Part shown: positions 1 to 64,000 of the stretch, piece after piece
Layout: each line of letters starts with the position of its first letter
Position numbering within the stretch: the first letter of the stretch is position 1
The notes under the pieces: model-generated
Database searches by the model: none
Told to the model about the DNA's origin: nothing
The model's input: the letters and a program-made list of their open reading frames with translations, nothing else
Position numbers and translations under genes: made by a program
Source of the DNA: Virgibacillus sp. MSP4-1
GTDB lineage: Bacteria; Bacillota; Bacilli; Bacillales; Alkalibacillaceae
NCBI RefSeq assembly: GCF_010092505.1
Contig: NZ_CP048021.1
Location: 2,232,001 to 2,296,000, forward strand
Direction of reading: 5' to 3'
DNA length: 64,000 bases

Positions 1-959
1 TCACTGGACATCGGATTAAAAAATGCCACTTTATCATATCCATCCAATATTTCATGTGAAAACTCGCAATCCGATGCTAATATACGCGTTTGATGTAATT
101 TAGCTTCTAATAATGGTAGACCAAAAGTTTCGATATAAGAGGGGAAAATTAAAATTGATTTACTATAATAGTTATAAACCTCTTCTAACTTAATTTTCCC
201 TAGAAAGTATATTGGAAGATTATATTTCATTACTAAAGCAAAAATGTCCCGTGTCTCTTTATTATCGTCTTTGCTTATGGTAAAGTATACTTCAAAATTA
301 TTTATGCCTTTCTCTATTAGTGCCTTTGTAGCTTTCACAATAACTTTATGATTTTTATACGATTGTCCACTTGCTGGATAAAAAAATATTTTTTTATTTA
401 AGTTAGTATCTTTATATTTTTTTTTAACTTCTATATTGACTTTTGGTTCTTGAATGTCAATTTTTCCTTGAGTTACTTTTGTTTTTTTTAAGCAACTTTC
501 CTTCATCCATTTAGTTTGAACGATTACTCTATCAGCTTTTCTTATTGACCTAAATATTATATTACTAATTATATTTTGATAAATCCAAAACTTTAGGTTT
601 TCTCTCATACCAAACTTAATATCGACAAAAGGTAATGGCTGGTGTACGTATAAAGTCTGAAATGATTTCACTTTAGGTATAATTGTGTTTTGTAGTGAAA
701 TAACTTCATCTGTATCTGTTAGATATTTACGGACTAATTTAGGTGCTACAAAATTATCAAAATATAATCTATGAAACCAACTTTTCTTAACCCAAGGATA
801 TTTCAAAACTTTAACATCCTTCGTATCCTGCAACTCTGGTGTACTAACTACAAAAATCCATTCGTTATCCTTATCATTAATTGCATTTTGGTAATATTGA
901 TTCAATATAGTCAGGGCTCCGCCACTTTCAGCTGGAACGTCAAATACCATAATTCTCAA
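1..959 (-). CDS. GT4-family glycosyltransferase, C-terminus cut by window edge
   Basis: Cytoplasmic retaining glycosyltransferase that probably adds one sugar to the lipid-linked repeat unit of region 1. The frame stays open to base 1, so the C-terminus is missing (about 319 codons present). Seen: an N-terminal MVFDVPAESGGAL stretch typical of GT4 enzymes that start MRIxVFDVPAESGG, and near the edge the C-terminal donor-site signature ETFGLPLLEA (E-x7-E). I chose a TTG start at 959, which overlaps the stop of capG as TTGA; an ATG at 950 is the alternative and would lose only MRI. It is the last visible gene of the operon running down from gtaB copy 1, directly behind the UDP-FucNAc genes. Acceptor and donor sugars cannot be told from sequence. 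Confidence 0.85.
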   Translation of the reverse strand, partial: MRIMVFDVPAESGGALTILNQYYQNAINDKDNEWIFVVSTPELQDTKDVKVLKYPWVKKSWFHRLYFDNFVAPKLVRKYLTDTDEVISLQNTIIPKVKSFQTLYVHQPLPFVDIKFGMRENLKFWIYQNIISNIIFRSIRKADRVIVQTKWMKESCLKKTKVTQGKIDIQEPKVNIEVKKKYKDTNLNKKIFFYPASGQSYKNHKVIVKATKALIEKGINNFEVYFTISKDDNKETRDIFALVMKYNLPIYFLGKIKLEEVYNYYSKSILIFPSYIETFGLPLLEAKLHQTRILASDCEFSHEILDGYDKVAFFNPMSS

Positions 960-2083
960 TGACTATTCCCCCAGACAATTCGATTTACATAGTCCGTATA
1001 AGATAGTAAAATCCTGAGCACCTTATCAGATACATTTTTCATACTATAATCTCCAACAAGCTTTAAAGTATTATTCTCTTGTGTCTCCAGTACTTCTAAC
1101 CCCTGAAGAACCCTTTCCTTACTTAAACCAACCATCATCACAGCCGCTTCTTCCATCGCTTCCGGTCTTTCATGAGCCTCTCTAATATTCAGAGCTCTAA
1201 ATCCCAATATCGAAGATTCCTCACTAATAGTACCACTATCACTAAGTACTGCTTTCGATGATAGCTGAAGTTTCACATAATCATTAAACCCCAACGGCTT
1301 CATAGTCCTTATTAAAGGATGAAACCTTACCCCTTTATTTTCAATCATATTTTTAGTTCTTGGATGAGTACTTACAATCACTGGCATCTTGTATTTTTCT
1401 GCAATGGCATTTAAGCTATCAACTAACTCTAAAAAGTTATCTGAATGAACATTTTCTTCTCGATGCGCTGATACAACAAAATACTTTTCCTCTTCTAGAT
1501 CTAATCGATCTAACACATCGGATTGCTCAATATCGGTTTTTCTTGATTGAAGAACTTCAAACATAGGACTTCCTGTTTTGATAATTCGATCAGAAGGAAA
1601 TCCTTCTCTTAGAAGATACTCTCTTGCAATATCACTATAAGTTAGATTGATATCAGCCGTGTGATCCACAATTTTCCTATTCGTTTCCTCCGGGACTCTT
1701 TGATCAAAGCATCTATTACCAGCTTCCATGTGAAAAATAGGAATATGTCTTCTTTTTGCAGCAATAGCACATAAACAACTATTGGTATCGCCTAAGACTA
1801 AAAACGCATCAGGTTGAACCTCTTCCATAATAGGATCAATCTTCACTAAAATATTCCCTATTGTTTCTACTGCAGTCCCTGTTGCAGCATTGAGAAAATA
1901 ATCCGGCTTCTTCAAATGAAAATCTTTAAAGAATACTTCATTTAATTCATAGTCATAATTCTGGCCTGTATGAACTAACGTATGGTCTATTGCGTTGGAT
2001 TCTTCTAATTTATTAATAACTGCGGACAATCTAATAATTTCTGGTCTAGTGCCAACAACAGTCATTACCTTCAGCTTTTTCAT
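956..2083 (-). CDS. capG: UDP-GlcNAc 2-epimerase-type enzyme, last step to UDP-L-FucNAc (CapG/FnlC)
   Basis: Cytosolic 2-epimerase of the WecB/MnaA fold, 375 residues, normal length. In the CapE-CapF-CapG pathway this enzyme turns UDP-2-acetamido-2,6-dideoxy-L-talose into UDP-N-acetyl-L-fucosamine. Seen: the N-terminal GTRPEIIRLS motif (residues about 12-21), HTGQNYD, the HMEAGNRC segment and SAHREENV. The HMEAGNR and RVPEETNR pattern fits CapG/WbjD better than the housekeeping MnaA, and its position directly behind capE and capF settles the assignment. A GGAGG ribosome site precedes the ATG; the gap to capF is 3 bases. Known: this pathway feeds Staphylococcus aureus type 5/8 capsules. Inferred: the glycan of operon B contains FucNAc. 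Confidence 0.93.
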   Translation of the reverse strand: MKKLKVMTVVGTRPEIIRLSAVINKLEESNAIDHTLVHTGQNYDYELNEVFFKDFHLKKPDYFLNAATGTAVETIGNILVKIDPIMEEVQPDAFLVLGDTNSCLCAIAAKRRHIPIFHMEAGNRCFDQRVPEETNRKIVDHTADINLTYSDIAREYLLREGFPSDRIIKTGSPMFEVLQSRKTDIEQSDVLDRLDLEEEKYFVVSAHREENVHSDNFLELVDSLNAIAEKYKMPVIVSTHPRTKNMIENKGVRFHPLIRTMKPLGFNDYVKLQLSSKAVLSDSGTISEESSILGFRALNIREAHERPEAMEEAAVMMVGLSKERVLQGLEVLETQENNTLKLVGDYSMKNVSDKVLRILLSYTDYVNRIVWGNSH

Positions 2084-2086
2084 TAT

Positions 2087-3196
2087 TTAGACCTCCAAGT
2101 AGTAAGTGTCAGGATTCTCTGGGTCAAATGGCTCATTTGCCCACATAATAGTAACCATATCGGTGTCACCCAGATTTTCAATATTATGAGTATACCCAAC
2201 AGGAATATCAACAACTTCCATTTTATCGCCGCTCACATAATATTCAATTACTTCATCGGAATCTACTTTTCTAAAGCGGATTACTCCTTTTCCACTTACT
2301 ACTAGAAATTTTTCGTTTTTGGTATGGTGCCAATGGTTTCCTTTTGTAATACCAGGCTTGGAAATGTTTACGGAAACTTGGCCCCTATCCTGAGTTTTTA
2401 AAAATTCGGTAAAAGACCCTCTCTCATCTACATTCATTTTTAAGTCATAGCTAAAGTCTTTTTCAGGTAAATAACTTAAATATGTGCTGTATAACTTTTT
2501 CGTGAAAGAATCCGACATATTAGGAATAGAACGTTCTTCCCGACTATTTTTAAATGAATAAAGTAAATCTGATAATTCCTCTAAGGTTGTCTTATGAATA
2601 ACAGGTACTTCGCAAAATTCATTCACTCTATTCTCATTCCCTGTCAGAGCATTCACTAATTCCTTTATCACGTCGTCGATATACACTAAATTCAGCTCTG
2701 TTTGAGGATCATTAACTTTTATAGGTAAACCATTTGCAATATTATGGCAGAATGTTGCAACAACACTATTATAGTTTGGTTTACACCATTTCCCAAACAC
2801 ATTTGGGAAACGGTAAATTAAAACTTTTGCTCCTGTATCATTACTATAATTTAGCAGCAATTCCTCAGCAGCTTTTTTACTTTCTCCATAGGGATTATTT
2901 CGTTCCGCCTGTATAGAAGACGAAATCATTATTGGACATGTATTTTTATGTTTTTTTAACGTTTCTAATAGCTGAGAGGTGAACCCATAATTTCCATCCA
3001 TAAAGTCAGTTGGAGTTTCCGGACGATTGACTCCAGCTAGATGAAAAACAAAATCAGCCTTTTGACAATACTCATCAAGTAAGGATGAATCAGTATCTCT
3101 ACTATATTCGAAAATTTCATAACCATTTCGGGTTTTCAATTCTGTAACAAGATTTTTCCCAATAAATCCTTTTGCACCTGTTATGAGTACGTTCAT
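2087..3196 (-). CDS. capF: CapF: SDR reductase plus cupin, UDP-L-FucNAc pathway
   Basis: Two-domain NAD(P)-dependent reductase of 369 residues that works after CapE to give UDP-2-acetamido-2,6-dideoxy-L-talose. Seen: a Rossmann glycine motif TGAKGFIGKN (6-15), the SDR catalytic pair Y103 and K107 in YGESK, and from about residue 250 a cupin domain whose KGNHWHHTKNEKF segment holds H288, H290 and H291, the metal-site region of the S. aureus CapF cupin. Length and domain order match the family. The ATG overlaps the capE stop (ATGA), so the two are translationally coupled. No odd features. Confidence 0.95.
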   Translation of the reverse strand: MNVLITGAKGFIGKNLVTELKTRNGYEIFEYSRDTDSSLLDEYCQKADFVFHLAGVNRPETPTDFMDGNYGFTSQLLETLKKHKNTCPIMISSSIQAERNNPYGESKKAAEELLLNYSNDTGAKVLIYRFPNVFGKWCKPNYNSVVATFCHNIANGLPIKVNDPQTELNLVYIDDVIKELVNALTGNENRVNEFCEVPVIHKTTLEELSDLLYSFKNSREERSIPNMSDSFTKKLYSTYLSYLPEKDFSYDLKMNVDERGSFTEFLKTQDRGQVSVNISKPGITKGNHWHHTKNEKFLVVSGKGVIRFRKVDSDEVIEYYVSGDKMEVVDIPVGYTHNIENLGDTDMVTIMWANEPFDPENPDTYYLEV

Positions 3197-4218
3197 ACAT
3201 TTATCATCCCTTGTTTTAATTCTTCTTGGACATAATCAAGTTTTAATAGCTTTTCTTTTACTTGCTCAATATTAAGGCGCTGTGTATTATGAGAATTATA
3301 TTCATCCTGATAAGAGATTTTGTGGTCACCCTGTTCAAAATACTTATCATAATTAAGATCCCTTTTATCTGCTGGAACACGATAAAATCCATCTAAATCT
3401 TCTGCCACTACATGCTCTTCTCTAGTAAGCAGTGTTTCATATAATTTTTCGCCATGTCGAGTACCGATTACTTTTATTTCATTCTTTGCATTAAATAGTT
3501 CTTTAATTGCCTGGGCTAAGTCCCCAATAGTAGATGCAGGTGCTTTTTGTACCATTATGTCACCAGCCTCAGCATTCTCAAAGGCAAATGCCACTAATTC
3601 CACAGCTTCTTCCAAACTCATTAAAAACCTGGTCATATCCGGATCTGTTACAGTAATAGGCTGTCCGTTTTTAATTTGTTCGATGAAAAGTGGAATCACG
3701 GAACCTCTCGATGCCATTACATTCCCGTAACGTGTACCACAAATCAGTGTTCTTTCTGGATCAACTGTTTTTGATTTCGCCACAAATACTTTTTCCATCA
3801 TTGCTTTGGATATGCCCATAGCATTAATTGGATATGCCGCTTTATCAGTTGATAAACAGATAACCTTCTCTACTCCAGCTTCAATTGCTGCTGTAAGAAC
3901 ATTATCTGTACCAACTATATTTGTTTTCACGGCTTCCATTGGGAAGAACTCACAGGATGGCACTTGCTTATATGCTGCGGCATGAAAAATATAATCCACA
4001 CCATACATAGCATTTTTAACACTAGACTTATCTCTGACATCCCCGATATAAAATTTTAATTTATCATTTTTATACTGTTTGCGCATGTCATCCTGCTTCT
4101 TTTCATCTCTTGATAGGATACGGATTTCTTTTATGTCTGTATGCAAAAACCTCTGCATCACTGCATGTCCAAATGAACCTGTTCCACCGGTAATAAGAAG
4201 AGTCTTATTTTTAAACAT
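3193..4218 (-). CDS. capE: CapE: UDP-GlcNAc 4,6-dehydratase/5-epimerase
   Basis: First enzyme of UDP-L-FucNAc synthesis, 341 residues, cytosolic. Seen: NAD-binding GGTGSFG (11-17), STDKAAYP, and the catalytic region MGISK with M134 and K138. The usual SDR tyrosine is methionine here, as is known for the CapE/WbjB branch, so this is normal and not a defect. RYGNVMASRGSVIPLF and RHGEKLYETL are typical of the family. An AAGGGG site precedes the ATG. It sits 10 bases downstream of a sulfotransferase gene. The longer membrane-anchored dehydratase at 8187-10016 is a different enzyme that gives the non-epimerised 4-keto sugar. Confidence 0.95.
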   Translation of the reverse strand: MFKNKTLLITGGTGSFGHAVMQRFLHTDIKEIRILSRDEKKQDDMRKQYKNDKLKFYIGDVRDKSSVKNAMYGVDYIFHAAAYKQVPSCEFFPMEAVKTNIVGTDNVLTAAIEAGVEKVICLSTDKAAYPINAMGISKAMMEKVFVAKSKTVDPERTLICGTRYGNVMASRGSVIPLFIEQIKNGQPITVTDPDMTRFLMSLEEAVELVAFAFENAEAGDIMVQKAPASTIGDLAQAIKELFNAKNEIKVIGTRHGEKLYETLLTREEHVVAEDLDGFYRVPADKRDLNYDKYFEQGDHKISYQDEYNSHNTQRLNIEQVKEKLLKLDYVQEELKQGMINV

Positions 4219-4228
4219 TTTAATCCCC

Positions 4229-5089
4229 TTAATCGTTTATAAAAGTATTTTTTAACGTTTCATACTTATTGCCAACAATCGCATTCACTTTTTTAATTTC
4301 TTCCTTAGTTAAAGAGTCATACCCTTTTCCAATACTTTTACTAGAAACTTTTTTAACACTGTCTGAAATTTCTTGTTCATTTAAATCATAACCTAAAAAA
4401 TTCAAGATTTTATTTAATTGAGTTTCAGGTGATTTAACAAAATCATTATAGTTCACTGCAATATACTTTGATGGATCCATATTCAGAAAGCTCTTCTCTG
4501 AAGCTTCAACAGATTTTAACCATTGAATCGCAGAGATTTCTAAAGCCGATAATGCGCCAGCATCTTTTTCAAACCCTTGGTATTTTGGTCCCCAGTAACT
4601 CAGTCGTTTTTCTCTATTGAAAAACTTTTTCATTCTATTTACCAAGTAGTTTGAAGCATAATAAGGTAAATCTCCCACTGGAATAAATCTTGCTTTATCC
4701 AAAGTATACTTAAGGTCCAATTTTGATTTCCATCGAATTTCAGCACTTGAAACGACGTCAATCGGATCTCTAAAGATAAAAACATATTTTGCATCATCTA
4801 CTAATTCATTTACATAATCCACTCTTAATGAGTTAGCGCATGTTTTTTCTACAACATTTCTGACATTGTACTTTTTTCTTACCCAATTAAATTTTTTACG
4901 AATGTACTCTTTCTTTTCCTTAGATGCGTGACTTGGTAAAAACACATCATCTTTTTGATCTCTTAATCCATATCTCCAAATATAGTTAATTTCGTCACAA
5001 GGCCAAGTAGCAAAATCGTTAAATTTAACCAAAGTATCCCGTAACATATTTGTTCCTGACCTGGCCGCACCTATTATTATTGTATTCAT
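4229..5089 (-). CDS. PAPS-dependent carbohydrate sulfotransferase (1 of 5)
   Basis: Predicted to move sulfate from PAPS to a sugar hydroxyl of the growing repeat unit in the cytoplasm. Seen: the 5'-phosphosulfate-binding loop GAARSGTNMLRD (residues 7-18) and the 3'-phosphate motif FIFRDPIDVVSS with R107 (about 104-115), then NYNDFVKSPE near residue 214, the normal order in the sulfotransferase superfamily. 286 residues, near the usual 270-310, with no signal peptide or membrane segment. The ATG follows the stop of the WbuB-like transferase without a gap (TAGATG), and capE follows 10 bases later, so it is embedded in the FucNAc operon rather than inserted between operons. The acceptor is unknown. 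Confidence 0.88.
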   Translation of the reverse strand: MNTIIIGAARSGTNMLRDTLVKFNDFATWPCDEINYIWRYGLRDQKDDVFLPSHASKEKKEYIRKKFNWVRKKYNVRNVVEKTCANSLRVDYVNELVDDAKYVFIFRDPIDVVSSAEIRWKSKLDLKYTLDKARFIPVGDLPYYASNYLVNRMKKFFNREKRLSYWGPKYQGFEKDAGALSALEISAIQWLKSVEASEKSFLNMDPSKYIAVNYNDFVKSPETQLNKILNFLGYDLNEQEISDSVKKVSSKSIGKGYDSLTKEEIKKVNAIVGNKYETLKNTFIND

Positions 5090-6304
5090 CTACTCACCTA
5101 TTTTTTTCATAATACTTTCGTACGCTTTTCCTGTTGTTAAATTATCTAAAAAATATTTTCTGGCATTTTCAGAAAACATATCTCTAAGTTTATTTGAATT
5201 TTTAAGTTTTAATAGATTATTGTAATAAGTATCTAAATCGCCAGTTTCACACCATAGTCCGCAGTTTGCATAATCAGTAATAAGTTCTTTGTAGTCTGTG
5301 TTTGAGTCTGTCGCAGCTAAAATAGGTTTACCTATCCGCATTAAATTTAACGTTTTCGATGGAATATTAGGTATCGTATATTGTCTATTTAAATTTATTA
5401 ACCCAATATCTGTAGCTTGAAGTAACTGATCATACTCTTCAGTTGGAATTAAATCGAAAATTTTAACATTGGATAAGTTCTTTCTTCTTATTTCATTCTC
5501 AATTTTCTTCTTTGCAATTCCTTTACCTATGATAACAAAAACGATATCTTTTATTTGATTTTTTTCTACTTTCTCAGCCAGTTTTATTAAAAATTCCAAT
5601 TCATTTGCAGGACTAATATTACCACCAAATGTACATACAAACTTCTCTTTTAATCCGTATTTATTTTTTATATTATTTAACTCTGGTTCCTGAAGCTGTA
5701 AACGTTCAAGAGTTGATGACCAGTTTTCCAGTATAAAAAACTTTTGGGGTGGAACATTATTGTGCTTGGCAATATACTCAACATTTTTGCTTGACATACA
5801 CCCTAAATAATCGGAAATCCGATAAATTCTTCTCTCTATATATCGAAAAACTTTATAAATTAATCCTTTTTTCATTAAACCAATATCTAATGCATTCTGA
5901 GGGAAAATATCCTTCACTATTAATAGTGTTTTTGCCCCAGGATTGTTTTTCTTAATCTTATTAACTGTATAATATAGAGTAATAGCTGGCGTTGGATATA
6001 CTATTAGGTCAAATTGCACATCTCTAAAATGTTTTTTTATATTCTTGTTAAAATAGTGTGGTAACCGTAAGGCAGTAATCCCTTTTACAATCTTATTAAC
6101 ACCAAAGTAGTTGCCCGCCTTAATCCATAAAATATGATGATTCCCTTCATTTTGAACATAAGTTTGCTTTCCATGTTTATTTTCTAATAGCGCAGCAACA
6201 TAAACATTGTGACCTTCTTCTGCAAACTTTCTGCTCAAATCCTTATACATATGTTCTCTACTCTGATCATGTGGATAATTTAACATCAAGAATAATACAT
6301 TCAT
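5090..6304 (-). CDS. WbuB-like GT4 glycosyltransferase, probable FucNAc transferase
   Basis: Cytoplasmic glycosyltransferase of 404 residues. Seen: the N-terminal LNYPHDQSREHMYKDLSRKF region typical of WbuB/CapL-type enzymes, a C-terminal GT-B domain beginning near FVCTFGGNISPAN, and IPNIPSKTLNLMRIGKPILA in the donor site. WbuB-type enzymes are known to transfer L-FucNAc to lipid-linked sugar, and a complete UDP-L-FucNAc pathway lies downstream in the same operon, so transfer of FucNAc is a reasonable inference but unproven. A GAGGT site precedes the ATG; the downstream sulfotransferase gene abuts it, which raises the possibility that its product is the next substrate to be sulfated. Confidence 0.8.
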   Translation of the reverse strand: MNVLFLMLNYPHDQSREHMYKDLSRKFAEEGHNVYVAALLENKHGKQTYVQNEGNHHILWIKAGNYFGVNKIVKGITALRLPHYFNKNIKKHFRDVQFDLIVYPTPAITLYYTVNKIKKNNPGAKTLLIVKDIFPQNALDIGLMKKGLIYKVFRYIERRIYRISDYLGCMSSKNVEYIAKHNNVPPQKFFILENWSSTLERLQLQEPELNNIKNKYGLKEKFVCTFGGNISPANELEFLIKLAEKVEKNQIKDIVFVIIGKGIAKKKIENEIRRKNLSNVKIFDLIPTEEYDQLLQATDIGLINLNRQYTIPNIPSKTLNLMRIGKPILAATDSNTDYKELITDYANCGLWCETGDLDTYYNNLLKLKNSNKLRDMFSENARKYFLDNLTTGKAYESIMKKIGE

Positions 6305-6333
6305 ACATAGACCTCATTTATAGTTGTTTTCAT

Positions 6334-7032
6334 CTATTTTTTAGTTAGTAGTTCACTCTCTTTCATAGCAGCCTGATACTCTTTTGCACTTATTACTTCT
6401 TGACGTAGTAAGTAATCACCTAAGTCTTCGGCTGTGTCCATCCCTTCAGAACTTATCCCTTCCCTCTTTATGACTCCTTTAATCGTCTTAAGAATAATCC
6501 TACAGTCTTTAATGAATGTCACGTTACACACATATTCTAAATCTAATGATAACTTTTCTTCCCATGTTACACCGTTTCGTCCATTCACTTGAGCCCATCC
6601 GGTAAGTCCAGGCAAAACTCCATGCCTTTCTCTTTGCTCCTTGGTCATGAATACCATATCTCGAACAAGTTGTGGTCTCGGGCCAACAATGGACATGTCT
6701 CCTTTAAGAATATTAAAGAGTTCTGGTAATTCATCAAGTGATGTAGATCTGAGTAACTTTCCAAACTGTGTCAACCTTTTATCATCAGGGAGTAGTTTTC
6801 CATTATCATCTCTCTTATCAGTCATTGTTTTGAATTTATACATTGTAAATATTCGTTCATTCAATCCAGGTCTTTTTTGCCTGAAGAGAATCGGACTTCC
6901 TAATTTCACTCTCACTAAAATAGCAACTACTAAAAATATAGGAATTAAAATAATAATAGCAATTAAAGACAGAACAAAATCCATTGGCCTTTTAACAAAT
7001 CTTTTATATATACCGCTAGTAGAAGTCCCCAT
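6334..7032 (-). CDS. PglC/EpsL-type initiating phosphoglycosyltransferase
   Basis: Monotopic polyprenol-phosphate phosphoglycosyltransferase that loads the first sugar phosphate onto undecaprenyl phosphate. Seen: a hydrophobic segment (VLSLIAIIILIPIFLVVAIL), then RQKRPGLNERIFTMYKFKTM, the core S-LDELPELFNILKGDMSIVGPRP, and PGLTGWAQVNGRN. It is the small form without the N-terminal multi-pass domain. I moved the start to ATG 7032: it has GGTGAG upstream and lies 4 bases after the aminotransferase stop, while the longer reading frame from 7083 would overlap that gene by 47 bases. Gene order dehydratase-aminotransferase-PglC suggests a UDP-4-amino-4,6-dideoxy-GlcNAc derivative as donor. The tail after about residue 180 (GISSEGMDTAEDLGDYLL) is a small extension seen in some members. 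Confidence 0.92.
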   Translation of the reverse strand: MGTSTSGIYKRFVKRPMDFVLSLIAIIILIPIFLVVAILVRVKLGSPILFRQKRPGLNERIFTMYKFKTMTDKRDDNGKLLPDDKRLTQFGKLLRSTSLDELPELFNILKGDMSIVGPRPQLVRDMVFMTKEQRERHGVLPGLTGWAQVNGRNGVTWEEKLSLDLEYVCNVTFIKDCRIILKTIKGVIKREGISSEGMDTAEDLGDYLLRQEVISAKEYQAAMKESELLTKK

Positions 7033-7036
7033 CTTC

Positions 7037-8146
7037 TCACCACAACTTCTTAATAATCTCAACAACCTTAAGTAAATTCTCATCCGTCATCTTCGTATCA
7101 CTAGGCAAGCAAACCCCATTCTCAAACAACCGCTCTGACACACCCTCACCAACAAAATCGTATTCCTGAAAATAAGGCTGCATATGCATCGGCTTCCAAA
7201 TTGGTCTTGATTCAATATTTTCCGCTTCTAGTGCATCCATAATATCCACTGGCCGAACTTTGCCATGTAACGTCATACAGCTCAACCAAAAATTAGGTTC
7301 ATTCCATTCATTCACTGGCATAAAGGATACACCCTCTAAGGAACCTAACTCACGCTTATAAAACTCGAACATATATCGCTTTTTGGCCACTCGTTGATCC
7401 AGAACCTTTAGCTGACCTCTGCCAATCCCTGCGACGACATTACTCATGCGATAATTAAACCCTAATTCACTATGTTGATAGTGTCTGGCTTTATCTCTGG
7501 ATTGTGTAGCCCAGAATCTAGTCTTAGCAATTCGTTCCTCATCACCAGAAACGAGCATACCTCCACCTGATGTTGTAATGATTTTATTTCCATTAAAGGA
7601 ATAGATGCCATAGTCTCCAAATGTTCCTGTATGCTGCCCTTTATAGTATGTTCCCAGAGATTCAGCAGCGTCTTCTATTAGCGTAACATTATGTTTTTTG
7701 CATAATTCCGTAATTCGATCCAAATCTGCTGATAGCCCGTAGAGATGAACGACAATAACTGCTTTTACTTCCGGATACTTTTTAAATGCCTCTTCTAATG
7801 CATCAGGGTCCATGTTCCACGTTTCTTCATTACTATCAATAAATACAGGCGTTGCATTCTGATAGATGATTGGATTTGCGGTTGCCGAAAAGGTAAGGCT
7901 TGGGCAAAAGACAATATCTCCTTCGCCTACACCTGCTGCTTTTAAGGCCAGATGAATCGCAGCCGTTCCAGATGATAGGGCTGCAGCGTGCTTTGAACCA
8001 ACCTTTTCAGCCAGTTCCTTTTCAAATTGATTAACATTTTCGCCAAGAGGTGCGATCCAGTTTGTATCAAAGGCTTCTTTTACATATTGTTGTTCATAAC
8101 CTTCTTCACTCATATGTGGGGATGAAAGGTATATCCGATCTGCCAT
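7037..8146 (-). CDS. EpsN/PglE-type sugar aminotransferase (DegT/DnrJ/EryC1/StrS family)
   Basis: PLP enzyme of 369 residues predicted to aminate the 4-keto group of UDP-2-acetamido-2,6-dideoxy-hexos-4-ulose, giving UDP-4-amino-4,6-dideoxy-GlcNAc. Seen: LSSGTAAIHLALKAAGV cofactor phosphate site (58-74), the DAAESLG segment (159-165), and the PLP lysine K188 in FNGNKIITTSGGG. The N-terminal IYLSSPHMSEEGYEQQYV matches EpsN-like proteins. Substrate would be supplied by the dehydratase gene immediately upstream. An AGGAAGG site precedes the ATG. No PglD/EpsM-type N-acetyltransferase gene is next to it; one could lie beyond base 1. Confidence 0.92.
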   Translation of the reverse strand: MADRIYLSSPHMSEEGYEQQYVKEAFDTNWIAPLGENVNQFEKELAEKVGSKHAAALSSGTAAIHLALKAAGVGEGDIVFCPSLTFSATANPIIYQNATPVFIDSNEETWNMDPDALEEAFKKYPEVKAVIVVHLYGLSADLDRITELCKKHNVTLIEDAAESLGTYYKGQHTGTFGDYGIYSFNGNKIITTSGGGMLVSGDEERIAKTRFWATQSRDKARHYQHSELGFNYRMSNVVAGIGRGQLKVLDQRVAKKRYMFEFYKRELGSLEGVSFMPVNEWNEPNFWLSCMTLHGKVRPVDIMDALEAENIESRPIWKPMHMQPYFQEYDFVGEGVSERLFENGVCLPSDTKMTDENLLKVVEIIKKLW

Positions 8147-8186
8147 TGCTGACTTCCTTCCTATTTAAGACGATTTGTATATTTAA

Positions 8187-10016
8187 TTAAGATCCTCTTA
8201 CTGCTAACATGTCTTTTTCTATATAAACTAAATTCATAACTTCATATTTCAGCTCATCCAGTGAGAGATTTTGAAATTGCTGCAGGAGACGATTTAGCTC
8301 TTCCCCATGTACATCCACGGTCCGTCCTACATAAATCTTTTCATAAACCGCATCCGGATGAACCTCATTTTTATTTAGGAGCTCCTCATACATCTTCTCC
8401 CCAGGACGAATACCCGAGAATTTAATCGGAATCTCCTCTTCCGTATATCCGGATAATCGAATAAGATTTTTAGCCAAGTCTACTATCTTCACAGGTTCAC
8501 CCATATCCAGGACAAAGATTTCTCCGCCTTTTGCGAGAGAACTGGCCTGAATCACCAGCCGTGAAGCTTCCGGTATGGTCATAAAGTACCGTGTCATATC
8601 CGGATGGGTAACGGTTACTGGGCCACCAGCTTCTATCTGCTTTTTAAATAACGGAATAACACTCCCGCGGCTTCCAAGCACATTTCCGAATCGAACGGCT
8701 GCGAACTTAGTTTTACTCCGTGGGTTTAAATCCTGGATGACCATTTCCGCCACACGTTTCGTTGCCCCCATGATATTGGTTGGATTAACGGCTTTATCAC
8801 TGGACACCAGCACAAACGTTTTTACACCAAAAGTATCCGCTGCTTCAGCCGCATTTTTCGTTCCAAGCACATTGTTCTTTACCGCTTCATGCGGGTTAAA
8901 TTCCATTAAAGGAACATGTTTATGAGCTGCGGCGTGATAGATAATGGTAGGCTGATAGGTTTCCACGATTTCAAACATGCGGTCCCGATCCTGCACATCA
9001 CCTATGACCGGGATAATGTCGATGTCCTCGTCAGCATAGGTTTGCTTCAGTTCCATATCAATCTTATAAATACTGAACTCTCCATGCCCGACCAGTATCA
9101 TTCTTTCAGGAGAAAACTTCATTAATTGCCGGCAGATTTCCGAGCCAATTGATCCGCCAGCTCCCGTTACCATCACTGTGTTTTGGGTGACATAATCGGA
9201 TATGGCATCAATATCGAGTTTGACAGGATCTCGTCCCAGTAAATCATCCACCTCAACGTTTTTGAGCTGTTTGACAGATACTTTCCCTGTCATCAGGTCC
9301 TCAATTTTAGGAATCATTTGTACCTTTGCGTCAGTCTCATGACATTTTGTAACAATCTTTTGTAATTCTCCATTTCGCATGGAAGGAATCGCGATGACAA
9401 TATGTTCGATATCCATGTTTTTGACTACTTTAGGTATGGATTCCACTTTCCCCACTACGGGAAGGTCAAACATCTGCATTTTTTGCTTTTTATAATCATC
9501 ATCCACGAATGCCACCGGACAGAGCTCTGAATTTTCCTGCTCATTTTTTAACTGCCGGGCAATCATCGCCCCTGCCGAACCAGCTCCGACAATCAGCGTA
9601 CGTTTCCGGTTTTTATTTTGATTGATAAATCGATCCCGGAAAATCCTCCACACAAAACGGGAGCCACCAATAAAGAGAATATGCAGCATCCACGTTACTA
9701 CAAGCGCCCGGCTGTATATGGAGAAATCATTAAATAAGTATTGAATAATAGCCGCTGAAATAATCGATAGCGTTATAGCTTTTACAATGGCGACAAGCTC
9801 GCCGACACTCGCATAGGCCCACACTTTGTTATATAACTTATAAATAAAAGCAAACAGGTGGTGGGACAAGAGCAGAGCCATCGCACTAATTAAAATCGCA
9901 TCGAGCTGCACAACACTTGTATAGGGGTAAACCACCCATGCTGCGATAAAAATCGCTGTACTGACGATAATGGAATCAAGGAGAATAAGGAATGTTAATC
10001 TGGTGCGATACGTCAT
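8187..10016 (-). CDS. Membrane-anchored UDP-GlcNAc 4,6-dehydratase (EpsC/PglF/CapD family)
   Basis: NAD-dependent 4,6-dehydratase of 609 residues. Seen: four hydrophobic segments in the first ~125 residues, a first Rossmann-like CoA-binding domain with IVGAGSAGAMIARQL (about 142-156), then the catalytic SDR domain with VTGAGGSIGSEICRQL, SSDKAVNPTNIMGATK (methionine in place of SDR tyrosine, normal here) and RFGNVLGSRGSVIPLF. It should make the 4-keto-6-deoxy substrate of the aminotransferase just downstream. AAGGAGGG precedes the ATG. Base composition is clearly richer in GC than the capE-capG block and resembles gtaB copy 1, so it looks like part of the older chromosome backbone rather than the AT-rich capsule core. 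Confidence 0.93.
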   Translation of the reverse strand: MTYRTRLTFLILLDSIIVSTAIFIAAWVVYPYTSVVQLDAILISAMALLLSHHLFAFIYKLYNKVWAYASVGELVAIVKAITLSIISAAIIQYLFNDFSIYSRALVVTWMLHILFIGGSRFVWRIFRDRFINQNKNRKRTLIVGAGSAGAMIARQLKNEQENSELCPVAFVDDDYKKQKMQMFDLPVVGKVESIPKVVKNMDIEHIVIAIPSMRNGELQKIVTKCHETDAKVQMIPKIEDLMTGKVSVKQLKNVEVDDLLGRDPVKLDIDAISDYVTQNTVMVTGAGGSIGSEICRQLMKFSPERMILVGHGEFSIYKIDMELKQTYADEDIDIIPVIGDVQDRDRMFEIVETYQPTIIYHAAAHKHVPLMEFNPHEAVKNNVLGTKNAAEAADTFGVKTFVLVSSDKAVNPTNIMGATKRVAEMVIQDLNPRSKTKFAAVRFGNVLGSRGSVIPLFKKQIEAGGPVTVTHPDMTRYFMTIPEASRLVIQASSLAKGGEIFVLDMGEPVKIVDLAKNLIRLSGYTEEEIPIKFSGIRPGEKMYEELLNKNEVHPDAVYEKIYVGRTVDVHGEELNRLLQQFQNLSLDELKYEVMNLVYIEKDMLAVRGS

Positions 10017-10059
10017 GCTGTCCCTCCTTTCTGAACATATTTTGTTTGGCGAAGAAGCC

Positions 10060-10938
10060 TTATTTTTGCGGCTCCATCACGAGTAACTCACGTAAAACTT
10101 TTTCGACATCCGTTCCAATCTCTTTATCCTGTAAAGCAAGTTCAACCGTCGTCCGAATAAACCCAAGCTTCTCCCCAACATCATACCGCTTCCCCTCAAA
10201 ATCATAAGCATAAACAAACTGATGCTCATTCAGCTGCTTAATCGCATCGGTAAGCTGAATTTCACCGCCTGCACCTTTTTCATGCTTATCCAGGAATGGG
10301 AAGATCTGCGGGGTAAGGATGTAACGTCCCATGATCGCCAAGTTGGATGGCGCGGTTCCCGGCTCTGGTTTTTCCACAAGGTCATTCACCTGATAACGGT
10401 GGCCTTCAATCGTATTTGGATCCACAATTCCGTAACGATGGGTTTCGTCATTCGCTACCTGCTGTACACCCACAACGGAGCTTTCGGTTTCTTCATATTG
10501 CTCAATCAACTGACGGAGGGCTGGTGTGTCGGCTTGTACGATATCATCCCCAAGCAATACCGCAAACGGCTCATTTCCGATGAATTTCCGTGCGCACCAA
10601 ACCGCATGGCCCAGGCCCAGCGGCTCCTTCTGACGGATATAGTGGATATCCACCTGTGCGGGCTGTTTCGTTTTTTCCAGCAGCTCGTACTTGCCTTTTT
10701 TCATCAGGTTATCCTCTAGCTCATAATTATTGTCGAAATGGTCCTCAATTGCGCGTTTGCCTTTACCGGTTACGATGATGATATCTTCAATGCCTGATTT
10801 CACCGCCTCTTCCACTATGTACTGAATGGTCGGCTTATCTACAATCGGCAGCATTTCTTTCGGCATCGCTTTTGTCGCTGGCAGGAAGCGTGTGCCCAGG
10901 CCAGCTGCTGGTATAATTGCTTTTTTGACAGTCTTCAT
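10060..10938 (-). CDS. gtaB: UTP-glucose-1-phosphate uridylyltransferase, copy 1 (GtaB/GalU)
   Basis: Makes UDP-glucose from UTP and glucose 1-phosphate for cell-envelope sugars. Seen: nucleotide loop [22 protein letters not shown] near the N-terminus, LLGDDIVQA and [20 protein letters not shown], 292 residues, standard length. The open frame runs 45 codons further upstream, but ATG 10938 has AAGGGG in front and starts at [10 protein letters not shown] like all family members, so I use it. A second gtaB at 27623-28504 is about 80-90% identical by eye, but this copy is much richer in GC. Its 5' side carries a long hairpin-rich noncoding stretch. First gene of operon B. Confidence 0.96.
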
Positions 10939-10965
10939 CTCGTATTTCCCCTTCCAGATTTTGAT

Positions 10966-11018
10966 TAAATGGTCAACGGAAAACCACGTGATCATCATGG
11001 CCTTTCGTTGACCATTTA
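10966..11018 (-). repeat. Long hairpin in front of gtaB copy 1
   Basis: Perfect inverted repeat with arms TAAATGGTCAACG (10966-10978) and its complement (11006-11018); pairing can continue inward past a G-U pair. It ends 28 bases before the gtaB start codon and about 16 before the ribosome site. No U-run follows on either strand, so it is not a standard terminator; an mRNA-stability or regulatory hairpin is more likely. Confidence 0.6.
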
Positions 11019-11054
11019 TTTCCTCTACTATCCTTCTATATCTGTTCGAACCAT

Positions 11055-11200
11055 TTTGACAAATTGTGGGCATCGAACCCGAACCTCACACCATTCCCTT
11101 GCGACGGGCGCTAAGGTGAACATTGGTTTCACCCACAGAATGGCCGAGTGCCTCCGTTGATAGGGGTAAGGAGACATTACCCGCTTAATGATGGTTTCTA
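11055..11200 (-). ncRNA. Candidate structured RNA element in the gtaB leader, unidentified
   Basis: On the minus strand this block can form a closing stem CCATTC/GAATGG around two inner stems, GGTGAA/TTCACC and CCC/GGG, plus a separate GGGTAA/TTACCC hairpin at its 5' side. A TGTGGG segment can instead pair with CCCACA downstream, so two mutually exclusive folds are possible, as in regulatory leaders. It matches no riboswitch consensus I know (checked by eye against T-box, SAM, ydaO, M-box, THF, yybP). This is inference from complementarity only. Confidence 0.3.
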
Positions 11201-11248
11201 CGTTTGTTATCAATCGTAAGTGTTAACCTATCCAAAATCCAAAAGAAA

Positions 11249-11306
11249 AGGATACCCGGGAACGGACAACACACACTCAGGGTGTATGCTGACGGTTGGG
11301 TATCCT
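11249..11306. repeat. Hairpin with 9-bp arms in the gtaB leader
   Basis: Arms AGGATACCC (11249-11257) and GGGTATCCT (11298-11306), with an inner short ACAC/GTGT pairing. No U-run follows on the minus strand. Part of the structured stretch between gtaB copy 1 and ywqE. Confidence 0.45.
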
Positions 11307-11317
11307 CGATCATGTTG

Positions 11318-11441
11318 ATATAGACATAAGGGCTTGCGCTTTTTAGGCAACTCAAAAATCACCTTGGATGGCAGGCAGAAAATTCCGTCGAATCCCGTAA
11401 TCTCCCCAAACGCCCGCTTCTCTGGTGTTATGTGTCTATAT
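11318..11441. repeat. Stem-enclosed block, possible degenerate Bacillaceae dispersed repeat
   Basis: Arms ATATAGACATAA (11318-11329) and TTATGTGTCTATAT (11428-11441) pair with a 2-base bulge. The interior holds GCAGAAAATTCCGTCG (11375-11390), which recurs exactly at 54011-54026, and an AAAAAGCGCAAGCCC segment on the minus strand. Both recall a dispersed repeat I know from Bacillaceae genomes, but I cannot confirm the family without a search. Confidence 0.35.
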
Positions 11442-11542
11442 GCTGTTTTGGAATGGTATGACGCTAACTTTTTCTCTCTATATTTTTATTTATTATGATT
11501 AGAAGAAATTCAGTTTGTCTACAATGCTATCCTCTCTGACCA

Positions 11543-11661
11543 GCAGTTGAAATACACGGAGACTCCTGCGGGAAGAGTGAGACAGGTGAAACCCACAGCG
11601 AGGTACGCGTGATGAGGAGGCTCACCGCTCACCCGCGGAAAGCAGAGTGTATTTCAACTGC
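11543..11661. repeat. REP-like palindromic element with 15-bp terminal inverted repeats
   Basis: Perfect 15-bp ends GCAGTTGAAATACAC (11543-11557) and its complement (11647-11661) enclose a GC-rich core with CTCCTGCGGGA, GGTGAAACCCACAGCG and GAGGAGGCTCACCGC. From memory this resembles a short intergenic repeat found many times in Bacillaceae genomes. It carries no ORF. It lies between the ywqE stop and the gtaB leader, where it could cap or terminate the ywqE transcript. Confidence 0.7.
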
Positions 11662-11699
11662 GATGGCTAAAGCACTGCACTACTTGTAAACAAACCACT

Positions 11700-12473
11700 C
11701 TATTTTTTTAACAGGCCAAAGAATTTTTTCTGTGTAATTCGATGCGGCTGATCCCCAACAACCGCCTGGCCTTCCATTAATCTCTCTGTATTTTCCATCA
11801 ACTGAAAAACCATTTCATTGCCGAATGTCTTTTTAATGTGCTCGTAAGCTTCCAGTAAGTGAAATCCTCGTGATGTGGTGTTATGAGCATCGGAGGCGAC
11901 GAAATGGGTAAGGTTTGCTTCCAGAATATCTTTTGTGAATTTCTGGATTTTTTTGCCGAATTTGCCGGTTGCGCTTGCTGCGGTTACCTGAGTGAGTGCG
12001 CCGCTTTTGACGAGACTGTATAACTGATCCGGTTTCTGTATAAGGGCGGAATTCCGCTCAGGATGCACGATCACCGGTGTGTAGCCGGCCACTTGCATAT
12101 CAAAGAATAGTTGGTTGGTATAGTGCGGTACATGATTGGATGGAAGTTCGACAAAGACGTATTTACTGGCAGCATTTAGTGGCAGGATCTCATTTCTCTC
12201 TAATCGTTCCACCATATCCCCATTGATCCGCGTCTCGTGCCCGGGAACTATGGTAACTGGTATATTTTCATCCTCAAGTGCTTCATTTAATGCTTGTACA
12301 GCTACTTCCACTTCATGTCCCGTATTATTATATCTCCCGTCCAGATGATGCGGTGTTGCGACAATGGTGTAAATCCCATCCTTCGCAGCCTTCTGAGCCA
12401 TTTTCATGCTCTCAGCCACCGATTTCGACCCATCATCGAGATTGGGGAGAATGTGACAATGAATGTCAATCAT
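11700..12473 (-). CDS. ywqE: PHP-family tyrosine-protein phosphatase (YwqE/CapC/CpsB)
   Basis: Metal-dependent phosphatase that removes phosphate from the tyrosine cluster of the partner kinase and so sets polymer synthesis. Seen: IDIHCHILPNLDDGS at the N-terminus (metal ligands H and H), TPHH, PGHETR, VHPERN and ASDAHN, the full set of PHP metal motifs, in 257 residues, normal for YwqE. The start is set to ATG 12473, which has AAGGGG eight bases upstream and begins MIDIHCHIL; the open frame reaches 12491. It is separated from the kinase gene by a terminator and its own possible promoter, whereas ywqC-ywqD-ywqE are often one operon. GC-richer than the capsule core. Confidence 0.93.
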   Translation of the reverse strand: MIDIHCHILPNLDDGSKSVAESMKMAQKAAKDGIYTIVATPHHLDGRYNNTGHEVEVAVQALNEALEDENIPVTIVPGHETRINGDMVERLERNEILPLNAASKYVFVELPSNHVPHYTNQLFFDMQVAGYTPVIVHPERNSALIQKPDQLYSLVKSGALTQVTAASATGKFGKKIQKFTKDILEANLTHFVASDAHNTTSRGFHLLEAYEHIKKTFGNEMVFQLMENTERLMEGQAVVGDQPHRITQKKFFGLLKK

Positions 12474-12773
12474 ACTCGTTCCCCTTTCCATTCCAAAACT
12501 AAACGTACATTTTAATGAACAGGTACTATTTTACCACTGGTTTCCATAATTTGAAAGGGGAGAAAATTCTGTTGTTTTGTATAATTTTAATATTTTCTGT
12601 CAATTTTTCTATATACTTATCCTAATAAAAATATATTCCGAATGCAATGATTCATATCACATGAAGTTGATTTTTTGAAACTAAATACAAATATTACACT
12701 TTTGCTATTCATAATTTCACATTCAATTACCCTAAAAAATGATGAATTAGATAGGGTATAGTACTATAGCATA
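12474..12773 (-). other. Intergenic stretch between kinase terminator and ywqE
   Basis: AT-rich, no ORF of note. It holds one promoter-like pair on the minus strand, listed separately, and the ywqE ribosome site. I see nothing else. Confidence 0.6.
12576..12603 (-). promoter_or_regulatory. Possible sigma-A promoter for ywqE
   Basis: Minus-strand TTGACA (12603-12598), 16-base spacer, TACAAA (12581-12576). The -35 is perfect, the -10 weak. It lies about 100 bases before the ywqE start and downstream of the ywqD terminator, which is where an own promoter is needed. Confidence 0.4.
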
Positions 12774-12810
12774 TTAAAAAACCATAATCTACTTGGAATA
12801 GATTATGGTT
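12774..12810 (-). terminator. Rho-independent terminator after ywqD
   Basis: Perfect 12-bp stem AACCATAATCTA / TAGATTATGGTT (12780-12791 with 12799-12810), followed on the minus strand by six U residues. It starts 9 bases after the kinase stop codon. Confidence 0.9.
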
Positions 12811-12818
12811 CAAAGTGC

Positions 12819-13529
12819 TTATTTACTTCCCCCGTAATAATAATAGTAGCTGCTTTCCTTTACTTCCCGATCATTTAGGACCACGCCTAAAACATTCGCA
12901 TGTACCTGCTCAAGCTGTTCCTTTGATTTAACAGCAGCTTCCCGCTCCGCTGTTTTACTTCTGACTACTAATAGCGCACCATCACATTCTTTGGCAATAA
13001 TGGATGGATCCGTTACCGCTAATACAGGTGGTGTATCAAAAATGATAAGGTCATAGAGTTCCTTAGCCTCCTGTATATATTGCTGCATGCGCTTGGAGCT
13101 TAGAATTTCAGATGGATTCGGAGGGATTGGACCGCACGTCGCTACATCTAAATTAGGCACTTCCGTTTGGGAAACGGTTGCCTCCAGGCTTGCATCCCCA
13201 ATCAGATAGTTGCTTAGACCCGTCGTATTATCCACTTGGAATGTGTAATGGACAGTCGGCTTTCGTAAATCCGCATCGACAAGCAGGACTTTCTTACCCT
13301 GCTGAGCAAACACGACGGCCACATTCGCGGTGGTTAAAGATTTACCTTCTGAAGGTCCCGATGATGTGATGACCAATGTCTGCAGTTCACGATCTACACT
13401 CGCAAACTGTAAATTGGTACGTATGGAACGGTATTGTTCTGAAATCGGTGACTTCGGATTTCTATGGGCAATAATTTGCCGGATTCGCTCATTAAAACGT
13501 TTCTTTTTACGCGCCAAAGGTTCCACCAC
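12819..13529 (-). CDS. ywqD: BY-type tyrosine kinase (YwqD/CapB/CpsD)
   Basis: Bacterial tyrosine autokinase that with its membrane modulator controls chain length and export of the polymer. Seen: ISEQYRSIRTNLQFA (the RK-type helix), Walker A SSGPSEGKSLTTANVA, Walker A' VLLVDADLRKP, Walker B LIIFDTPPV, and a C-terminal autophosphorylation cluster SSYYYYYGGSK with five consecutive tyrosines. 236 residues, normal. Start is GTG 13529; a stop lies seven codons upstream in frame and no ATG is near. The ribosome site is weak, and the gene overlaps the modulator gene by 23 bases, so translational coupling is likely. Confidence 0.95.
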   Translation of the reverse strand: MVEPLARKKKRFNERIRQIIAHRNPKSPISEQYRSIRTNLQFASVDRELQTLVITSSGPSEGKSLTTANVAVVFAQQGKKVLLVDADLRKPTVHYTFQVDNTTGLSNYLIGDASLEATVSQTEVPNLDVATCGPIPPNPSEILSSKRMQQYIQEAKELYDLIIFDTPPVLAVTDPSIIAKECDGALLVVRSKTAEREAAVKSKEQLEQVHANVLGVVLNDREVKESSYYYYYGGSK

Positions 13530-14265
13530 GCTTTCTGTCCATTCTTAAGCTCGGCTTTCTAGCACCAGCAGGGCGAATATCCTCGTCCTTAATTTGTGCT
13601 ACAACTCCCAATACAGGAAGACCGAGATGATTTTCCACATCTTCCTCTGTTTTAATCGTATTGTCCAGATACTCAAGCAGGAAGGCCAGTCCAACACCGA
13701 TCATCGCTCCAAGTACCAAGGCGATGGCGATGTTCAAGACTGGGTTTGGCTTGACAGGCTGTGGATCAGCTGGCATCTGGGCTTCGGATAAAATCTGGAC
13801 ATTATCCACGTTTAAAAGAACGGGAACCTGGTCCTGGAATACCGAAACAATAGTGTTGGCAAGCTGTGTTGCAAGCTCCGGATCAGGATCCTGAACGACG
13901 ATATTTACCACTTGTGAATTTTCAGCACTGTTCACCTGGATTTTTTTCTCAAGCGCCCCTGCTGTTATGTCGAGGTTCAACTCTTCCACAACATTATCCA
14001 GGATGGCAGGGCTTTTTATAATCACGTTGTACGTATTGATCAATTCAACGTTGGTTCTTATGTCGTTCACATTATATTCCGATTCACTATTTTGCGACGA
14101 CTGCTGGTTTACGATAAATTGTGAGGATGATTGATAAACTGGTGTAAGAACAAAATAACTAATAATGGCAGCGATAAACGCAGCAAAGAATGTAATCGAT
14201 AGAATCAAGAGCATATGCTTTTTTAACGTCTGATAGATTTCTTTCAATGAAATGGTTTCTTCCAT
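13507..14265 (-). CDS. ywqC: Wzz-domain kinase modulator and chain-length protein (YwqC/CapA)
   Basis: Membrane protein that activates the tyrosine kinase and sets polysaccharide chain length. Seen: N-terminal Wzz segment (EETISLKEIYQTLKKHML) with a first membrane helix (about residues 18-38), extracellular part, PADPQPVKPNP proline-rich motif, a second membrane helix and a cytoplasmic tail (RKPSLRMDRKRGG) that would touch the kinase. I start at ATG 14265 (252 residues, like YwqC); the open frame goes to 14334 and adds unrelated residues. GGGAGG lies 14 bases upstream, a little far; an in-frame GTG five codons earlier is too close to it. Confidence 0.93.
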   Translation of the reverse strand: MEETISLKEIYQTLKKHMLLILSITFFAAFIAAIISYFVLTPVYQSSSQFIVNQQSSQNSESEYNVNDIRTNVELINTYNVIIKSPAILDNVVEELNLDITAGALEKKIQVNSAENSQVVNIVVQDPDPELATQLANTIVSVFQDQVPVLLNVDNVQILSEAQMPADPQPVKPNPVLNIAIALVLGAMIGVGLAFLLEYLDNTIKTEEDVENHLGLPVLGVVAQIKDEDIRPAGARKPSLRMDRKRGGTFGA

Positions 14266-14339
14266 TTTGCTCGTAGGCACCTCCCGATGAAGTACGATAT
14301 TAATCGACAGTATTTTACTTATATTGTTAAACATTAATA

Positions 14340-14368
14340 ACTATATCATAGAATTTAGTATTAGGTAA
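14340..14368 (-). promoter_or_regulatory. Likely sigma-A promoter for ywqC-ywqD
   Basis: Minus-strand TTACCT (14368-14363), 17-base spacer, TATAGT (14345-14340). Start of transcription would fall near 14333, giving a leader of about 70 bases. A second AT-rich TATAAT lies further upstream. Confidence 0.5.
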
Positions 14369-14422
14369 TGATTTTGTAGAATTATAAATTGAAATATATG
14401 GAGTTTTTCATAAACATTAAAC

Positions 14423-14455
14423 AACCTCTTATAAACATTTAAGTTATAAGAGGTT
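14423..14455 (-). terminator. Hairpin, possible end of the 28504-14548 operon
   Basis: Perfect 12-bp stem AACCTCTTATAA / TTATAAGAGGTT (14423-14434 with 14444-14455), about 90 bases after the sulfotransferase stop. The minus-strand flank is U-rich (GTTGTTTAATGTTT) but has no clean U-run, so termination is likely but not certain. It separates operon A from ywqC. Confidence 0.5.
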
Positions 14456-14547
14456 GGGACATTAAACTATACAATTATTATAAACAAATGCATTAAAAAT
14501 GTCATATAAATTAGTTTGTTACCAGTTTACGCAAAATTTTAAAAAAA

Positions 14548-15378
14548 TCACTTTAATAAATAAGGATACTTATAATACTCTTTAAAATTTAAATTGCTTT
14601 CTATATACTGTTTTTTATCATTAGATAATTTATCATAACGATTTGTTTTCTTCATTGAAGAAAAATTCTCACTCTTCCAAACCTCATGTTTCCTTACAAG
14701 GTCTTTTGTAGCATTTCGATAATTTAACATGTGAGAATCATATTCTATACCAATAAAGTTACAAAGGATATTTAATATATATTCAGGACTCTCTAATAGC
14801 TCCTCGTATCTAATCCCTATATGATTATCTTTATTTCTTATCCATTCTAAACTAATTTGTAAATCATTATTCCACCGTTCTACACAATCCTCCAAAGTTC
14901 TTTTTCCCCATACTTCCGGATGCTTATTAGCAACTTCATGCATTGAGGCCACAACATTTTTTCCATCACGCAAAATGTGTATGAATTTAACATTTTGCAC
15001 CATATTGTTTATAAAATTTAAATGATGAAGATGAGGCGGTGTCTTTTCTATCCATCCTTCAAAATTATTTCTTTCAGAGTATTGATCTAACACATGAATA
15101 AAGTCTTTTGTCCATGAACCAGCTGTTCTAAGTTTTCTATTTTCTTGAATTTGTTTTATAAGATCTTCATCAATGTTGTTGTCATAGAAGAACTTTACAA
15201 TATTATTCTTCAATTCCATCTTAGGCAAATATACTTTATCATTAGTTAAGAGGTTGTGAAAATTTTTATCAAAAAAGTGACTTTCAGTAAAACCCACTAA
15301 CTGAGGATGTGAAGCCAACATACTTTGTAATAAGGTTGTACCTGATCTAGCACAGCCTACAATGAATATCCTGTTCAT
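14548..15378 (-). CDS. PAPS-dependent sulfotransferase (2 of 5)
   Basis: Predicted cytosolic carbohydrate sulfotransferase, 276 residues. Seen: phosphosulfate loop GCARSGTTLLQSML (8-21), 3'-phosphate motif HILRDGKNVVAS with R137 (134-145), WIEKTPPHLHHL (109-120) and IRYEELLESPE. The pattern differs in detail from the other four in the window, so these are not recent copies. AAGGAG lies 10 bases before the ATG. It is the last gene of operon A, behind the acyltransferase and flippase genes, which fits a late decoration step. Donor PAPS is known for the family; the acceptor is unknown. Confidence 0.9.
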   Translation of the reverse strand: MNRIFIVGCARSGTTLLQSMLASHPQLVGFTESHFFDKNFHNLLTNDKVYLPKMELKNNIVKFFYDNNIDEDLIKQIQENRKLRTAGSWTKDFIHVLDQYSERNNFEGWIEKTPPHLHHLNFINNMVQNVKFIHILRDGKNVVASMHEVANKHPEVWGKRTLEDCVERWNNDLQISLEWIRNKDNHIGIRYEELLESPEYILNILCNFIGIEYDSHMLNYRNATKDLVRKHEVWKSENFSSMKKTNRYDKLSNDKKQYIESNLNFKEYYKYPYLLK

Positions 15379-15447
15379 TAAAACTTAATCTCCTTTTTTA
15401 TTCATATTAACTAAAAATCTAGATACAAGATACAAATATAAAAGAAG

Positions 15448-16017
15448 TTATTGTAGAGGCTTCCCCTGCTTACCACCAAACGCCCGTTGGATTTTAAGTC
15501 TTTCATAATGGTTCACATCCCTGCTATTTATTTTTGTAGACAGGTGCGCGCCATAAATGCCACACTTGTCAACAACACCACTAACAACAGCCCCAGCACC
15601 TATTATTGCACCTTCTTTTATATGTGTTCCGGGTAAAATAACAACATTTATGCCAATCCAAACATTTTCCTCAATAAGTACTTTTCTAAACTTATGTGTT
15701 TTATCGTAGGGTAACAATTCTCCTTCGTAGTTATGGTTATGAGTATATATAACTACATTCCGGGAAATATGTGTATTATCACCAATGTAAAGGCCGCCTT
15801 CAGCTCTTATATAAGCATTGTTTCCGATATGAACATTATTACCAACTGTTATCTCTTGGATTCCTGTTATCTGACTAATACCATTAAAATATACACCTCT
15901 TCCTATATTTTTCATTTTTCTTTTGTAAAAGTTTTGAAGGTAAAGATGAATTAATTTGTTCATTATCTTTTTTATCTTAAACAACAATTTACCTAAAAAG
16001 ACTAATATACTTATCAT
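15448..16017 (-). CDS. Left-handed beta-helix acyltransferase (probable sugar O-acetyltransferase)
   Basis: Hexapeptide-repeat acetyltransferase of 189 residues. Seen: successive turns ISQITGIQEITVGNNVHIGNNAYIRAEG broken into hexads, the active-site histidines in YTHNHNYEG, and IGINVVILPGTHIKEGAIIGAGAVV near the C-terminus. This is the CapH/maltose-acetyltransferase-like branch, not the PglD/EpsM branch that acts on amino sugars, so it probably O-acetylates the repeat unit. AGGAGG precedes the ATG; it overlaps the flippase stop by 4 bases (ATGA). An N-terminal hydrophobic stretch (ISILVFLGKLLFKIKKIM) may tie it to the membrane. Confidence 0.87.
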   Translation of the reverse strand: MISILVFLGKLLFKIKKIMNKLIHLYLQNFYKRKMKNIGRGVYFNGISQITGIQEITVGNNVHIGNNAYIRAEGGLYIGDNTHISRNVVIYTHNHNYEGELLPYDKTHKFRKVLIEENVWIGINVVILPGTHIKEGAIIGAGAVVSGVVDKCGIYGAHLSTKINSRDVNHYERLKIQRAFGGKQGKPLQ

Positions 16018-17270
16018 TTCAACCTCCTAAGTGAGATATAAATACCTATGTTATAAAAAAGATAGAATCCTCCTGTAACTATAGATACCGCTATCAGAAA
16101 TTGATATATCGTGTCATCAAATAAAACCATAGTCAAAAAACGAATAATTAAAGAAGAGAGGATTAAACTCAATGCTATTTCTTGTTTATTAATAATAGAA
16201 TAAGTTTTACTTATAGGTGAATTAATAAATTGAAAATAATTCCAAAAGGCCAGTATTTGTAGAAATACACCCGCTTCTCTCCATTTTGCACCAAATACCA
16301 TTTCTACTAATTGCGGTCCAAATAATAGTACGATTACTATTGGTATGAAACCTATTATACATAACTTTTTCACCGTTGCTATATAAGTCACAATTAATGC
16401 ATTATTATTTTTTTTATAAGCATCTGATGCCTCCTGATAATAAACTTTAGAAAAAGAGTCACCTAACAACTGCATAGGCTTTCTCATAATCCTATATGAT
16501 AATGCATACAGCCCAACATATTCTGGTCCAAAAGATTTTGCAATCATAAATATAGGTAGTTCCAATGAAAGTTTATTCATAAATGTCATGGGAGCATTAA
16601 TTAACGGGAATTTTTTGTATTCTGTTATTGTATTTTTAATTTTAAATTTATCAACATCGTCAAATCTTAAATGACTATTCCTAATACTTAATAAAATATT
16701 TACTATTTGACCTGATAAATAACTGATAAATAAACCTAAAAAGGAAGGGTGAACCATTCCTAACGATAAAGAAGAGCTTTGAGTTACAGTAGTTTCTGCT
16801 ATTTTTACTTTTGACAACTTACCATACATTTTGTTATTCACTAGAACCCATTGTAGAATCTGTGCCATACCACCAATTAAGATTCCTAAACAGACAAGGA
16901 ATAAATAGGGTAGCAATTCAGTAGCATCTAATAAAGATAACACAAACTCGCCTGCAATTAGAAACACAATTGATATCAATAGTGTTACTATTATAAGAAT
17001 TAATATCGATAATAAAATAACAACTCTTGAATCTTCACTTTTTCTAGGAAGAACGATTGCCATTTCATACTTTAGCGATGTCACTGCAGTGAATAATGTA
17101 ATAACAGAAATTATTAATTGAAACGTTCCATAATCTTCGGTTGAATAAATTCTAGTAACAAGAGGAAGTACTATAAAGGTGATTAGAGTTGATAAACTTG
17201 TACCAGTAAACAGTTTTAATATATTTTTATTAAAATCACTTTGGAAAATATTCGCTATAACGCTTTTCAC
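16014..17270 (-). CDS. Wzx-type polysaccharide flippase
   Basis: Multi-pass exporter of lipid-linked repeat units, 418 residues, MOP superfamily. Seen: about 12 hydrophobic helices, the N-terminal LFTGTSLSTLITFIVLPLVTR broken by the typical glycine, and FMNKLSLELPIFMIAKSFGPEYVGLYAL followed by RIMRKPMQLLGDS, characteristic of Wzx in this family. Start is GTG 17270 with AAAGGAGA 12 bases upstream. It partners the Wzy polymerase at 22151 and YwqC/YwqD in a Wzx/Wzy pathway. Confidence 0.92.
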   Translation of the reverse strand: MKSVIANIFQSDFNKNILKLFTGTSLSTLITFIVLPLVTRIYSTEDYGTFQLIISVITLFTAVTSLKYEMAIVLPRKSEDSRVVILLSILILIIVTLLISIVFLIAGEFVLSLLDATELLPYLFLVCLGILIGGMAQILQWVLVNNKMYGKLSKVKIAETTVTQSSSLSLGMVHPSFLGLFISYLSGQIVNILLSIRNSHLRFDDVDKFKIKNTITEYKKFPLINAPMTFMNKLSLELPIFMIAKSFGPEYVGLYALSYRIMRKPMQLLGDSFSKVYYQEASDAYKKNNNALIVTYIATVKKLCIIGFIPIVIVLLFGPQLVEMVFGAKWREAGVFLQILAFWNYFQFINSPISKTYSIINKQEIALSLILSSLIIRFLTMVLFDDTIYQFLIAVSIVTGGFYLFYNIGIYISLRRLK

Positions 17271-17346
17271 CCTAAAGTATCTCCTTTAAATATATTGAAA
17301 TAACAATTTCAAAATTTATATTGTATATACCTATTGTTACAGACTA

Positions 17347-18492
17347 CTAGTTTTTAATATCTAATAATGTGTTATTTATCATTTGTGACAACTTATTATC
17401 CCAATCATGTTTTTCTGCTACACTCTTTCTGTTTTTTATATATCTTTCTTCGTTACTTATTGCAATACTGTATTCACAAGCTTCTACAAACTCCTTAGTA
17501 GTTTCAGCATGAATGTAAATACCATCTGCGCTATATTTTTTTGTGGTAGGTAACCCGTATCCAACAACAGGTATTCCAGTTGCCAAATATTCAAAAAGCT
17601 TAAGAGGACTAACAGCTTGATTATAGTCTATTTTTTTATATGGCAAAATACCCACATCTAAGGATTTCATATAACTTGGAACTTCACTATAGTCTATACC
17701 ATCTATTTTATAGACATTTCGTAATTTTTTTAAACTCTCAAGCTCCTTAGCTGACGATCCACTTGTTGAATTTGGACCTATTAAAACAATACTGTAATCT
17801 GGGTAACTCGTGCTCAATCGGTAAAGCAGATTATAATCTATTTTATTTTTTATTCCCCCAATAAATCCTATTTTTGGGGAAGGAATCTCACATAATTTTT
17901 TATCTGTAGAACTACTAAATTGTTCAAACTCCACACCATTCTCAATAACAGTAGCCTCTTTTATATCGCTTATTCGTTTAGCTAAAAAAGCTGAAGAGGC
18001 AAATATTAATTCACTTTCTTCTATAATTTTTGTTTCTGATGATCTAATTACTTTATCAATTATTCCAGACTTTAAGTGTAATAAACTTCCACCTCTCTCC
18101 CAAGGACTACCCCAAAAATCACTACAATCATAAATGATTTTATCCCAAATCTTATATTTGGTTAACCCGCTATATGATGGTGTACTATACCAAAGTACCT
18201 TCTTATTTTTCTCACTACTATCTGCAATAAGTGATTTAAGCAAAGAATTTTTAAAACCTCTACGACTACTAAATAAAGCTTTAAATTCACTAATTCTAAC
18301 TTCAACCATTTTTTTTGATATCTTAGATTGGGATATACGTCTATTTAAGCTACCTGTTTTATATGGGCATATCCAATAGACTGTACCTGTTAAAGAATGT
18401 TTTACTAATTTCTCCACTAAGCGATGCCTTCTATACTTTAACCCATCTGAATTATATGGTGATGGAGCAATAATAAAATAATCCACTTGCAT
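17347..18492 (-). CDS. GT-B glycosyltransferase (TuaH-like)
   Basis: Cytosolic glycosyltransferase of 381 residues. Seen: N-terminal IIAPSPYNSDGLKYRRHRLVE, IIYDCSDFWGSPW in the acceptor domain, IGFIGGIKNKIDYNLLYRL at the start of the donor domain, and SPLKLFEYLATGIPVVGYGLP with the conserved glutamate. The gene at 24373 belongs to the same branch and shows the same layout. B. subtilis TuaH in the teichuronic acid operon is the closest named family I recognise, so a uronic-acid-linked role is possible, given ugd in the same operon. GGAGTGA lies six bases before the ATG. Confidence 0.8.
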   Translation of the reverse strand: MQVDYFIIAPSPYNSDGLKYRRHRLVEKLVKHSLTGTVYWICPYKTGSLNRRISQSKISKKMVEVRISEFKALFSSRRGFKNSLLKSLIADSSEKNKKVLWYSTPSYSGLTKYKIWDKIIYDCSDFWGSPWERGGSLLHLKSGIIDKVIRSSETKIIEESELIFASSAFLAKRISDIKEATVIENGVEFEQFSSSTDKKLCEIPSPKIGFIGGIKNKIDYNLLYRLSTSYPDYSIVLIGPNSTSGSSAKELESLKKLRNVYKIDGIDYSEVPSYMKSLDVGILPYKKIDYNQAVSPLKLFEYLATGIPVVGYGLPTTKKYSADGIYIHAETTKEFVEACEYSIAISNEERYIKNRKSVAEKHDWDNKLSQMINNTLLDIKN

Positions 18493-18524
18493 TCAAGGTC
18501 ACTCCATTTGATATGTTATTATGG

Positions 18525-19892
18525 TTATAAATTGTTCATTATTTCATTCCAAGAAATATAAAGTCTTTTAATATCTTCCTCTATTAATTCACTTCCTGTT
18601 TGTACTTCAATGATTTCCATTTCTGATATAGCCTTAATTGTATGCTTAGTTCCCAAAGGTACCTTTATTGTTTCACCTGCAGCAACATATTTTCTATTAT
18701 TATTTATAATTACTTCTCCTGTTCCTTTTAAGACAGTCCATGTTTCACTACGTTTATAATGGATTTGATAGCTTAAGTTTTCTCCAGCATTTATTCCTAT
18801 CCTTTTTGTTAAGACTTCGTTACCTTCTTCATACTTAGTATAATCCAGTACTTTATACCAACCCCATCGTCTCTCCTCATACATTGGTCGACCATTAATT
18901 TTAGTTACATAATCTTTTACTTTTGGACTATTTTCTTTATCCGTTACTAGAATCCCATCAGGGCTAGCAGCAACTACTGCATTATTAATTCCTAAAACTG
19001 TAATTGGAATGTCTAATTCATTAATTACATTAGTATTTTCCACACCCTGATCCATAACTCCCTTTCCTATAAAATTGTTTGTCATTTCTTCAGTTAGCGT
19101 ATTCCATGTACCAAGATCTTTCCAATCCCCTTCATATGAAAGAGCAACTATTTTTTCTGCTTTTTCTACCACTTCATAGTCAAAACTATTCTTAGGGAGT
19201 AATCCATAGGCTTGTGATAGCTTTTCAAAGTTAATTGGTAATCCTTTATCTTCTAACATGTCAATAACATAGCCTAACCTGAAAGCAAATACCCCACAAT
19301 TCCATAGTGCATTATTTTCTATTAAGGATTTTGCTGTGTTCTTATCTGGCTTTTCTTTAAAGGAGTTCACATAAACATAGTCTTTATCTTCATTACTTTT
19401 AGGTCTTTCAGGAACTATATACCCATATTTTTCAGAAGGAAAAGTAGGTGTCACTCCCATTAATGCGATATTAGCATCCGACTCAATAATTGCCTTTTCT
19501 AAAGACTTCACTCTATCGAAGAACCTATTCTCTACAAACGAATCAACCGGTAAAACACTAACAACATCATTTAAATTAGCACCCTGTATTGAATATAAAT
19601 AAGTGGCTGCTAACGCTATGGCCGGAAAAGTGTCTCTTCTGTATGGCTCTGTTACAATTGGAATATCAGAATCTAATTGACTTTTAATCATATCAACTTG
19701 CGATTTTCCAGTAGCAATTATTGATTTGTTATCTAAATTGTTCTTTTTAAGTTGTTTCCATACGCGCTGAACCATTGATTCTTGTTGTCCATCTTCATCA
19801 CTTAATACTTTTAGAAATTGTTTCGATCGTGAATCATTTGATAAAGGCCATAGTCTTTTGCCGGACCCTCCTGAAAGTAAGATTACCCTCAT
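18525..19892 (-). CDS. manC: Mannose-1-phosphate guanylyltransferase / mannose-6-phosphate isomerase (ManC, type II)
   Basis: Bifunctional enzyme giving GDP-mannose, 455 residues. Seen: nucleotide loop LLSGGSGKRLWPLSND (4-19), LPVDSFV, FKEKPD, a linker, then a C-terminal cupin isomerase domain with QIHYKRSETWTVLKGTGEV and PLGTKHTI. Length and order are standard. Stop and start overlap with the upstream transferase by 4 bases. No gmd or fcl gene is in the window, so GDP-mannose is probably used directly as mannose donor by the two GT4 genes just upstream. No phosphomannomutase gene is seen. Confidence 0.94.
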   Translation of the reverse strand: MRVILLSGGSGKRLWPLSNDSRSKQFLKVLSDEDGQQESMVQRVWKQLKKNNLDNKSIIATGKSQVDMIKSQLDSDIPIVTEPYRRDTFPAIALAATYLYSIQGANLNDVVSVLPVDSFVENRFFDRVKSLEKAIIESDANIALMGVTPTFPSEKYGYIVPERPKSNEDKDYVYVNSFKEKPDKNTAKSLIENNALWNCGVFAFRLGYVIDMLEDKGLPINFEKLSQAYGLLPKNSFDYEVVEKAEKIVALSYEGDWKDLGTWNTLTEEMTNNFIGKGVMDQGVENTNVINELDIPITVLGINNAVVAASPDGILVTDKENSPKVKDYVTKINGRPMYEERRWGWYKVLDYTKYEEGNEVLTKRIGINAGENLSYQIHYKRSETWTVLKGTGEVIINNNRKYVAAGETIKVPLGTKHTIKAISEMEIIEVQTGSELIEEDIKRLYISWNEIMNNL

Positions 19893-21028
19893 TCCAAAAT
19901 TCCACCTTTTTTAGAGTTAAATTTATTTTCTATATATTGTTGAATTTCATTTCGAAAACGTTCTGGAGAAAATCGCAGAGCATTTTCTCTACACACATGG
20001 GGATTAAAGCTACTTTGATTTGTTTCAAATTGGGTTACTCCGTCTACTATTGCATTTACATCTTGTTCATAAAAAAATAATCCGGTTGGATTAGCTGAAA
20101 CATCCAAACTTCTAACAGTTTCCCTTGATCCACCTTTCCCAAAAGCTATTACAGGAGTCCCGCATGCCTGTGCCTCTACGGGGGTTATTCCAAAGTCTTC
20201 TTCAGCAGCAAACACAAAAGCCTTTGCTCTTTGCATATAATCCTTTAATACCTCAAATGGCTGATAACCTAATAACTCAATATTGTTTGTAGCTTTAGAT
20301 TGTATTTTTTTAAAATCCGGCCCATCTCCAATAACGACCAGTTTTTTGTCTGGCATCTTTGCAAAAGCATCAACTATTAAGTCAATCTTTTTATACGGAA
20401 CCATTCGAGATGCAGTAATATAGAAATCTTCTTTATTTTCATGTATAGAAAATGAAGAAACATCAACAGGAGGGTAAATAGTTTCAGATTCACGTCGATA
20501 GACCTTCCAAATTCTTCGTCCTATAAAATCAGAATTTGATATGAAATAATCAACTCCATTAGATGTTCTGTAGTCCCAATTTCTAATTTTATATAAAATA
20601 TACTTAGTTAAGGCACCCTTTAATCCTTTTTGCAGACCTGATTCCTTTAAGTACTGATGCTGCAAATCCCATGCATATCGGATAGGCGAATGAACATATG
20701 AAATATGCAATTGATCAGGCCCTGTAATTACACCCTTAGCTACTGCATGTGAGCTTGAAATCACAACATCATACTGAGACAAATTTAACTGTTCTATAGC
20801 TAATGGCATAATAGGTAGGTAATTTCTATATTTTTTTTTAGCGAAAGGAAGCTTTTGGATAAATGATGTTGTGACCGTTTTGTTTATTATAAAATCTCTT
20901 TCATTTTTGTCTAAAAAGTCAACCAAACTAAACAAATCAGCATCAGGAAAAACATTTAATATTTCTTCTAAAACTTTTTCTGCACCTGCATATGTTACTA
21001 ACCAATCATGAACTATAGCTACTCTCAA
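19889..21028 (-). CDS. GT4 glycosyltransferase, WbaZ-like, probable mannosyltransferase
   Basis: Retaining GT-B enzyme of 379 residues. Seen: VAIVHDWLVTYAGAEKVLEE (3-22), YVHSPIRYAWDL, ITASRMVPYKKIDLIVDAF and EDFGITPVEAQACGTPVIA with the E-x7-E donor signature. The HDWL-GAEKVL start and YAWD box are typical of the WbaZ-type mannosyltransferases, and manC follows immediately with a 4-base overlap. Start is TTG 21028 with AAGGGGA seven bases upstream; no ATG is better placed. Mannose transfer is inferred from family and context. Confidence 0.87.
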   Translation of the reverse strand: MRVAIVHDWLVTYAGAEKVLEEILNVFPDADLFSLVDFLDKNERDFIINKTVTTSFIQKLPFAKKKYRNYLPIMPLAIEQLNLSQYDVVISSSHAVAKGVITGPDQLHISYVHSPIRYAWDLQHQYLKESGLQKGLKGALTKYILYKIRNWDYRTSNGVDYFISNSDFIGRRIWKVYRRESETIYPPVDVSSFSIHENKEDFYITASRMVPYKKIDLIVDAFAKMPDKKLVVIGDGPDFKKIQSKATNNIELLGYQPFEVLKDYMQRAKAFVFAAEEDFGITPVEAQACGTPVIAFGKGGSRETVRSLDVSANPTGLFFYEQDVNAIVDGVTQFETNQSSFNPHVCRENALRFSPERFRNEIQQYIENKFNSKKGGILE

Positions 21029-21049
21029 AACACAATCCCCTTTATAATA

Positions 21050-22129
21050 TTAAATTTTCGTAATGGTATGAAATAGTTGTTCAGCAGTTGATCTCCATGT
21101 GAATTTAGATGCTTGGGCCTCAGACTTGTTAATGAGTTCACTTCTAAATTTATTATTTTTAAATAACTCTTCAATCTGTTTTGCAATATCTTCGGGATGA
21201 GTAGGATTGCAATATAAAGCAGCCTCACCACCCACCTCAGGTAATGAAGCACGACTTGAAATTATTACTGGACACCCTACACTCATTGCTTCTAAAGGTG
21301 GTAACCCAAACCCCTCATATAAAGATGGATAAACAAAACAAAAAGCATTTTCATATAATGCCTTTAATTGTTCATCACTAACATACCCTAAATGCTTAAC
21401 ATTATCAGGAAGGGTTATACCGGAATCTTTAAATACTTTAGATGACTTTCCTCCAGCAATCACAATATCAACGTCATCTATGTCAATATACTTTGTTGCC
21501 TTGACTATTGCGGAAAAATTTTTATTTGGATTTAGGCTACTAACAGCTAATATATAGGGCCTAACATGTAACTCTTTTTGATATATAAAGTTATTATCAG
21601 AAGGTATCTTTGTAAAATGTTCTTTCCCCTCATATATAACTTGAATTTTATCTTCTTTAATTTTCAAAAACTTCACTAACTGCTTTAATGAAAATTCAGA
21701 TACAGTAATAATCTTTTTTGCAAATATTCCTTGTGCTCTCAGAATAAATCTATACCACATTTTAAATAGGAACGAATAATTATTAGCATTAGCAAAAACT
21801 GCAGCATCATGTATAACAGAAGCTTGATTTCTTTTAAAAGCAGGACCAACATTACATAGGTTTAAGAGCAAACCATCGCTTGTAAAAAAAGGAAGTTCAA
21901 ATTGCTCCCAAATATGCCCATTTGTTTTACCTTTCGTTTCTATGAGCACATGCTCTAACTCAAGTTCATTTTTAATAGGACCCGGAGTTAATATAATAAA
22001 TTTGTAAAAATCCTTATCAATCGCAGCATTTTTAAGCAAGTTATCGAGAGCCTTTACAACCTCTAAAGCATACCTTTGTACTCCTGTTACTTGCTGAGTT
22101 AAAAATCGACCATTTATATAAATATTCAT
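21050..22129 (-). CDS. GT4 glycosyltransferase, probable mannosyltransferase
   Basis: GT-B enzyme of 359 residues, cytosolic. Seen: [20 protein letters not shown] (4-23), [41 protein letters not shown] and [18 protein letters not shown] with the donor glutamates. The TGVQRYA start and SLNPNKN box are those of the common mannosyltransferase branch (MtfB/WbdA-like). It sits directly upstream of the WbaZ-like gene and manC, so the three probably build a mannose-containing stretch. AGAGAG precedes the ATG. Confidence 0.85.
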
Positions 22130-22150
22130 AGTAAATCTCTCTTTCTATAC

Positions 22151-23413
22151 TTAATTACTTCTAATTTCTTCTGAATTAGTGTGCTTATATCGTACTGATA
22201 AAAGAGCAAAAATAAGCCAAAGATTTAAATCAGTCAATTCCGGATTGGATATAGCACTAATTAAAAAATATACTAAAACCCCATATGAAAGATATTTACG
22301 TATAGCTGTATATTTTCTTAACAGGATAGATAGAAAAAAGATAATAAAAACAGCGAAACCAAATAAACCAAGATTACCTATAGTATTTGAGATAGCATCC
22401 GTTGTTCGAATTGATCCCAGACCAGCACCGAAAATGGGGTTTTGAATAAAATTATCTATACCCAAATAAAAATTCCCCCACCTTTCTGATCCAGATAAAT
22501 TATCTCCACTAAATTTATCAATTATATTTACAAAAACACTTTCTAATAATGATGTTCTCATGAGTATAGGTAACATACTTACCCCTATAAAGGCCGATAT
22601 TAAATGTTTTCGGTTTAATTTACCGTTTTTAACAATCATAAAGCAATATAAAGAGACATATATTAATAATCCAACAAATGCAGTGGTAGACGTTGTTAAT
22701 ATCAAAATTACTAATAATAAATAGAATAACCATTTATCCATATAAGTTTTATCAATTTCTTTATATGCCTTATAATAAATAATAGGGAGTACTAATAATA
22801 AAAATGCAGCATACATAGAAGGTTCAGCAAAACTGGATGAAAGTCTAGGAAATCCACCTAAACTCTGATTATATAATTGCTTAAAACTCACATTATTATT
22901 AAAAATCCAATAAGGATATTCAAATAAATTCAATTTATTCGCAATAAATTGAATGCAGGCTATTATCAAAGTAGAAAAAATAGAGATTGTATATGTTTTA
23001 ATAATTTTCTCCAAAATTTCTTCACTATAAACTCGTGATATAACTAGAAAGAATAGAATAAAACTAAACCCAAAATATACAAATTGGCCTAAATTCGATA
23101 ATTGAATATTGCCATTACTTAGAATAGAGTCTGCCAAAGAAAGAATGAATAGTAATATAATAAAACAAATTAAAAAGAGATATTTAAAATTAACCTTACC
23201 TAATTTAATGCTGTGTGGATTAAATAAAAGTGTTTGAATTAACAATAATAAAAGAAAAAAATGTGCTGGTTGTATACCAAACTCATTATTAATATTTATT
23301 ATAGCCATACCTGTAAATGGCAGAAAGAAAACTGTCAAATACAGTAATTTATTTGAATTTAAGTAATATATACCTAAAGGGATTAAAATATAGCCCATCA
23401 CTTCAATATGCAT
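22151..23413 (-). CDS. Wzy-type O-antigen polymerase/ligase (locus 1)
   Basis: Polytopic membrane protein that polymerises flipped repeat units. Seen: about 11 hydrophobic helices, a long outer loop before the C-terminal helices with LSGSERWGNFYLGIDNFIQNPIFGAGLGSI, the usual Wzy/WaaL-type H/G-x-G region. The frame is open up to 23491, overlapping the sulfotransferase gene, but ATG 23413 has GGAGAG five bases upstream and starts right at the first helix, so I use it (420 residues). Partner of the Wzx at 16014. Confidence 0.85.
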   Translation of the reverse strand: MHIEVMGYILIPLGIYYLNSNKLLYLTVFFLPFTGMAIININNEFGIQPAHFFLLLLLIQTLLFNPHSIKLGKVNFKYLFLICFIILLFILSLADSILSNGNIQLSNLGQFVYFGFSFILFFLVISRVYSEEILEKIIKTYTISIFSTLIIACIQFIANKLNLFEYPYWIFNNNVSFKQLYNQSLGGFPRLSSSFAEPSMYAAFLLLVLPIIYYKAYKEIDKTYMDKWLFYLLLVILILTTSTTAFVGLLIYVSLYCFMIVKNGKLNRKHLISAFIGVSMLPILMRTSLLESVFVNIIDKFSGDNLSGSERWGNFYLGIDNFIQNPIFGAGLGSIRTTDAISNTIGNLGLFGFAVFIIFFLSILLRKYTAIRKYLSYGVLVYFLISAISNPELTDLNLWLIFALLSVRYKHTNSEEIRSN

Positions 23414-23450
23414 AAAAACTCTCCACATTTTTAAATTAGAACTGTATGTT

Positions 23451-24380
23451 TTACCAGTCATAATTCTTATAATATCTTTGCCAATAACCATTCGTCAGTT
23501 TCTTTACCGTTTCTATTTCTTCATAAGAAAGAGAATTCTTCCATGACTTAACGTTCGAGGCGCTATTCCTCTTTAATTCATTAATTGTTTCCATATCAGG
23601 CACAACTATATCTGAGGATGTGTATTTTTTAATTGTCTTGGTAATATGATCATTAAACGGGATTCCTAGTTCTCTATACAATTCCCTAAATTGTTCTATA
23701 GGGTTTAATGATATATCTTCATGTCTAACAACAATAAAATTTGGATTATTATCAATAAAATCAAACAAAACTTTATGAATGCAGACCCATAATATCGAGT
23801 CTCTTTCAGTTTTTGTCAGATCTGAAATCCGATAATCTAAAACGTCCTTCAAATAGTCATCCATTAAATGTTTTTGATTAAAAAAACGTTGAAAATCAAA
23901 ATTCCAATTAACTCTCTTCAAACTTGCAACGAATGCAGCAGGATGTCTCACAATCACTATAACTTTAAAACCAAAATTTTGTACAAGCCATTCAGACATA
24001 AAGCTTGCAATGGGGTCTTTTATGAGTATAGTATCTGATAATGGATTATATTTCGATTTTATATAATATAAGTTAGGTTTAGACTTTAATACTTTCTTTA
24101 CTATTTTGTTTAAATAAGGATCTTTCTGGTTTAAATCAAGGGTTGATTTAAAATAACTTTTTCCTGCCAAAAAGTTATTAACCAGCCTTCTATATTCGTT
24201 TTCATTTGGCATTCCATTTTTTAAATATAAATAATGTTTATTTATATCTTCAAGACCATGTCTTGGATTAAAAGGTTCATACAAATAGTCAACCTTACTT
24301 GAAATAGATAGCATCTGCCCAATAAAAGTACTGCCACTTCGATGAGACCCTGTTACGAGTAAACGCCTCTTTTTATACAT
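23451..24380 (-). CDS. PAPS-dependent sulfotransferase (3 of 5)
   Basis: Predicted carbohydrate sulfotransferase of 309 residues. Seen: phosphosulfate loop TGSHRSGSTFIGQML (10-24), EPFNPRHGL (35-43), 3'-phosphate motif VIVRHPAAFVASL with R145 (142-154), and VVRHEDISLNP. EPFNP after the loop is common in the GlcNAc/Gal sulfotransferase-like branch. It overlaps the upstream glycosyltransferase gene by 8 bases and is followed by the polymerase gene, so it sits among the repeat-unit assembly genes. Cytosolic by lack of signal sequence. Confidence 0.9.
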   Translation of the reverse strand: MYKKRRLLVTGSHRSGSTFIGQMLSISSKVDYLYEPFNPRHGLEDINKHYLYLKNGMPNENEYRRLVNNFLAGKSYFKSTLDLNQKDPYLNKIVKKVLKSKPNLYYIKSKYNPLSDTILIKDPIASFMSEWLVQNFGFKVIVIVRHPAAFVASLKRVNWNFDFQRFFNQKHLMDDYLKDVLDYRISDLTKTERDSILWVCIHKVLFDFIDNNPNFIVVRHEDISLNPIEQFRELYRELGIPFNDHITKTIKKYTSSDIVVPDMETINELKRNSASNVKSWKNSLSYEEIETVKKLTNGYWQRYYKNYDW

Positions 24381-25554
24381 CTCTATGCATCCTCTTGTGA
24401 TTTAATCTGCGAAATAGTATATCTTCTATTCTCTCTATTTTTACTTTCCAGGAAAATTGTTGCCCATATGAACTAACATCTTTTTTATTTGTATACTTAT
24501 CATTAACAATATAATCTAACTGATCAATAAACTCTGAATGATCGTTAGCCAGCAAAACATATTTGTCATTTCTCTTTTGTAATTCTTCTGTATTCATTGA
24601 AACCACTTGTAAACCACTAGCGATATATTCATATAATTTCATAGGACTGCGGCCATGGTTTGCCTCATTGTTTAGATCTAAAGGTAAGATTGCAGCATCT
24701 GAATTGTGCATAAACTGTGGTAAATCACTAAAATTTTTTGAACCCAACAGAAATACATTCTTACACTCTTTAAAATAGTCTCTGATTGTCTGGTTATATG
24801 GACCTACTAAAACAACGTTGTAACCGGGCCGTTCCTGAGCTATTCTTTTTATCAGGCTAAAGTCAAACCTTTCATCCATACTACCTACGTAAATTATTCT
24901 GGGAGAGTTTATTTGTGCATATTCATCTGGCTGGTTACTTTTATGGTAATTAAAATGATTATAATCAACACCATTTTCTATGACATGTATTTCTTTTAAA
25001 ATTTCATACTTTTCTTTTAGATATGCCAATAGAGGGGTTGATGTTGCTATGAGTTCATCAGCTCTATATATTATATCCTTCTCCATATTACTGTTAATAT
25101 TAGTCATATAAGAATAAATATCGGTTGGTCTATATATCAACACCTTTGTCTTAATATACTTTTCAATAAAAGCAAATTTAACACTATCAACGATAATCGC
25201 GTCAACCTCTTCAAAGTTAAAGCTCTTCAAAAACTTCCTAAAATTAAAGCTGGTTGATAATGCTACATTCCTTTTTAATTTATTTGATATGGTACTTATA
25301 ATACCCACATTAGGAACTAATGAAAACGGTATGAAATCATAAGTGCTATCATTCATTTTAACTGGTCCATTTTTTATTTGATTTATTTTACTTTTAACTA
25401 CTTCATCTTTTCTCTTCATAAGGTGTAATACTGAAACAGCATCAGAAATATGAAGCACTTCATGACCTTTATTTGACAACCCCTTAGCTAAATGAAAACT
25501 TCCAACTTTATAAACGCTATTCATATGTGTATGGCTAGCAAAAACTATTTTCAT
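24373..25554 (-). CDS. GT-B glycosyltransferase (TuaH-like)
   Basis: 393 residues. Seen: FASHTHMNSVYKVGSFHLAKGL, YRPTDIYSYM, PRIIYVGSMDERFDFSLIKRI opening the donor domain, and SPMKLYEYIASGLQVVSM. Same branch and same layout as the gene at 17347, so the two probably descend from one ancestor. GAGGT precedes the ATG by six bases. It lies second behind the WcaJ-type initiator, so it may add the second sugar. Donor unknown. Confidence 0.78.
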   Translation of the reverse strand: MKIVFASHTHMNSVYKVGSFHLAKGLSNKGHEVLHISDAVSVLHLMKRKDEVVKSKINQIKNGPVKMNDSTYDFIPFSLVPNVGIISTISNKLKRNVALSTSFNFRKFLKSFNFEEVDAIIVDSVKFAFIEKYIKTKVLIYRPTDIYSYMTNINSNMEKDIIYRADELIATSTPLLAYLKEKYEILKEIHVIENGVDYNHFNYHKSNQPDEYAQINSPRIIYVGSMDERFDFSLIKRIAQERPGYNVVLVGPYNQTIRDYFKECKNVFLLGSKNFSDLPQFMHNSDAAILPLDLNNEANHGRSPMKLYEYIASGLQVVSMNTEELQKRNDKYVLLANDHSEFIDQLDYIVNDKYTNKKDVSSYGQQFSWKVKIERIEDILFRRLNHKRMHRDV

Positions 25555-25569
25555 ACATATACCTCTTTA

Positions 25570-26253
25570 TTAGTAAGCATTTTTTGAACCAAATAAAACC
25601 AAAATAGTTTTTAATATTAGCTTCAAATCTAAGAACACACTTCTTTCTTTAATATACTTCAAGTCTAATTCTACCCATTCGTCAAAACCAATATTATTTC
25701 TACCACTTACTTGCCAATAGCAAGTAAGTCCTGGAGTTATACTTAAACGTTGCTTTTCATACTCATTATATAACTCAACTTCAGATGGCAGAGGGGGACG
25801 GGGTCCTACTAGACTCATTTCTCCTTTTAACACATTAAATAGCTGAGGAAGTTCATCTAAACTTGTCTTGCGTATAAATTTACCCACTTTTGTTATTCTG
25901 GGATCATTTTTTATTTTAAATACAGGTCCAGATAATTCATTCTTTTCAATCAAAGTTACTTTAAGTTCTTCAGCATTAGATACCATAGAACGAAATTTAC
26001 ACATATGAAATTCACTTTGATTTTTCCCTACACGTTTTTGTCTAAATATTATAGGACCCTTAGGATCTTCAATTTTGATAAGAATTCCTACTAATATGAA
26101 TAATGGCGATAATAATATTAAACCTAAAACGGAACCAAATATATCAATGAAACGTTTTGAATATAAATAAATGTAACTATCATTTATTTCAATACGTTTA
26201 AATTCAACATCTTTTCTTTTAACCGAACTCTCTTTCGTACTTGTAACTGCCAT
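25570..26253 (-). CDS. WcaJ/CpsE-like initiating phosphoglycosyltransferase, short form
   Basis: Loads a hexose 1-phosphate onto undecaprenyl phosphate. Seen: one N-terminal hydrophobic hairpin (FGSVLGLILLSPLFILVGIL), RQKRVGKNQSEFHMCKFRSM, TSLDELPQLFNVLKGEMSLVGPRP, PGLTCYWQVSGRN. CYWQVSGRN marks the galactose/glucose branch, unlike the GWAQVNGRN of the PglC-type gene at 6334. I start at ATG 26253, with GGGAGG nine bases upstream; an ATG three codons earlier abuts that site. Operon A thus has its own initiating enzyme, with UDP-glucose from the gtaB two genes upstream as likely donor. Confidence 0.92.
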   Translation of the reverse strand: MAVTSTKESSVKRKDVEFKRIEINDSYIYLYSKRFIDIFGSVLGLILLSPLFILVGILIKIEDPKGPIIFRQKRVGKNQSEFHMCKFRSMVSNAEELKVTLIEKNELSGPVFKIKNDPRITKVGKFIRKTSLDELPQLFNVLKGEMSLVGPRPPLPSEVELYNEYEKQRLSITPGLTCYWQVSGRNNIGFDEWVELDLKYIKERSVFLDLKLILKTILVLFGSKNAY

Positions 26254-26298
26254 GTTATTCATCCTCCCTCAATTCCAAACAGAAAAAATCATTAACTA

Positions 26299-27603
26299 TT
26301 ATGAATTAACAACGGGTCTTCCTATAGAGTGATACTCTATACCAAACTGTTTCATCTCATCTAAGTTAAATATATTCCTTCCATCAATCACTAGAGGATA
26401 GTTCATAGATTTAAAGGTTTGTAAATCTATATCCTTTATCTCATCCCACTCCGTTAGGATTAAAACGGCCTCACTATTTCTTATCGCTTCTTCAACACTA
26501 TCAGTATATTGTACTTTTGAATCTAAAACAGACGCAGCATTTTTCATTGCAATAGGATCATAGGCCATTATTTCAGCACCATGATTAATTAACTCATTTG
26601 TTACAACGATAGATGCGGCTTCTCTCATATCATCCGTATTCGGTTTAAACGCTAAACCTAATACAGCAATTTTTTTACCAGAGAGATCCCCAACTCTTTC
26701 ATTAACTTTATTAATCAATAATTCTTGTTGCTGCTTATTAACATTCACAACACCTTTTAAAAGTTTAAAATCGTACTCTACATTTCCTGCTATTTGAATT
26801 AAAGCTTTAGTATCCTTAGGAAAACAAGACCCACCATAACCAATTCCTGCATTTAGAAATTGTGGGCCAATCCGTTTATCCTGTCCCATTCCTTTTGCTA
26901 CATCTTCCACATTAGCTCCCACACGTTCACATACATTCGCTATCTCATTGATAAAACTAATTTTAGTAGCTAAAAATGCATTAGATGCATATTTAATCAT
27001 TTCTGCGCTTCGGATATCCGTTTTATAAATAGGAACTCCAAATGGTTCGTTTATCTTTTCAATTATTTTTGCTGCTTCTGTGTCGTCACTACCTATAACA
27101 ATACGATCTCCTTCAAAAGAATCTTTAATAGCAGATCCTTCACGGAGGAATTCCGGATTCGAAACCACTTTCACTTGAACATTAGCTTTTAAGTTCTCTT
27201 GTACTAATTCTTTTATTTTGTCATTAGTGCCAACAGGAACCGTACTCTTCGTAACCAAAATAACATTATTTTTCACCGTTTCAGCTACTTGAATGGCTAC
27301 GTTTTTAACAAACATTAAATTTGCAGAACCATCTTCATTTTCCGGTGTACCTACAGCAATATATATAACATCAACATGTTCAAAAGCCTCTTGATGATTA
27401 GTTGTGAAAAATAATCGATTTGCTCGGATGTTATTGTGCATTAATTCATCTAAACCAGGCTCATAAATAGGCGAAACACCTTTTTTCATGTTTGCTACTT
27501 TCTCTTCATCTATGTCCACACAGGTTACTTGATGACCTATTTCCGATAAGGTTACACCTGTCACCAAACCCACATAACCTGTACCTACAACTGCAATATT
27601 CAT
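26299..27603 (-). CDS. ugd: UDP-glucose 6-dehydrogenase
   Basis: Oxidises UDP-glucose to UDP-glucuronate with NAD. Seen: NIAVVGTGYVGLVTG Rossmann loop (2-16), VGTPENEDGSANL, SNPEFLREGSAI, and the catalytic cysteine C260 in GYGGSCFPKD. 434 residues, normal. I take the second of two adjacent ATGs (27603), better spaced from GGGGG. It follows gtaB copy 2, so operon A opens with the two steps from glucose 1-phosphate to UDP-glucuronate; the operon A glycan probably contains glucuronic acid. Confidence 0.96.
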   Translation of the reverse strand: MNIAVVGTGYVGLVTGVTLSEIGHQVTCVDIDEEKVANMKKGVSPIYEPGLDELMHNNIRANRLFFTTNHQEAFEHVDVIYIAVGTPENEDGSANLMFVKNVAIQVAETVKNNVILVTKSTVPVGTNDKIKELVQENLKANVQVKVVSNPEFLREGSAIKDSFEGDRIVIGSDDTEAAKIIEKINEPFGVPIYKTDIRSAEMIKYASNAFLATKISFINEIANVCERVGANVEDVAKGMGQDKRIGPQFLNAGIGYGGSCFPKDTKALIQIAGNVEYDFKLLKGVVNVNKQQQELLINKVNERVGDLSGKKIAVLGLAFKPNTDDMREAASIVVTNELINHGAEIMAYDPIAMKNAASVLDSKVQYTDSVEEAIRNSEAVLILTEWDEIKDIDLQTFKSMNYPLVIDGRNIFNLDEMKQFGIEYHSIGRPVVNS

Positions 27604-27622
27604 CATCTAAGCCCCCAAATTT

Positions 27623-28504
27623 TTAATTATGGTTTACTTCCTCCGTCGCTAATGATTGGATAATTTGCTTCACTTGTTCTCCAATCTCATCGTTCTGAAG
27701 GGCAAATTCAATACTGGTTCGGATAAACCCAAGTTTTTCCCCTACATCATATCTTTTTCCTTCAAAATCATAAGCATAGACATTTTGAAGTTCGTTGAGT
27801 TTCTGAATAGCATCCGTTAATTGTACCTCTCCACCTGCCCCTTTTTCCTGAGCATCTAAGAAACCGAAAATTTCCGGAGTTAGTACGTAACGCCCCATAA
27901 TAGCTAAGTTAGAAGGAGCAGTTCCCGGTTCAGGTTTTTCAACAAAATCACTTACCCGATACCTTCTTCCTTCTATTGTGTTTGGATTAACAATCCCATA
28001 CCTGTGTGTTTCATCGTCTGAAACCTTTTGCACACCAACGATAGAACTATCTGTTTCTTCAAATTGATCCATCAGTTGCTTTAATGCGGGTTTATCCGCT
28101 TGAACGATGTCATCCCCGAGTAAAACAGCAAATGGTTCATCACCTATAAACTTACGGGCACACCAAACAGCATGCCCTAGACCTAAGGGGTCTTTCTGAC
28201 GAATATAATGTATATCAACTTTAGCTGGCTGTTTCGTTTTCTCCAGAAGTTCATATTTGCCTTTTTTCATCAGATTATCTTCCAGTTCGAAGTTGTTATC
28301 AAAGTGGTCTTCAATAGCTCGTTTCCCTTTACCGGTAACAATAATAATATCTTCTATCCCCGACTTCACTGCTTCCTCAACTATATATTGAATGGTTGGT
28401 TTATCTACAATCGGAAGCATCTCTTTTGGCATTGCCTTAGTTACTGGCAGAAAACGTGTACCAAGCCCAGCTGCCGGAATAATTGCCTTTTTAATTTTCG
28501 TCAT
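27623..28504 (-). CDS. gtaB: UTP-glucose-1-phosphate uridylyltransferase, copy 2
   Basis: Same reaction as the copy at 10060 and nearly the same protein (293 residues; loop [55 protein letters not shown]). Differences are scattered and mostly conservative, while the DNA of this copy is more AT-rich. AGGGGG precedes the ATG. First gene of operon A, supplying UDP-glucose to ugd. Two close copies in one locus 17 kb apart make a natural site for homologous recombination. Confidence 0.96.
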
Positions 28505-28886
28505 AAACTTTCCCCCTACACTTTACCATTCTGCTAAAAATGATACTTTCTCTTTCTGTCATCATCTAACATAGTTTAATAGACCTGTTTAAAGCAAGTC
28601 TATTTCCCGATCACTAACACCAACTAATGCAATTGTGTGTTGAATTTTGTCTATTAATTATAATAACAGATTTTTCGCTTGTGTGTTAGTACATTTAAAT
28701 GTAATTTTGACTAATACTTGGCAAATTAATGAAAGTTAATTACACCAGATGCGTCTCTGTTGCCATAGTTTGCTTTATGAGTATTTCTACCTATCCGAGA
28801 TGGTATTATACCAATCATGTTTATTCATGGGAACCTTTTTTAATTTATTTAGAATATTATGGTTTATTCGGATTGCAGTTCTTTTG

Positions 28887-28932
28887 CAATATTCGACTTG
28901 AATATGTCGGTGTTTTTGACAATATTCGACTT
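28887..28932. repeat. Direct repeat CAATATTCGACTT, two copies
   Basis: Copies at 28887-28899 and 28920-28932, 33 bases apart start to start, about three helical turns. They lie about 180 bases before the presumed ASST promoter and could be operator half-sites, or chance in AT-rich DNA. Confidence 0.35.
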
Positions 28933-29110
28933 TATTCTGGGTTCATTTTTCCCATAGTGATAAATTAAACTGTATTTAAATGTAATCCCTTAACCTTAAA
29001 ATTGATCCGATTGTTTAAAAGTAACCTATTATCTCTTTATAAAATAAAGAAAACACATAATATTACCTATTAAAAATTCCTACTAAAATATATTATCCCC
29101 GATCCATGAA

Positions 29111-29119
29111 TGATATAAT
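29111..29119 (+). promoter_or_regulatory. Possible extended -10 promoter of the ASST gene
   Basis: TGATATAAT, a TGn-extended perfect -10, with a poor -35. Transcription would begin near 29126, giving a leader of about 54 bases. A TTGACT at 29124-29129 is an alternative -35 but has no well-spaced -10. Confidence 0.4.
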
Positions 29120-29179
29120 ACGATTGACTTACGTTTTCATACAAAAAGTGTAAATTCAGATTAATAGAGGGAGAGAGTT

Positions 29180-30832
29180 ATGAAGAAGAGTTTAATTTTT
29201 ATTGTTGGTTTGATTATTGCTGCCGGGGTTGTGTTTTGGATTATGGATCGGGACAATCCGGCACAGGAGGCGACGGCCAAGCCGGATGATTTTGAGTACC
29301 CGCCTACGGTTGCGACGGATTTGCTGGAGGAGCAGGAGCAGCTGGAGGAGACGATTTTGCAGGAGAGTGAAGGCAGCACGTTTGCAGAGCCTTATGTGAA
29401 GCTGGATCCTTACAATCGTTCCCCTTTATCTGCGCTGGCGATTTTTTCTACTGAGGAGCCGAAGCAGGTTTCGGTGACGGTTGAGGGGGAAACGGATGAT
29501 GCGGATATTTCCAATACGTTTGAGGGCTATAAAAAATATCACGAAATTCCGATTTTAGGGTTGTATCCTGATGCTGAAAATACGGTTCATCTTACCGTAA
29601 CCACAGAATCAGGCGAAACTTCTGAGAAAACCTTGAATTTGGAGACCGAGCCGCTGCCGGATTACATTCCTACCATTAAGGTGAAGGAAGTGCAGAAGGA
29701 AAAAATGGATCTGGCGGACACGAGTTTGACGTTTGCGATTCCTAGTACAAAATATCCTTATGCTTTTGATGCAAATGGGGACATTCGCTGGTACGGTTCG
29801 GGCTACAACAGTCACGTGCTGAAGGAGCTTAAGAACGGAAATCTGCTTTATTTAGGTAAAGATGATAACAGCGGCAATGCTTATAACCGCTTGTTTGAGA
29901 CGAATTTTATCGGGAAGCTGTTTAATGCCTTTAAGATTAGCGAGGAGGCGGCCCAGGCGGAATCAGAAGGAATGGAGTCCACGCTGATCCACCATGATAT
30001 CGCGGAACTGCCGAGCGGGAATTTGCTTTTAACCGTGAATGATGGAAAAGGCAATTATATGGAAGACACGATGATTGAAATCGACCGCAAGACCGGTGAA
30101 GTGGTGAAAGTCATTGATCTGAAGGCGCTTGTTCCGGAAGAGATGTACACGGACTACGACAGTACGCCGAAAAAGGATGGGCTGACGGACTGGTTCCACC
30201 AGAATTCGCTCGTCTATGATGAAAGTGACGACAGCATTATTATCTCCGGGCGTAACTCGGATACCGTGATGAAAATCGACTACGAAACGAACGAGATTAA
30301 GTGGATTCTGGCTGACTCCGAGGGTTGGACAGGCAAGTATGAAGATCTGGTTGTGGAAGGCGTTGGTGAGGATTTCAAATATCCAGCCGGCCAGCACGAT
30401 GCCACGATTATGCCGGACTTCGATAACAATCCGGATACGATTGACCTGCTCATCTATGATAATAACACCGTTGTCACCCGCGGGAATGAGGAACTGTCGA
30501 AGGATTACAGCGCCGGCGTTCAGTACCGGATTAACGAGAAGGAAAAGACCGCTGAGATTATCTGGTCCTATGGTGAAGAGCGCGGTGAAGAGCTGTTTAC
30601 AAATATCGTCGGCAGTGCAAAATATATGGAGGACACCGGCAATCGCCTGCTCGGCTTCGGGCACGTTGATAAAGGCGAGCGGAGTCATATTATTGAAGTG
30701 ACCAATGATCAGGAAGCTGATGTTGTGTTTGAGGCAGTGATGTCAGACTTTCCTAAAGGCGCCTGGGTATATCGCGGCGTGCGGTATGAGCTTTATTCAG
30801 GTGAGTGGGAAGAGAAGTTTTCGGTTAAATAA
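29180..30832 (+). CDS. Extracellular arylsulfate sulfotransferase (ASST family)
   Basis: PAPS-independent sulfotransferase that moves sulfate from a phenolic sulfate ester to another hydroxyl, outside the membrane. 550 residues. Seen: an uncleaved-type N-terminal helix (4-20), an N-terminal beta domain, then a propeller with DWFHQNSLVYDESDDSIIIS and SGRNSDTVMKID. H340 and R358 stand 18 residues apart, the same spacing as the catalytic H356 and R374 of E. coli AssT; H406 in QHDATIMPD and H271/H272 in HHDI are the likely other two histidines. GGGAGAGAG precedes the ATG. It is monocistronic, with a strong terminator, and much richer in GC than its neighbours. Confidence 0.88.
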   Translation: MKKSLIFIVGLIIAAGVVFWIMDRDNPAQEATAKPDDFEYPPTVATDLLEEQEQLEETILQESEGSTFAEPYVKLDPYNRSPLSALAIFSTEEPKQVSVTVEGETDDADISNTFEGYKKYHEIPILGLYPDAENTVHLTVTTESGETSEKTLNLETEPLPDYIPTIKVKEVQKEKMDLADTSLTFAIPSTKYPYAFDANGDIRWYGSGYNSHVLKELKNGNLLYLGKDDNSGNAYNRLFETNFIGKLFNAFKISEEAAQAESEGMESTLIHHDIAELPSGNLLLTVNDGKGNYMEDTMIEIDRKTGEVVKVIDLKALVPEEMYTDYDSTPKKDGLTDWFHQNSLVYDESDDSIIISGRNSDTVMKIDYETNEIKWILADSEGWTGKYEDLVVEGVGEDFKYPAGQHDATIMPDFDNNPDTIDLLIYDNNTVVTRGNEELSKDYSAGVQYRINEKEKTAEIIWSYGEERGEELFTNIVGSAKYMEDTGNRLLGFGHVDKGERSHIIEVTNDQEADVVFEAVMSDFPKGAWVYRGVRYELYSGEWEEKFSVK

Positions 30833-30845
30833 TTTTGGGGACTGT

Positions 30846-30885
30846 CCCCGCTTGCTTTAAAGTGTTAAAGCAAGTGGGGTTTTTA
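30846..30885 (+). terminator. Rho-independent terminator after the ASST gene
   Basis: Stem CCCCGCTTGCTTTAA / TTAAAGCAAGTGGGG (30846-30860 with 30865-30879) followed by TTTTTAT, 14 bases after the stop codon. Confidence 0.9.
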
Positions 30886-30934
30886 TCAGGCTCGTGCCTG
30901 CCACCGCCCGAACTGGGACAATCCCGGTCACAGC

Positions 30935-30977
30935 ATAAAAAGCTGCCTCAAACATCGTTCAACGATATTTGAGGCAG
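30935..30977 (-). terminator. Rho-independent terminator after the small ORF
   Basis: Near-perfect long stem of CTGCCTCAAACATCG with its complement (30943-30959 with 30961-30977), followed on the minus strand by CTTTTTATG. It starts 5 bases after the stop of the 55-codon frame, the best evidence that this frame is transcribed. Confidence 0.8.
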
Positions 30978-30981
30978 AATT

Positions 30982-31149
30982 TCATTCCAATGATTTTTTG
31001 TTTACCACATCCGGCTGCGTGTTGTTTATGTACCTCTTCAGGTCTTGTTTGAGGTCCTCCATTATGGCGTCCATACTTGATGTGGATTTTTTTCCATTCC
31101 AATAAAACTTCTTTAGAATTGCTGCAAATTCTCTTTCTTCTTGAGTCAT
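30982..31149 (-). CDS. Small hypothetical protein, 55 residues
   Basis: Not recognised. The frame reads MTQEEREFAAILKKFYW, then a charged amphipathic stretch (SMDAIMEDLKQDLKRYI) and ends KKSLE. Helical, soluble, no signal sequence. A longer GTG-started frame overlaps it in another phase but has an unlikely composition (NFNDSRRKRICSNSK), so I prefer this one. Support: acidic/basic helix-forming composition and a strong terminator 5 bases after the stop. Against: no good Shine-Dalgarno sequence before the ATG. No function can be suggested. Confidence 0.5.
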   Translation of the reverse strand: MTQEEREFAAILKKFYWNGKKSTSSMDAIMEDLKQDLKRYINNTQPDVVNKKSLE

Positions 31150-31283
31150 TGAAGTTCACTGCTTTCTCTAGTATTCCCCCAAAGACAACTTTTTCTATAT
31201 CTATCCATTATATTACAACGTTTGATAGAATTTTTCAACTAGTTTTATAAGTTGATAACTTTTCGTAAGCGGAAAAGTTTTCT

Positions 31284-32030
31284 TTATCGGGACAGGTACT
31301 TTTCTATTTTGTTTGATAGAATTTCTGTACTCCCAGGGTGCCAAAACCATTTTTCATGATCATAGGAAATCATATTCGTATGAGCGATAGGATGATTAGT
31401 ATAGATAACGATTTGATAGCGCTCTACAGGACCTTGAGAATGGTTGGGTTTGAAATGAGTATGGGGTTCTCCGCTATCCAGCAAGCCTATAAGGGATTCA
31501 ATATCTTTCTGTTGTGATATTTGATTAAGCAGTTTAGGCTTTGCAGCTGCATTTTGGTGATAAATTTCTATCTTTTCCATTTTGTCCTTATCCATGTCCT
31601 TTAAATACTGATTAAATTCACCCTCTGCGTGATCAGCAAAGAAGAGTTTATAACCATTGACTTCTCTTTTGTCCTTTACCGCCACATAATTAGGTTTTTG
31701 CTCTACTGCGTAAATTTTTGTTCCCTTTGCCAAGAAGGCCGCATCTCCGTTTTTCACTCTGTATTGGGGATTCGTCACATTGTCTGCTACTTTAAACTTA
31801 ACTTTCCCTATCTGCTTTCCTATCCTATCGGGATTAGCAATAACACTTTGATGCAGCCCAGTGTATTGTACATCATTCAATTTAACGAAATCGACCCAGT
31901 CAATCATCACATGCTCGTTTGTTCCAGTAGGTCCAGCAGCTTCTCCGCTTCCAGCCTGCCCACCACCTGTTGTTCCGCAGGCTGCTAAGAGCACAAATAT
32001 AAACAAAAAGATAATCATGTATTTTTTCAT
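31284..32030 (-). CDS. Putative lipoprotein of unknown function
   Basis: 248 residues. Seen: lipoprotein signal peptide with lipobox LLAAC (C at residue 18), a Gly/Ser-rich linker, then a soluble domain with no family I can name (WVDFVKLNDVQYTGLH, IYAVEQKPNYVAV, EPHTHFKPNHSQGPVERYQIVIYTN). The HTHF and HPGSTEIL histidines could bind metal, but this is guesswork. Single gene between two terminators. No link to glycan synthesis is visible beyond its position. Confidence 0.8.
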   Translation of the reverse strand: MKKYMIIFLFIFVLLAACGTTGGGQAGSGEAAGPTGTNEHVMIDWVDFVKLNDVQYTGLHQSVIANPDRIGKQIGKVKFKVADNVTNPQYRVKNGDAAFLAKGTKIYAVEQKPNYVAVKDKREVNGYKLFFADHAEGEFNQYLKDMDKDKMEKIEIYHQNAAAKPKLLNQISQQKDIESLIGLLDSGEPHTHFKPNHSQGPVERYQIVIYTNHPIAHTNMISYDHEKWFWHPGSTEILSNKIEKYLSR

Positions 32031-32084
32031 TTAACCCCTCCTATATCCCATCAGTCGTTTTGGAAAAGGGAAAAGTTGCAGATT

Positions 32085-32129
32085 TATAAAAAAGGGATAA
32101 AGCTGTCTTTACACAGCTTTATCCCTTTT
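32085..32129 (-). terminator. Rho-independent terminator after tagO
   Basis: Seventeen-base stem AAAAGGGATAAAGCTGT with its complement (32090-32106 with 32113-32129), U-run on the minus strand. It starts directly after the tagO stop. Confidence 0.9.
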
Positions 32130-32131
32130 CT

Positions 32132-33178
32132 TTATGATTGACGTTTTCCTGAAACAAGATTTAACAGAGGTCTGTAATTCTGACTGATAAGACCCGTGAT
32201 TTCAACAGTAAGTTCGATTAATACCGCTAACGCCACCAAAATCATCATCGATCCCCACATTGTACTGCGGGTAAATATAATAGCTGCAATACTGAAAATC
32301 CCGCTTAATCCATAAATCATAAGTACAGATTTTCTATGACTGTAACCCAGTCGAATCAGGCAGTGGTGTAAATGGGATTTATCTGGTGCACTAACAGGTT
32401 TTCCCTGAATTATACGACGCACAACAGCAAAGGTTGTATCCACAAGTGGTACTCCCAAAATAATGATGGGTACGATAATTGAGAAGAATGTTACGTTTTT
32501 AAAAAGGCCCAAAATAGATAACGTACTTATCATAAAACCAAGGAAATATGAACCTGTATCTCCTAAGAAAATCCTGGCTGGGTAGAAATTAAATACTAAA
32601 AAACCAAGGGTGCTTCCCAAAAGCATCAAACCAACTACTGCAACAAACATATTTCCCATGGCAATCGCCATTCCTGAAATCGTGATGAGCACGATGGAAG
32701 ATACTCCGGCAGCCAAACCATCTAATCCATCAATCAAATTCATAGCATTCGTAATCGCTACAATCCAAAAAACGGTAATGGGAATACTCCATACACCAAA
32801 ATCTATTCTTGGTCCAAACGGAAGGGTAATAAAATCAATCTGAACACCATTTACCACTACCAAAATTGCAATTACTGTCTGAGCCATGAACTTCAAACCA
32901 GAGGATAAACCTATGACATCGTCTATGACCCCCAAGCATAAAGTTAGCGTCGCACCTAACCCTATAGTCCAGAGGTACGGATGATCAGGATAAAATAACA
33001 TAAGGCCTGCTAAAAAACTAAAGTATATGGCTAAACCACCTAATCTAGGCATTGTTTTATCATGAACTTTCCTTTGGGCAGGTAGGTCCACTGCATTTAT
33101 TTTAAGGGCTGCTTGTTTAACAAGTGGCGTAATGACCAGAGCCATCAGAAAACATACCAGAATGGATATATATAGCAT
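32132..33178 (-). CDS. tagO: Undecaprenyl-phosphate GlcNAc-1-phosphate transferase (TagO/WecA family)
   Basis: Membrane enzyme that starts wall teichoic acid, and often other wall polymers, by forming GlcNAc-PP-undecaprenol. 348 residues. Seen: about 11 helices, RKVHDKTMPRLGGLAIY, the acidic pair in LGVIDDVIGL, TNAMNLIDGLDGLAAGVS, FLGDTGSYFLGF and the C-terminal SHLHHCLIRLGYSHR histidine box. Start moved to ATG 33178, which has AGGAGG seven bases upstream; the frame reaches 33208. Monocistronic, as in B. subtilis, where tagO also lies away from the main tag genes. It links the tagA/tagD/TagF genes of region 4 to a lipid primer. Confidence 0.94.
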   Translation of the reverse strand: MLYISILVCFLMALVITPLVKQAALKINAVDLPAQRKVHDKTMPRLGGLAIYFSFLAGLMLFYPDHPYLWTIGLGATLTLCLGVIDDVIGLSSGLKFMAQTVIAILVVVNGVQIDFITLPFGPRIDFGVWSIPITVFWIVAITNAMNLIDGLDGLAAGVSSIVLITISGMAIAMGNMFVAVVGLMLLGSTLGFLVFNFYPARIFLGDTGSYFLGFMISTLSILGLFKNVTFFSIIVPIIILGVPLVDTTFAVVRRIIQGKPVSAPDKSHLHHCLIRLGYSHRKSVLMIYGLSGIFSIAAIIFTRSTMWGSMMILVALAVLIELTVEITGLISQNYRPLLNLVSGKRQS

Positions 33179-33499
33179 GATGCTTCCTCCTATGTATTCC
33201 AATTCCATAACATCTCGTTCACATTTATAAACTACGACAACGTATTCAGATTTTTGGGTACCAACAATTTCTCCTTAATTAGACGAATGGTATTGAGAAG
33301 ATGTTTCAATAAAATTCAAGACATCCATATTTTTTAAATTGGTATGGGGAGATCATTTTATGTCAATAATATCGGGATGTGTATTGATTGGTATTTCACC
33401 TTCATTTCTATGTTTAGTTTCAATCAATATTTCATATTTATTATGAATTTTAACAGGTTGGAAATACTTAAAAAAAAGAAAACATCAGGAGTGCTCGAT
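33179..33499. other. Divergent intergenic stretch between tagO and the GT2 gene
   Basis: AT-rich and without a credible gene; the open frame that runs from 33344 into the GT2 gene lacks a ribosome site. Promoters for both sides must lie here but I see no clear -35/-10 pair. Confidence 0.5.
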
Positions 33500-34222
33500 A
33501 TGAATCAACAAAAGGTTTTAATTATAGTTCCTTGCTTTAATGAAGAGGCTGTTATCAAAAATACGTTACAAAAACTCTTGTGGGCTAAAAAACAGATGAA
33601 GACTTTCTCAGTAGATATATGTGTCGTTAATGACGGTTCTACAGACCAAACTGCCCAAATCCTGGATTCATATAGAGAAGAAGTAGTTGTAATTCATCTT
33701 CCCTGCAACTTAGGGATAGGTGGTGCTATGCAAACGGGTTACAAATATGCCTGTAAGAAAGGGTATGATTACGCAATTCAATTTGATGCGGATGGTCAGC
33801 ATAATGAGAAAGATATTCAATACATCCTTCATTATATAGATAACCAGCAACTTGACATGACAATTGGTTCGAGGTTTCTGAAAAAAACGGATTATAAAGG
33901 AAGTCCTTTTAGACGCGCCGGAATTTTATACTTTCAATTTTTCATTTTCGTATTGACCGGCAGGAAAATTACAGATGCCACATCAGGATTTCGTGTAATT
34001 AACAGGAAGGTTATTGAAAAGTTTTCCGCAAATTATCCTAAAGACTATCCTGAGCCTGAAGTTATTATTGATTTAGTGAAAAACGGTTATCAGGTGGAGG
34101 AAATTACTGTCCATATGAACCAGCGCGAAGGCGGGGAAACCTCTATTTCCCATATTCGGTCTCTTTATTATATGCTCAAAGTATCTTTATCCATTTTTAT
34201 GCGTACCATCGTTAAGGAGTGA
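33500..34222 (+). CDS. GT2 polyprenol-phosphate sugar synthase (DPM1/GtrB-like)
   Basis: Transfers a sugar from a nucleotide donor to undecaprenyl phosphate on the inner face of the membrane. 240 residues. Seen: VLIIVPCFNEEAVIKNTLQ, VVNDGSTDQT, the DADGQHNEKDI metal site (DxD-like), TIGSRF and DATSGFRVINRKV. ATG 33500 has AGGAG eight bases upstream; the frame extends to 33344 without a site, so I cut it. No C-terminal membrane helices, unlike some GtrB proteins. First gene of an operon with a DUF2304 protein and a GT39 enzyme. Confidence 0.88.
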   Translation: MNQQKVLIIVPCFNEEAVIKNTLQKLLWAKKQMKTFSVDICVVNDGSTDQTAQILDSYREEVVVIHLPCNLGIGGAMQTGYKYACKKGYDYAIQFDADGQHNEKDIQYILHYIDNQQLDMTIGSRFLKKTDYKGSPFRRAGILYFQFFIFVLTGRKITDATSGFRVINRKVIEKFSANYPKDYPEPEVIIDLVKNGYQVEEITVHMNQREGGETSISHIRSLYYMLKVSLSIFMRTIVKE

Positions 34223-34228
34223 ATGCAT

Positions 34229-34582
34229 ATGGATGTTACTATGGTTGCACTATTGGTTGTAATTTCAATCTTCATATTTGTTTTTGAATCTGTCAGACGC
34301 GGGATTTTAGAAACTAAATATTCAATCCTATGGTTTATCACATGTATCACATTGGCTATCTTAAGTATTTTTGAAAGCATCATTACTATAGTCGCCGATT
34401 TTCTTAAAGTGGGCTATGCACCTTCAATATTATTTCTATTCGGGTTGCTGTTTTCACTAATCCTTTTGTTTGATATGACAAGAAGGATATCCAAATTACA
34501 TCGACAACTTGATACGTTAACACAGGAATATAGTCTCCTGCAGCAAAAAATCCAATCTGAACATAACCAGCAGTCTAATTAA
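34229..34582 (+). CDS. DUF2304 small membrane protein
   Basis: 117 residues with three hydrophobic helices (VALLVVISIFIFVFESV, WFITCITLAILSIFESI, SILFLFGLLFSLILLFDM) and a short charged coiled tail (RRISKLHRQLDTLTQEY). The SVRRGILETKYSILWF segment is typical of DUF2304. Genes of this family are often found next to polyprenol-phosphate sugar synthases, as here, and are thought to anchor or assist them. Of two ATGs I take 34229, nine bases after AAGGAG; the one at 34223 is too close. Confidence 0.82.
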   Translation: MDVTMVALLVVISIFIFVFESVRRGILETKYSILWFITCITLAILSIFESIITIVADFLKVGYAPSILFLFGLLFSLILLFDMTRRISKLHRQLDTLTQEYSLLQQKIQSEHNQQSN

Positions 34583-34622
34583 ACGCGAAGGATAAAACTT
34601 TATTTTATGAGGTGGAAATTTT

Positions 34623-35849
34623 ATGGATACGTTAAAGCGTAACATCCCTATTCTGATTATATTAGGCATGGTTCTCCTATTTCACTTATACTTGCTTCGT
34701 TTTGGTGACCCCATACAGTTAACGGCACCTGATGAAAAGAAATATTCCCGAATGGCTGAAACAATTATTGAAGAAAAGTTTTATTCTTATCAAGGTGGAG
34801 GTCCAGATGCCTATGTTACGCCAGGGCATCCTTTTTATTTAGTCTCATCTTTTTTATTGGCTGATATCTTTAATATCGACCGAATAAAGTTTACGGTAGT
34901 GTTGAATCTTATCATGAATTTACTTACCATTTTGATTATCTACCACATTGCACATAGACTCTTTCATAACCAGACCATTTCCGTAATGGCTACAAGTTTA
35001 TTTGCCTTCACATTAGCCCAATATCATTATTTTAGGCATCTCTTAACGGAAGTGCCTGGAGCTTTTACTTTCTATTTGGCTGTACTTCTATTTATCATTG
35101 CCTTTCAGGAAAACCAAAAAAAGTGGCATATTCTCTTTGGTTTTGCAGCTGCATATAGTTTGATGGTCCGACCGACCCCTGCTCCTATGCTGCTTCTGGC
35201 ATATGGAATCATCCTTTATAGGTACAAATGGAAGGAAAGTCTTAAAATTGGGTTGCTGTGGTGGGTAGGTCCCTTATTTATTATTTTGCCTTGGTCTATT
35301 CGTAATTATTTAGCCTTTCAGCAATTTCATTTATTCTCTTCTCATGCAGGTAATCCCATGTTAGGTGGAACTGACCCTTTTTACCTAAGAGACAAACCCA
35401 TAAGCCTGGCACGGGAGGGAAGTAATTTAGGCTTTTCAAATAAGGAGTATGCCATTGAGCGCATAAAAGAGGGACTTAAGAACAACCCCGTTCTCTGGAT
35501 ATCATGGTTTACCCTTGGAAAAACCCTGTGGATGTTCAGAGAACCAGATCGAATAAATTATTTTTCTTTACCACAATGGGGGGTAACACTCTATTACCTT
35601 CACCATTTCTTTGTCTTAATTGGCGGGACCCTCACAGCCTGGTTTTTACGACATAATGGCAGAATTGCCGCTTTAACGGGAGTCATTATCATTTTTGTCG
35701 CAGTATCCAATGTCTTCTTGCCTCTGACCAGGTATGCCCAGTTCATTGTACCTGTTTTTTGTATTCTGGTTGCGGTTGGCATTCAGAAATTTTATCAATA
35801 CTTATTTGACATATATAAAGATTTCTTAAGTAAAAGCACATTAGAATAG
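34623..35849 (+). CDS. GT39/PMT-like GT-C glycosyltransferase
   Basis: Integral membrane enzyme of 408 residues that would use the polyprenol-phosphate sugar made by the GT2 gene on the outer face. Seen: a first helix, then an outer loop with the acidic pair D36-E37 (TAPDEKKYSRMA), PGHPFYL, and about 10 further helices, with RPTPAPML and PWSIRNYLAF, as in PMT/ArnT proteins. GAGGTGG lies seven bases before the ATG. Likely role: adding a side sugar to a finished or growing envelope polymer; the acceptor is not known. Confidence 0.85.
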   Translation: MDTLKRNIPILIILGMVLLFHLYLLRFGDPIQLTAPDEKKYSRMAETIIEEKFYSYQGGGPDAYVTPGHPFYLVSSFLLADIFNIDRIKFTVVLNLIMNLLTILIIYHIAHRLFHNQTISVMATSLFAFTLAQYHYFRHLLTEVPGAFTFYLAVLLFIIAFQENQKKWHILFGFAAAYSLMVRPTPAPMLLLAYGIILYRYKWKESLKIGLLWWVGPLFIILPWSIRNYLAFQQFHLFSSHAGNPMLGGTDPFYLRDKPISLAREGSNLGFSNKEYAIERIKEGLKNNPVLWISWFTLGKTLWMFREPDRINYFSLPQWGVTLYYLHHFFVLIGGTLTAWFLRHNGRIAALTGVIIIFVAVSNVFLPLTRYAQFIVPVFCILVAVGIQKFYQYLFDIYKDFLSKSTLE

Positions 35850-35873
35850 AGGGAAAATTCCCTCCTATTCTAA
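35840..35873. terminator. Convergent hairpin overlapping two stop codons
   Basis: Arms ATTAGAATAG (35840-35849) and CTATTCTAAT (35864-35873), with an inner AGGGAA/TTCCCT stem. It contains the stop codons of both converging genes. No U-run on either side, so it may act as a weak bidirectional stop. Confidence 0.5.
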
Positions 35874-37661
35874 TGGTTGTAAGATCAACTCAGGCCTCTT
35901 AACCACATCATACACTCCCTCCACATCACGGATATCATATTGCTCTGCAAAATATTTACGAGCAGACTCATCCTCCTCTAAAATAACAACATAATCCGCA
36001 TCCTTCATTTCTTTAGTAAATTGCTCCTGATCCAATTCCGTAAAAATCTTAAAGTTCCACGATAAATGCTCATAAACTAACATATTCCTTAAATACCCGT
36101 GATCATTGGCACTTTCCGGACTATAGTACAACATCCGAGGATTCCCATTTGACTCGCTCTTTATTTTATTCACCACTTGTCGAACCTCGAGCCTTAAAGA
36201 TGACTCCATTTCAGGCTTTTGTATAATTGATTCAATATGACTATGAAACGGAAATATAAATAAAAAGCACAGTCCCAATCCCAGAGCAGCCTTTATACCT
36301 GCTGAAGTTTCCCAACGAGTATGTTCCTTCCATTCCAAAAGAATAACCGTCATGAACACACCAATACAATAAATCACAATTGTAGCCTGGTACCTGTGAA
36401 AACTAGCCAGATAGACTGCTTCATTTTCAGGCATCAGAAAGATATACATCACGTACAGAATAAAGAGATACATCCCATAACACAGATCCACCCATAAAAT
36501 AGTTAATCCTAGCCTTGCAGCAAACTGCCTTTTCAGTACGAACACAAAAACAAATATGAATAGCCCCACGATATTCAGAATTACTAAAGATTGCACATTA
36601 GGGTGCTGCATATCAAATGATGCATGAAGAAAATCTAATCCAATCTGCTGAATCGTTTCCGCTGATTTATCTGTGTTCAAAAAGCGGTAGGGAGTAATAG
36701 CAAATTTATTATCTTCATAAGACGTATTTGGATAGGCCTTCTCCGTGTATTTCAGCCAAAGAAAGTTGGTGAAAAGCGGAGTCATGATACTAAACAAAAA
36801 TGTGTAGCTAAAGGCCTTGATTGTTCTGTGATTTTTAATTAGAAACCATCCCATTAGAGTCACACTGAATAAGTAAAAGATTTTACCGCTATCTTTGACC
36901 AGGATAAGAGTAATCAATAGAGGTGTCGTTACGACCAGAAGCTTTTTCCAATCAAAGCGGTAGTAGTAAATGACTACTGTTAAAGCTAAGGCCACAAGCC
37001 CTAGCAATGTATCTACCAGTAAGTTATAAATATTTCGCTCAATTACAAACAATAACGTAGACGTTGCTGCAAAAGCTAAAAGTATTTGAAGAGGATGTTT
37101 CCACTTACTAAATACAAACAACACAGTTAAACAGGCAGAAAGTAAAAGTCCTTGAGCCATTAATGTATGACTTTCCGTGTATCCAATAATATAGTTAACA
37201 AAATAAATAAACACTGCGCTTCCCGGCGGATAGTTTCGATAGGAAATTACAGTCGTTCCATCAGGCAGACTATTTAACATGAACATCTCTTTTACAATAA
37301 GACCCCAGTGACTAAAGTTATCATAGTCCAGATAAATGACTCCTTTGACCAATACCATTATTGTCAATGAAAAAATGATAAAGCAAATGGCTGCTGGAGC
37401 GACTAACTTGTTAACATTGACCCTTCCCTTTGCAAAGAAAGAAGCATATCTTACAAAGAACAGAAGTCCTCCTATAAAAATCAGCACTGTAAGGAACGTC
37501 ATCATATTAAGTAGTCCTGCAAGAAACATGATTGAAGTGATTCCGGAAAAAATAAAAATAGGAATAAAGGCTACTGGTATTCCAATTTTCACAAAGACGA
37601 GGAATCCCCACCCCAGCAAAGATAAACCTAATAAAATCAGCATTATGTATGTATCAATCAT
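35865..37661 (-). CDS. Large polytopic membrane protein, GT-C-like
   Basis: 598 residues with about 13 hydrophobic helices and a C-terminal soluble domain (RLEVRQVVNKI to the end, about 110 residues). Seen: the first long outer loop has IYLDYDNFSHWGLIVKEM with D112 and D114, and NYPPGSAVF (143-151), a layout common to GT-C enzymes. I do not recognise a named family. It overlaps the GtrA gene upstream by 8 bases and converges with the GT39 gene, so it probably belongs to the same polyprenol-phosphate-sugar system. The ribosome site is weak (GGTGATGGAAA). Confidence 0.75.
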   Translation of the reverse strand: MIDTYIMLILLGLSLLGWGFLVFVKIGIPVAFIPIFIFSGITSIMFLAGLLNMMTFLTVLIFIGGLLFFVRYASFFAKGRVNVNKLVAPAAICFIIFSLTIMVLVKGVIYLDYDNFSHWGLIVKEMFMLNSLPDGTTVISYRNYPPGSAVFIYFVNYIIGYTESHTLMAQGLLLSACLTVLFVFSKWKHPLQILLAFAATSTLLFVIERNIYNLLVDTLLGLVALALTVVIYYYRFDWKKLLVVTTPLLITLILVKDSGKIFYLFSVTLMGWFLIKNHRTIKAFSYTFLFSIMTPLFTNFLWLKYTEKAYPNTSYEDNKFAITPYRFLNTDKSAETIQQIGLDFLHASFDMQHPNVQSLVILNIVGLFIFVFVFVLKRQFAARLGLTILWVDLCYGMYLFILYVMYIFLMPENEAVYLASFHRYQATIVIYCIGVFMTVILLEWKEHTRWETSAGIKAALGLGLCFLFIFPFHSHIESIIQKPEMESSLRLEVRQVVNKIKSESNGNPRMLYYSPESANDHGYLRNMLVYEHLSWNFKIFTELDQEQFTKEMKDADYVVILEEDESARKYFAEQYDIRDVEGVYDVVKRPELILQPLE

Positions 37662-38073
37662 TTTCCATCACCACATCTACGTTTCGTTGATTTTTAAATA
37701 CCCACACTCTTTGAATAAAGAAACTAATCAGGAATAAGAAGATATCCACAACGATTTTAATCACAATTTCCCCTTTCCCTATCCATTGATAAAGTACATA
37801 AACACCTAATGAAGATGTGATCATTTGACAAAAGCTCAATAAATAATATTTTGCTATTGTTTTATGAGAATTCGACTTAAAAACCACATGCTTATTAACA
37901 ATATAATTAAAGAGAGATGATAAAATTCTCGCCCCAATAGTAGATAGTATTATGAAGGATTGGGGAAAAATCTCCTTTAACCAGAACGAAAATATAGAAA
38001 ATAACAAAATATCTAAACCAAAAGAGGTGAACGAGGAAATTGCATACTTTAAAAATAATATATATTTTCTCAT
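37654..38073 (-). CDS. GtrA-family membrane protein
   Basis: 139 residues, four helices. Seen: LFLKYAISSFTSFGLDILLF at the N-terminus, ARILSSLFNYIVNKHVVF (the family's conserved ARxxSxxxNYxxNxxxVF), and FFIQRVWVFKN at the end. GtrA proteins are thought to move or present polyprenol-phosphate sugars across the membrane. Start is ATG 38073 with AAGGGAG upstream; the frame extends to 38124. Coupled to the downstream 598-residue protein by an 8-base overlap. Confidence 0.9.
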   Translation of the reverse strand: MRKYILFLKYAISSFTSFGLDILLFSIFSFWLKEIFPQSFIILSTIGARILSSLFNYIVNKHVVFKSNSHKTIAKYYLLSFCQMITSSLGVYVLYQWIGKGEIVIKIVVDIFLFLISFFIQRVWVFKNQRNVDVVMEND

Positions 38074-38393
38074 GATTCTTTCTCCCTTTAATACCGAAAT
38101 TATTGTGAGATATCCAACTGACAATGACCGCTGAATTAATATCCTTCTATGTCTTTACCGTCTCAAATAAAATGGGTAAACTCCTTCATTCATTTTTTCC
38201 AACTTAGCACTGAATAGACATCTGCTCTTCACGAAACTTAGCTAAAAACTGCGAAAGATAAGTCTAAAAATCGAAAGGAATTGAAAGAATGTAAATATAT
38301 AATTAAGAATGTATAAAAGTGTAATTGAATAAAAATGATTATGATATGCTGTTATCAATTAGCCATTAGATGCAAAAGAAAGGGGGGGAAACG
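38074..38393. other. Divergent intergenic stretch between gtrA and the sulfotransferase gene
   Basis: AT-rich, without ORF. It holds the GGGGGG-type ribosome site of the sulfotransferase gene at its right end and presumably two promoters. TATAAT-like hexamers occur but none has a good -35 at the proper distance. Confidence 0.5.
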
Positions 38394-39212
38394 ATGCAAA
38401 ATCTTTTAAGAAGACTTTATCATTACCCAAAAGATTTAGTACGGGCACAACTAAATAGAATAGCTACCATAAACCAAGAACCCATAATTATAATTGGAAA
38501 CCATAAAAGTGGTACTTCCGCAATCGCAGCCTTGCTCTCAGAATTAACCGGAAAGAGTGCCACAATTGATTTGCCCGGGATTTGTGAACCTATACAACCA
38601 CAACTACACCGCAAAGAGATATCCTTTGAAACCTTTGTGGAAAATAATAAGTACGATTTCTCAAAAGACATTATTAAGGAACCATCTCTTACCTTTTTAT
38701 ACAAGGATTTTATGAACTATTTTCCAGAGGCCACTGTGGTCTTTATAGTTAGAGATCCACGTGATAATATCCGTAGTATTCTTAATCGTGTAGACATTCC
38801 TGGTCATCTTCCACATATCAATCAGGAAGAGAACATAAGAAAGTTAAAAGAGGCTCCAACTGACTGGGAACGTGTTATTGACAGCAGATGGTTAGGCATT
38901 GAAGGTGAAAATTACATTGAATGGATGGCACACCGTTGGAATTTAGCTGTTGATATTTATAATAAACACATAGATAGCATGCAACTGATTCGTTATGAGG
39001 ATTTTGTAAAAGATAAACGAGGAGCTATTGAAGAGCTCGCTGAAAAGTTAGGGCTTGCTAAAGGGAAGGATATTGCTGAAAAAGTTGATGTTCAATTCCA
39101 GCCTCGAGGTAAAAATCGGAATATTGATACATTCACGTTCTTTGGACCAGATAATTTAAAAAAAATTGAGGATATTTGTCATACACGTATGAAAATCTTT
39201 GGTTATGTCTAA
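38394..39212 (+). CDS. PAPS-dependent sulfotransferase (4 of 5)
   Basis: 272 residues. Seen: phosphosulfate loop IIGNHKSGTSAIAALL (33-48), 3'-phosphate motif FIVRDPRDNIRSIL with R120 (117-130), WMAHRWNLAVDIY and IRYEDFVKDKRGAIEELAEKL. This DPRDNIRS form resembles chemotype branches that act on lipid-linked or secreted sugars, but the acceptor cannot be read. ATG 38394 has AGGGGGGG upstream. It opens a plus-strand operon with flippase, deacetylase and polymerase, so sulfation again belongs to a polysaccharide assembly set. Confidence 0.9.
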   Translation: MQNLLRRLYHYPKDLVRAQLNRIATINQEPIIIIGNHKSGTSAIAALLSELTGKSATIDLPGICEPIQPQLHRKEISFETFVENNKYDFSKDIIKEPSLTFLYKDFMNYFPEATVVFIVRDPRDNIRSILNRVDIPGHLPHINQEENIRKLKEAPTDWERVIDSRWLGIEGENYIEWMAHRWNLAVDIYNKHIDSMQLIRYEDFVKDKRGAIEELAEKLGLAKGKDIAEKVDVQFQPRGKNRNIDTFTFFGPDNLKKIEDICHTRMKIFGYV

Positions 39213-39294
39213 TACTTAAGCAGACAAATTCAAATTACATGTAATCCATGAAAAATCCCTGATAAGGCTATTATTTTTTTGGAGAGGTATTGTT

Positions 39295-40824
39295 TTGAAA
39301 TCAAAAATAGGATTCGCTAGTCTATTGTTCATGTTTGCAACTCTTTTGTTAAAAGTCTCTGCATTAATACGAGACATGGTTATAGCCTATTTTTTTGGCG
39401 GAAGTTATGTGGCGGATGCTTATTTAGCAGCGTTTATATTACCCAACATGATTATTTTATTTTTGATGACTGGAATGAAAAACGCTTTTGTCCCAAGTTA
39501 TATTCAAGCTTTGGAGTATAAAAAAGAATCTCATCACTTAAATCAGGTATTTAAAGGAACCATTTTTTTTAGTTTTATTCTATCATTAGTCGGAATTATA
39601 TCAGCGCGAAGTTACATCCCTGCTCTTTTTCCAGAGTTTAACCCTGCAACTCAGGAAATAGCCATCTATGTCAGTATAATTCTGTTTGCATCGATTACAT
39701 TTGTCGGGATGAATGCGGTATTAAGCGCCTATTTTGATGCCATACACAAGTATACATACTCCGTTATTTCACAAAATATTGTCGTTATCTCAACCATTCT
39801 CGGGGCTCTGCTTTTTGCAGATAATATCAGTGTCTATTCATTAGCATTCGGGTATTTAGCCGGAACGGTTCTGGCCTTTCTTTACAAATTAAGCCTGTTG
39901 ATACCCAAAAATGTAATTCAGGTTAAAGAAAAACTAAATCTTAAGGAAATTAAATCCTTTTACGTCGTGTTTGTTCCAGTAGCATTAACAGCAGCTGTTG
40001 GGCAGATTAATCTATTTGTAGACAATGTTTTTGCAAGCTACTTTGGTGAAGGGGCTGTTACCTTTATTAACTATGCTAAAACCCTGGTTCACTTTCCCCA
40101 GGCCATCTTTGGGGTAACGATAGGTACAGTTGTGTTCCCAATACTATCCAAGGCCATCGCCGAGAACCAGCAAAGATTATTTAAGGAAGGCATAGAACGG
40201 GGACTGACCGCCATGTTTTATATCCTTCTTCCTGCCATTGTCGGCATGATGATGCTTATGCCCTCTATTATTGACTTGCTATACGAACGAGGTGCATTTA
40301 ATCACAACGACACTATGACTACGACACAGGTTGCTTATTACTACTTTGGTTCAGTTTTGTTCTTCAGCTTACATAACATTGTGAACAAAGGCTTTTATAC
40401 GTTAAAAAAGGGACATCTAATTTTAGGAATAGGTTGCATTGCCGTCATATTAAACGTCTTACTTAACTTTATTTTCACGAACTGGATTGGATATAAGGGT
40501 ATTCCACTCGCATCTTCTGTTATGGCGTTCTGTTATGTATTAGCAAGTTTTATTGTCCTCTATAAACTGACAGGAGCTATTCCTCTAAAAAATATTGGGA
40601 TAGAATTTGCCAAGGTTATTTTTTCTGTACTGGTTATGGCTGCGATTATACGGGGAGCACTTCCTCTCACTCAGGAATGGTCTGATATTTTGCAAATTAT
40701 CGTCATAAGTATCTCCGGAGCATGTGTTTATTTTTTGTGCACCTATATCCTAAGATCAAGGGCACTTCAATTTTTCATTCAAACCATTCAGCATCGTTCA
40801 GGAGGAGAAAGAAATGGGGCTTAA
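39295..40824 (+). CDS. MurJ/MviN-like flippase (locus 3)
   Basis: 509 residues, about 14 helices, MOP superfamily. Seen: LLKVSALIRDMVIAYFFGGSYVADAYLAAF broken at the MurJ-like RDxxxAxxFG box, NLFVDNVFASYFGEGAVTFINYA and FPQAIFGVTIGTVVFPILS. The start is TTG 39295, eight bases after GGAGAGG. Because it lies between a sulfotransferase and a deacetylase and polymerase, a role as the Wzx-equivalent for this polysaccharide is more likely than lipid II export, although I cannot exclude a second MurJ. Confidence 0.88.
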   Translation: MKSKIGFASLLFMFATLLLKVSALIRDMVIAYFFGGSYVADAYLAAFILPNMIILFLMTGMKNAFVPSYIQALEYKKESHHLNQVFKGTIFFSFILSLVGIISARSYIPALFPEFNPATQEIAIYVSIILFASITFVGMNAVLSAYFDAIHKYTYSVISQNIVVISTILGALLFADNISVYSLAFGYLAGTVLAFLYKLSLLIPKNVIQVKEKLNLKEIKSFYVVFVPVALTAAVGQINLFVDNVFASYFGEGAVTFINYAKTLVHFPQAIFGVTIGTVVFPILSKAIAENQQRLFKEGIERGLTAMFYILLPAIVGMMMLMPSIIDLLYERGAFNHNDTMTTTQVAYYYFGSVLFFSLHNIVNKGFYTLKKGHLILGIGCIAVILNVLLNFIFTNWIGYKGIPLASSVMAFCYVLASFIVLYKLTGAIPLKNIGIEFAKVIFSVLVMAAIIRGALPLTQEWSDILQIIVISISGACVYFLCTYILRSRALQFFIQTIQHRSGGERNGA

Positions 40825-41746
40825 ACAAACCATCATGGATCTATCTGAACCAATCGTAATACCGATTACAAAGCTTGTATTATCCAGACATTATGCAGGA
40901 AACAGATACCCGTCTCAATTAGGAGCCTACAAAAGGATTGCAGTTCTGGCTCCTCATATGGATGACGAAACCATTGGTGTCGGGGGAACCATTAGACGCC
41001 ATGCGAATGAAGGCGCAAAAGTTCATTGTATTTTCACAACCGACGGATCAAGTAGCGTAACTTCTATGGATAGAGACGAACTGTCGAATCAAAGAAAGCA
41101 GGAGATGAATAAAGTTAAGCATATACTCGGAATTCATCAAATTCATTACATGGATTTACCGGATGGGCATGTTCAGAGTAATGTTAAAAGCCAGAACGAT
41201 CTATTAAAAATATTGAAAGAGATTCAACCGGACTTAATTTACTGTACACCATTTATTGATGCACATCCCGACCACCTGGCCACCACTCAATTGTTGGCAG
41301 ACACCTTAAAACGAACTGATTTACATCGTACAAAGATTCGTTTGTATGATGTAAATTGTCCGATTCCGCCCTCTGAAGTGAACTGTATTATTGATATTAC
41401 AGATTCATTTAGTGATAAATCACATGCGATAGAATTATTCAGCTCCCAGACAATTGCCTTTGACGGTTTTTTACTTCTGAACCAATACAAGGCAAAATTA
41501 ATAAAGCATTTTCCCGTTCATTATGCAGAGGTATTCATTCAACTTTCTGTACCGGATTTTACAAAACAGCAGCAGAATACGGGTCAAATGTCGTCTCAAT
41601 ATCCTTCTTTATTTAAGCAGGTCAACCGTACTGTCACCTTGCTCTGGGCAGTTTTTAAAAATTTTCGGCTAAAAAAAAGACTTTATCAGTCTCGTTATGT
41701 AAGTGAGGGAACCGTTAATGGAGAAAAGTCAACAAATGATCCATAA
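40814..41746 (+). CDS. PIG-L/LmbE family deacetylase
   Basis: Zinc enzyme of 310 residues that removes N-acetyl groups from sugars such as GlcNAc. Seen: APHMDDETIGVGG with H48, D50 and D51 and the second metal site in DAHPDH (149-154, H151 and H154). Cytosolic. AGGAGG precedes the ATG and it overlaps the flippase by 11 bases. It would expose a free amine on a lipid-linked GlcNAc, which creates both a charge and a possible N-sulfation site for the sulfotransferase in the operon; that link is inference. Confidence 0.9.
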   Translation: MGLKQTIMDLSEPIVIPITKLVLSRHYAGNRYPSQLGAYKRIAVLAPHMDDETIGVGGTIRRHANEGAKVHCIFTTDGSSSVTSMDRDELSNQRKQEMNKVKHILGIHQIHYMDLPDGHVQSNVKSQNDLLKILKEIQPDLIYCTPFIDAHPDHLATTQLLADTLKRTDLHRTKIRLYDVNCPIPPSEVNCIIDITDSFSDKSHAIELFSSQTIAFDGFLLLNQYKAKLIKHFPVHYAEVFIQLSVPDFTKQQQNTGQMSSQYPSLFKQVNRTVTLLWAVFKNFRLKKRLYQSRYVSEGTVNGEKSTNDP

Positions 41747-43031
41747 ACTTGAAATCTTTTTTATTTTATTTATTCCTATTCAGCCAATTTTGGACGTAAC
41801 GGCTTATTTTCATTTACCTATATCGGAACCTGTACGTATCCTGGCCATGATTACAGGGGGGATGTATATTTTCCTTTATTATCATCAGCGGGTCAGGAGC
41901 CTTTCGCTCATTTATTTTTCTCTTTTGGGAATTGTACTTTTTACTGGACTTCTAAATAACTTTTTTGTAAAAGACTCTTTTTCATTATCCATTGAACTTG
42001 TTTATCTTATTAAAACCACCTATTTCGTTGTTATGCTCATAAGCTATTTTCTCGTCTTTCAGTCCTTACGTCAAAAAAGGAACTTGCAGAAAATTGTACA
42101 AAAGAATATTTTTATTGCTCTGAGCATTATAGGAATTGTGATGGCCCTTGCTGCCTTATCGGAAACAGGAAAAAGAAGCTATGATTACCTTTCAAAATCA
42201 GGTCACTCAGGATGGTTTTATTCAGCAAATGAGGTGAGTGCTATCATAGCGATGGGATTTGCTATGATGATTTTATACTTTATAAAGATGAAACGTATTT
42301 CTTTTAAACTTGTTCTCCTTCTTCCTATAACCCTTGTGATCTGGTCCGGTCTCACAATCGGGACAAAAGTAGGTCTGGGCGGCATTATTATCGTTCTTAT
42401 TGTCTCTATAATTCTCACGCTTACGGAGGGATTTATAAAAAAAAGGTGGCATAATGCAGTGCTCTTATCCCTAATTCTGGCTATGGCATTAATATATTTT
42501 CCTAAAGCGCCTATTGCCAATAATTTAGGGTTAACCCTATCTAAAATTCAGGATCAATCAGCTCCCCATGCAGACCAAGTGCCTTCGGATGATTATAATA
42601 CTGAAATTGTGTTAAGTGGTCGAAGTGATTTCCTAAAAACACAAATGGAACAATTTCAAGACGCTCCCTTCTCTCAGAAACTATTTGGTATGGGCCGTGG
42701 CGGGAATTACGAGGAAATACCAAAATTAATTGAAATGGATTTTATGGACTGGTTCTTCAACTTTGGTATTATCGGATTTTCAGCTCTCATACTGCCGTTG
42801 CTATACTTTGGATGGCGGATTATAAAAGGAGTCCTATTGCAAAGGTTTCACATGGGAGCAAACGTTTTATTAACTGGAACAGGTGTAATACTTGGACTGG
42901 GAACAGCATTTGTAGCAGGACATGTCTTATCATCACCAGCCGCTTCTATTTATCTGGCTGTATTTATTGCCTTATTAGATACACTTATCAGTGATAAAAC
43001 AGGTCACTTAACTTATTCAAAGCAGGTGTGA
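41718..43031 (+). CDS. Wzy/O-antigen ligase-like polymerase (locus 3)
   Basis: 437 residues, about 11 helices. Seen: IPIQPILDVTAYFHLP, SGWFYSANEVSAIIAMGFAM, a large outer loop with VLSGRSDFLKTQ and LFGMGRGGNYEEIPKLIEMDFMDWF broken by helices, typical of the Wzy_C/O-antigen ligase fold. ATG 41718 has GAGGG eight bases upstream and overlaps the deacetylase gene by 29 bases; the frame opens a little earlier at a GTG. Polymerises or ligates the product flipped by the MurJ-like protein. Confidence 0.85.
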   Translation: MEKSQQMIHKLEIFFILFIPIQPILDVTAYFHLPISEPVRILAMITGGMYIFLYYHQRVRSLSLIYFSLLGIVLFTGLLNNFFVKDSFSLSIELVYLIKTTYFVVMLISYFLVFQSLRQKRNLQKIVQKNIFIALSIIGIVMALAALSETGKRSYDYLSKSGHSGWFYSANEVSAIIAMGFAMMILYFIKMKRISFKLVLLLPITLVIWSGLTIGTKVGLGGIIIVLIVSIILTLTEGFIKKRWHNAVLLSLILAMALIYFPKAPIANNLGLTLSKIQDQSAPHADQVPSDDYNTEIVLSGRSDFLKTQMEQFQDAPFSQKLFGMGRGGNYEEIPKLIEMDFMDWFFNFGIIGFSALILPLLYFGWRIIKGVLLQRFHMGANVLLTGTGVILGLGTAFVAGHVLSSPAASIYLAVFIALLDTLISDKTGHLTYSKQV

Positions 43032-43036
43032 GTAAC

Positions 43037-44170
43037 ATGGGAAAACAGATAAAAAAGAAAAAATCCAGCCATCGTATCCTGGTTATCACCAATATGTATC
43101 CAAGTCAGGTTCATCCATCGTTTGGGATCTTTATAAAAAACCAGGTAGATGCATTAAGATTGCGCGGGTTTGATATCGATGTTATTGCTGTACAAGACCC
43201 GAGAATGGGTAAATTCCGTGTGATCCGGAAGTATTTTTTTTGGGCATTAAAAGTTGCAGCTTCTTTACTAAACGGAAAACGATATGATCTTGTGCACGCT
43301 CATTATATTGTACCAAGCGGGTTACTAGGGCTTTTGGTTAAGAAAATACAAGGAAGCCGTCTTATTATTACGTCCCATGGAGGAGACCTGGATAAAATGG
43401 CTAAAATCCATCCTCTAATGGAGCGACTCACTGGAAGGATCCTGCACCAGTCCGATTATATTATCGCAGTTGGAGAAGAATTAAAACAAAAGTTAGTCGA
43501 ACACTATCGTATATCGACGAATAAATTGGAAATAATAAATATGGGAGTAAATCGTAAAATCTTTCGCCCTATTGATGATAAGAAAGCAAAAGATACCTTA
43601 CAGCTTAATTATCATTATACCCATCTTTTATTTGTAGGAAATCTTATTAAAGCTAAAGGCATACTGGAATTGGTGGAAGCATTCAAACAACTTAAAAAAA
43701 AGCACAATATGTTGCAGCTTCATTTAATTGGTGCAGCTAAAGAACCAGACTTTATGCACCATATTGAAGCATTAATTCAAAATGAAGAGGATATTTTCAT
43801 TTATCAGCCGCTTAAACAAAAAGATATTGCAATTTGGATGTCAGCAGCAGATTTGTTCATTCTGCCTTCACACATGGAGGGGTTCGGATTAGTTGCTTTA
43901 GAAGCTATGTCCTGTCACACCCCGGTTATCGGGAGTGATGTGGGTGGGCTGTCTTATTTATTGAGCAATAGAACAGGATTACTTATTCAGCCAAAAAACA
44001 CGCTTTCGTTGGAAAAGGCAATGGAAGACTTATTAAAAAATGAAAACTTGCGGGAGGAGCTTATTACAAAAGGGGAACAAAAAGCAGAACAAAACAGTCA
44101 AGACCGATTGTTAGATCAGCTTGTTTACATATACCACTTTTTGATCGGAGAGAACAAAAATGAAGGATAA
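43037..44170 (+). CDS. GT4 glycosyltransferase (locus 3)
   Basis: 377 residues, cytosolic GT-B. Seen: VITNMYPSQVHPSFGIFIKNQV, VHAHYIVPSGLLG, ITSHGGDLDKM, LLFVGNLIKAKGILELVEAF and EGFGLVALEAMSCHTPVIG with donor glutamates. The family is the broad GT4 capsule group; the sugar cannot be named. I take ATG 43037, eight bases after AGGTG, over a GTG at 43028 that overlaps the upstream stop. Followed by the PssD gene with an 11-base overlap. Confidence 0.87.
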   Translation: MGKQIKKKKSSHRILVITNMYPSQVHPSFGIFIKNQVDALRLRGFDIDVIAVQDPRMGKFRVIRKYFFWALKVAASLLNGKRYDLVHAHYIVPSGLLGLLVKKIQGSRLIITSHGGDLDKMAKIHPLMERLTGRILHQSDYIIAVGEELKQKLVEHYRISTNKLEIINMGVNRKIFRPIDDKKAKDTLQLNYHYTHLLFVGNLIKAKGILELVEAFKQLKKKHNMLQLHLIGAAKEPDFMHHIEALIQNEEDIFIYQPLKQKDIAIWMSAADLFILPSHMEGFGLVALEAMSCHTPVIGSDVGGLSYLLSNRTGLLIQPKNTLSLEKAMEDLLKNENLREELITKGEQKAEQNSQDRLLDQLVYIYHFLIGENKNEG

Positions 44171-44630
44171 GAAGATATTGCTCATTTCATCCATAGGTGG
44201 TCATTTAACACAACTATTACAACTTAATTCCCTATTCCAAAATTATCAATATCATATTGTAACCGAAAAATCCGAAATTACTGTCCCCCTGAAGAATCAG
44301 TATTCTGTATCATTTCTAGTTTATGGGGCAAGGAACTATCCTGTACGTTATTTATTTAAGTTTGGTTACAACATATTGAAGTCTTTCTTCATTTTTTTGC
44401 GCAAACGTCCTAATGTCGTTATAACCACAGGTGTGCATACTGCAGTACCTATGTGCTATATCGCTAAGCTATTTCGCAAAAAGGTTGTTTATATTGAGAG
44501 CTTTGCCAAATCAAAAACACCTAGTCTTTCCGGAAAGTTAGTTTACCCAATTGCTGATTTATTCATTGTTCAGTGGGAAACTATGAAAGATGTTTACCCT
44601 GACGCCATTTATGGAGGTGCTATCTATTGA
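44160..44630 (+). CDS. PssD/CpsF-like glycosyltransferase subunit (Alg14-like)
   Basis: 156 residues. Membrane-anchoring partner that recruits the catalytic subunit encoded next. Seen: KILLISSIGGHLTQLLQL (5-22) with the SxGGHxxQL glycine motif, VITTGVHTAVPMCYIAKLF and YIESFAKSKTPSLSGKLVYPIADLFIVQW, all as in PssD/EpsF-type and Alg14 proteins. It overlaps the following gene by 4 bases (TTGA). Known: this pair acts as a two-part glycosyltransferase, usually for glucuronic acid or galactose. Confidence 0.92.
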   Translation: MKDKKILLISSIGGHLTQLLQLNSLFQNYQYHIVTEKSEITVPLKNQYSVSFLVYGARNYPVRYLFKFGYNILKSFFIFLRKRPNVVITTGVHTAVPMCYIAKLFRKKVVYIESFAKSKTPSLSGKLVYPIADLFIVQWETMKDVYPDAIYGGAIY

Positions 44631-45106
44631 TTTTTGTTGTTCTGGGAACACATGAGCTACCTTTCACACGCTTGTTACAGGAAGTAGAACGTCTCAAACG
44701 TGATGGGGTTATCAAAGATGATATCATCGTTCAAAAAGGGCACACCGAATTCGAGAGTGACTATATGACTCTTCAATCATTTTTCAGCTTTGACAAAATG
44801 GATTTGCTTTACCAGCAGGCCGATTTAATCATTAGTCATGCAGGAACCGGCTCAGTGATTAATGGCTTGAAAAAAGGGAAAAAGGTCATCGTTGCTCCTC
44901 GTTTAAAAAAATATGGCGAGCACAATGATGATCATCAATTGGAACTAGTGAATGTATTTACAGAACGAGGACATATTTTAAGTTGGAATGATGGGGAGCG
45001 TCTGGAGGATGTATTAAAGGAGAGTGAAGACTTTATGCCGGTTCCTTATCAATCCGGGAATGAGCGGATTGTTCGAATTCTGGAGGACTTTATTTCTGAT
45101 ATATAA
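44627..45106 (+). CDS. PssE/CpsG-like glycosyltransferase subunit (Alg13-like)
   Basis: 159 residues, catalytic half of the two-part enzyme. Seen: IFVVLGTHELPFTRLL (2-17), DLIISHAGTGSVINGLKKGKKV and VAPRLKKYGEHNDDHQLEL, the Alg13-like donor site. Start is TTG 44627, nine bases after GGAGG, overlapping the PssD stop. Last gene of the plus operon; a hairpin follows. UDP-sugar donor unknown. Confidence 0.92.
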   Translation: MIFVVLGTHELPFTRLLQEVERLKRDGVIKDDIIVQKGHTEFESDYMTLQSFFSFDKMDLLYQQADLIISHAGTGSVINGLKKGKKVIVAPRLKKYGEHNDDHQLELVNVFTERGHILSWNDGERLEDVLKESEDFMPVPYQSGNERIVRILEDFISDI

Positions 45107-45138
45107 AAGGACGATCCCTTAAATTTGGAACCGTCCTT
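45107..45138 (-). terminator. Hairpin between convergent genes, stronger for the minus strand
   Basis: Arms AAGGACG (45107-45113) and CGTCCTT (45132-45138), with a weaker inner stem; on the minus strand it is followed by TTATAT and lies 13 bases after the peptidase stop. Confidence 0.55.
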
Positions 45139-45150
45139 CAGTGCATATGA

Positions 45151-47865
45151 TTAATTCATAACCTCTTCAGCAAGCAATAATCCCAGAGAATCGTTTTGTC
45201 GCCAAATCCGGTCAAAGTTGCTTAATGGTACTGAACGTTCTTCTACATAAGGTGAAACCTCTGGCGTTAACCCAATCTTGTTAATTGAGTCAATGACCCA
45301 ATCCGTATACCCTCCACCACTAGGGTTATCAGGGTGGTACAGATAATAACCGGTTTTCTCGGACACCTTCTCAGCAACCCTTCTATATTCCTTTCTCTTC
45401 TCTCCGGTTGAATTGTACGCCCAGTACAACAATTCTCCAGATGAGTGATAGGCTACGTGTGCGTCAAAGTTATGATCTAAGGTGAAGTCATATAGAGCTT
45501 TAACTTCGGGTTCAGATAATGGGCTGGTCCCTTTGTAGTTTTTCGGTCCAGGATTAGAAGCAACGTTTCTTATGTTCTTCCAATTAGCCGGATATTGCCG
45601 GTTTAAGTCAACCCCTCTTGCGTTAGCCTTCCAAGAGATAAAATCTGTACTTCCATTATTCATACGAATAAGCTTAGAACGATTATTAAAATTATCTGCT
45701 CCAAATTGATTTAATGTCACACCATCCGGATTCACCATAGGAATGTAATAGATCGTTACTTCATCTAAAATATTCCGTACGTTGTATCCATCTATTTCAT
45801 CATCCTGAACATAGGCTTGACTGTACTCGTCAATCTGTTTCATCACTAAATTTGTCGTAATCCATTCACGAGCATGATGTGCAGCGTTAATGGTGATTTT
45901 CTTATCTCCTGTTCCAACTTTAACAAGATGGATATCTCTTCCTAATACAGATTGTCCAATAACATCTGTACTGATTAGACCTTGATAGGAGGCCTCCAAT
46001 TTGCGGATATCCTTAACCATCTGATCGTATGAGTATACCGTTTTCGGATTTACAATGGGTCCTGTATGCTTCATACCGACCGCAACATCGTCCTTATGAA
46101 TGTAGCCAGTATGAGGGTTTCCGTTCAGATATACAACGGCTTCATACCAATTAGATGTAAAGGATTCAAATTGTAACTGCGACCCGTAGTTATATCCTTT
46201 TAATTTCTTTGCATCTTTTGAGCTGTTTGAGTAGACATAAGTGGTATTCTGTACGGCCATCCCTTTAAGAGATTTTTGTTTGGTATCTACATCAATTATA
46301 TCATTCTTATGAATATATCCCGTATGAGGATCACCATCAAGATAAACAACCGCTTCATACCAATTATTCATAAATGATTGGTAATATAATAAATCCCCTT
46401 CATTATAGGACTTTAATATATCCTGTTTTTTGCTTGGCGCTGTATAAATATTCACTTTTGAACGATATGCATAGCCTTTAAGTTGTTTTTGATTGTTCAT
46501 TGGGACTTCTACATCTTCGGTATAGATGTAACCTGTTCGCTTTTTGCCATTTTTATATACAACGGCTTCATACCAATTGTCTATGAAGGTCTTAAAGTAA
46601 AGTAAGTGTCCCTGGTTATAGGACTTAAGTGATTTACTATCTTTAGAAGGATTTGTATATACATGAGTACGGTCAGTCATAGCATACGCCTGAACACTTT
46701 TCTGATTTTGAACTGGTTCTTCTACATCATTAACGTGGATATATCCTGTACGGGGGCTGCCATTTATGTATACAACCGCTTCATACCAATTATCCATGTA
46801 TGTCTGATAGTATAGTACGTTTCCCGAATTATATGCCTTCAATGTTGAACTGTTTCGACTAGGTCTGGAATAAACTATTGTCGATTTCTTTACGGAAATT
46901 CCTTTTAAGTCCTTTTGATTTTCAATTGGTTGTTCCACATCGGATGCTTTGATATAACCTGAGTGCCTTTTCCCTTTTAAATAAACCGTTGCCTGATACC
47001 ATCCATCGATAAAGGTTTTGTAGTATAATCTTTTCCCTTTTGGATAGTCTTTTAAGACTTTTGCATCTTGACCAGGATTTGCATAAACATTGGTATTTTC
47101 CTTTAATGAGATTCCAGAAAGTGATATCGGGTTATCTGTTGGTTCATCTACATCCTGTTGAGCAATAAAACCTGATTGGGGTGTCCCGTTGATATAAACC
47201 ACAGCTTTATACCACCCAGGTATAAATGTCTTATAATATAATAGTTCCCCTTTATCGTAACTTTTCAAGACATTTGATTGTTTATTGGCCTTTTTGTATA
47301 CATGAACCTCGTTCTTAATAGCAATACCTCGAAGGTTTTTTGGCCTTTGGACAGGTTCTTCTACATCATTCGCATAAATAAAACCCTTTTTATGTTTACC
47401 ATCAATAATTACAGTTGCCTCATACCAATTAGACGTCAATGTACGATAATATAAGTATGACCCTTTTTCGTAATCCTTCCATGCTTTTGCATTGGTAGTT
47501 GGCTGCTGATACACTTTGGTATTATCGTTTAGAGCAATTCCTTTTAATTGTTCTGAATTAGAAGAGGCTAATTCGACATCACTTTTATGTATGTAACCAT
47601 TGACTAAATCATTCTCTCCTTCAACCTTAACAATAAGCCAATCCTTACTGTCCTTATCCACTTGATAGTTTATGATTGCTCCTTCCTTCATTTTCTGTAA
47701 CTGTTCTGATTCTGCATTTTTTTCCGCATAAACAGCAGTAGATTCCTTAACTACGATAGCTCTTTGTTTCTCATCTGCACTTAAATAACCTGCATGTTGG
47801 GTAATAATAAGTGCCATAGTAAACACGAATAAATAGAAACTACCTTTTAACCATTTCCATTTCAA
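45151..47865 (-). CDS. Secreted M14 carboxypeptidase with eight SH3-like wall-binding repeats
   Basis: 904 residues. Seen: signal peptide (about 1-30, ending near YLSA); one divergent SH3-like unit (34-106); seven tandem units of 71 residues (107-603), each with LKGIAL-type start, a YxKGxxLYY core, WYEAVVY and TGYIHxxDVE end; and a C-terminal zinc peptidase of family M14 (from 613). Zinc ligands are H664 and E667 in HHAREW and H807 in AYHSSGE; R750 and N755-R756 lie in NARGVDLNR; E869 in LTPEVSPY is the catalytic base. Known M14 enzymes with such repeats cut peptidoglycan or poly-glutamate. TTG 47865 follows GGAGGTG. The repeats match those of the glucosaminidase at 56390. Confidence 0.9.
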   Translation of the reverse strand: MKWKWLKGSFYLFVFTMALIITQHAGYLSADEKQRAIVVKESTAVYAEKNAESEQLQKMKEGAIINYQVDKDSKDWLIVKVEGENDLVNGYIHKSDVELASSNSEQLKGIALNDNTKVYQQPTTNAKAWKDYEKGSYLYYRTLTSNWYEATVIIDGKHKKGFIYANDVEEPVQRPKNLRGIAIKNEVHVYKKANKQSNVLKSYDKGELLYYKTFIPGWYKAVVYINGTPQSGFIAQQDVDEPTDNPISLSGISLKENTNVYANPGQDAKVLKDYPKGKRLYYKTFIDGWYQATVYLKGKRHSGYIKASDVEQPIENQKDLKGISVKKSTIVYSRPSRNSSTLKAYNSGNVLYYQTYMDNWYEAVVYINGSPRTGYIHVNDVEEPVQNQKSVQAYAMTDRTHVYTNPSKDSKSLKSYNQGHLLYFKTFIDNWYEAVVYKNGKKRTGYIYTEDVEVPMNNQKQLKGYAYRSKVNIYTAPSKKQDILKSYNEGDLLYYQSFMNNWYEAVVYLDGDPHTGYIHKNDIIDVDTKQKSLKGMAVQNTTYVYSNSSKDAKKLKGYNYGSQLQFESFTSNWYEAVVYLNGNPHTGYIHKDDVAVGMKHTGPIVNPKTVYSYDQMVKDIRKLEASYQGLISTDVIGQSVLGRDIHLVKVGTGDKKITINAAHHAREWITTNLVMKQIDEYSQAYVQDDEIDGYNVRNILDEVTIYYIPMVNPDGVTLNQFGADNFNNRSKLIRMNNGSTDFISWKANARGVDLNRQYPANWKNIRNVASNPGPKNYKGTSPLSEPEVKALYDFTLDHNFDAHVAYHSSGELLYWAYNSTGEKRKEYRRVAEKVSEKTGYYLYHPDNPSGGGYTDWVIDSINKIGLTPEVSPYVEERSVPLSNFDRIWRQNDSLGLLLAEEVMN
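46057..47547 (-). repeat. Seven tandem 213-base repeats coding SH3-like units
   Basis: Period 213 bases (71 codons). Units are diverged at the DNA level but keep the protein pattern, so expansion is old compared with the repeats at 57557-59047. In-frame, coding, no spacer. Confidence 0.85.
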
Positions 47866-47940
47866 TCTCTCACCTCCAAAAAATAAAACTAGAACTATTA
47901 TACTAATTTTATATACTGTTTAAAAGAGTGTTTTAATTTA

Positions 47941-47982
47941 AATATAAAAAGGAAATGAAATTTTGCATTTCACTTCCTTTTT
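47941..47982 (-). terminator. Rho-independent terminator after tagA
   Basis: Stem of AAAAAGGAAATGAAAT with its near complement (47946-47961 with 47967-47982, one mismatch), U-rich flank on the minus strand, 4 bases after the stop. Confidence 0.8.
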
Positions 47983-47986
47983 TAAA

Positions 47987-48730
47987 CTAACCTTTTTTCC
48001 TGGCCAAGACTAATAGAATAAATTGAAAGACTTTTAAAATTCTTTTCCAACGAAAAGGTTGTTTCAATAGTCTGTATAGCCATTCCAAATTGAAACGTAT
48101 CCAGCTTTCTGGCGCACGCTTGGCTTCACCTGAAAAGATATCGAAACTTCCACCTACTCCCATAAAAAAGCCTTTATCAAAGTCTTCGTAGTATCTTGCA
48201 ATCCATTTTTCCTGTTTAGGAAATCCAAGAGCAACAAATATTAAATCAGGTCTGGTTTTCTTTATTTTGTTAACAATCTCCTGATCATCGAGTGATATAT
48301 AACCATGATGATAGCCGGCGATTTCTAAGTTAGGATATTTTTCCTGTAAATTTTTTGTCATTTTACGGACAACTGTATCTTTGGCTCCTAAAAAAAAACA
48401 GCGAAGTCCCATTTTCTCTGCATATTCCAGTAAATGAATCATCATTTCTATACCTGGAATACGTTCATGAATAGGCTGACGTTTAATTTTAGATGCCAAA
48501 ATAATTCCAGCACCATCTGGTATGATATAATCAGCCTTCTTAATCGCATTTTTATATTCAGCATCCTCCCTGGCGTGCATAACAATTTCAGGGTTTGCCG
48601 TAACCATGAATCTCTTATTCTCGTATAATAAGTCAGGATGAATGTGAAACGATATTAAATCTTCTCTATTAATATTTATAAAAGGAATATCCATTATAGT
48701 TACATGTTTTGCTTCATGTATACTGGGCAT
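47987..48730 (-). CDS. tagA: WecG/TagA/CpsF-family glycosyltransferase (ManNAc transferase)
   Basis: 247 residues. In wall teichoic acid synthesis TagA adds ManNAc to the GlcNAc-PP-undecaprenol made by TagO. Seen: TANPEIVMHAREDAEYKNAI, PDGAGIILASKI with the catalytic aspartate, HERIPGIEMM, CFFLGAKDTVVRKM, GYHHGY, DLIFVALGFPKQEKWI and SGEAKRAPESWIRFNLEWLYRLLKQPFRW in shorter parts, all standard. AAGGGG precedes the ATG. It is monocistronic here, apart from tagD and the TagB-like gene, unlike B. subtilis tagAB. Confidence 0.9.
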   Translation of the reverse strand: MPSIHEAKHVTIMDIPFININREDLISFHIHPDLLYENKRFMVTANPEIVMHAREDAEYKNAIKKADYIIPDGAGIILASKIKRQPIHERIPGIEMMIHLLEYAEKMGLRCFFLGAKDTVVRKMTKNLQEKYPNLEIAGYHHGYISLDDQEIVNKIKKTRPDLIFVALGFPKQEKWIARYYEDFDKGFFMGVGGSFDIFSGEAKRAPESWIRFNLEWLYRLLKQPFRWKRILKVFQFILLVLARKKG

Positions 48731-48844
48731 TCTTCAAAACCCCTTCAATCAAGATTCAATATTATTAATAGCTTACTTTGGTTATTATGTCATTATTTTT
48801 TTAACCATACAACTTGTACTTATTATAACTTTTTTCATAAACTT

Positions 48845-48887
48845 GACATAAAAAAATATGGATAGATTGCTTCTATCCATATTTTTT
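48845..48887 (-). terminator. Rho-independent terminator after the orphan Wzz gene
   Basis: Perfect 16-base stem AAAAAATATGGATAGA with its complement (48851-48866 with 48872-48887), adjoining the stop codon, U-run on the minus strand. Confidence 0.9.
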
Positions 48888-49820
48888 TTACTTTTCTTCA
48901 GTATTTGCCCAATAAAATCTAAAGAAAACAACAAAAACACTTACTATTAAACCTAATGCAAGCGCAAAGGCCATATTGAGTACCTTATTAGGGGCAATCG
49001 GATTATAACCAGCATAAGCTTCAGAAATCATGTTAATTCGATCATCCACTAAATCCAAAGATTTGGCTGTCTTTGCATCGGAATAGTTGCTATAAAATTG
49101 TTTATAACGTTCATTAGTTTGTGATATTTTTTCATTAACCTGCTCATATTCAACCTGAGTCTCTTTTTCTAAATCTCTTAATTCTGATAGCAATTGTTCG
49201 TTTGCTTCTAGAACATATTGTGAGTCTGAAGCATTCTGTTGAAATAAAACTAATAGTGGAAGACCCTCTGTATTTTCTAATTCTTTATAATCCTTCAAAT
49301 ATTCTTCAAGTTGCTTTTCTTCTTCTTCCATTTTTTCAGCATATAGCTTCTGATAGGAATTAAAGTGATCATTCATAGCTTGCTCAATCGACAGTTTAGC
49401 TTTGTTAACAACTGTATTTAAAATGGAAGTGATTTTATCACGATTTGTTCCTTCAACTGAAAGGTTTATCAAAAATTCATTGTTTTCTGGTTGAGTGATA
49501 TTTAGTCTATTCTGCAAAGCCGAAACGGATTGGTTCTTCAAGTCAAGTTCTTCAATAGTCTCTTGTAATACTTCAGGAGATTTTACTTTTTCAACAAAGA
49601 CATCCCTTGTTGTACCATTCTTAACATATTCAGCCAATGATCCAACAGGTGGTTCTACATTATTAATAGTAATAGAAGTATTCGCTTCATAAACCGGAGA
49701 TGCTATAAATGAGCTATAAATAAAAGCAATCACAACAAATACTGCTGTTATAGCAGCAATGATCCACTTGCCTTTTAACAGAGTTTCAATTATTTCTCTC
49801 AAGCTTATCTCGTTTTCCAT
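48888..49820 (-). CDS. Orphan Wzz-domain chain-length protein
   Basis: 310 residues. Seen: N-terminal NEISLREIIETLLKGKW with a helix (IIAAITAVFVVIAFIYSS), a long extracellular coiled coil (about 140-245, rich in E, Q and K: KMEEEEKQLEEYLKDYKEL), NPIAPNKVLNMAFALALGL before a second helix, and a very short cytoplasmic tail. It resembles YwqC/YveK but has a longer outer part, and no tyrosine kinase gene is next to it; the short tail also lacks the RK-rich kinase contact. It may set chain length for the teichoic-like polymer or borrow YwqD. Confidence 0.85.
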   Translation of the reverse strand: MENEISLREIIETLLKGKWIIAAITAVFVVIAFIYSSFIASPVYEANTSITINNVEPPVGSLAEYVKNGTTRDVFVEKVKSPEVLQETIEELDLKNQSVSALQNRLNITQPENNEFLINLSVEGTNRDKITSILNTVVNKAKLSIEQAMNDHFNSYQKLYAEKMEEEEKQLEEYLKDYKELENTEGLPLLVLFQQNASDSQYVLEANEQLLSELRDLEKETQVEYEQVNEKISQTNERYKQFYSNYSDAKTAKSLDLVDDRINMISEAYAGYNPIAPNKVLNMAFALALGLIVSVFVVFFRFYWANTEEK

Positions 49821-50021
49821 GTGCTTCCCTACCTTATTAAATTTTATTGTTTGTATATCCTTTGTGTGGAGATTAGATAAAACTCATAAATACTTAATGT
49901 CCATTTTTGAAGAAAAAGCACGAACAATGTATATTTTAACATAGAAATAAGACCTTGAATATATAACAAATAATTAACGGTTAGTAAAATAATGGATAAT
50001 TACAGTTGTTTACGTTATAAA

Positions 50022-50048
50022 CAAAGAAAAGCCCATTGTATGGACTTT
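50022..50048 (-). terminator. Probable terminator after the sulfotransferase at 50060
   Basis: Short stem AAGCCCAT/ATGGACTT (50029-50036 with 50040-50047, one G-U pair), TTTTCTTTG on the minus strand. Confidence 0.5.
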
Positions 50049-50059
50049 TTGATCGTTCA

Positions 50060-50965
50060 CTAATCTAAATAATTTTTAGTTAGCTCTAGATTTCTTCTTT
50101 TATTTAGTTTTCTGTTTTCTTCATTATAACGATTTTTCAAATTATTTTGTAAGTCATCAGACAATTCAAAGCGTTTATAATGTATTTTGTAACTAATTTT
50201 ATTTTGGAGAAAAGTACGAGGAAACATTTTTTTGCCTTTTATTTTATAGACTGGGAACATTCCATCTGGATTCATTTTAGTCTTAAAGAAGTAATTTAAC
50301 CGTCTGGCTATCTTAGCTTGCATAACTCCATAACTTCTGTTAAGAGGCTCTTCTTTATATTCAGGGATTTGCTCTTCACCCATATAATTTAATAGTTTTA
50401 GTAAATAATCGTTTGGTTCCTTTTGAAACTTCTCATATACAAAAACATAATAGTTGCTGCCAAACAGCCTTTCAACATTCTCTAAATAAGTGTCATATTT
50501 ATAATTATCTAAAACCCCCATTCTATCAAGATCATTCAGATAATTGTCAGCTTTCTTATAACCACCCATATGTAAGTATTGAATATACAAAGAAGTTATC
50601 AGTCGAACCTGTTCCCGTAAACCTATAATAATATGTACATCATACAATTCTTCAGGGAAAACTCTACGTAAGTCTTCTAAAATCTTAATATTGTTCTTTG
50701 GTCTTTTTCTTTTAAAAGGACTTCCTGAAAGACCTTCATACGATATTAATGTAGGCACTCCTTCTTTACCTAAGCTATCAATTTTTGTTCTTATCCTAAG
50801 GATATCTCCTTCATTTAACTTCCGAACTCTTAAATCGTATAATTCCTGGTTTATTCGTTTTTTTCTAATGCGCTTAACATTCATTAAATTAGGATAGATA
50901 CTTCGTTGCAAAAATGTTGTAGCTGTTTTATGAAACCCAATATGCAGAAATATTGTTTTTTTCAT
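50060..50965 (-). CDS. Sulfotransferase family protein (5 of 5), in the teichoic region
   Basis: 301 residues. Seen: the HIGFHKTATTFLQ loop (8-20), the KTGTT-type phosphosulfate site of the bacterial sulfotransferase branch, and IIIGLREQVRLITSLY with R117 as 3'-phosphate contact (112-127), then YVFVYEKFQKEP. The RKKRINQELY and basic C-terminal half (NKRRNLELTKNYLD) are rich in Lys/Arg, which may fit an anionic acceptor. GAGGTG lies eight bases before the ATG. It stands as a single gene between an orphan Wzz gene and TagF-family genes, so a teichoic-acid-type polymer is the likely acceptor; this is inference from context. Confidence 0.85.
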   Translation of the reverse strand: MKKTIFLHIGFHKTATTFLQRSIYPNLMNVKRIRKKRINQELYDLRVRKLNEGDILRIRTKIDSLGKEGVPTLISYEGLSGSPFKRKRPKNNIKILEDLRRVFPEELYDVHIIIGLREQVRLITSLYIQYLHMGGYKKADNYLNDLDRMGVLDNYKYDTYLENVERLFGSNYYVFVYEKFQKEPNDYLLKLLNYMGEEQIPEYKEEPLNRSYGVMQAKIARRLNYFFKTKMNPDGMFPVYKIKGKKMFPRTFLQNKISYKIHYKRFELSDDLQNNLKNRYNEENRKLNKRRNLELTKNYLD

Positions 50966-51008
50966 ATTTTATTCACCTCTACCACCGTGTAAACTATTTT
51001 TTATAAGT

Positions 51009-51045
51009 GTAGTTAAAATCTGCTTCTTATGCAGATTTTAACTAC
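51009..51045 (-). terminator. Strong hairpin directly after the 955-residue TagF-like gene
   Basis: Perfect 15-base stem GTAGTTAAAATCTGC with its complement (51009-51023 with 51031-51045), 4 bases after the stop codon. The U-run is poor on the minus strand. Confidence 0.6.
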
Positions 51046-51049
51046 GATA

Positions 51050-53911
51050 CTATATTAATTTTTGTTGTTCTTTTACGGCTTTAATAACTTCCTGATATAT
51101 TCTCTGACTGTTATTTTTGTCTATATACTCCAAAATTTGATGCCTTTGGTTGTCTATGTTCTCATTTTCCTTAAAACCATTTAAAATATATTCCTCAATC
51201 TTTTGAATCAGTATATCTTCACTATTTACAATTTCCCCCAAAAACGTTTCATTTGGAGAGCGTAAAATTCCTTTTGAGAAGAACCGTTTGAAATCAAAGT
51301 GATAAAAAAGCACTGGCTTCTTCATAAAATTAAAATCAAAGGAGACACTTGAGTAATCAGTTATCATCAGGTTACTTGACTTTAATAAATCCTGAACCTT
51401 AACCTCCCCTAGTCCCACTAAATGAATATTATCTTGAAGCTTAATATTTGATTCCGCTAGATATTGCTGCATTCGATAGTGTGGGTAAAAATCTAATTTA
51501 ATTTTATACTTATTCAATAAGTCATTTAGTTGAGGGTTCTGTAACAACGATATATACCTTTGAAAGTACTCGGAATTAAAGAAACGTTCTGAAGTATTTA
51601 ACCACTCACGCCAGGTTGGAATTAATAAAATTTTATGTTCTGTTTCTTTATTATGAAGATTATCAAAGCGGGATAATCCAGTTACTTTTACTTCAGATTG
51701 CCGATATCCAAATTCATCAATAACCATTTCTTTTTCAGGAATAGAACTAACGATAAAAAGATGAAAAGGATACTTATAATATTTCTTATGGTATTCCACA
51801 GGTTTTCTTCCAAGTACACCATGCTGCAAAAATACCCTGAGACCTTCGCGGTAATTTTTCATCTCTATTCCTTTAAAAGGTAAAATATAATTAATATCAT
51901 GTGAACACAGAAAAACACTTGCCTGTAGACTCTTTTCCACATGTTCCCTTGTTCCTATATAAAGAATGTTCCCTAAAGACAAAAGGTTCTTAACATCTTT
52001 GGATCCCTTTTCTATTACATAATATGCCTCAATTTCAGGGTGATGAGTTCGCATATACTTAAAAAAATGATACCCTGTATCCTGGGCTGTATCCGGCCTT
52101 TCTCCTATAAGCCATACTTGATTACGGCTAACATCATTATCCTGATTCGCTACTCTAAGTAGATCAAAAACCTCATTCTTTTGTTGAAATGTTTCAATTT
52201 TTACATTCCCATATGGTGTTAGGGTTAAAAATAATTGTGTTGAAAATTCTTTGCCTTTTAAAAATGTTGACGATAAGTAATTATCCTTATAATAATTATA
52301 CTGCTTAAAACCAATTTTCCTTTCTTGGATATACTCCCCATCTTTAATTCGAACATAAAGGTCTAATATATCCTGTGATTTTTGAAATAATGATTTAAGT
52401 GCCATTAAAGGTATACACGTATCAAAATCTAATCCATCCTGGTAAAAAACGAACTCCTCTTCTGTGTCTCGATTCCTAATCACAATACAGAGTTCTTGCT
52501 CTAATAAATCCTGGTTATCTTTTCTCTCTATTTCTGCATGTCCACATATCTTTAAAGTTCCTTCCTTTATTTCAGCAGTGTGGATATCAGTCATTATAGA
52601 AGCTGGTGCCATACGATATGAGAGTCGATTATTTTCTGTAGCATAAAAATAGGCTTGATATAAAACCTCTTTTTCTCTAAATTCCCTTAGAGTATCTTTT
52701 TTTAAAGTAAATTGATCTGATTTAAATCGTACTAAAAGTTTATTACCTTCAACTATATATTTCACGTAAATATCATAAGTCCTATAGTTTAAATCGTACA
52801 GAAAATCCTTATTTACGGTTATTGTAAAGTAATGACTTCCAATACTTTTGGTGATATAAGCTGGAAATCCTTCTTCATCGCCACTATTTCTATCTTTAAA
52901 AATAATCTCTGTTGGGACATCAAAGTGATCAACACTCTGATAAGAACCTTCAATTTTTATGCTGTCTAATTGGCTTTTACGAAGAGTCAGACTATTCAAC
53001 TTAACCGTTTCCGTGTGCTCTTTTATAGAAAACGAAAACTTCTCTGTCTGATAAGGTTTAAAAGCCATGGTACCCTTTAATTCATGAGGAAGATAAGGAA
53101 TTTCACTTTCAAAATTTAAGTCTTCAATTTGTTTAACCCGAAATTCATAATCCTTTGCTTCCTTTTTTAGATAGAAATAAAAATCCAAAATTCTATTCTT
53201 CATTGGGAAATCATAAAACGGAATGACTACTTCCCATTCAGATGAATTTTTCCAATAGACACTGTATAAATTTGTTTTACCAGTATCTCTGTCACGCATC
53301 AAAAATGATATATAATCCACTGTTCCAATTTGAGTTAGTAATTCAGAGTCAATACTTCCGTTAATGCTAAAACTATCTTCTTTCTTTTTAACACATGAAA
53401 CGTTATTTATGAAATACTTAATCGTTTTAGATTTAGTAATATTATATTGCTGAAAATAAAGCACTCCATATTTTTTGAATACCGGAGTATAAATCACTCC
53501 ATTAGAATGGACTTTTTGGGTGTGTAAAACAGGCTTCAAATACGTACTTAAAAATAACTGATAAGTTCTTTTTGAAAACCTACCTTTTTTGACTAATATA
53601 ACATTCCATTCGGATTCTACATCACTTGCTACTGTATTAAGTTTGGAAATATCAAATCCAATATGAAAATACCTGCTATTTTTATTATGAGTGAGTGTGT
53701 CTATGGATACCTTAGATTTGAGACCATCTTTAATGCGAGTAAAAATAAGTTCTGTGTTCTTTTCTGAAAATGAATGATCTTCAAAATTGGTTAATCCCTC
53801 CATGTTCAAGAAAATCTGGTTCCCCACTGCACTAATATTGGTAATGGTACCTTTATTTCGTCTTCTTATTAGTCTTAATATCCTTTTTGACATCCTTTTT
53901 AACATATTCAT
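51050..53911 (-). CDS. TagF-family glycerophosphotransferase with long N-terminal domain
   Basis: 953 residues from ATG 53911, six bases after GAGGT; two codons more if the ATG at 53917 is used. The C-terminal part (about 590-945) is a CDP-glycerol glycerophosphotransferase domain: FLQHGVLGRKPVEYHKK with the base histidine, LLIPTWREWL, DFYPHYRM with the second catalytic histidine, and ITDYSSVSFDFNFMKKPVLFY. The first ~560 residues are beta-rich and not recognised, with a basic start (KRMSKRILRLIRRRNKG) that could bind the membrane. TagF-type enzymes polymerise glycerol phosphate or ribitol phosphate on the lipid-linked primer. Confidence 0.85.
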   Translation of the reverse strand: MNMLKRMSKRILRLIRRRNKGTITNISAVGNQIFLNMEGLTNFEDHSFSEKNTELIFTRIKDGLKSKVSIDTLTHNKNSRYFHIGFDISKLNTVASDVESEWNVILVKKGRFSKRTYQLFLSTYLKPVLHTQKVHSNGVIYTPVFKKYGVLYFQQYNITKSKTIKYFINNVSCVKKKEDSFSINGSIDSELLTQIGTVDYISFLMRDRDTGKTNLYSVYWKNSSEWEVVIPFYDFPMKNRILDFYFYLKKEAKDYEFRVKQIEDLNFESEIPYLPHELKGTMAFKPYQTEKFSFSIKEHTETVKLNSLTLRKSQLDSIKIEGSYQSVDHFDVPTEIIFKDRNSGDEEGFPAYITKSIGSHYFTITVNKDFLYDLNYRTYDIYVKYIVEGNKLLVRFKSDQFTLKKDTLREFREKEVLYQAYFYATENNRLSYRMAPASIMTDIHTAEIKEGTLKICGHAEIERKDNQDLLEQELCIVIRNRDTEEEFVFYQDGLDFDTCIPLMALKSLFQKSQDILDLYVRIKDGEYIQERKIGFKQYNYYKDNYLSSTFLKGKEFSTQLFLTLTPYGNVKIETFQQKNEVFDLLRVANQDNDVSRNQVWLIGERPDTAQDTGYHFFKYMRTHHPEIEAYYVIEKGSKDVKNLLSLGNILYIGTREHVEKSLQASVFLCSHDINYILPFKGIEMKNYREGLRVFLQHGVLGRKPVEYHKKYYKYPFHLFIVSSIPEKEMVIDEFGYRQSEVKVTGLSRFDNLHNKETEHKILLIPTWREWLNTSERFFNSEYFQRYISLLQNPQLNDLLNKYKIKLDFYPHYRMQQYLAESNIKLQDNIHLVGLGEVKVQDLLKSSNLMITDYSSVSFDFNFMKKPVLFYHFDFKRFFSKGILRSPNETFLGEIVNSEDILIQKIEEYILNGFKENENIDNQRHQILEYIDKNNSQRIYQEVIKAVKEQQKLI

Positions 53912-54008
53912 TTTCATACCTCATTTAATCAGTCTTTTGTTGTCTTTTGTTATTTTTTTAATGTATTGCGTTTTAGAAGTGGATTCAGGATAATCATAAG
54001 AATATGCT

Positions 54009-54039
54009 AAGCAGAAAATTCCGTCGTCCTTATTCTGCT
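54009..54039. repeat. Hairpin containing a 16-base sequence shared with the gtaB leader
   Basis: AAGCAGAA / TTCTGCTT arms (54009-54016 with 54032-54039) around GCAGAAAATTCCGTCG, which also occurs at 11375-11390. It adjoins the stop of the fusion gene and may help end it, though the U-run lies on the plus side. Confidence 0.4.
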
Positions 54040-54040
54040 T

Positions 54041-56173
54041 TTAATTTAAAACTTCCTTAACAACTTTTTCTGAGGCTCGATTGTCTTCCCATGTACAGAA
54101 TTTTTTATAAAAGACGTTGTATTTTCCGGCATATTGCTCTTCTATTTTGTTAATATCTTTAATTGCGTCAATCACCTGATCAGTAGTTTTAAGCAGGGGA
54201 CCAGGTACTCCGGATTCTATATCAAAGTATAGACCTCGTATATTATCTCGATAATCATCCAAATCGTAAGTATAAAACAATATAGGTCTCTTGAGATTTG
54301 CATAATCAAAAAAAACAGATGAATAATCGGTAATTAAGAGATCAGATATTATATATAGCTCTGCAATGTCATCGTATGATGACAAGTCATAAGCAAACCC
54401 TTCATAAGGACTTACGTCTAATTGACTGGCCACTACATAATGAAGCCGTAGCACAATCACATATTCATCTGATATAGCTCTCCGCATTTTATCTAAATCA
54501 AGGTCAAGTTCAAACCTATATTTACCTTTTTCATAAAATTGATTATCACGCCATGTTGGAGCATATAAAATCACTTTCTTATCAACTGGAATATTTAGTC
54601 GCTTTTTAATGGCTCTGGCTTTATCCTCTTTATTTTCGTGATAAAGAATATCATTTCTTGGATAACCATATTCTAACATTGTTCCTTTAAACAGGAATGC
54701 TCTTCGAAAAATTTCTGAAGAATAAGGATTAGGCGAAATTAAGTAATCCCATCTGTTAGCTTCATCCGTAAAATTCTTTTTATACCTTCCCGTATCTGTA
54801 CCAGGCATCTGAACTTGTTCAATATCCATTCCCAACTTCTTTAAAGGTGTACCATGCCATGTTTGTAAGTAGACTGTTTCTTTTCTTTTAATTATATGTT
54901 TAGATGCTCTGGTATTTAATATCCAATATTTTGAAATAGCCATATAATAATAATACTTAAGAGAAAACCGTCTAACTTGTTTAGGATTGCCCGGTATCTT
55001 TAGTTTATTATCAGCATATATCCAAATAAACTTATAATCCTCTTTATTATACTGCAGTAAATATTTATAAATTGCTTTAGGATTATCTGAATAATTTTTA
55101 CCTAAAAAACTCTCAAAAATAATGTGATTTTCTTTAATTGGAATTTTCAAGAAGATATTTCTGTATAGAAATAAGATAAAATGTCTCTTACTCTTCATAG
55201 CGTTTTTTAAGTCACGCAAGTTATGATGTAACTTAAAAAATCTTTTAAATAACTTTTCATCTTTTTTATTTATCGCCTTTATCTCTTTTTTGACTATAAA
55301 ATTCTGGTCTTTATAATGTTCAGGATTTACTTTATTCATGGCTTTCGACAACTCATGAAAGACATTATGAAATTGGTTCGTTTCTCTTATAGAGATGAAT
55401 ATATGCTTTCGAAAATAATTCAAGAAATCCTTATCAATCAAACGTTTTACCCTTTTATTGCGTGTGAACATAGAATCAACTGTTGAATACATTCTTAAGT
55501 AATTTATTATTTTTTTATCTGCTCCCATGTCACGAAGCGCAGGGTTTTTCACTAAGTCTTTTCTTTTCCGTTTAAAATACCGACTGTCTTTTAAATGCTT
55601 GATCATATCATGATTCATAAAAAACTTATACATAAAGGAATATTCAGTGTAAAAAGTTGTGTTTTCCAAAAACTTTATATTGTTTTCTTCAACGTATTGT
55701 CTGTCATACAAACCTTTCAGTACTGATCTGTTTACAAATACGTTTTCTATTTTCCTTATCTTCACTGATGTTTCATCAGTGTATTTTAACTTCTCCATAT
55801 CCTCTGAACTTTTAATTGGTAAAGCACTACCAGAAATAATATAGTCTTCTCCAATGTTATCAACTAATAACTTGATGGCATCCTGATGTAGGATATCGTC
55901 ACTATCTACAAAATATAAATAATCCCCCGAGGCATGTTTAATACCAATATTCCTGGAGGCTCCGACACCTCTTCTTACAGCATTTTCAAGAAGAGTAATA
56001 CGTGAGTCTTTTCTTAAAAATTGATTAACAATTTCCTTACTATTATCAGTTGAAGCATCATTTATCATAATGATTTCTAAATGTCTATATGTCTGGTTCA
56101 TAATCGATTCAATACAAGTCTTTAAGTATTCAGCTGTATTATAAATAGGGATAATAACTGATACTTCCTTCAT
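54041..56173 (-). CDS. GT2 glycosyltransferase fused to a TagF-type glycerophosphotransferase
   Basis: 710 residues. Seen: an N-terminal GT2 domain (1-about 230) with VSVIIPIYNTAEYLKTC, MINDASTDNS and YFVDSDDIL (DxD-type site), a basic linker, then from about 345 a TagF domain: ENHIIFESFLGKNYSDNP, YLQTWHGTPLKKLG with the base histidine, ILYAPTWRDNQ, VLRLHYVVA and ITDYSSVFFDYANLKRP. Both halves keep their key residues, so it should be bifunctional: a sugar transfer coupled to polyol-phosphate transfer, as needed for a polymer with sugar in its backbone or a glycosylated primer. GAGGTGG precedes the ATG. Confidence 0.9.
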   Translation of the reverse strand: MKEVSVIIPIYNTAEYLKTCIESIMNQTYRHLEIIMINDASTDNSKEIVNQFLRKDSRITLLENAVRRGVGASRNIGIKHASGDYLYFVDSDDILHQDAIKLLVDNIGEDYIISGSALPIKSSEDMEKLKYTDETSVKIRKIENVFVNRSVLKGLYDRQYVEENNIKFLENTTFYTEYSFMYKFFMNHDMIKHLKDSRYFKRKRKDLVKNPALRDMGADKKIINYLRMYSTVDSMFTRNKRVKRLIDKDFLNYFRKHIFISIRETNQFHNVFHELSKAMNKVNPEHYKDQNFIVKKEIKAINKKDEKLFKRFFKLHHNLRDLKNAMKSKRHFILFLYRNIFLKIPIKENHIIFESFLGKNYSDNPKAIYKYLLQYNKEDYKFIWIYADNKLKIPGNPKQVRRFSLKYYYYMAISKYWILNTRASKHIIKRKETVYLQTWHGTPLKKLGMDIEQVQMPGTDTGRYKKNFTDEANRWDYLISPNPYSSEIFRRAFLFKGTMLEYGYPRNDILYHENKEDKARAIKKRLNIPVDKKVILYAPTWRDNQFYEKGKYRFELDLDLDKMRRAISDEYVIVLRLHYVVASQLDVSPYEGFAYDLSSYDDIAELYIISDLLITDYSSVFFDYANLKRPILFYTYDLDDYRDNIRGLYFDIESGVPGPLLKTTDQVIDAIKDINKIEEQYAGKYNVFYKKFCTWEDNRASEKVVKEVLN

Positions 56174-56316
56174 TATGCCACCTCTAATGTTATTTGTTAT
56201 ATATTGATATATATCATATGTATTTTATCATAAAACACTTTTGTAAATACATTTGTAAATAAATTGTTAATTATACTAAGACGTATGTCTTAGCTTCTTA
56301 ACTATAAACATACAAA

Positions 56317-56358
56317 TACCCTATAAAGGGACTTATATAACATCCACTCTATAGGGTA
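56317..56358 (-). terminator. Possible terminator after the glucosaminidase gene
   Basis: Arms TACCCTATA (56317-56325) and TATAGGGTA (56350-56358) about 30 bases after the stop; loop of 24 bases and weak U-run. Confidence 0.35.
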
Positions 56359-56389
56359 CGTAAATTACAGAATAGCTCTGTACTTCCTC

Positions 56390-59224
56390 TTATCTTTCTT
56401 TAACCCATTTATTATTGTTACTGCTAATCCAGGCCTTTTTACCATTGTAATGAATTTGATACCAGTCATTTTGCTTAACAAGGTTATCTTTACTATTAAG
56501 TACACCAGCTACACTTGTTGTACTTATTTGTCCAAGAGGTTCATTATTTGTATTAGGCTCTGAACGTACATTTAAATATGTTGCGGTGATATCCAGTAAA
56601 TTTAGCAGGTTGATATAGTTGCCATGTAACCAGCCGGTTTTTCCGTCAACATTTGCTTTGTACCATACACCATTGGTACCTAATATTTGTACAACCTTGC
56701 CTGCAGGTAATTCCTTAATGATGTCATGGTTAGTGCTCGGGCCTTCTCTAAACCTTAAATTATCTCCTGTAACTTCACCTTTTACATTGTTTGGATATTT
56801 TATAAAATTAGTAGCCGGTTTGTCTGTTGATTCAGGTTGATCATCATATTCCGGAATTTCAAAAACAAGAATGTAATCATTAATTGTTTTATAGATATCA
56901 CCAATTCTATCTGCCTGGCTGGAAGCCCAAGCTACATGTGTAGCATATTGGTGTGTACCTGGATTATCCGGATTCCATCTCATTTTATAAAGGGTATCCT
57001 GACCTTCATTAATATATCCTTCTGCTACAAACTTAGCTCCTCCTATAATTGCCGCACGTGGTGAAAACCACTCATTTTCAAACGCAGTTTTAGCTCCGCT
57101 CTTTAACGGTGTATCATCATATGCGCCAATACCAAACACGTTATAAACTGTGTGTGCTGCCTTGCTTTTGGTATCAACTACGTTCCCATTATTATCAACA
57201 TAAACACCAGTCGCTAATGTAGATGTACCATTTCCGGTTTCATGTAAAGCATGAGAGATAAGGTAAATTTCATTAACATCGTATTTTCTGGCAGCATCAA
57301 TGAATGATTGTGCTTCTCCAGCTAAAATTCCCGCATTATTTAAAATCTTATTGTTTGTTTCTGTCGCATTTAATCCTGCAGGTTGAGAGAGCACAAGGTA
57401 TTGGTATTTCCCATCAGAATTTAGCGGAAAATTAGATGGATTAGCATAGTATTCTACTAAATCTCTACTAGCATTTATTTGCCCTGCTCCGTCTGCTTTT
57501 GGAGAACTATTCATCTGAATATCTACCATTCTCTCAAATGAATAATTGTAATTTTTCGTTTCGGTTATTAGCTTATCAGTATTTACCGACTCTACAGGAA
57601 TGTAACCTGTTCTTCGGTTTCCTTCTACATAAACAGTAGCTTCATACCAGTGATCGGAAAACGATTTAAAGTATAGAATACTACCCTCACCGTAACTCTT
57701 TAATTTTGGAGAACTTTTTGCAGCTAACGAATAAACTACTGTAGGCTTAGATTCAGCAACACCTTTTAGGCTTTCTTGCTTGTCAAAAACCCTCTCTACA
57801 TGATTGGTGTGTATATAACCGGTCTGTCGTTTTCCATTTACATAAACGGTTGCCTCATACCAACCTGATGTGAAAGTTTCATAGTATAATAGACTTCCGG
57901 CATCATAAGACTTTAATGCTTTAGAATTTGTGGAAGCATTGGCATGAACAACTGTGTTATCTTTAATTCCAATGCCCCTCAAGGACTTTTGATCTTTCAC
58001 CGCATTTTCGACATGGTTTTTATGGATATACCCTGTCTGTGCATTACCGTCTATATATACAGTAGCTTTATACCAGTTTTCAGAGAAGTTTTGATAAATT
58101 AATACAGAACCTTTATCATATGATTTTAATGCCTTGGAATTAGTATCCGCTTCAGAATAAACGGACGTAGGATTGTTTAAACCAATTCCTTTAAAACTTT
58201 TTTGATTTTGGGCTTTAGGTTCTACATGAGATTTATGGATATATCCTGTTTTAGGTTGACCTTTTACATAAACGGTTGCTTCATACCAATTTGATGAAAA
58301 GGTTTGATAATATAACAGGGATCCAATAGAATACGATTTTAATTTACTAGCATTAGTTGATGCTTCGGAATAAACAGCTGTTCTATCTTTTAGTGCTAAT
58401 CCTTTTAAATTCTTCTGATCCTTTACAACGTTATCAACATGTGATTTCTTTATATACCCTGTTTTAGGCTGTCCATTCACGTAAACTGTCGCCTGGTACC
58501 AGTCTGATGAAAAGGTTCGGTAGTATAAAATCGACCCTTGATTATAGGACTTGAGGGCACCAGATTTGGTAGATGCTTCACTGTATACTGATGTTCTGTT
58601 TTTTAGCGCTACACCCTTTAAATCTTTTGGACTATTAGTTGCATTTTCTACGTCATCTTTATTAATATAACCTGTTTTGGGTTGTCCATCCACATAAACC
58701 TTTGCCTGATACCAGTCTGATGAAAAGGTTTGGTAGTATAAAATCGACCCTTGATCATAGGACTTAAGGACACCAGATTTGGTAGATGCTTCACTGTGTA
58801 CTGATGTATTGTTTTTTAGTGCTACACCCTTTAAATCTTTTGGACTATTTGTTGCATTTTCTACGTCATCTTTATTAATATAACCTGTTTTGGGTTGTCC
58901 ATCCACGTAAACCGTTGCTTGATACCAATTATCATTGTGGGATTGATAAACCAAAATAGAACCTTTTGGATAATCTTTTAAAGCGCTACTATTTCTAGTA
59001 GTGTTTGAATACACATTAGTAGTATTTTTTAAAGCAACCCCTTCATAATTAGTAGCTGCACTTACAGTAAACATGTTCAAAAATAGAACAGATACACTAA
59101 CTACAGTAATCAGTAACAAATATAGTATGGTACTTTTTTTCAAGGAAGACCCCAATTGCTTCTCCTCCTGTTGATTTCTGTTACTACTCTTTAGAATTGA
59201 CTTAGTCGTTATCAATATTCTCAT
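56390..59224 (-). CDS. Secreted LytD-like endo-beta-N-acetylglucosaminidase with SH3-like repeats
   Basis: 944 residues. Seen: a basic N-terminus and signal helix (about 30-57, VSAATN cleavage region); seven tandem 71-residue units (60-556) of the same type as in the M14 peptidase at 45151; a glucosaminidase domain (about 560-790) with SHALHETGNGTSTLA, where E662 is the likely catalytic acid, and NVFGIGAYD, RAAIIGGAKFVAEGYI, as in LytD/GH73-like enzymes; and two C-terminal SH3_3 domains (811-874 and 877-941). It cuts glycan strands in the wall. GGGAGGGA precedes the ATG. Units 2 and 3 are almost identical, evidence of recent repeat growth. Confidence 0.92.
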   Translation of the reverse strand: MRILITTKSILKSSNRNQQEEKQLGSSLKKSTILYLLLITVVSVSVLFLNMFTVSAATNYEGVALKNTTNVYSNTTRNSSALKDYPKGSILVYQSHNDNWYQATVYVDGQPKTGYINKDDVENATNSPKDLKGVALKNNTSVHSEASTKSGVLKSYDQGSILYYQTFSSDWYQAKVYVDGQPKTGYINKDDVENATNSPKDLKGVALKNRTSVYSEASTKSGALKSYNQGSILYYRTFSSDWYQATVYVNGQPKTGYIKKSHVDNVVKDQKNLKGLALKDRTAVYSEASTNASKLKSYSIGSLLYYQTFSSNWYEATVYVKGQPKTGYIHKSHVEPKAQNQKSFKGIGLNNPTSVYSEADTNSKALKSYDKGSVLIYQNFSENWYKATVYIDGNAQTGYIHKNHVENAVKDQKSLRGIGIKDNTVVHANASTNSKALKSYDAGSLLYYETFTSGWYEATVYVNGKRQTGYIHTNHVERVFDKQESLKGVAESKPTVVYSLAAKSSPKLKSYGEGSILYFKSFSDHWYEATVYVEGNRRTGYIPVESVNTDKLITETKNYNYSFERMVDIQMNSSPKADGAGQINASRDLVEYYANPSNFPLNSDGKYQYLVLSQPAGLNATETNNKILNNAGILAGEAQSFIDAARKYDVNEIYLISHALHETGNGTSTLATGVYVDNNGNVVDTKSKAAHTVYNVFGIGAYDDTPLKSGAKTAFENEWFSPRAAIIGGAKFVAEGYINEGQDTLYKMRWNPDNPGTHQYATHVAWASSQADRIGDIYKTINDYILVFEIPEYDDQPESTDKPATNFIKYPNNVKGEVTGDNLRFREGPSTNHDIIKELPAGKVVQILGTNGVWYKANVDGKTGWLHGNYINLLNLLDITATYLNVRSEPNTNNEPLGQISTTSVAGVLNSKDNLVKQNDWYQIHYNGKKAWISSNNNKWVKER
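57557..59047 (-). repeat. Seven tandem 213-base repeats coding SH3-like units, two nearly identical
   Basis: In-frame repeats with a 213-base period. The DNA around 58621-58710 and 58834-58923 is almost identical, while outer units are diverged, which shows recent duplication or gene conversion inside the array. Confidence 0.9.
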
Positions 59225-59327
59225 TCCCTCCCTTCCTTAATAACTACATAAGTTATTATCACAATATTTTATGTAAATGTTAAGGGTTTTTTGTAAGATT
59301 TTGCAGAAATTTTTCTTTTATTGTTAT

Positions 59328-59359
59328 ATAAAAAAAAGAGAATTGGAGGACCAATTCTC
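59328..59359 (-). terminator. Rho-independent terminator after the Wzy-like gene
   Basis: Stem GAGAATTGG/CCAATTCTC (59338-59346 with 59351-59359) followed by eight U residues on the minus strand, directly at the stop codon. Confidence 0.9.
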
Positions 59360-59360
59360 C

Positions 59361-60566
59361 CTAAATACTTTTCTGCTTTTTTCTATAACTGCTTTGATTA
59401 AAATAAATTCCTGATGTTATGACCAGCCACTGCATCATACCGATTTCATAATTATTTTGAAATAGAGTAAGTTCAAAATTCTCATAAATTAATATCGCAA
59501 CAAAAAAGGAGATAGATAGATTTGCTGCAAAATTTTTATCTGCACTTATTATTAATAATTTCCATATCAAAAATAGTAAAACCAGGAAAACTGCCAACCC
59601 CAGAACACCCACTTCCAAGGCCATTTGTAAATATTGATTATGTGCTGTAAAAACAGGGTTGGTAAATTGTCTCCCATCAACTTCTACTCCATGGCCAACT
59701 AATGGGGATTCTGTAACATGTGGCCATATTTGCGACCAAACTTTTTGTCTTCCGTTAAACAACGGTTTATCTAATAAATTCAGAGAAATACTATTAAGTG
59801 TATGTCCAATTTTCATATCTGATAATTTAACAAATAGATAAAAAAATACTAAACTAAATGATATAAGGATAAGAAAAAATAGTCGGTAAAATTTTTTAAT
59901 ATACTTTAACAGCAAAGCAGATATAAAAACAAGAAAAATACTTAGAAATATTGATCTTGAGCCAGTAGAATATATTAACAGCAAATTAACCATCAGCGTA
60001 TATATAAAATACACACGTTGGAAACCTACTGTGAATCTTATAGAGAGTATTTGAAAATATAGAAAAGTAAACAATAAAACAGCCAATGCATTAGGGTGTC
60101 TTAATAAGCTACCTTTGAATAAGTGTGTTTGGTAACCTGAAGATACCCAATCTATTAAAATAAGCAAAACCAAGACAGATAAAAAATGCCCAAATTTGGT
60201 CAAACTTTCAGAGTCCCATTTAATGAGTATAAAAGTTAAAATTAAACCGAAATATAGTAGAAGTCTTAATAATTCTTGCATTGAATTATCGTCAATATTA
60301 ATCACATAACTAATTGTTTGAAAAAATGATAAAATAATAAATGTTATCATGATGTTTCTTACTGGACCATTTATCGACAGCCTATTCCACAATACATAAT
60401 AAACCAAAGTTCCACACAATAATGCTAAAGTTATATTTATGCTACTTAATCCAACATTAAATAAAGGATCATATTTAGTTAAGTGTAGAAAATTGAGTAT
60501 TAGCAGGCAAAACAGTACCACCTGCACGACAGGATGTAGTTTTATTGTCTGATTTTGATTTGACAT
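59361..60566 (-). CDS. Wzy/O-antigen ligase-like membrane protein (teichoic region)
   Basis: 401 residues, about 11 helices. Seen: LRHPNALAVLLFTFLYFQ, STGSRSIFLSIFLVF, LFNGRQKVWSQIWPHVTESPLVGHG and TAHNQYLQMALEVGVLGL; the AHNxYLQ and GHG boxes are those of the Wzy_C/O-antigen ligase family. The ATG follows GAGTGGGG. It lies 27 bases behind tagH. This is the third polymerase/ligase gene in the window and the only one linked to an ABC exporter, which normally needs no Wzy; a ligase joining polymer to the wall or a sugar cap is therefore possible. Confidence 0.87.
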   Translation of the reverse strand: MSNQNQTIKLHPVVQVVLFCLLILNFLHLTKYDPLFNVGLSSINITLALLCGTLVYYVLWNRLSINGPVRNIMITFIILSFFQTISYVINIDDNSMQELLRLLLYFGLILTFILIKWDSESLTKFGHFLSVLVLLILIDWVSSGYQTHLFKGSLLRHPNALAVLLFTFLYFQILSIRFTVGFQRVYFIYTLMVNLLLIYSTGSRSIFLSIFLVFISALLLKYIKKFYRLFFLILISFSLVFFYLFVKLSDMKIGHTLNSISLNLLDKPLFNGRQKVWSQIWPHVTESPLVGHGVEVDGRQFTNPVFTAHNQYLQMALEVGVLGLAVFLVLLFLIWKLLIISADKNFAANLSISFFVAILIYENFELTLFQNNYEIGMMQWLVITSGIYFNQSSYRKKQKSI

Positions 60567-60593
60567 GATACCCCACTCCGACTTTTCACAAAA

Positions 60594-61361
60594 TTATGTC
60601 CTCTGCTTCTTCCTCTTCTTTTTCACTTTCTTCTTATTCTTTTCAATATATTCCTCATACAAAGGCAAAACCTCATCAGTATTTCCATTCATTTTAATTT
60701 GACCGAAATCTAACCAAATAATCTTTTCACAAAACTTTTTCATTTGGTTAATAGAATGACTGACAAAAAACATTGTCTTACCTTGCTCTTTAAATTCCAT
60801 CATTTTGTCAAAACTCTTCGTTGAAAAGCTTTTATCTCCAACTGACAAAGCTTCGTCAATTATTAAAATTTCAGGATCAATTTTAATAGAAATGGAAAAG
60901 CCCAGTCTTGATTTCATACCACTGGAATAAGATTTAACTGGCTGATCAATAAATTTCCCTATCTCGGAAAATTCAATAATATCCTCCTCCATCTTTTCTA
61001 TTTCATTTGGACTGAAACCTAACATTAATAATTTTAACTTAATGTTTTCTCTTCCTGTTAATTTTCTATCCAGGCCTACATTAACGGCAATTAATGAAGC
61101 CTGACCATCAATAAACACTTCACCGGAAGTCTGAGGAATTACACCTGCAATAATATTTGAAAGGGTTGATTTACCTGAACCGTTCATTCCTACAAATCCT
61201 ACAATTTCTCCCTTATTTACTTCAAAAGAAACATCTTTCAGCGCATAGAAAGTCTCTCCATAATCTTTCCGGGGACGTAAGAGGTCTAATATACGTTCAC
61301 GATTACCATGATATAATTTATATTTTTTAGATACATTCTTAACTATAACGGATTTTTCCAT
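60594..61361 (-). CDS. tagH: Teichoic-acid-type ABC exporter, ATPase subunit (TagH)
   Basis: 255 residues. Seen: GFVGMNGSGKSTLSNIIAG Walker A (within 52-70), VKSYSSGMKSRLGFS signature, PEILIIDEALSVGDKSF Walker B and VSHSINQMKKFC switch histidine, and a basic tail of lysines. It matches the ATPase of TagGH/Wzm-Wzt exporters. It lacks the long extracellular C-terminal extension of B. subtilis TagH (about 527 residues), so it is the short form. Start ATG 61361 is seven bases after AAGGTG; the frame opens at 61367. It powers export of the lipid-linked polymer with the permease encoded next to it. Confidence 0.93.
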   Translation of the reverse strand: MEKSVIVKNVSKKYKLYHGNRERILDLLRPRKDYGETFYALKDVSFEVNKGEIVGFVGMNGSGKSTLSNIIAGVIPQTSGEVFIDGQASLIAVNVGLDRKLTGRENIKLKLLMLGFSPNEIEKMEEDIIEFSEIGKFIDQPVKSYSSGMKSRLGFSISIKIDPEILIIDEALSVGDKSFSTKSFDKMMEFKEQGKTMFFVSHSINQMKKFCEKIIWLDFGQIKMNGNTDEVLPLYEEYIEKNKKKVKKKRKKQRT

Positions 61362-61376
61362 AAACATTCACCTTAC

Positions 61377-62183
61377 CTAAATGAAATCAATGAAATGTCG
61401 TCTGAACTTTACATGTAAATAGGATCCAGCAACAAAGAAAAAGATAACAATAAGCCAGAAATACAGCGTATATTCCCAATTCACAATCAAATACCAATCC
61501 ATCCCTAATAGGGAATGCCGGTATCCCTCTATAATATAATAAAATGGATTCAACTTCACTATCGTTTCCAAGTTCCCCGGCAATCTTTCCGGCGACCATA
61601 AGATTGGGGAAAGATAGAGTAACATTCTCATGGTGGATTGTATAAAAGCATGCACATCCGGAATAATGGTAGCCAATGTAGATGTGATTAATGAAAAACT
61701 AAACAATAATGCTAATACACCAAACATAAAATATGGAATTTGAAGGTAATATTCACTTATTGGATATCCTAAGAAGTTTAATATGACCATTGCAATAAAG
61801 AGTAAAAATACATGAGGGTAAAGTTGAGCGACAATAATATAATTTGGAATAATACTCATAGGAAAATTCATCTTAGATAAAATCTTTATTTTGGAAAAAA
61901 TTGATTTCGTCCCTTTTAATATCCCCTGGTTAACAAAAAACCAGACAACAATCCCGGCCAATAGCCAGTGAAAAAATGGCATGCCTTCTATTGTACCTCT
62001 ATCCCTCATTCCAACACCAAAAACAAACCAAAATATAACAATTTGTATGGCTGGGTTAATCACTTCCCAAGCCATACCTAAGTAATTTTTTGCATTATTA
62101 CTTTTAAGTTCATATAAAGAAAGTCTTCTGATTAAGTAGAAAAATTTGAATTGTTCCTTAAGCACAACTAAGGCAGACTTCAT
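61377..62183 (-). CDS. tagG: Teichoic-acid-type ABC exporter, permease subunit (TagG)
   Basis: 268 residues, six helices. Seen: KNYLGMAWEVINPAIQIVIFWFVFGVG, RGTIEGMPFFHWLLAGIVVWFF and LLYLSPILWSPERLP, NPFYYIIEGYRHSLLG in shorter parts, the ABC-2 family signatures of TagG/Wzm. Normal length (TagG about 275). AGAGGG precedes the ATG. Together with tagH it forms the export channel for the polymer made by the TagF-type enzymes. Confidence 0.94.
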   Translation of the reverse strand: MKSALVVLKEQFKFFYLIRRLSLYELKSNNAKNYLGMAWEVINPAIQIVIFWFVFGVGMRDRGTIEGMPFFHWLLAGIVVWFFVNQGILKGTKSIFSKIKILSKMNFPMSIIPNYIIVAQLYPHVFLLFIAMVILNFLGYPISEYYLQIPYFMFGVLALLFSFSLITSTLATIIPDVHAFIQSTMRMLLYLSPILWSPERLPGNLETIVKLNPFYYIIEGYRHSLLGMDWYLIVNWEYTLYFWLIVIFFFVAGSYLHVKFRRHFIDFI

Positions 62184-62259
62184 TCCCAGTCCCTCTTTCT
62201 AAAAACGTTAAACGACTTAATCCATTATTATATAATCATTTAGAATAATCAAGAAGAAA

Positions 62260-63444
62260 TTATGGATAGAAGGCCTCTGCTACTTTTTGAGCCGAAGTAC
62301 CATCCTCTAATGAACAGAATTTATTGTGAAATTTGCTGAATGCTTCAGAATTCACAGGGTTCTCTTCATCTAACAATTTTATTTTTCTAATTAGTTCTTC
62401 AGTTGTTTTCACAATAGGTCCAGGGGCTTGGTTTAAAAAGTCAAAATAGAAACCTCTTAATTCATCCTTATATTCTTCCAGATCATACGCAAAAAACAGT
62501 ATGGGTCTTTTAAGATTCGCAAAATCAAAGAATGTTGAAGAATAGTCTGTAATTAACAGATCAGAGATAATATAAAGGTCACTTATATCTGGATATTTAG
62601 ATACATCAATGACAAAATCACCATATTTATTCTTATCAATTCGATCGGCAACCAAATAATGCATTCGTACCAGAACAACATAATTTTCACCCAATGAATC
62701 CTTCATTAAGTCCAGATTAAGCTGAATGTCAAATTTATATCGTCCAACACTATAGTAATTATTATCTCTCCAAGTTGGGGTATATAATATAACTTTTTTA
62801 TCCTTAGGAATATTTAACTTATTCCGGACAGTCTGAACATCCCGTTCACTATAATTATACAAAAAGTCATTTCTCGGGTAGCCTGTCTCTGCAATCTTCC
62901 CATTATATTGAAAAGCACTTTTAAAAATCTCTGTTGAATATGAATTAGGCGAAACAAGAATATCCCATTTTTTTGCCTCTGATACAAAATTATTGTGATA
63001 AGTTTCTGTTGATGTCCCTGGCATTTTTACGTCTTTAATATCTACCCCCAGCTTTTTCAAAGGTGTCCCGTGCCACGTTTGTACATAAGTGGTCTTCTTT
63101 GGTTTTGGAAACCATTTTGGAAACCTCACATTATTCACCCAGTATTTAGCTCTTGGGAAGTAAAAAAACCACTTTGGTGTAAATCGAACCATATACGGTA
63201 TGCTCCATTGTTCAAATAATTGTGTGTAGCGGCGATCCACACTCCAAACTAGATTTGCTGAGTGATATTTTTTCATGTGTTCATAAATGGCTTTGGGACT
63301 ATCACTATACTGTTTTCCATGGAAGCTTTCAAATATCACCAAATTATTTTTTACAGGAAGTTTGCTTGATAATAAAAATATAAGACGAAAAAGTTTTTGT
63401 GTTCGTTTACTTCTTACCACACGTAATATCATCTTTTTAATCAA
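62260..63444 (-). CDS. TagB/TagF-type glycerophosphotransferase (TagB-like by position)
   Basis: 394 residues, a single CDP-glycerol glycerophosphotransferase domain. Seen: NNLVIFESFHGKQYSDSPKAI, TYVQTWHGTPLKKLGVDI with the base histidine, ILYTPTWRDNN, VLVRMHYLVADR and ITDYSSTFFDFANLKRP. Size and its place divergent from tagD match B. subtilis tagB, whose product adds the first glycerol phosphate; from sequence alone it could also be a polymerase. Start is TTG 63444, seven bases after AAGGAGG. Confidence 0.9.
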   Translation of the reverse strand: MIKKMILRVVRSKRTQKLFRLIFLLSSKLPVKNNLVIFESFHGKQYSDSPKAIYEHMKKYHSANLVWSVDRRYTQLFEQWSIPYMVRFTPKWFFYFPRAKYWVNNVRFPKWFPKPKKTTYVQTWHGTPLKKLGVDIKDVKMPGTSTETYHNNFVSEAKKWDILVSPNSYSTEIFKSAFQYNGKIAETGYPRNDFLYNYSERDVQTVRNKLNIPKDKKVILYTPTWRDNNYYSVGRYKFDIQLNLDLMKDSLGENYVVLVRMHYLVADRIDKNKYGDFVIDVSKYPDISDLYIISDLLITDYSSTFFDFANLKRPILFFAYDLEEYKDELRGFYFDFLNQAPGPIVKTTEELIRKIKLLDEENPVNSEAFSKFHNKFCSLEDGTSAQKVAEAFYP

Positions 63445-63577
63445 GGTTATTCCTCCTTCTCTCTATTTCAATTTTTACAATATGTATTATTGTGGCACAT
63501 TTTGACGTTTATCCTCACTAATTATAAAGGGTAAGACTACATAATACCATAGAGAGAAGAATAACACATACTTCCAC

Positions 63578-63606
63578 TTGTAAATCTGATGTAAACCGTT
63601 TAAAAT
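63578..63606 (+). promoter_or_regulatory. Likely sigma-A promoter of tagD
   Basis: TTGTAA (63578-63583), 17-base spacer, TAAAAT (63601-63606); transcription would start near 63613, about 78 bases before the tagD start. The 246-base divergent gap to the TagB-like gene must hold both promoters. Confidence 0.45.
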
Positions 63607-63690
63607 TATTATTAATATGCTAAAAGATATATGTACTATGCTAAAAACAACTAAATCTGTTTAATTATTTTATCCAGGAGGGGTATTCCA

Positions 63691-64000
63691 TTGAAGAAAG
63701 TCATAACTTATGGAACCTTTGATTTGTTGCATAATGGCCATATTAACTTACTTCGACGCGCTAAGGCACTTGGTGACCACCTAACTGTAGCAATATCAAC
63801 AGATGAATTTAATGCAATCAAAGACAAAAAAGCTTACCACAGCTATGAAAACCGCAAAGTTATTTTGGAAGCGATTCGTTATGTAGATAAAGTTATCCCT
63901 GAAAATAATTGGGAACAAAAAATCCAGGATGTTAAAGACCATAACATCGATATATTTGTTATGGGGGACGATTGGGAAGGTAAGTTTGATTTTCTAAAGG
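63691..64000 (+). CDS. tagD: Glycerol-3-phosphate cytidylyltransferase, 3' end outside window (TagD)
   Basis: Makes CDP-glycerol, the donor for TagB/TagF-type enzymes. 103 codons are present and the frame is open at the edge (full length is normally about 129). Seen: VITYGTFDLLHNGHINLLRRAK with the nucleotidyl-transfer HxGH motif (HNGH), RYVDKVIPE and MGDDWEGKFDFL. TTG start at 63691 with AGGAGGGG seven bases upstream. It shows that at least one polymer in region 4 has a polyol-phosphate, most likely glycerol phosphate, backbone. Confidence 0.95.
   Translation, partial: MKKVITYGTFDLLHNGHINLLRRAKALGDHLTVAISTDEFNAIKDKKAYHSYENRKVILEAIRYVDKVIPENNWEQKIQDVKDHNIDIFVMGDDWEGKFDFLK

Follow-up and report, generated by a model that had tools for sequence, protein, structure and literature searches.

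Gene organization of the operon

Seven genes, all with open and intact reading frames, form an operon on the forward strand at positions 38394-45106 of the window, the whole stretch of 64,000 nucleotides that was analysed. It encodes, in order, a sulfotransferase (ST_op), a MurJ-like flippase, a PIG-L deacetylase, a Wzy-type polymerase, a GT4 glycosyltransferase, PssD and PssE, all named from profile matches exceeding curated cut-offs. ST_op (38394..39212, 272 aa) is assigned to the PAPS-dependent sulfotransferases by Sulfotransfer_3 PF13469 (47.2 bits; cut-off 27), together with PF00685 (36.8 bits) and PF17784 (26.7 bits), each also over its cut-off. A G-rich stretch resembling a ribosome-binding site directly 5' of 38394 favours this start over the one at 38370. 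The second gene (39295..40824, TTG start) encodes a 509-aa MurJ/MVF-type lipid-linked oligosaccharide flippase (PF03023; TIGR01695 254.5, cut-off 235.55), and the third (40814..41746) a PIG-L/LmbE-type de-N-acetylase of 310 aa (PF02585 101 bits, cut-off 28.2). These are followed by a Wzy/O-antigen-ligase-type membrane polymerase of 437 aa (41718..43031; O-antigen_lig PF13425 266 bits, cut-off 31) and a retaining GT4-type glycosyltransferase of 380 aa (43028..44170; Glycos_transf_1 PF00534 126 bits, cut-off 26.4), whose nearest NCBIfam models, TuaC, BshA and MshA, all score under their cut-offs. The last two genes encode the Alg14-like half (PssD, 44160..44630; NF041549 190 bits, cut-off 110) and the Alg13/GT28-C-like half (PssE, 44627..45106; NF041548 139 bits, cut-off 120) of a split inverting glycosyltransferase. 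They are adjacent and both exceed their equivalog cut-offs; the Rhizobium PssD and PssE are known as halves of one enzyme (PMC9961541).

An earlier note on this DNA had proposed the same set of enzymes in closely spaced, mostly overlapping genes. Profile searches back every one of these identities, and the spacing is as described: a gap of 82 bp separates ST_op from the flippase gene, and the five later junctions overlap by 11, 29, 4, 11 and 4 bp. A flippase, a polymerase and glycosyltransferases occur within one operon, as in a Wzx/Wzy-type system. Outside the operon, a TagO/WecA-type priming enzyme (32132..33208, reverse strand; PF00953) is a candidate initiator, a TagA/WecG glycosyltransferase (47987..48730, reverse strand; PF03808) belongs to an adjoining teichoic-acid-like cluster, and a Wzz-type chain-length regulator lies nearby at 48888-49820. 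Counting ST_op, the window has at least five sulfotransferase-like genes, and further ones lie in the left flank, so that a sulfotransferase near any polysaccharide gene is less surprising here than it appears.

Sulfotransferase and sulfate supply

In an alignment of six relatives, ST_op displays an N-terminal helix, a 5'-PSB-like loop of the Lys type (GNHKSGTSAI, Lys38), the 3'-PB-like element VRDPRDNIRSILNR and the motif RDPRDN. The structure matches of its AF2 model (pLDDT 85) are PAPS sulfotransferase folds. Tyrosylprotein sulfotransferases rank first (Z 15-15.5; TPST1 15.5), followed by NDST1 and heparan 3-OST (Z ~13-14), a ranking that is inconclusive as to the acceptor, the general sulfotransferase fold being common to all of them. 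Both ST_op and PIG-L begin with a helix, and inspection by eye reveals no evident signal peptide in either protein, which is consistent with action at the cytosolic face of the membrane, where PAPS is available.

The source organism, probably a halophilic member of the Bacillota, possesses the genes for both PAPS supply and PAP removal. Roughly 73 kb from the operon, at genome positions 2192575-2197071, a cluster encodes Sat, an SLC13/CitMHS-type permease with TrkA_C domains, CysC and CysQ, and contains the only APS kinase gene of the genome. CysQ is the enzyme expected to remove PAP following sulfotransfer. The orthologue of ST_op in Alkalibacillus almallahensis is directly followed by these four genes. 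Thalassobacillus sp. CUG 92003 has the PAPS cluster directly behind genes for the sulfotransferase, PIG-L, a Wzy_C protein, PssD and PssE, while in T. cyri this cluster adjoins Wzy and PIG-L, and ST_op is found 2.5 kb away on the opposite strand. The proximity of PAPS genes in these relatives is the strongest argument for ST_op functioning as a PAPS sulfotransferase in polysaccharide synthesis. A gene for a CysH-type reductase is located far away; with such a reductase present, PAPS/APS reduction for assimilation may also use the same precursors.

PIG-L-type deacetylase

PIG-L carries the motifs PHMDDE and DAHPDH, and its metal-binding and catalytic residues (H48, D50, D51, H151, D153 and H154) are invariant in an alignment of 27 sequences. 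The closest folds to its AF2 model (pLDDT 90) are diacetylchitobiose deacetylases, then BC1534 and BshB. It shares with PIG-L/LmbE deacetylases (diacetylchitobiose deacetylase, BshB, MshB and GlcNAc-PI de-N-acetylase) the fold, the HxDD(E)...HPDH signature and the expected de-N-acetylation of GlcNAc. It differs from them in its extended parts, namely the N-terminal helix and a C-terminal extension, and in being encoded with a flippase, a polymerase and glycosyltransferases rather than with thiol or GPI synthesis.

A small-molecule substrate unrelated to the polymer, for example GlcNAc-malate in bacillithiol synthesis, is suggested for PIG-L by its best NCBIfam models, which are BshB1 and BshB2. 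The scores of 75.7 and 61.0 bits fall well under the equivalog cut-offs of 182.5 and 195.25, however, and the assignment as BshB was rejected on this basis. Moreover, the genome encodes another PIG-L protein at a different site, which is shorter at 237 aa and a better bacillithiol candidate, and relatives of the operon PIG-L commonly lie beside MurJ and GT4 genes (17 and 14 of 28 loci, respectively). A small-molecule substrate is accordingly very improbable.

Conservation of the operon and linkage of the two enzymes

Conservation was assessed in an order sample of 397 genomes from 136 genera, with relatives of PIG-L accepted at E<=1e-25 and those of ST_op at E<=1e-10. PIG-L relatives occur in 31 of these genomes (17 genera), ST_op relatives in three. 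Within 7 kb of PIG-L in 28 other neighbourhoods, a MurJ relative is present in 17, GT4 in 14, TagA in 12, Wzy in 8, PssD/E in 5 and ST_op in 1; TagO homologues are near PIG-L in 6. In the same genomes, a Sulfotransfer_3 profile search (E<=1e-6) listed no further sulfotransferase up to 20 kb from PIG-L. Judged from these neighbourhoods, PIG-L is part of a broader module linked to MurJ, GT4, Wzy and TagA.

The full seven-gene order is kept in a genome from another genus of the same family (G020), with identities of 60% for the sulfotransferase, 57% for MurJ, 53% for PIG-L, 49% for Wzy, 53% for GT4, 76% for PssD and 72% for PssE. Given this conserved order, a chance arrangement of the seven genes was rejected. 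As in the source genome, the G020 operon adjoins TagA, and TagG/H and TarB/F-like genes also lie beside it. When 84,980 species genomes were scanned for exact peptide patterns, a procedure that may leave out the records nearest the source genome and miss relatives, ST_op was located in two Thalassobacillus genomes, Alkalibacillus and one Xenococcus MAG; a class-level search for further ST_op relatives returned the source genome only. At both Thalassobacillus loci with the sulfotransferase and PIG-L, the polymerase is a different one and the MurJ/GT4 arrangement is absent.

A survey for the same gene pair, as the earlier note had suggested, gave a divided answer. The pair recurs in G020 and in the two Thalassobacillus genomes. 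Of the 28 neighbourhoods read around other PIG-L genes, however, 27 have no sulfotransferase gene. Conversely, Alkalibacillus almallahensis and the Xenococcus MAG have an ST_op relative with no related PIG-L nearby. The PIG-L genes of this Alkalibacillus are a short one beside uvrAB and one in a cluster resembling those for nonulosonic acid synthesis, neither of them near ST_op. An obligate pairing was therefore rejected, and each enzyme must work alone in some lineages. Viewed from the sulfotransferase, three of the five ST-bearing genomes besides the source have PIG-L within 5 kb, compared with PIG-L at all in 30 of 396 genomes. This linkage is more frequent than expected (binomial p ~0.004; ~0.03 counting one per genus), a significance that depends on adding the targeted hits to the order sample; in the order sample alone, the association is not significant (Fisher p 0.15). 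In addition, the motif R160-V-x-D-S-R-W-x-G168 is common to the four PIG-L-linked sulfotransferases and absent in the two unlinked ones. It could mark an acceptor shared with PIG-L, which is suggestive only, since a tree of the six sulfotransferases does not unite the four linked ones in one clade. The excess of linkage and the motif may both reflect preparation of the ST_op acceptor by PIG-L, and they count against the view, preferred below, of two separable decorations.

Comparison with known systems

Eukaryotic NDST resembles the operon in that de-N-acetylation and PAPS-dependent sulfation are encoded together, and the ST_op model aligns with the NDST1 sulfotransferase domain at Z ~13.5. 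NDST, however, is a single bifunctional polypeptide, whereas the two activities are here assigned to separate genes with the flippase gene between them. Its deacetylase domain is of its own kind, with a His-His-Asp triad, while the operon enzyme is a PIG-L protein in both sequence and fold. The operon enzymes are also predicted to be cytosolic, probably acting on lipid-linked repeats, and TPST is the closer fold of ST_op.

Rhizobial NodB and NodH offer another comparison, as this deacetylase and PAPS sulfotransferase act on GlcNAc oligosaccharides in which the amine becomes N-acylated and the sulfate is placed at 6-O. A deacetylase/sulfotransferase gene pair alone therefore does not imply N-sulfation. 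Among bacteria, sulfated, glycosaminoglycan-like exopolymers have been reported for Pontiella, with 75-80% N-sulfation by nitrous acid (PMC7356697). The Pontiella EPS cluster likewise combines candidate PF13469 sulfotransferases with GT4s and a TuaB-like protein; it belongs to another phylum, and the main text makes no mention of PIG-L (PMC7356697).

Proposed pathway and alternative readings

Motifs, predicted folds, conserved gene order and PAPS linkage identify this as a genuine sulfation-plus-deacetylation polysaccharide locus. The operon probably builds a surface sugar polymer that is trimmed and sulfated before export. In the preferred scheme, which as a whole has an even chance of being correct, a Wzx/Wzy-type pathway would produce a glycopolymer with a short repeat, presumably attached to the wall, with PIG-L and ST_op as separable decorations. 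We infer the substrates, sugar identities, order of steps and position of the sulfate in this pathway as follows. Synthesis would be primed by the TagO-type enzyme, which would transfer GlcNAc-1-P to undecaprenyl phosphate. GT4 and PssD/E would then each extend the chain by a single sugar, possibly alpha-GlcNAc in the first case and beta-GlcA in the second. PIG-L would strip the N-acetyl group from a GlcNAc of the cytosolic lipid-linked repeat, and ST_op, as a lineage-specific module, would transfer sulfate from PAPS to the same intermediate. The MurJ-like protein would flip the repeat for polymerization by the Wzy-type protein, and the resulting polymer would be more anionic or zwitterionic. 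Sulfation need not hit the freed amine, as a hydroxyl of GlcN or a uronic acid could serve instead.

The choice of sugars is guided by analogy. In the BshA/BshB and MshA/MshB pairs, alpha-GlcNAc is added and then deacetylated. The split glycosyltransferase is of the type of Rhizobium PssD/PssE and pneumococcal Cps14F/G, both operon halves scoring over the NCBIfam cut-offs, and Rhizobium PssDE adds glucuronate. The sugar added here is only hinted at, through GalU-Ugd genes that adjoin PssE in two relatives (G136 and G394) and point to GlcA. An alpha-GlcN/beta-GlcA-containing repeat is plausible on these grounds.

As to the position of the sulfate, O-sulfation by ST_op is slightly favoured, and N-sulfation is put at about one in four. 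The earlier note had seen in the gene pair the logic of heparan-like N-deacetylation and N-sulfation. An intact-looking deacetylase and a PAPS-type sulfotransferase in a conserved operon, the PAPS genes and the recurrence of the pair uphold part of that proposal; the obligate pair falls away, the deacetylase is not NDST-type and TPST is the closer fold. The form of N-sulfation considered here, in which PIG-L exposes the amine of lipid-linked GlcNAc and ST_op sulfates it in the cytosol before flipping, unlike the Golgi route of NDST, is possible, though on the unlikely side. In its favour, the pair is kept in the source genome and G020, and also in both Thalassobacillus genomes despite their different polymerase and missing MurJ/GT4 arrangement, and the R160-G168 motif is confined to PIG-L-linked sulfotransferases. 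Lys38 of the 5'-PSB is similar to the corresponding Lys of NDST and 3-OST, which are among the closest folds (Z ~13.5), but Lys-type 5'-PSBs are found in cytosolic SULTs too, and the fold comparison, in which TPSTs outrank NDST, cannot separate N from O. The operon contains no N-acyltransferase that might otherwise use the free amine, and a mainly N-sulfated bacterial EPS has a precedent in Pontiella (PMC7356697). Against this, PIG-L is kept without a sulfotransferase at most loci, which makes free GlcN look like a stable final product, and the ST relatives of Alkalibacillus and Xenococcus lack such a PIG-L. The fuller version, a two-protein system making N-sulfoglucosamine within a GlcA/GlcN-type wall polymer while it is lipid-linked in the cytosol, heparan-like in chemistry with an unrelated deacetylase, is somewhat less likely again.

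The two enzymes might also act on different molecules, for instance PIG-L on the repeat unit and ST_op on another surface polymer. The window offers room for this, given its other sulfotransferase-like genes and further polysaccharide and teichoic clusters; the 82-bp gap sets ST_op apart from the overlapping block, and its family belongs to other cluster types in Alkalibacillus and Xenococcus. In two genera, however, ST_op heads this conserved operon, and in two more genomes it lies near PIG-L, which makes separate targets improbable.

Significance

No description of PIG-L in a Wzy-type pathway or of this operon, and no biochemical study of any of its members, was found in the open-access literature. 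Little is known of sulfated glycopolymers from Gram-positive bacteria. Glycosaminoglycan-active sulfotransferases were stated in 2020 not to be known from prokaryotes, and bacterial N-sulfation has already been claimed, for Pontiella (PMC7356697). The heparan-like reading of the present operon is put forward as a hypothesis, one possible outcome. The locus provides a compact, testable set of glycosyltransferases, a deacetylase, a sulfotransferase and PAPS genes for a deacetylated, sulfated wall polymer of the Bacillota. If the sulfate proves to be on nitrogen, the two proteins would constitute a soluble bacterial alternative to NDST, useful for heparin biosynthesis.

A single region of ~47 kb contains every Sulfotransfer_3 match in the genome. 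Beyond the first gene of the operon, further sulfotransferase genes (Sulfotransfer_3/1) are found in other polysaccharide/teichoic clusters of the window at 4229-5089, 14548-15378 and 23451-24380, all on the minus strand, and likewise in the left flank (L011, in its own coordinates) at 11086-11871 (-) and 15230-15910 (-). A sulfotransferase-like gene at 50060-50965 (-), also in another polysaccharide/teichoic cluster, was judged by eye, and its product has no Pfam match. Between the polysaccharide clusters lies a PAPS-independent arylsulfate sulfotransferase gene (ASST; 29180-30832, +; PF05935, 289 bits).

The polysaccharide gene block at 956-11073 is preceded by an epsC RNA, the EAR antitermination element (11067-11182, -; RF01735, 93.8 bits). 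The teichoic-acid-like genes adjoining the operon are flanked by two genes, 45151-47865 (-) and 56390-59224 (-), whose large products join numerous SH3-like repeats to an M14 carboxypeptidase and to a glucosaminidase. Immediately left of the window, an IS21-like transposase/helper pair occurs in two identical, mutually inverted copies (L011 4587-6872 and 6872-9347).

A cyanobacterial sulfotransferase, encoded in a Xenococcus MAG (locus L103, own coordinates 9971-10864), is surrounded by a glycosyltransferase and ABC-export cluster. Its ~45% identity to the Bacillota sulfotransferase suggests horizontal transfer of this gene.
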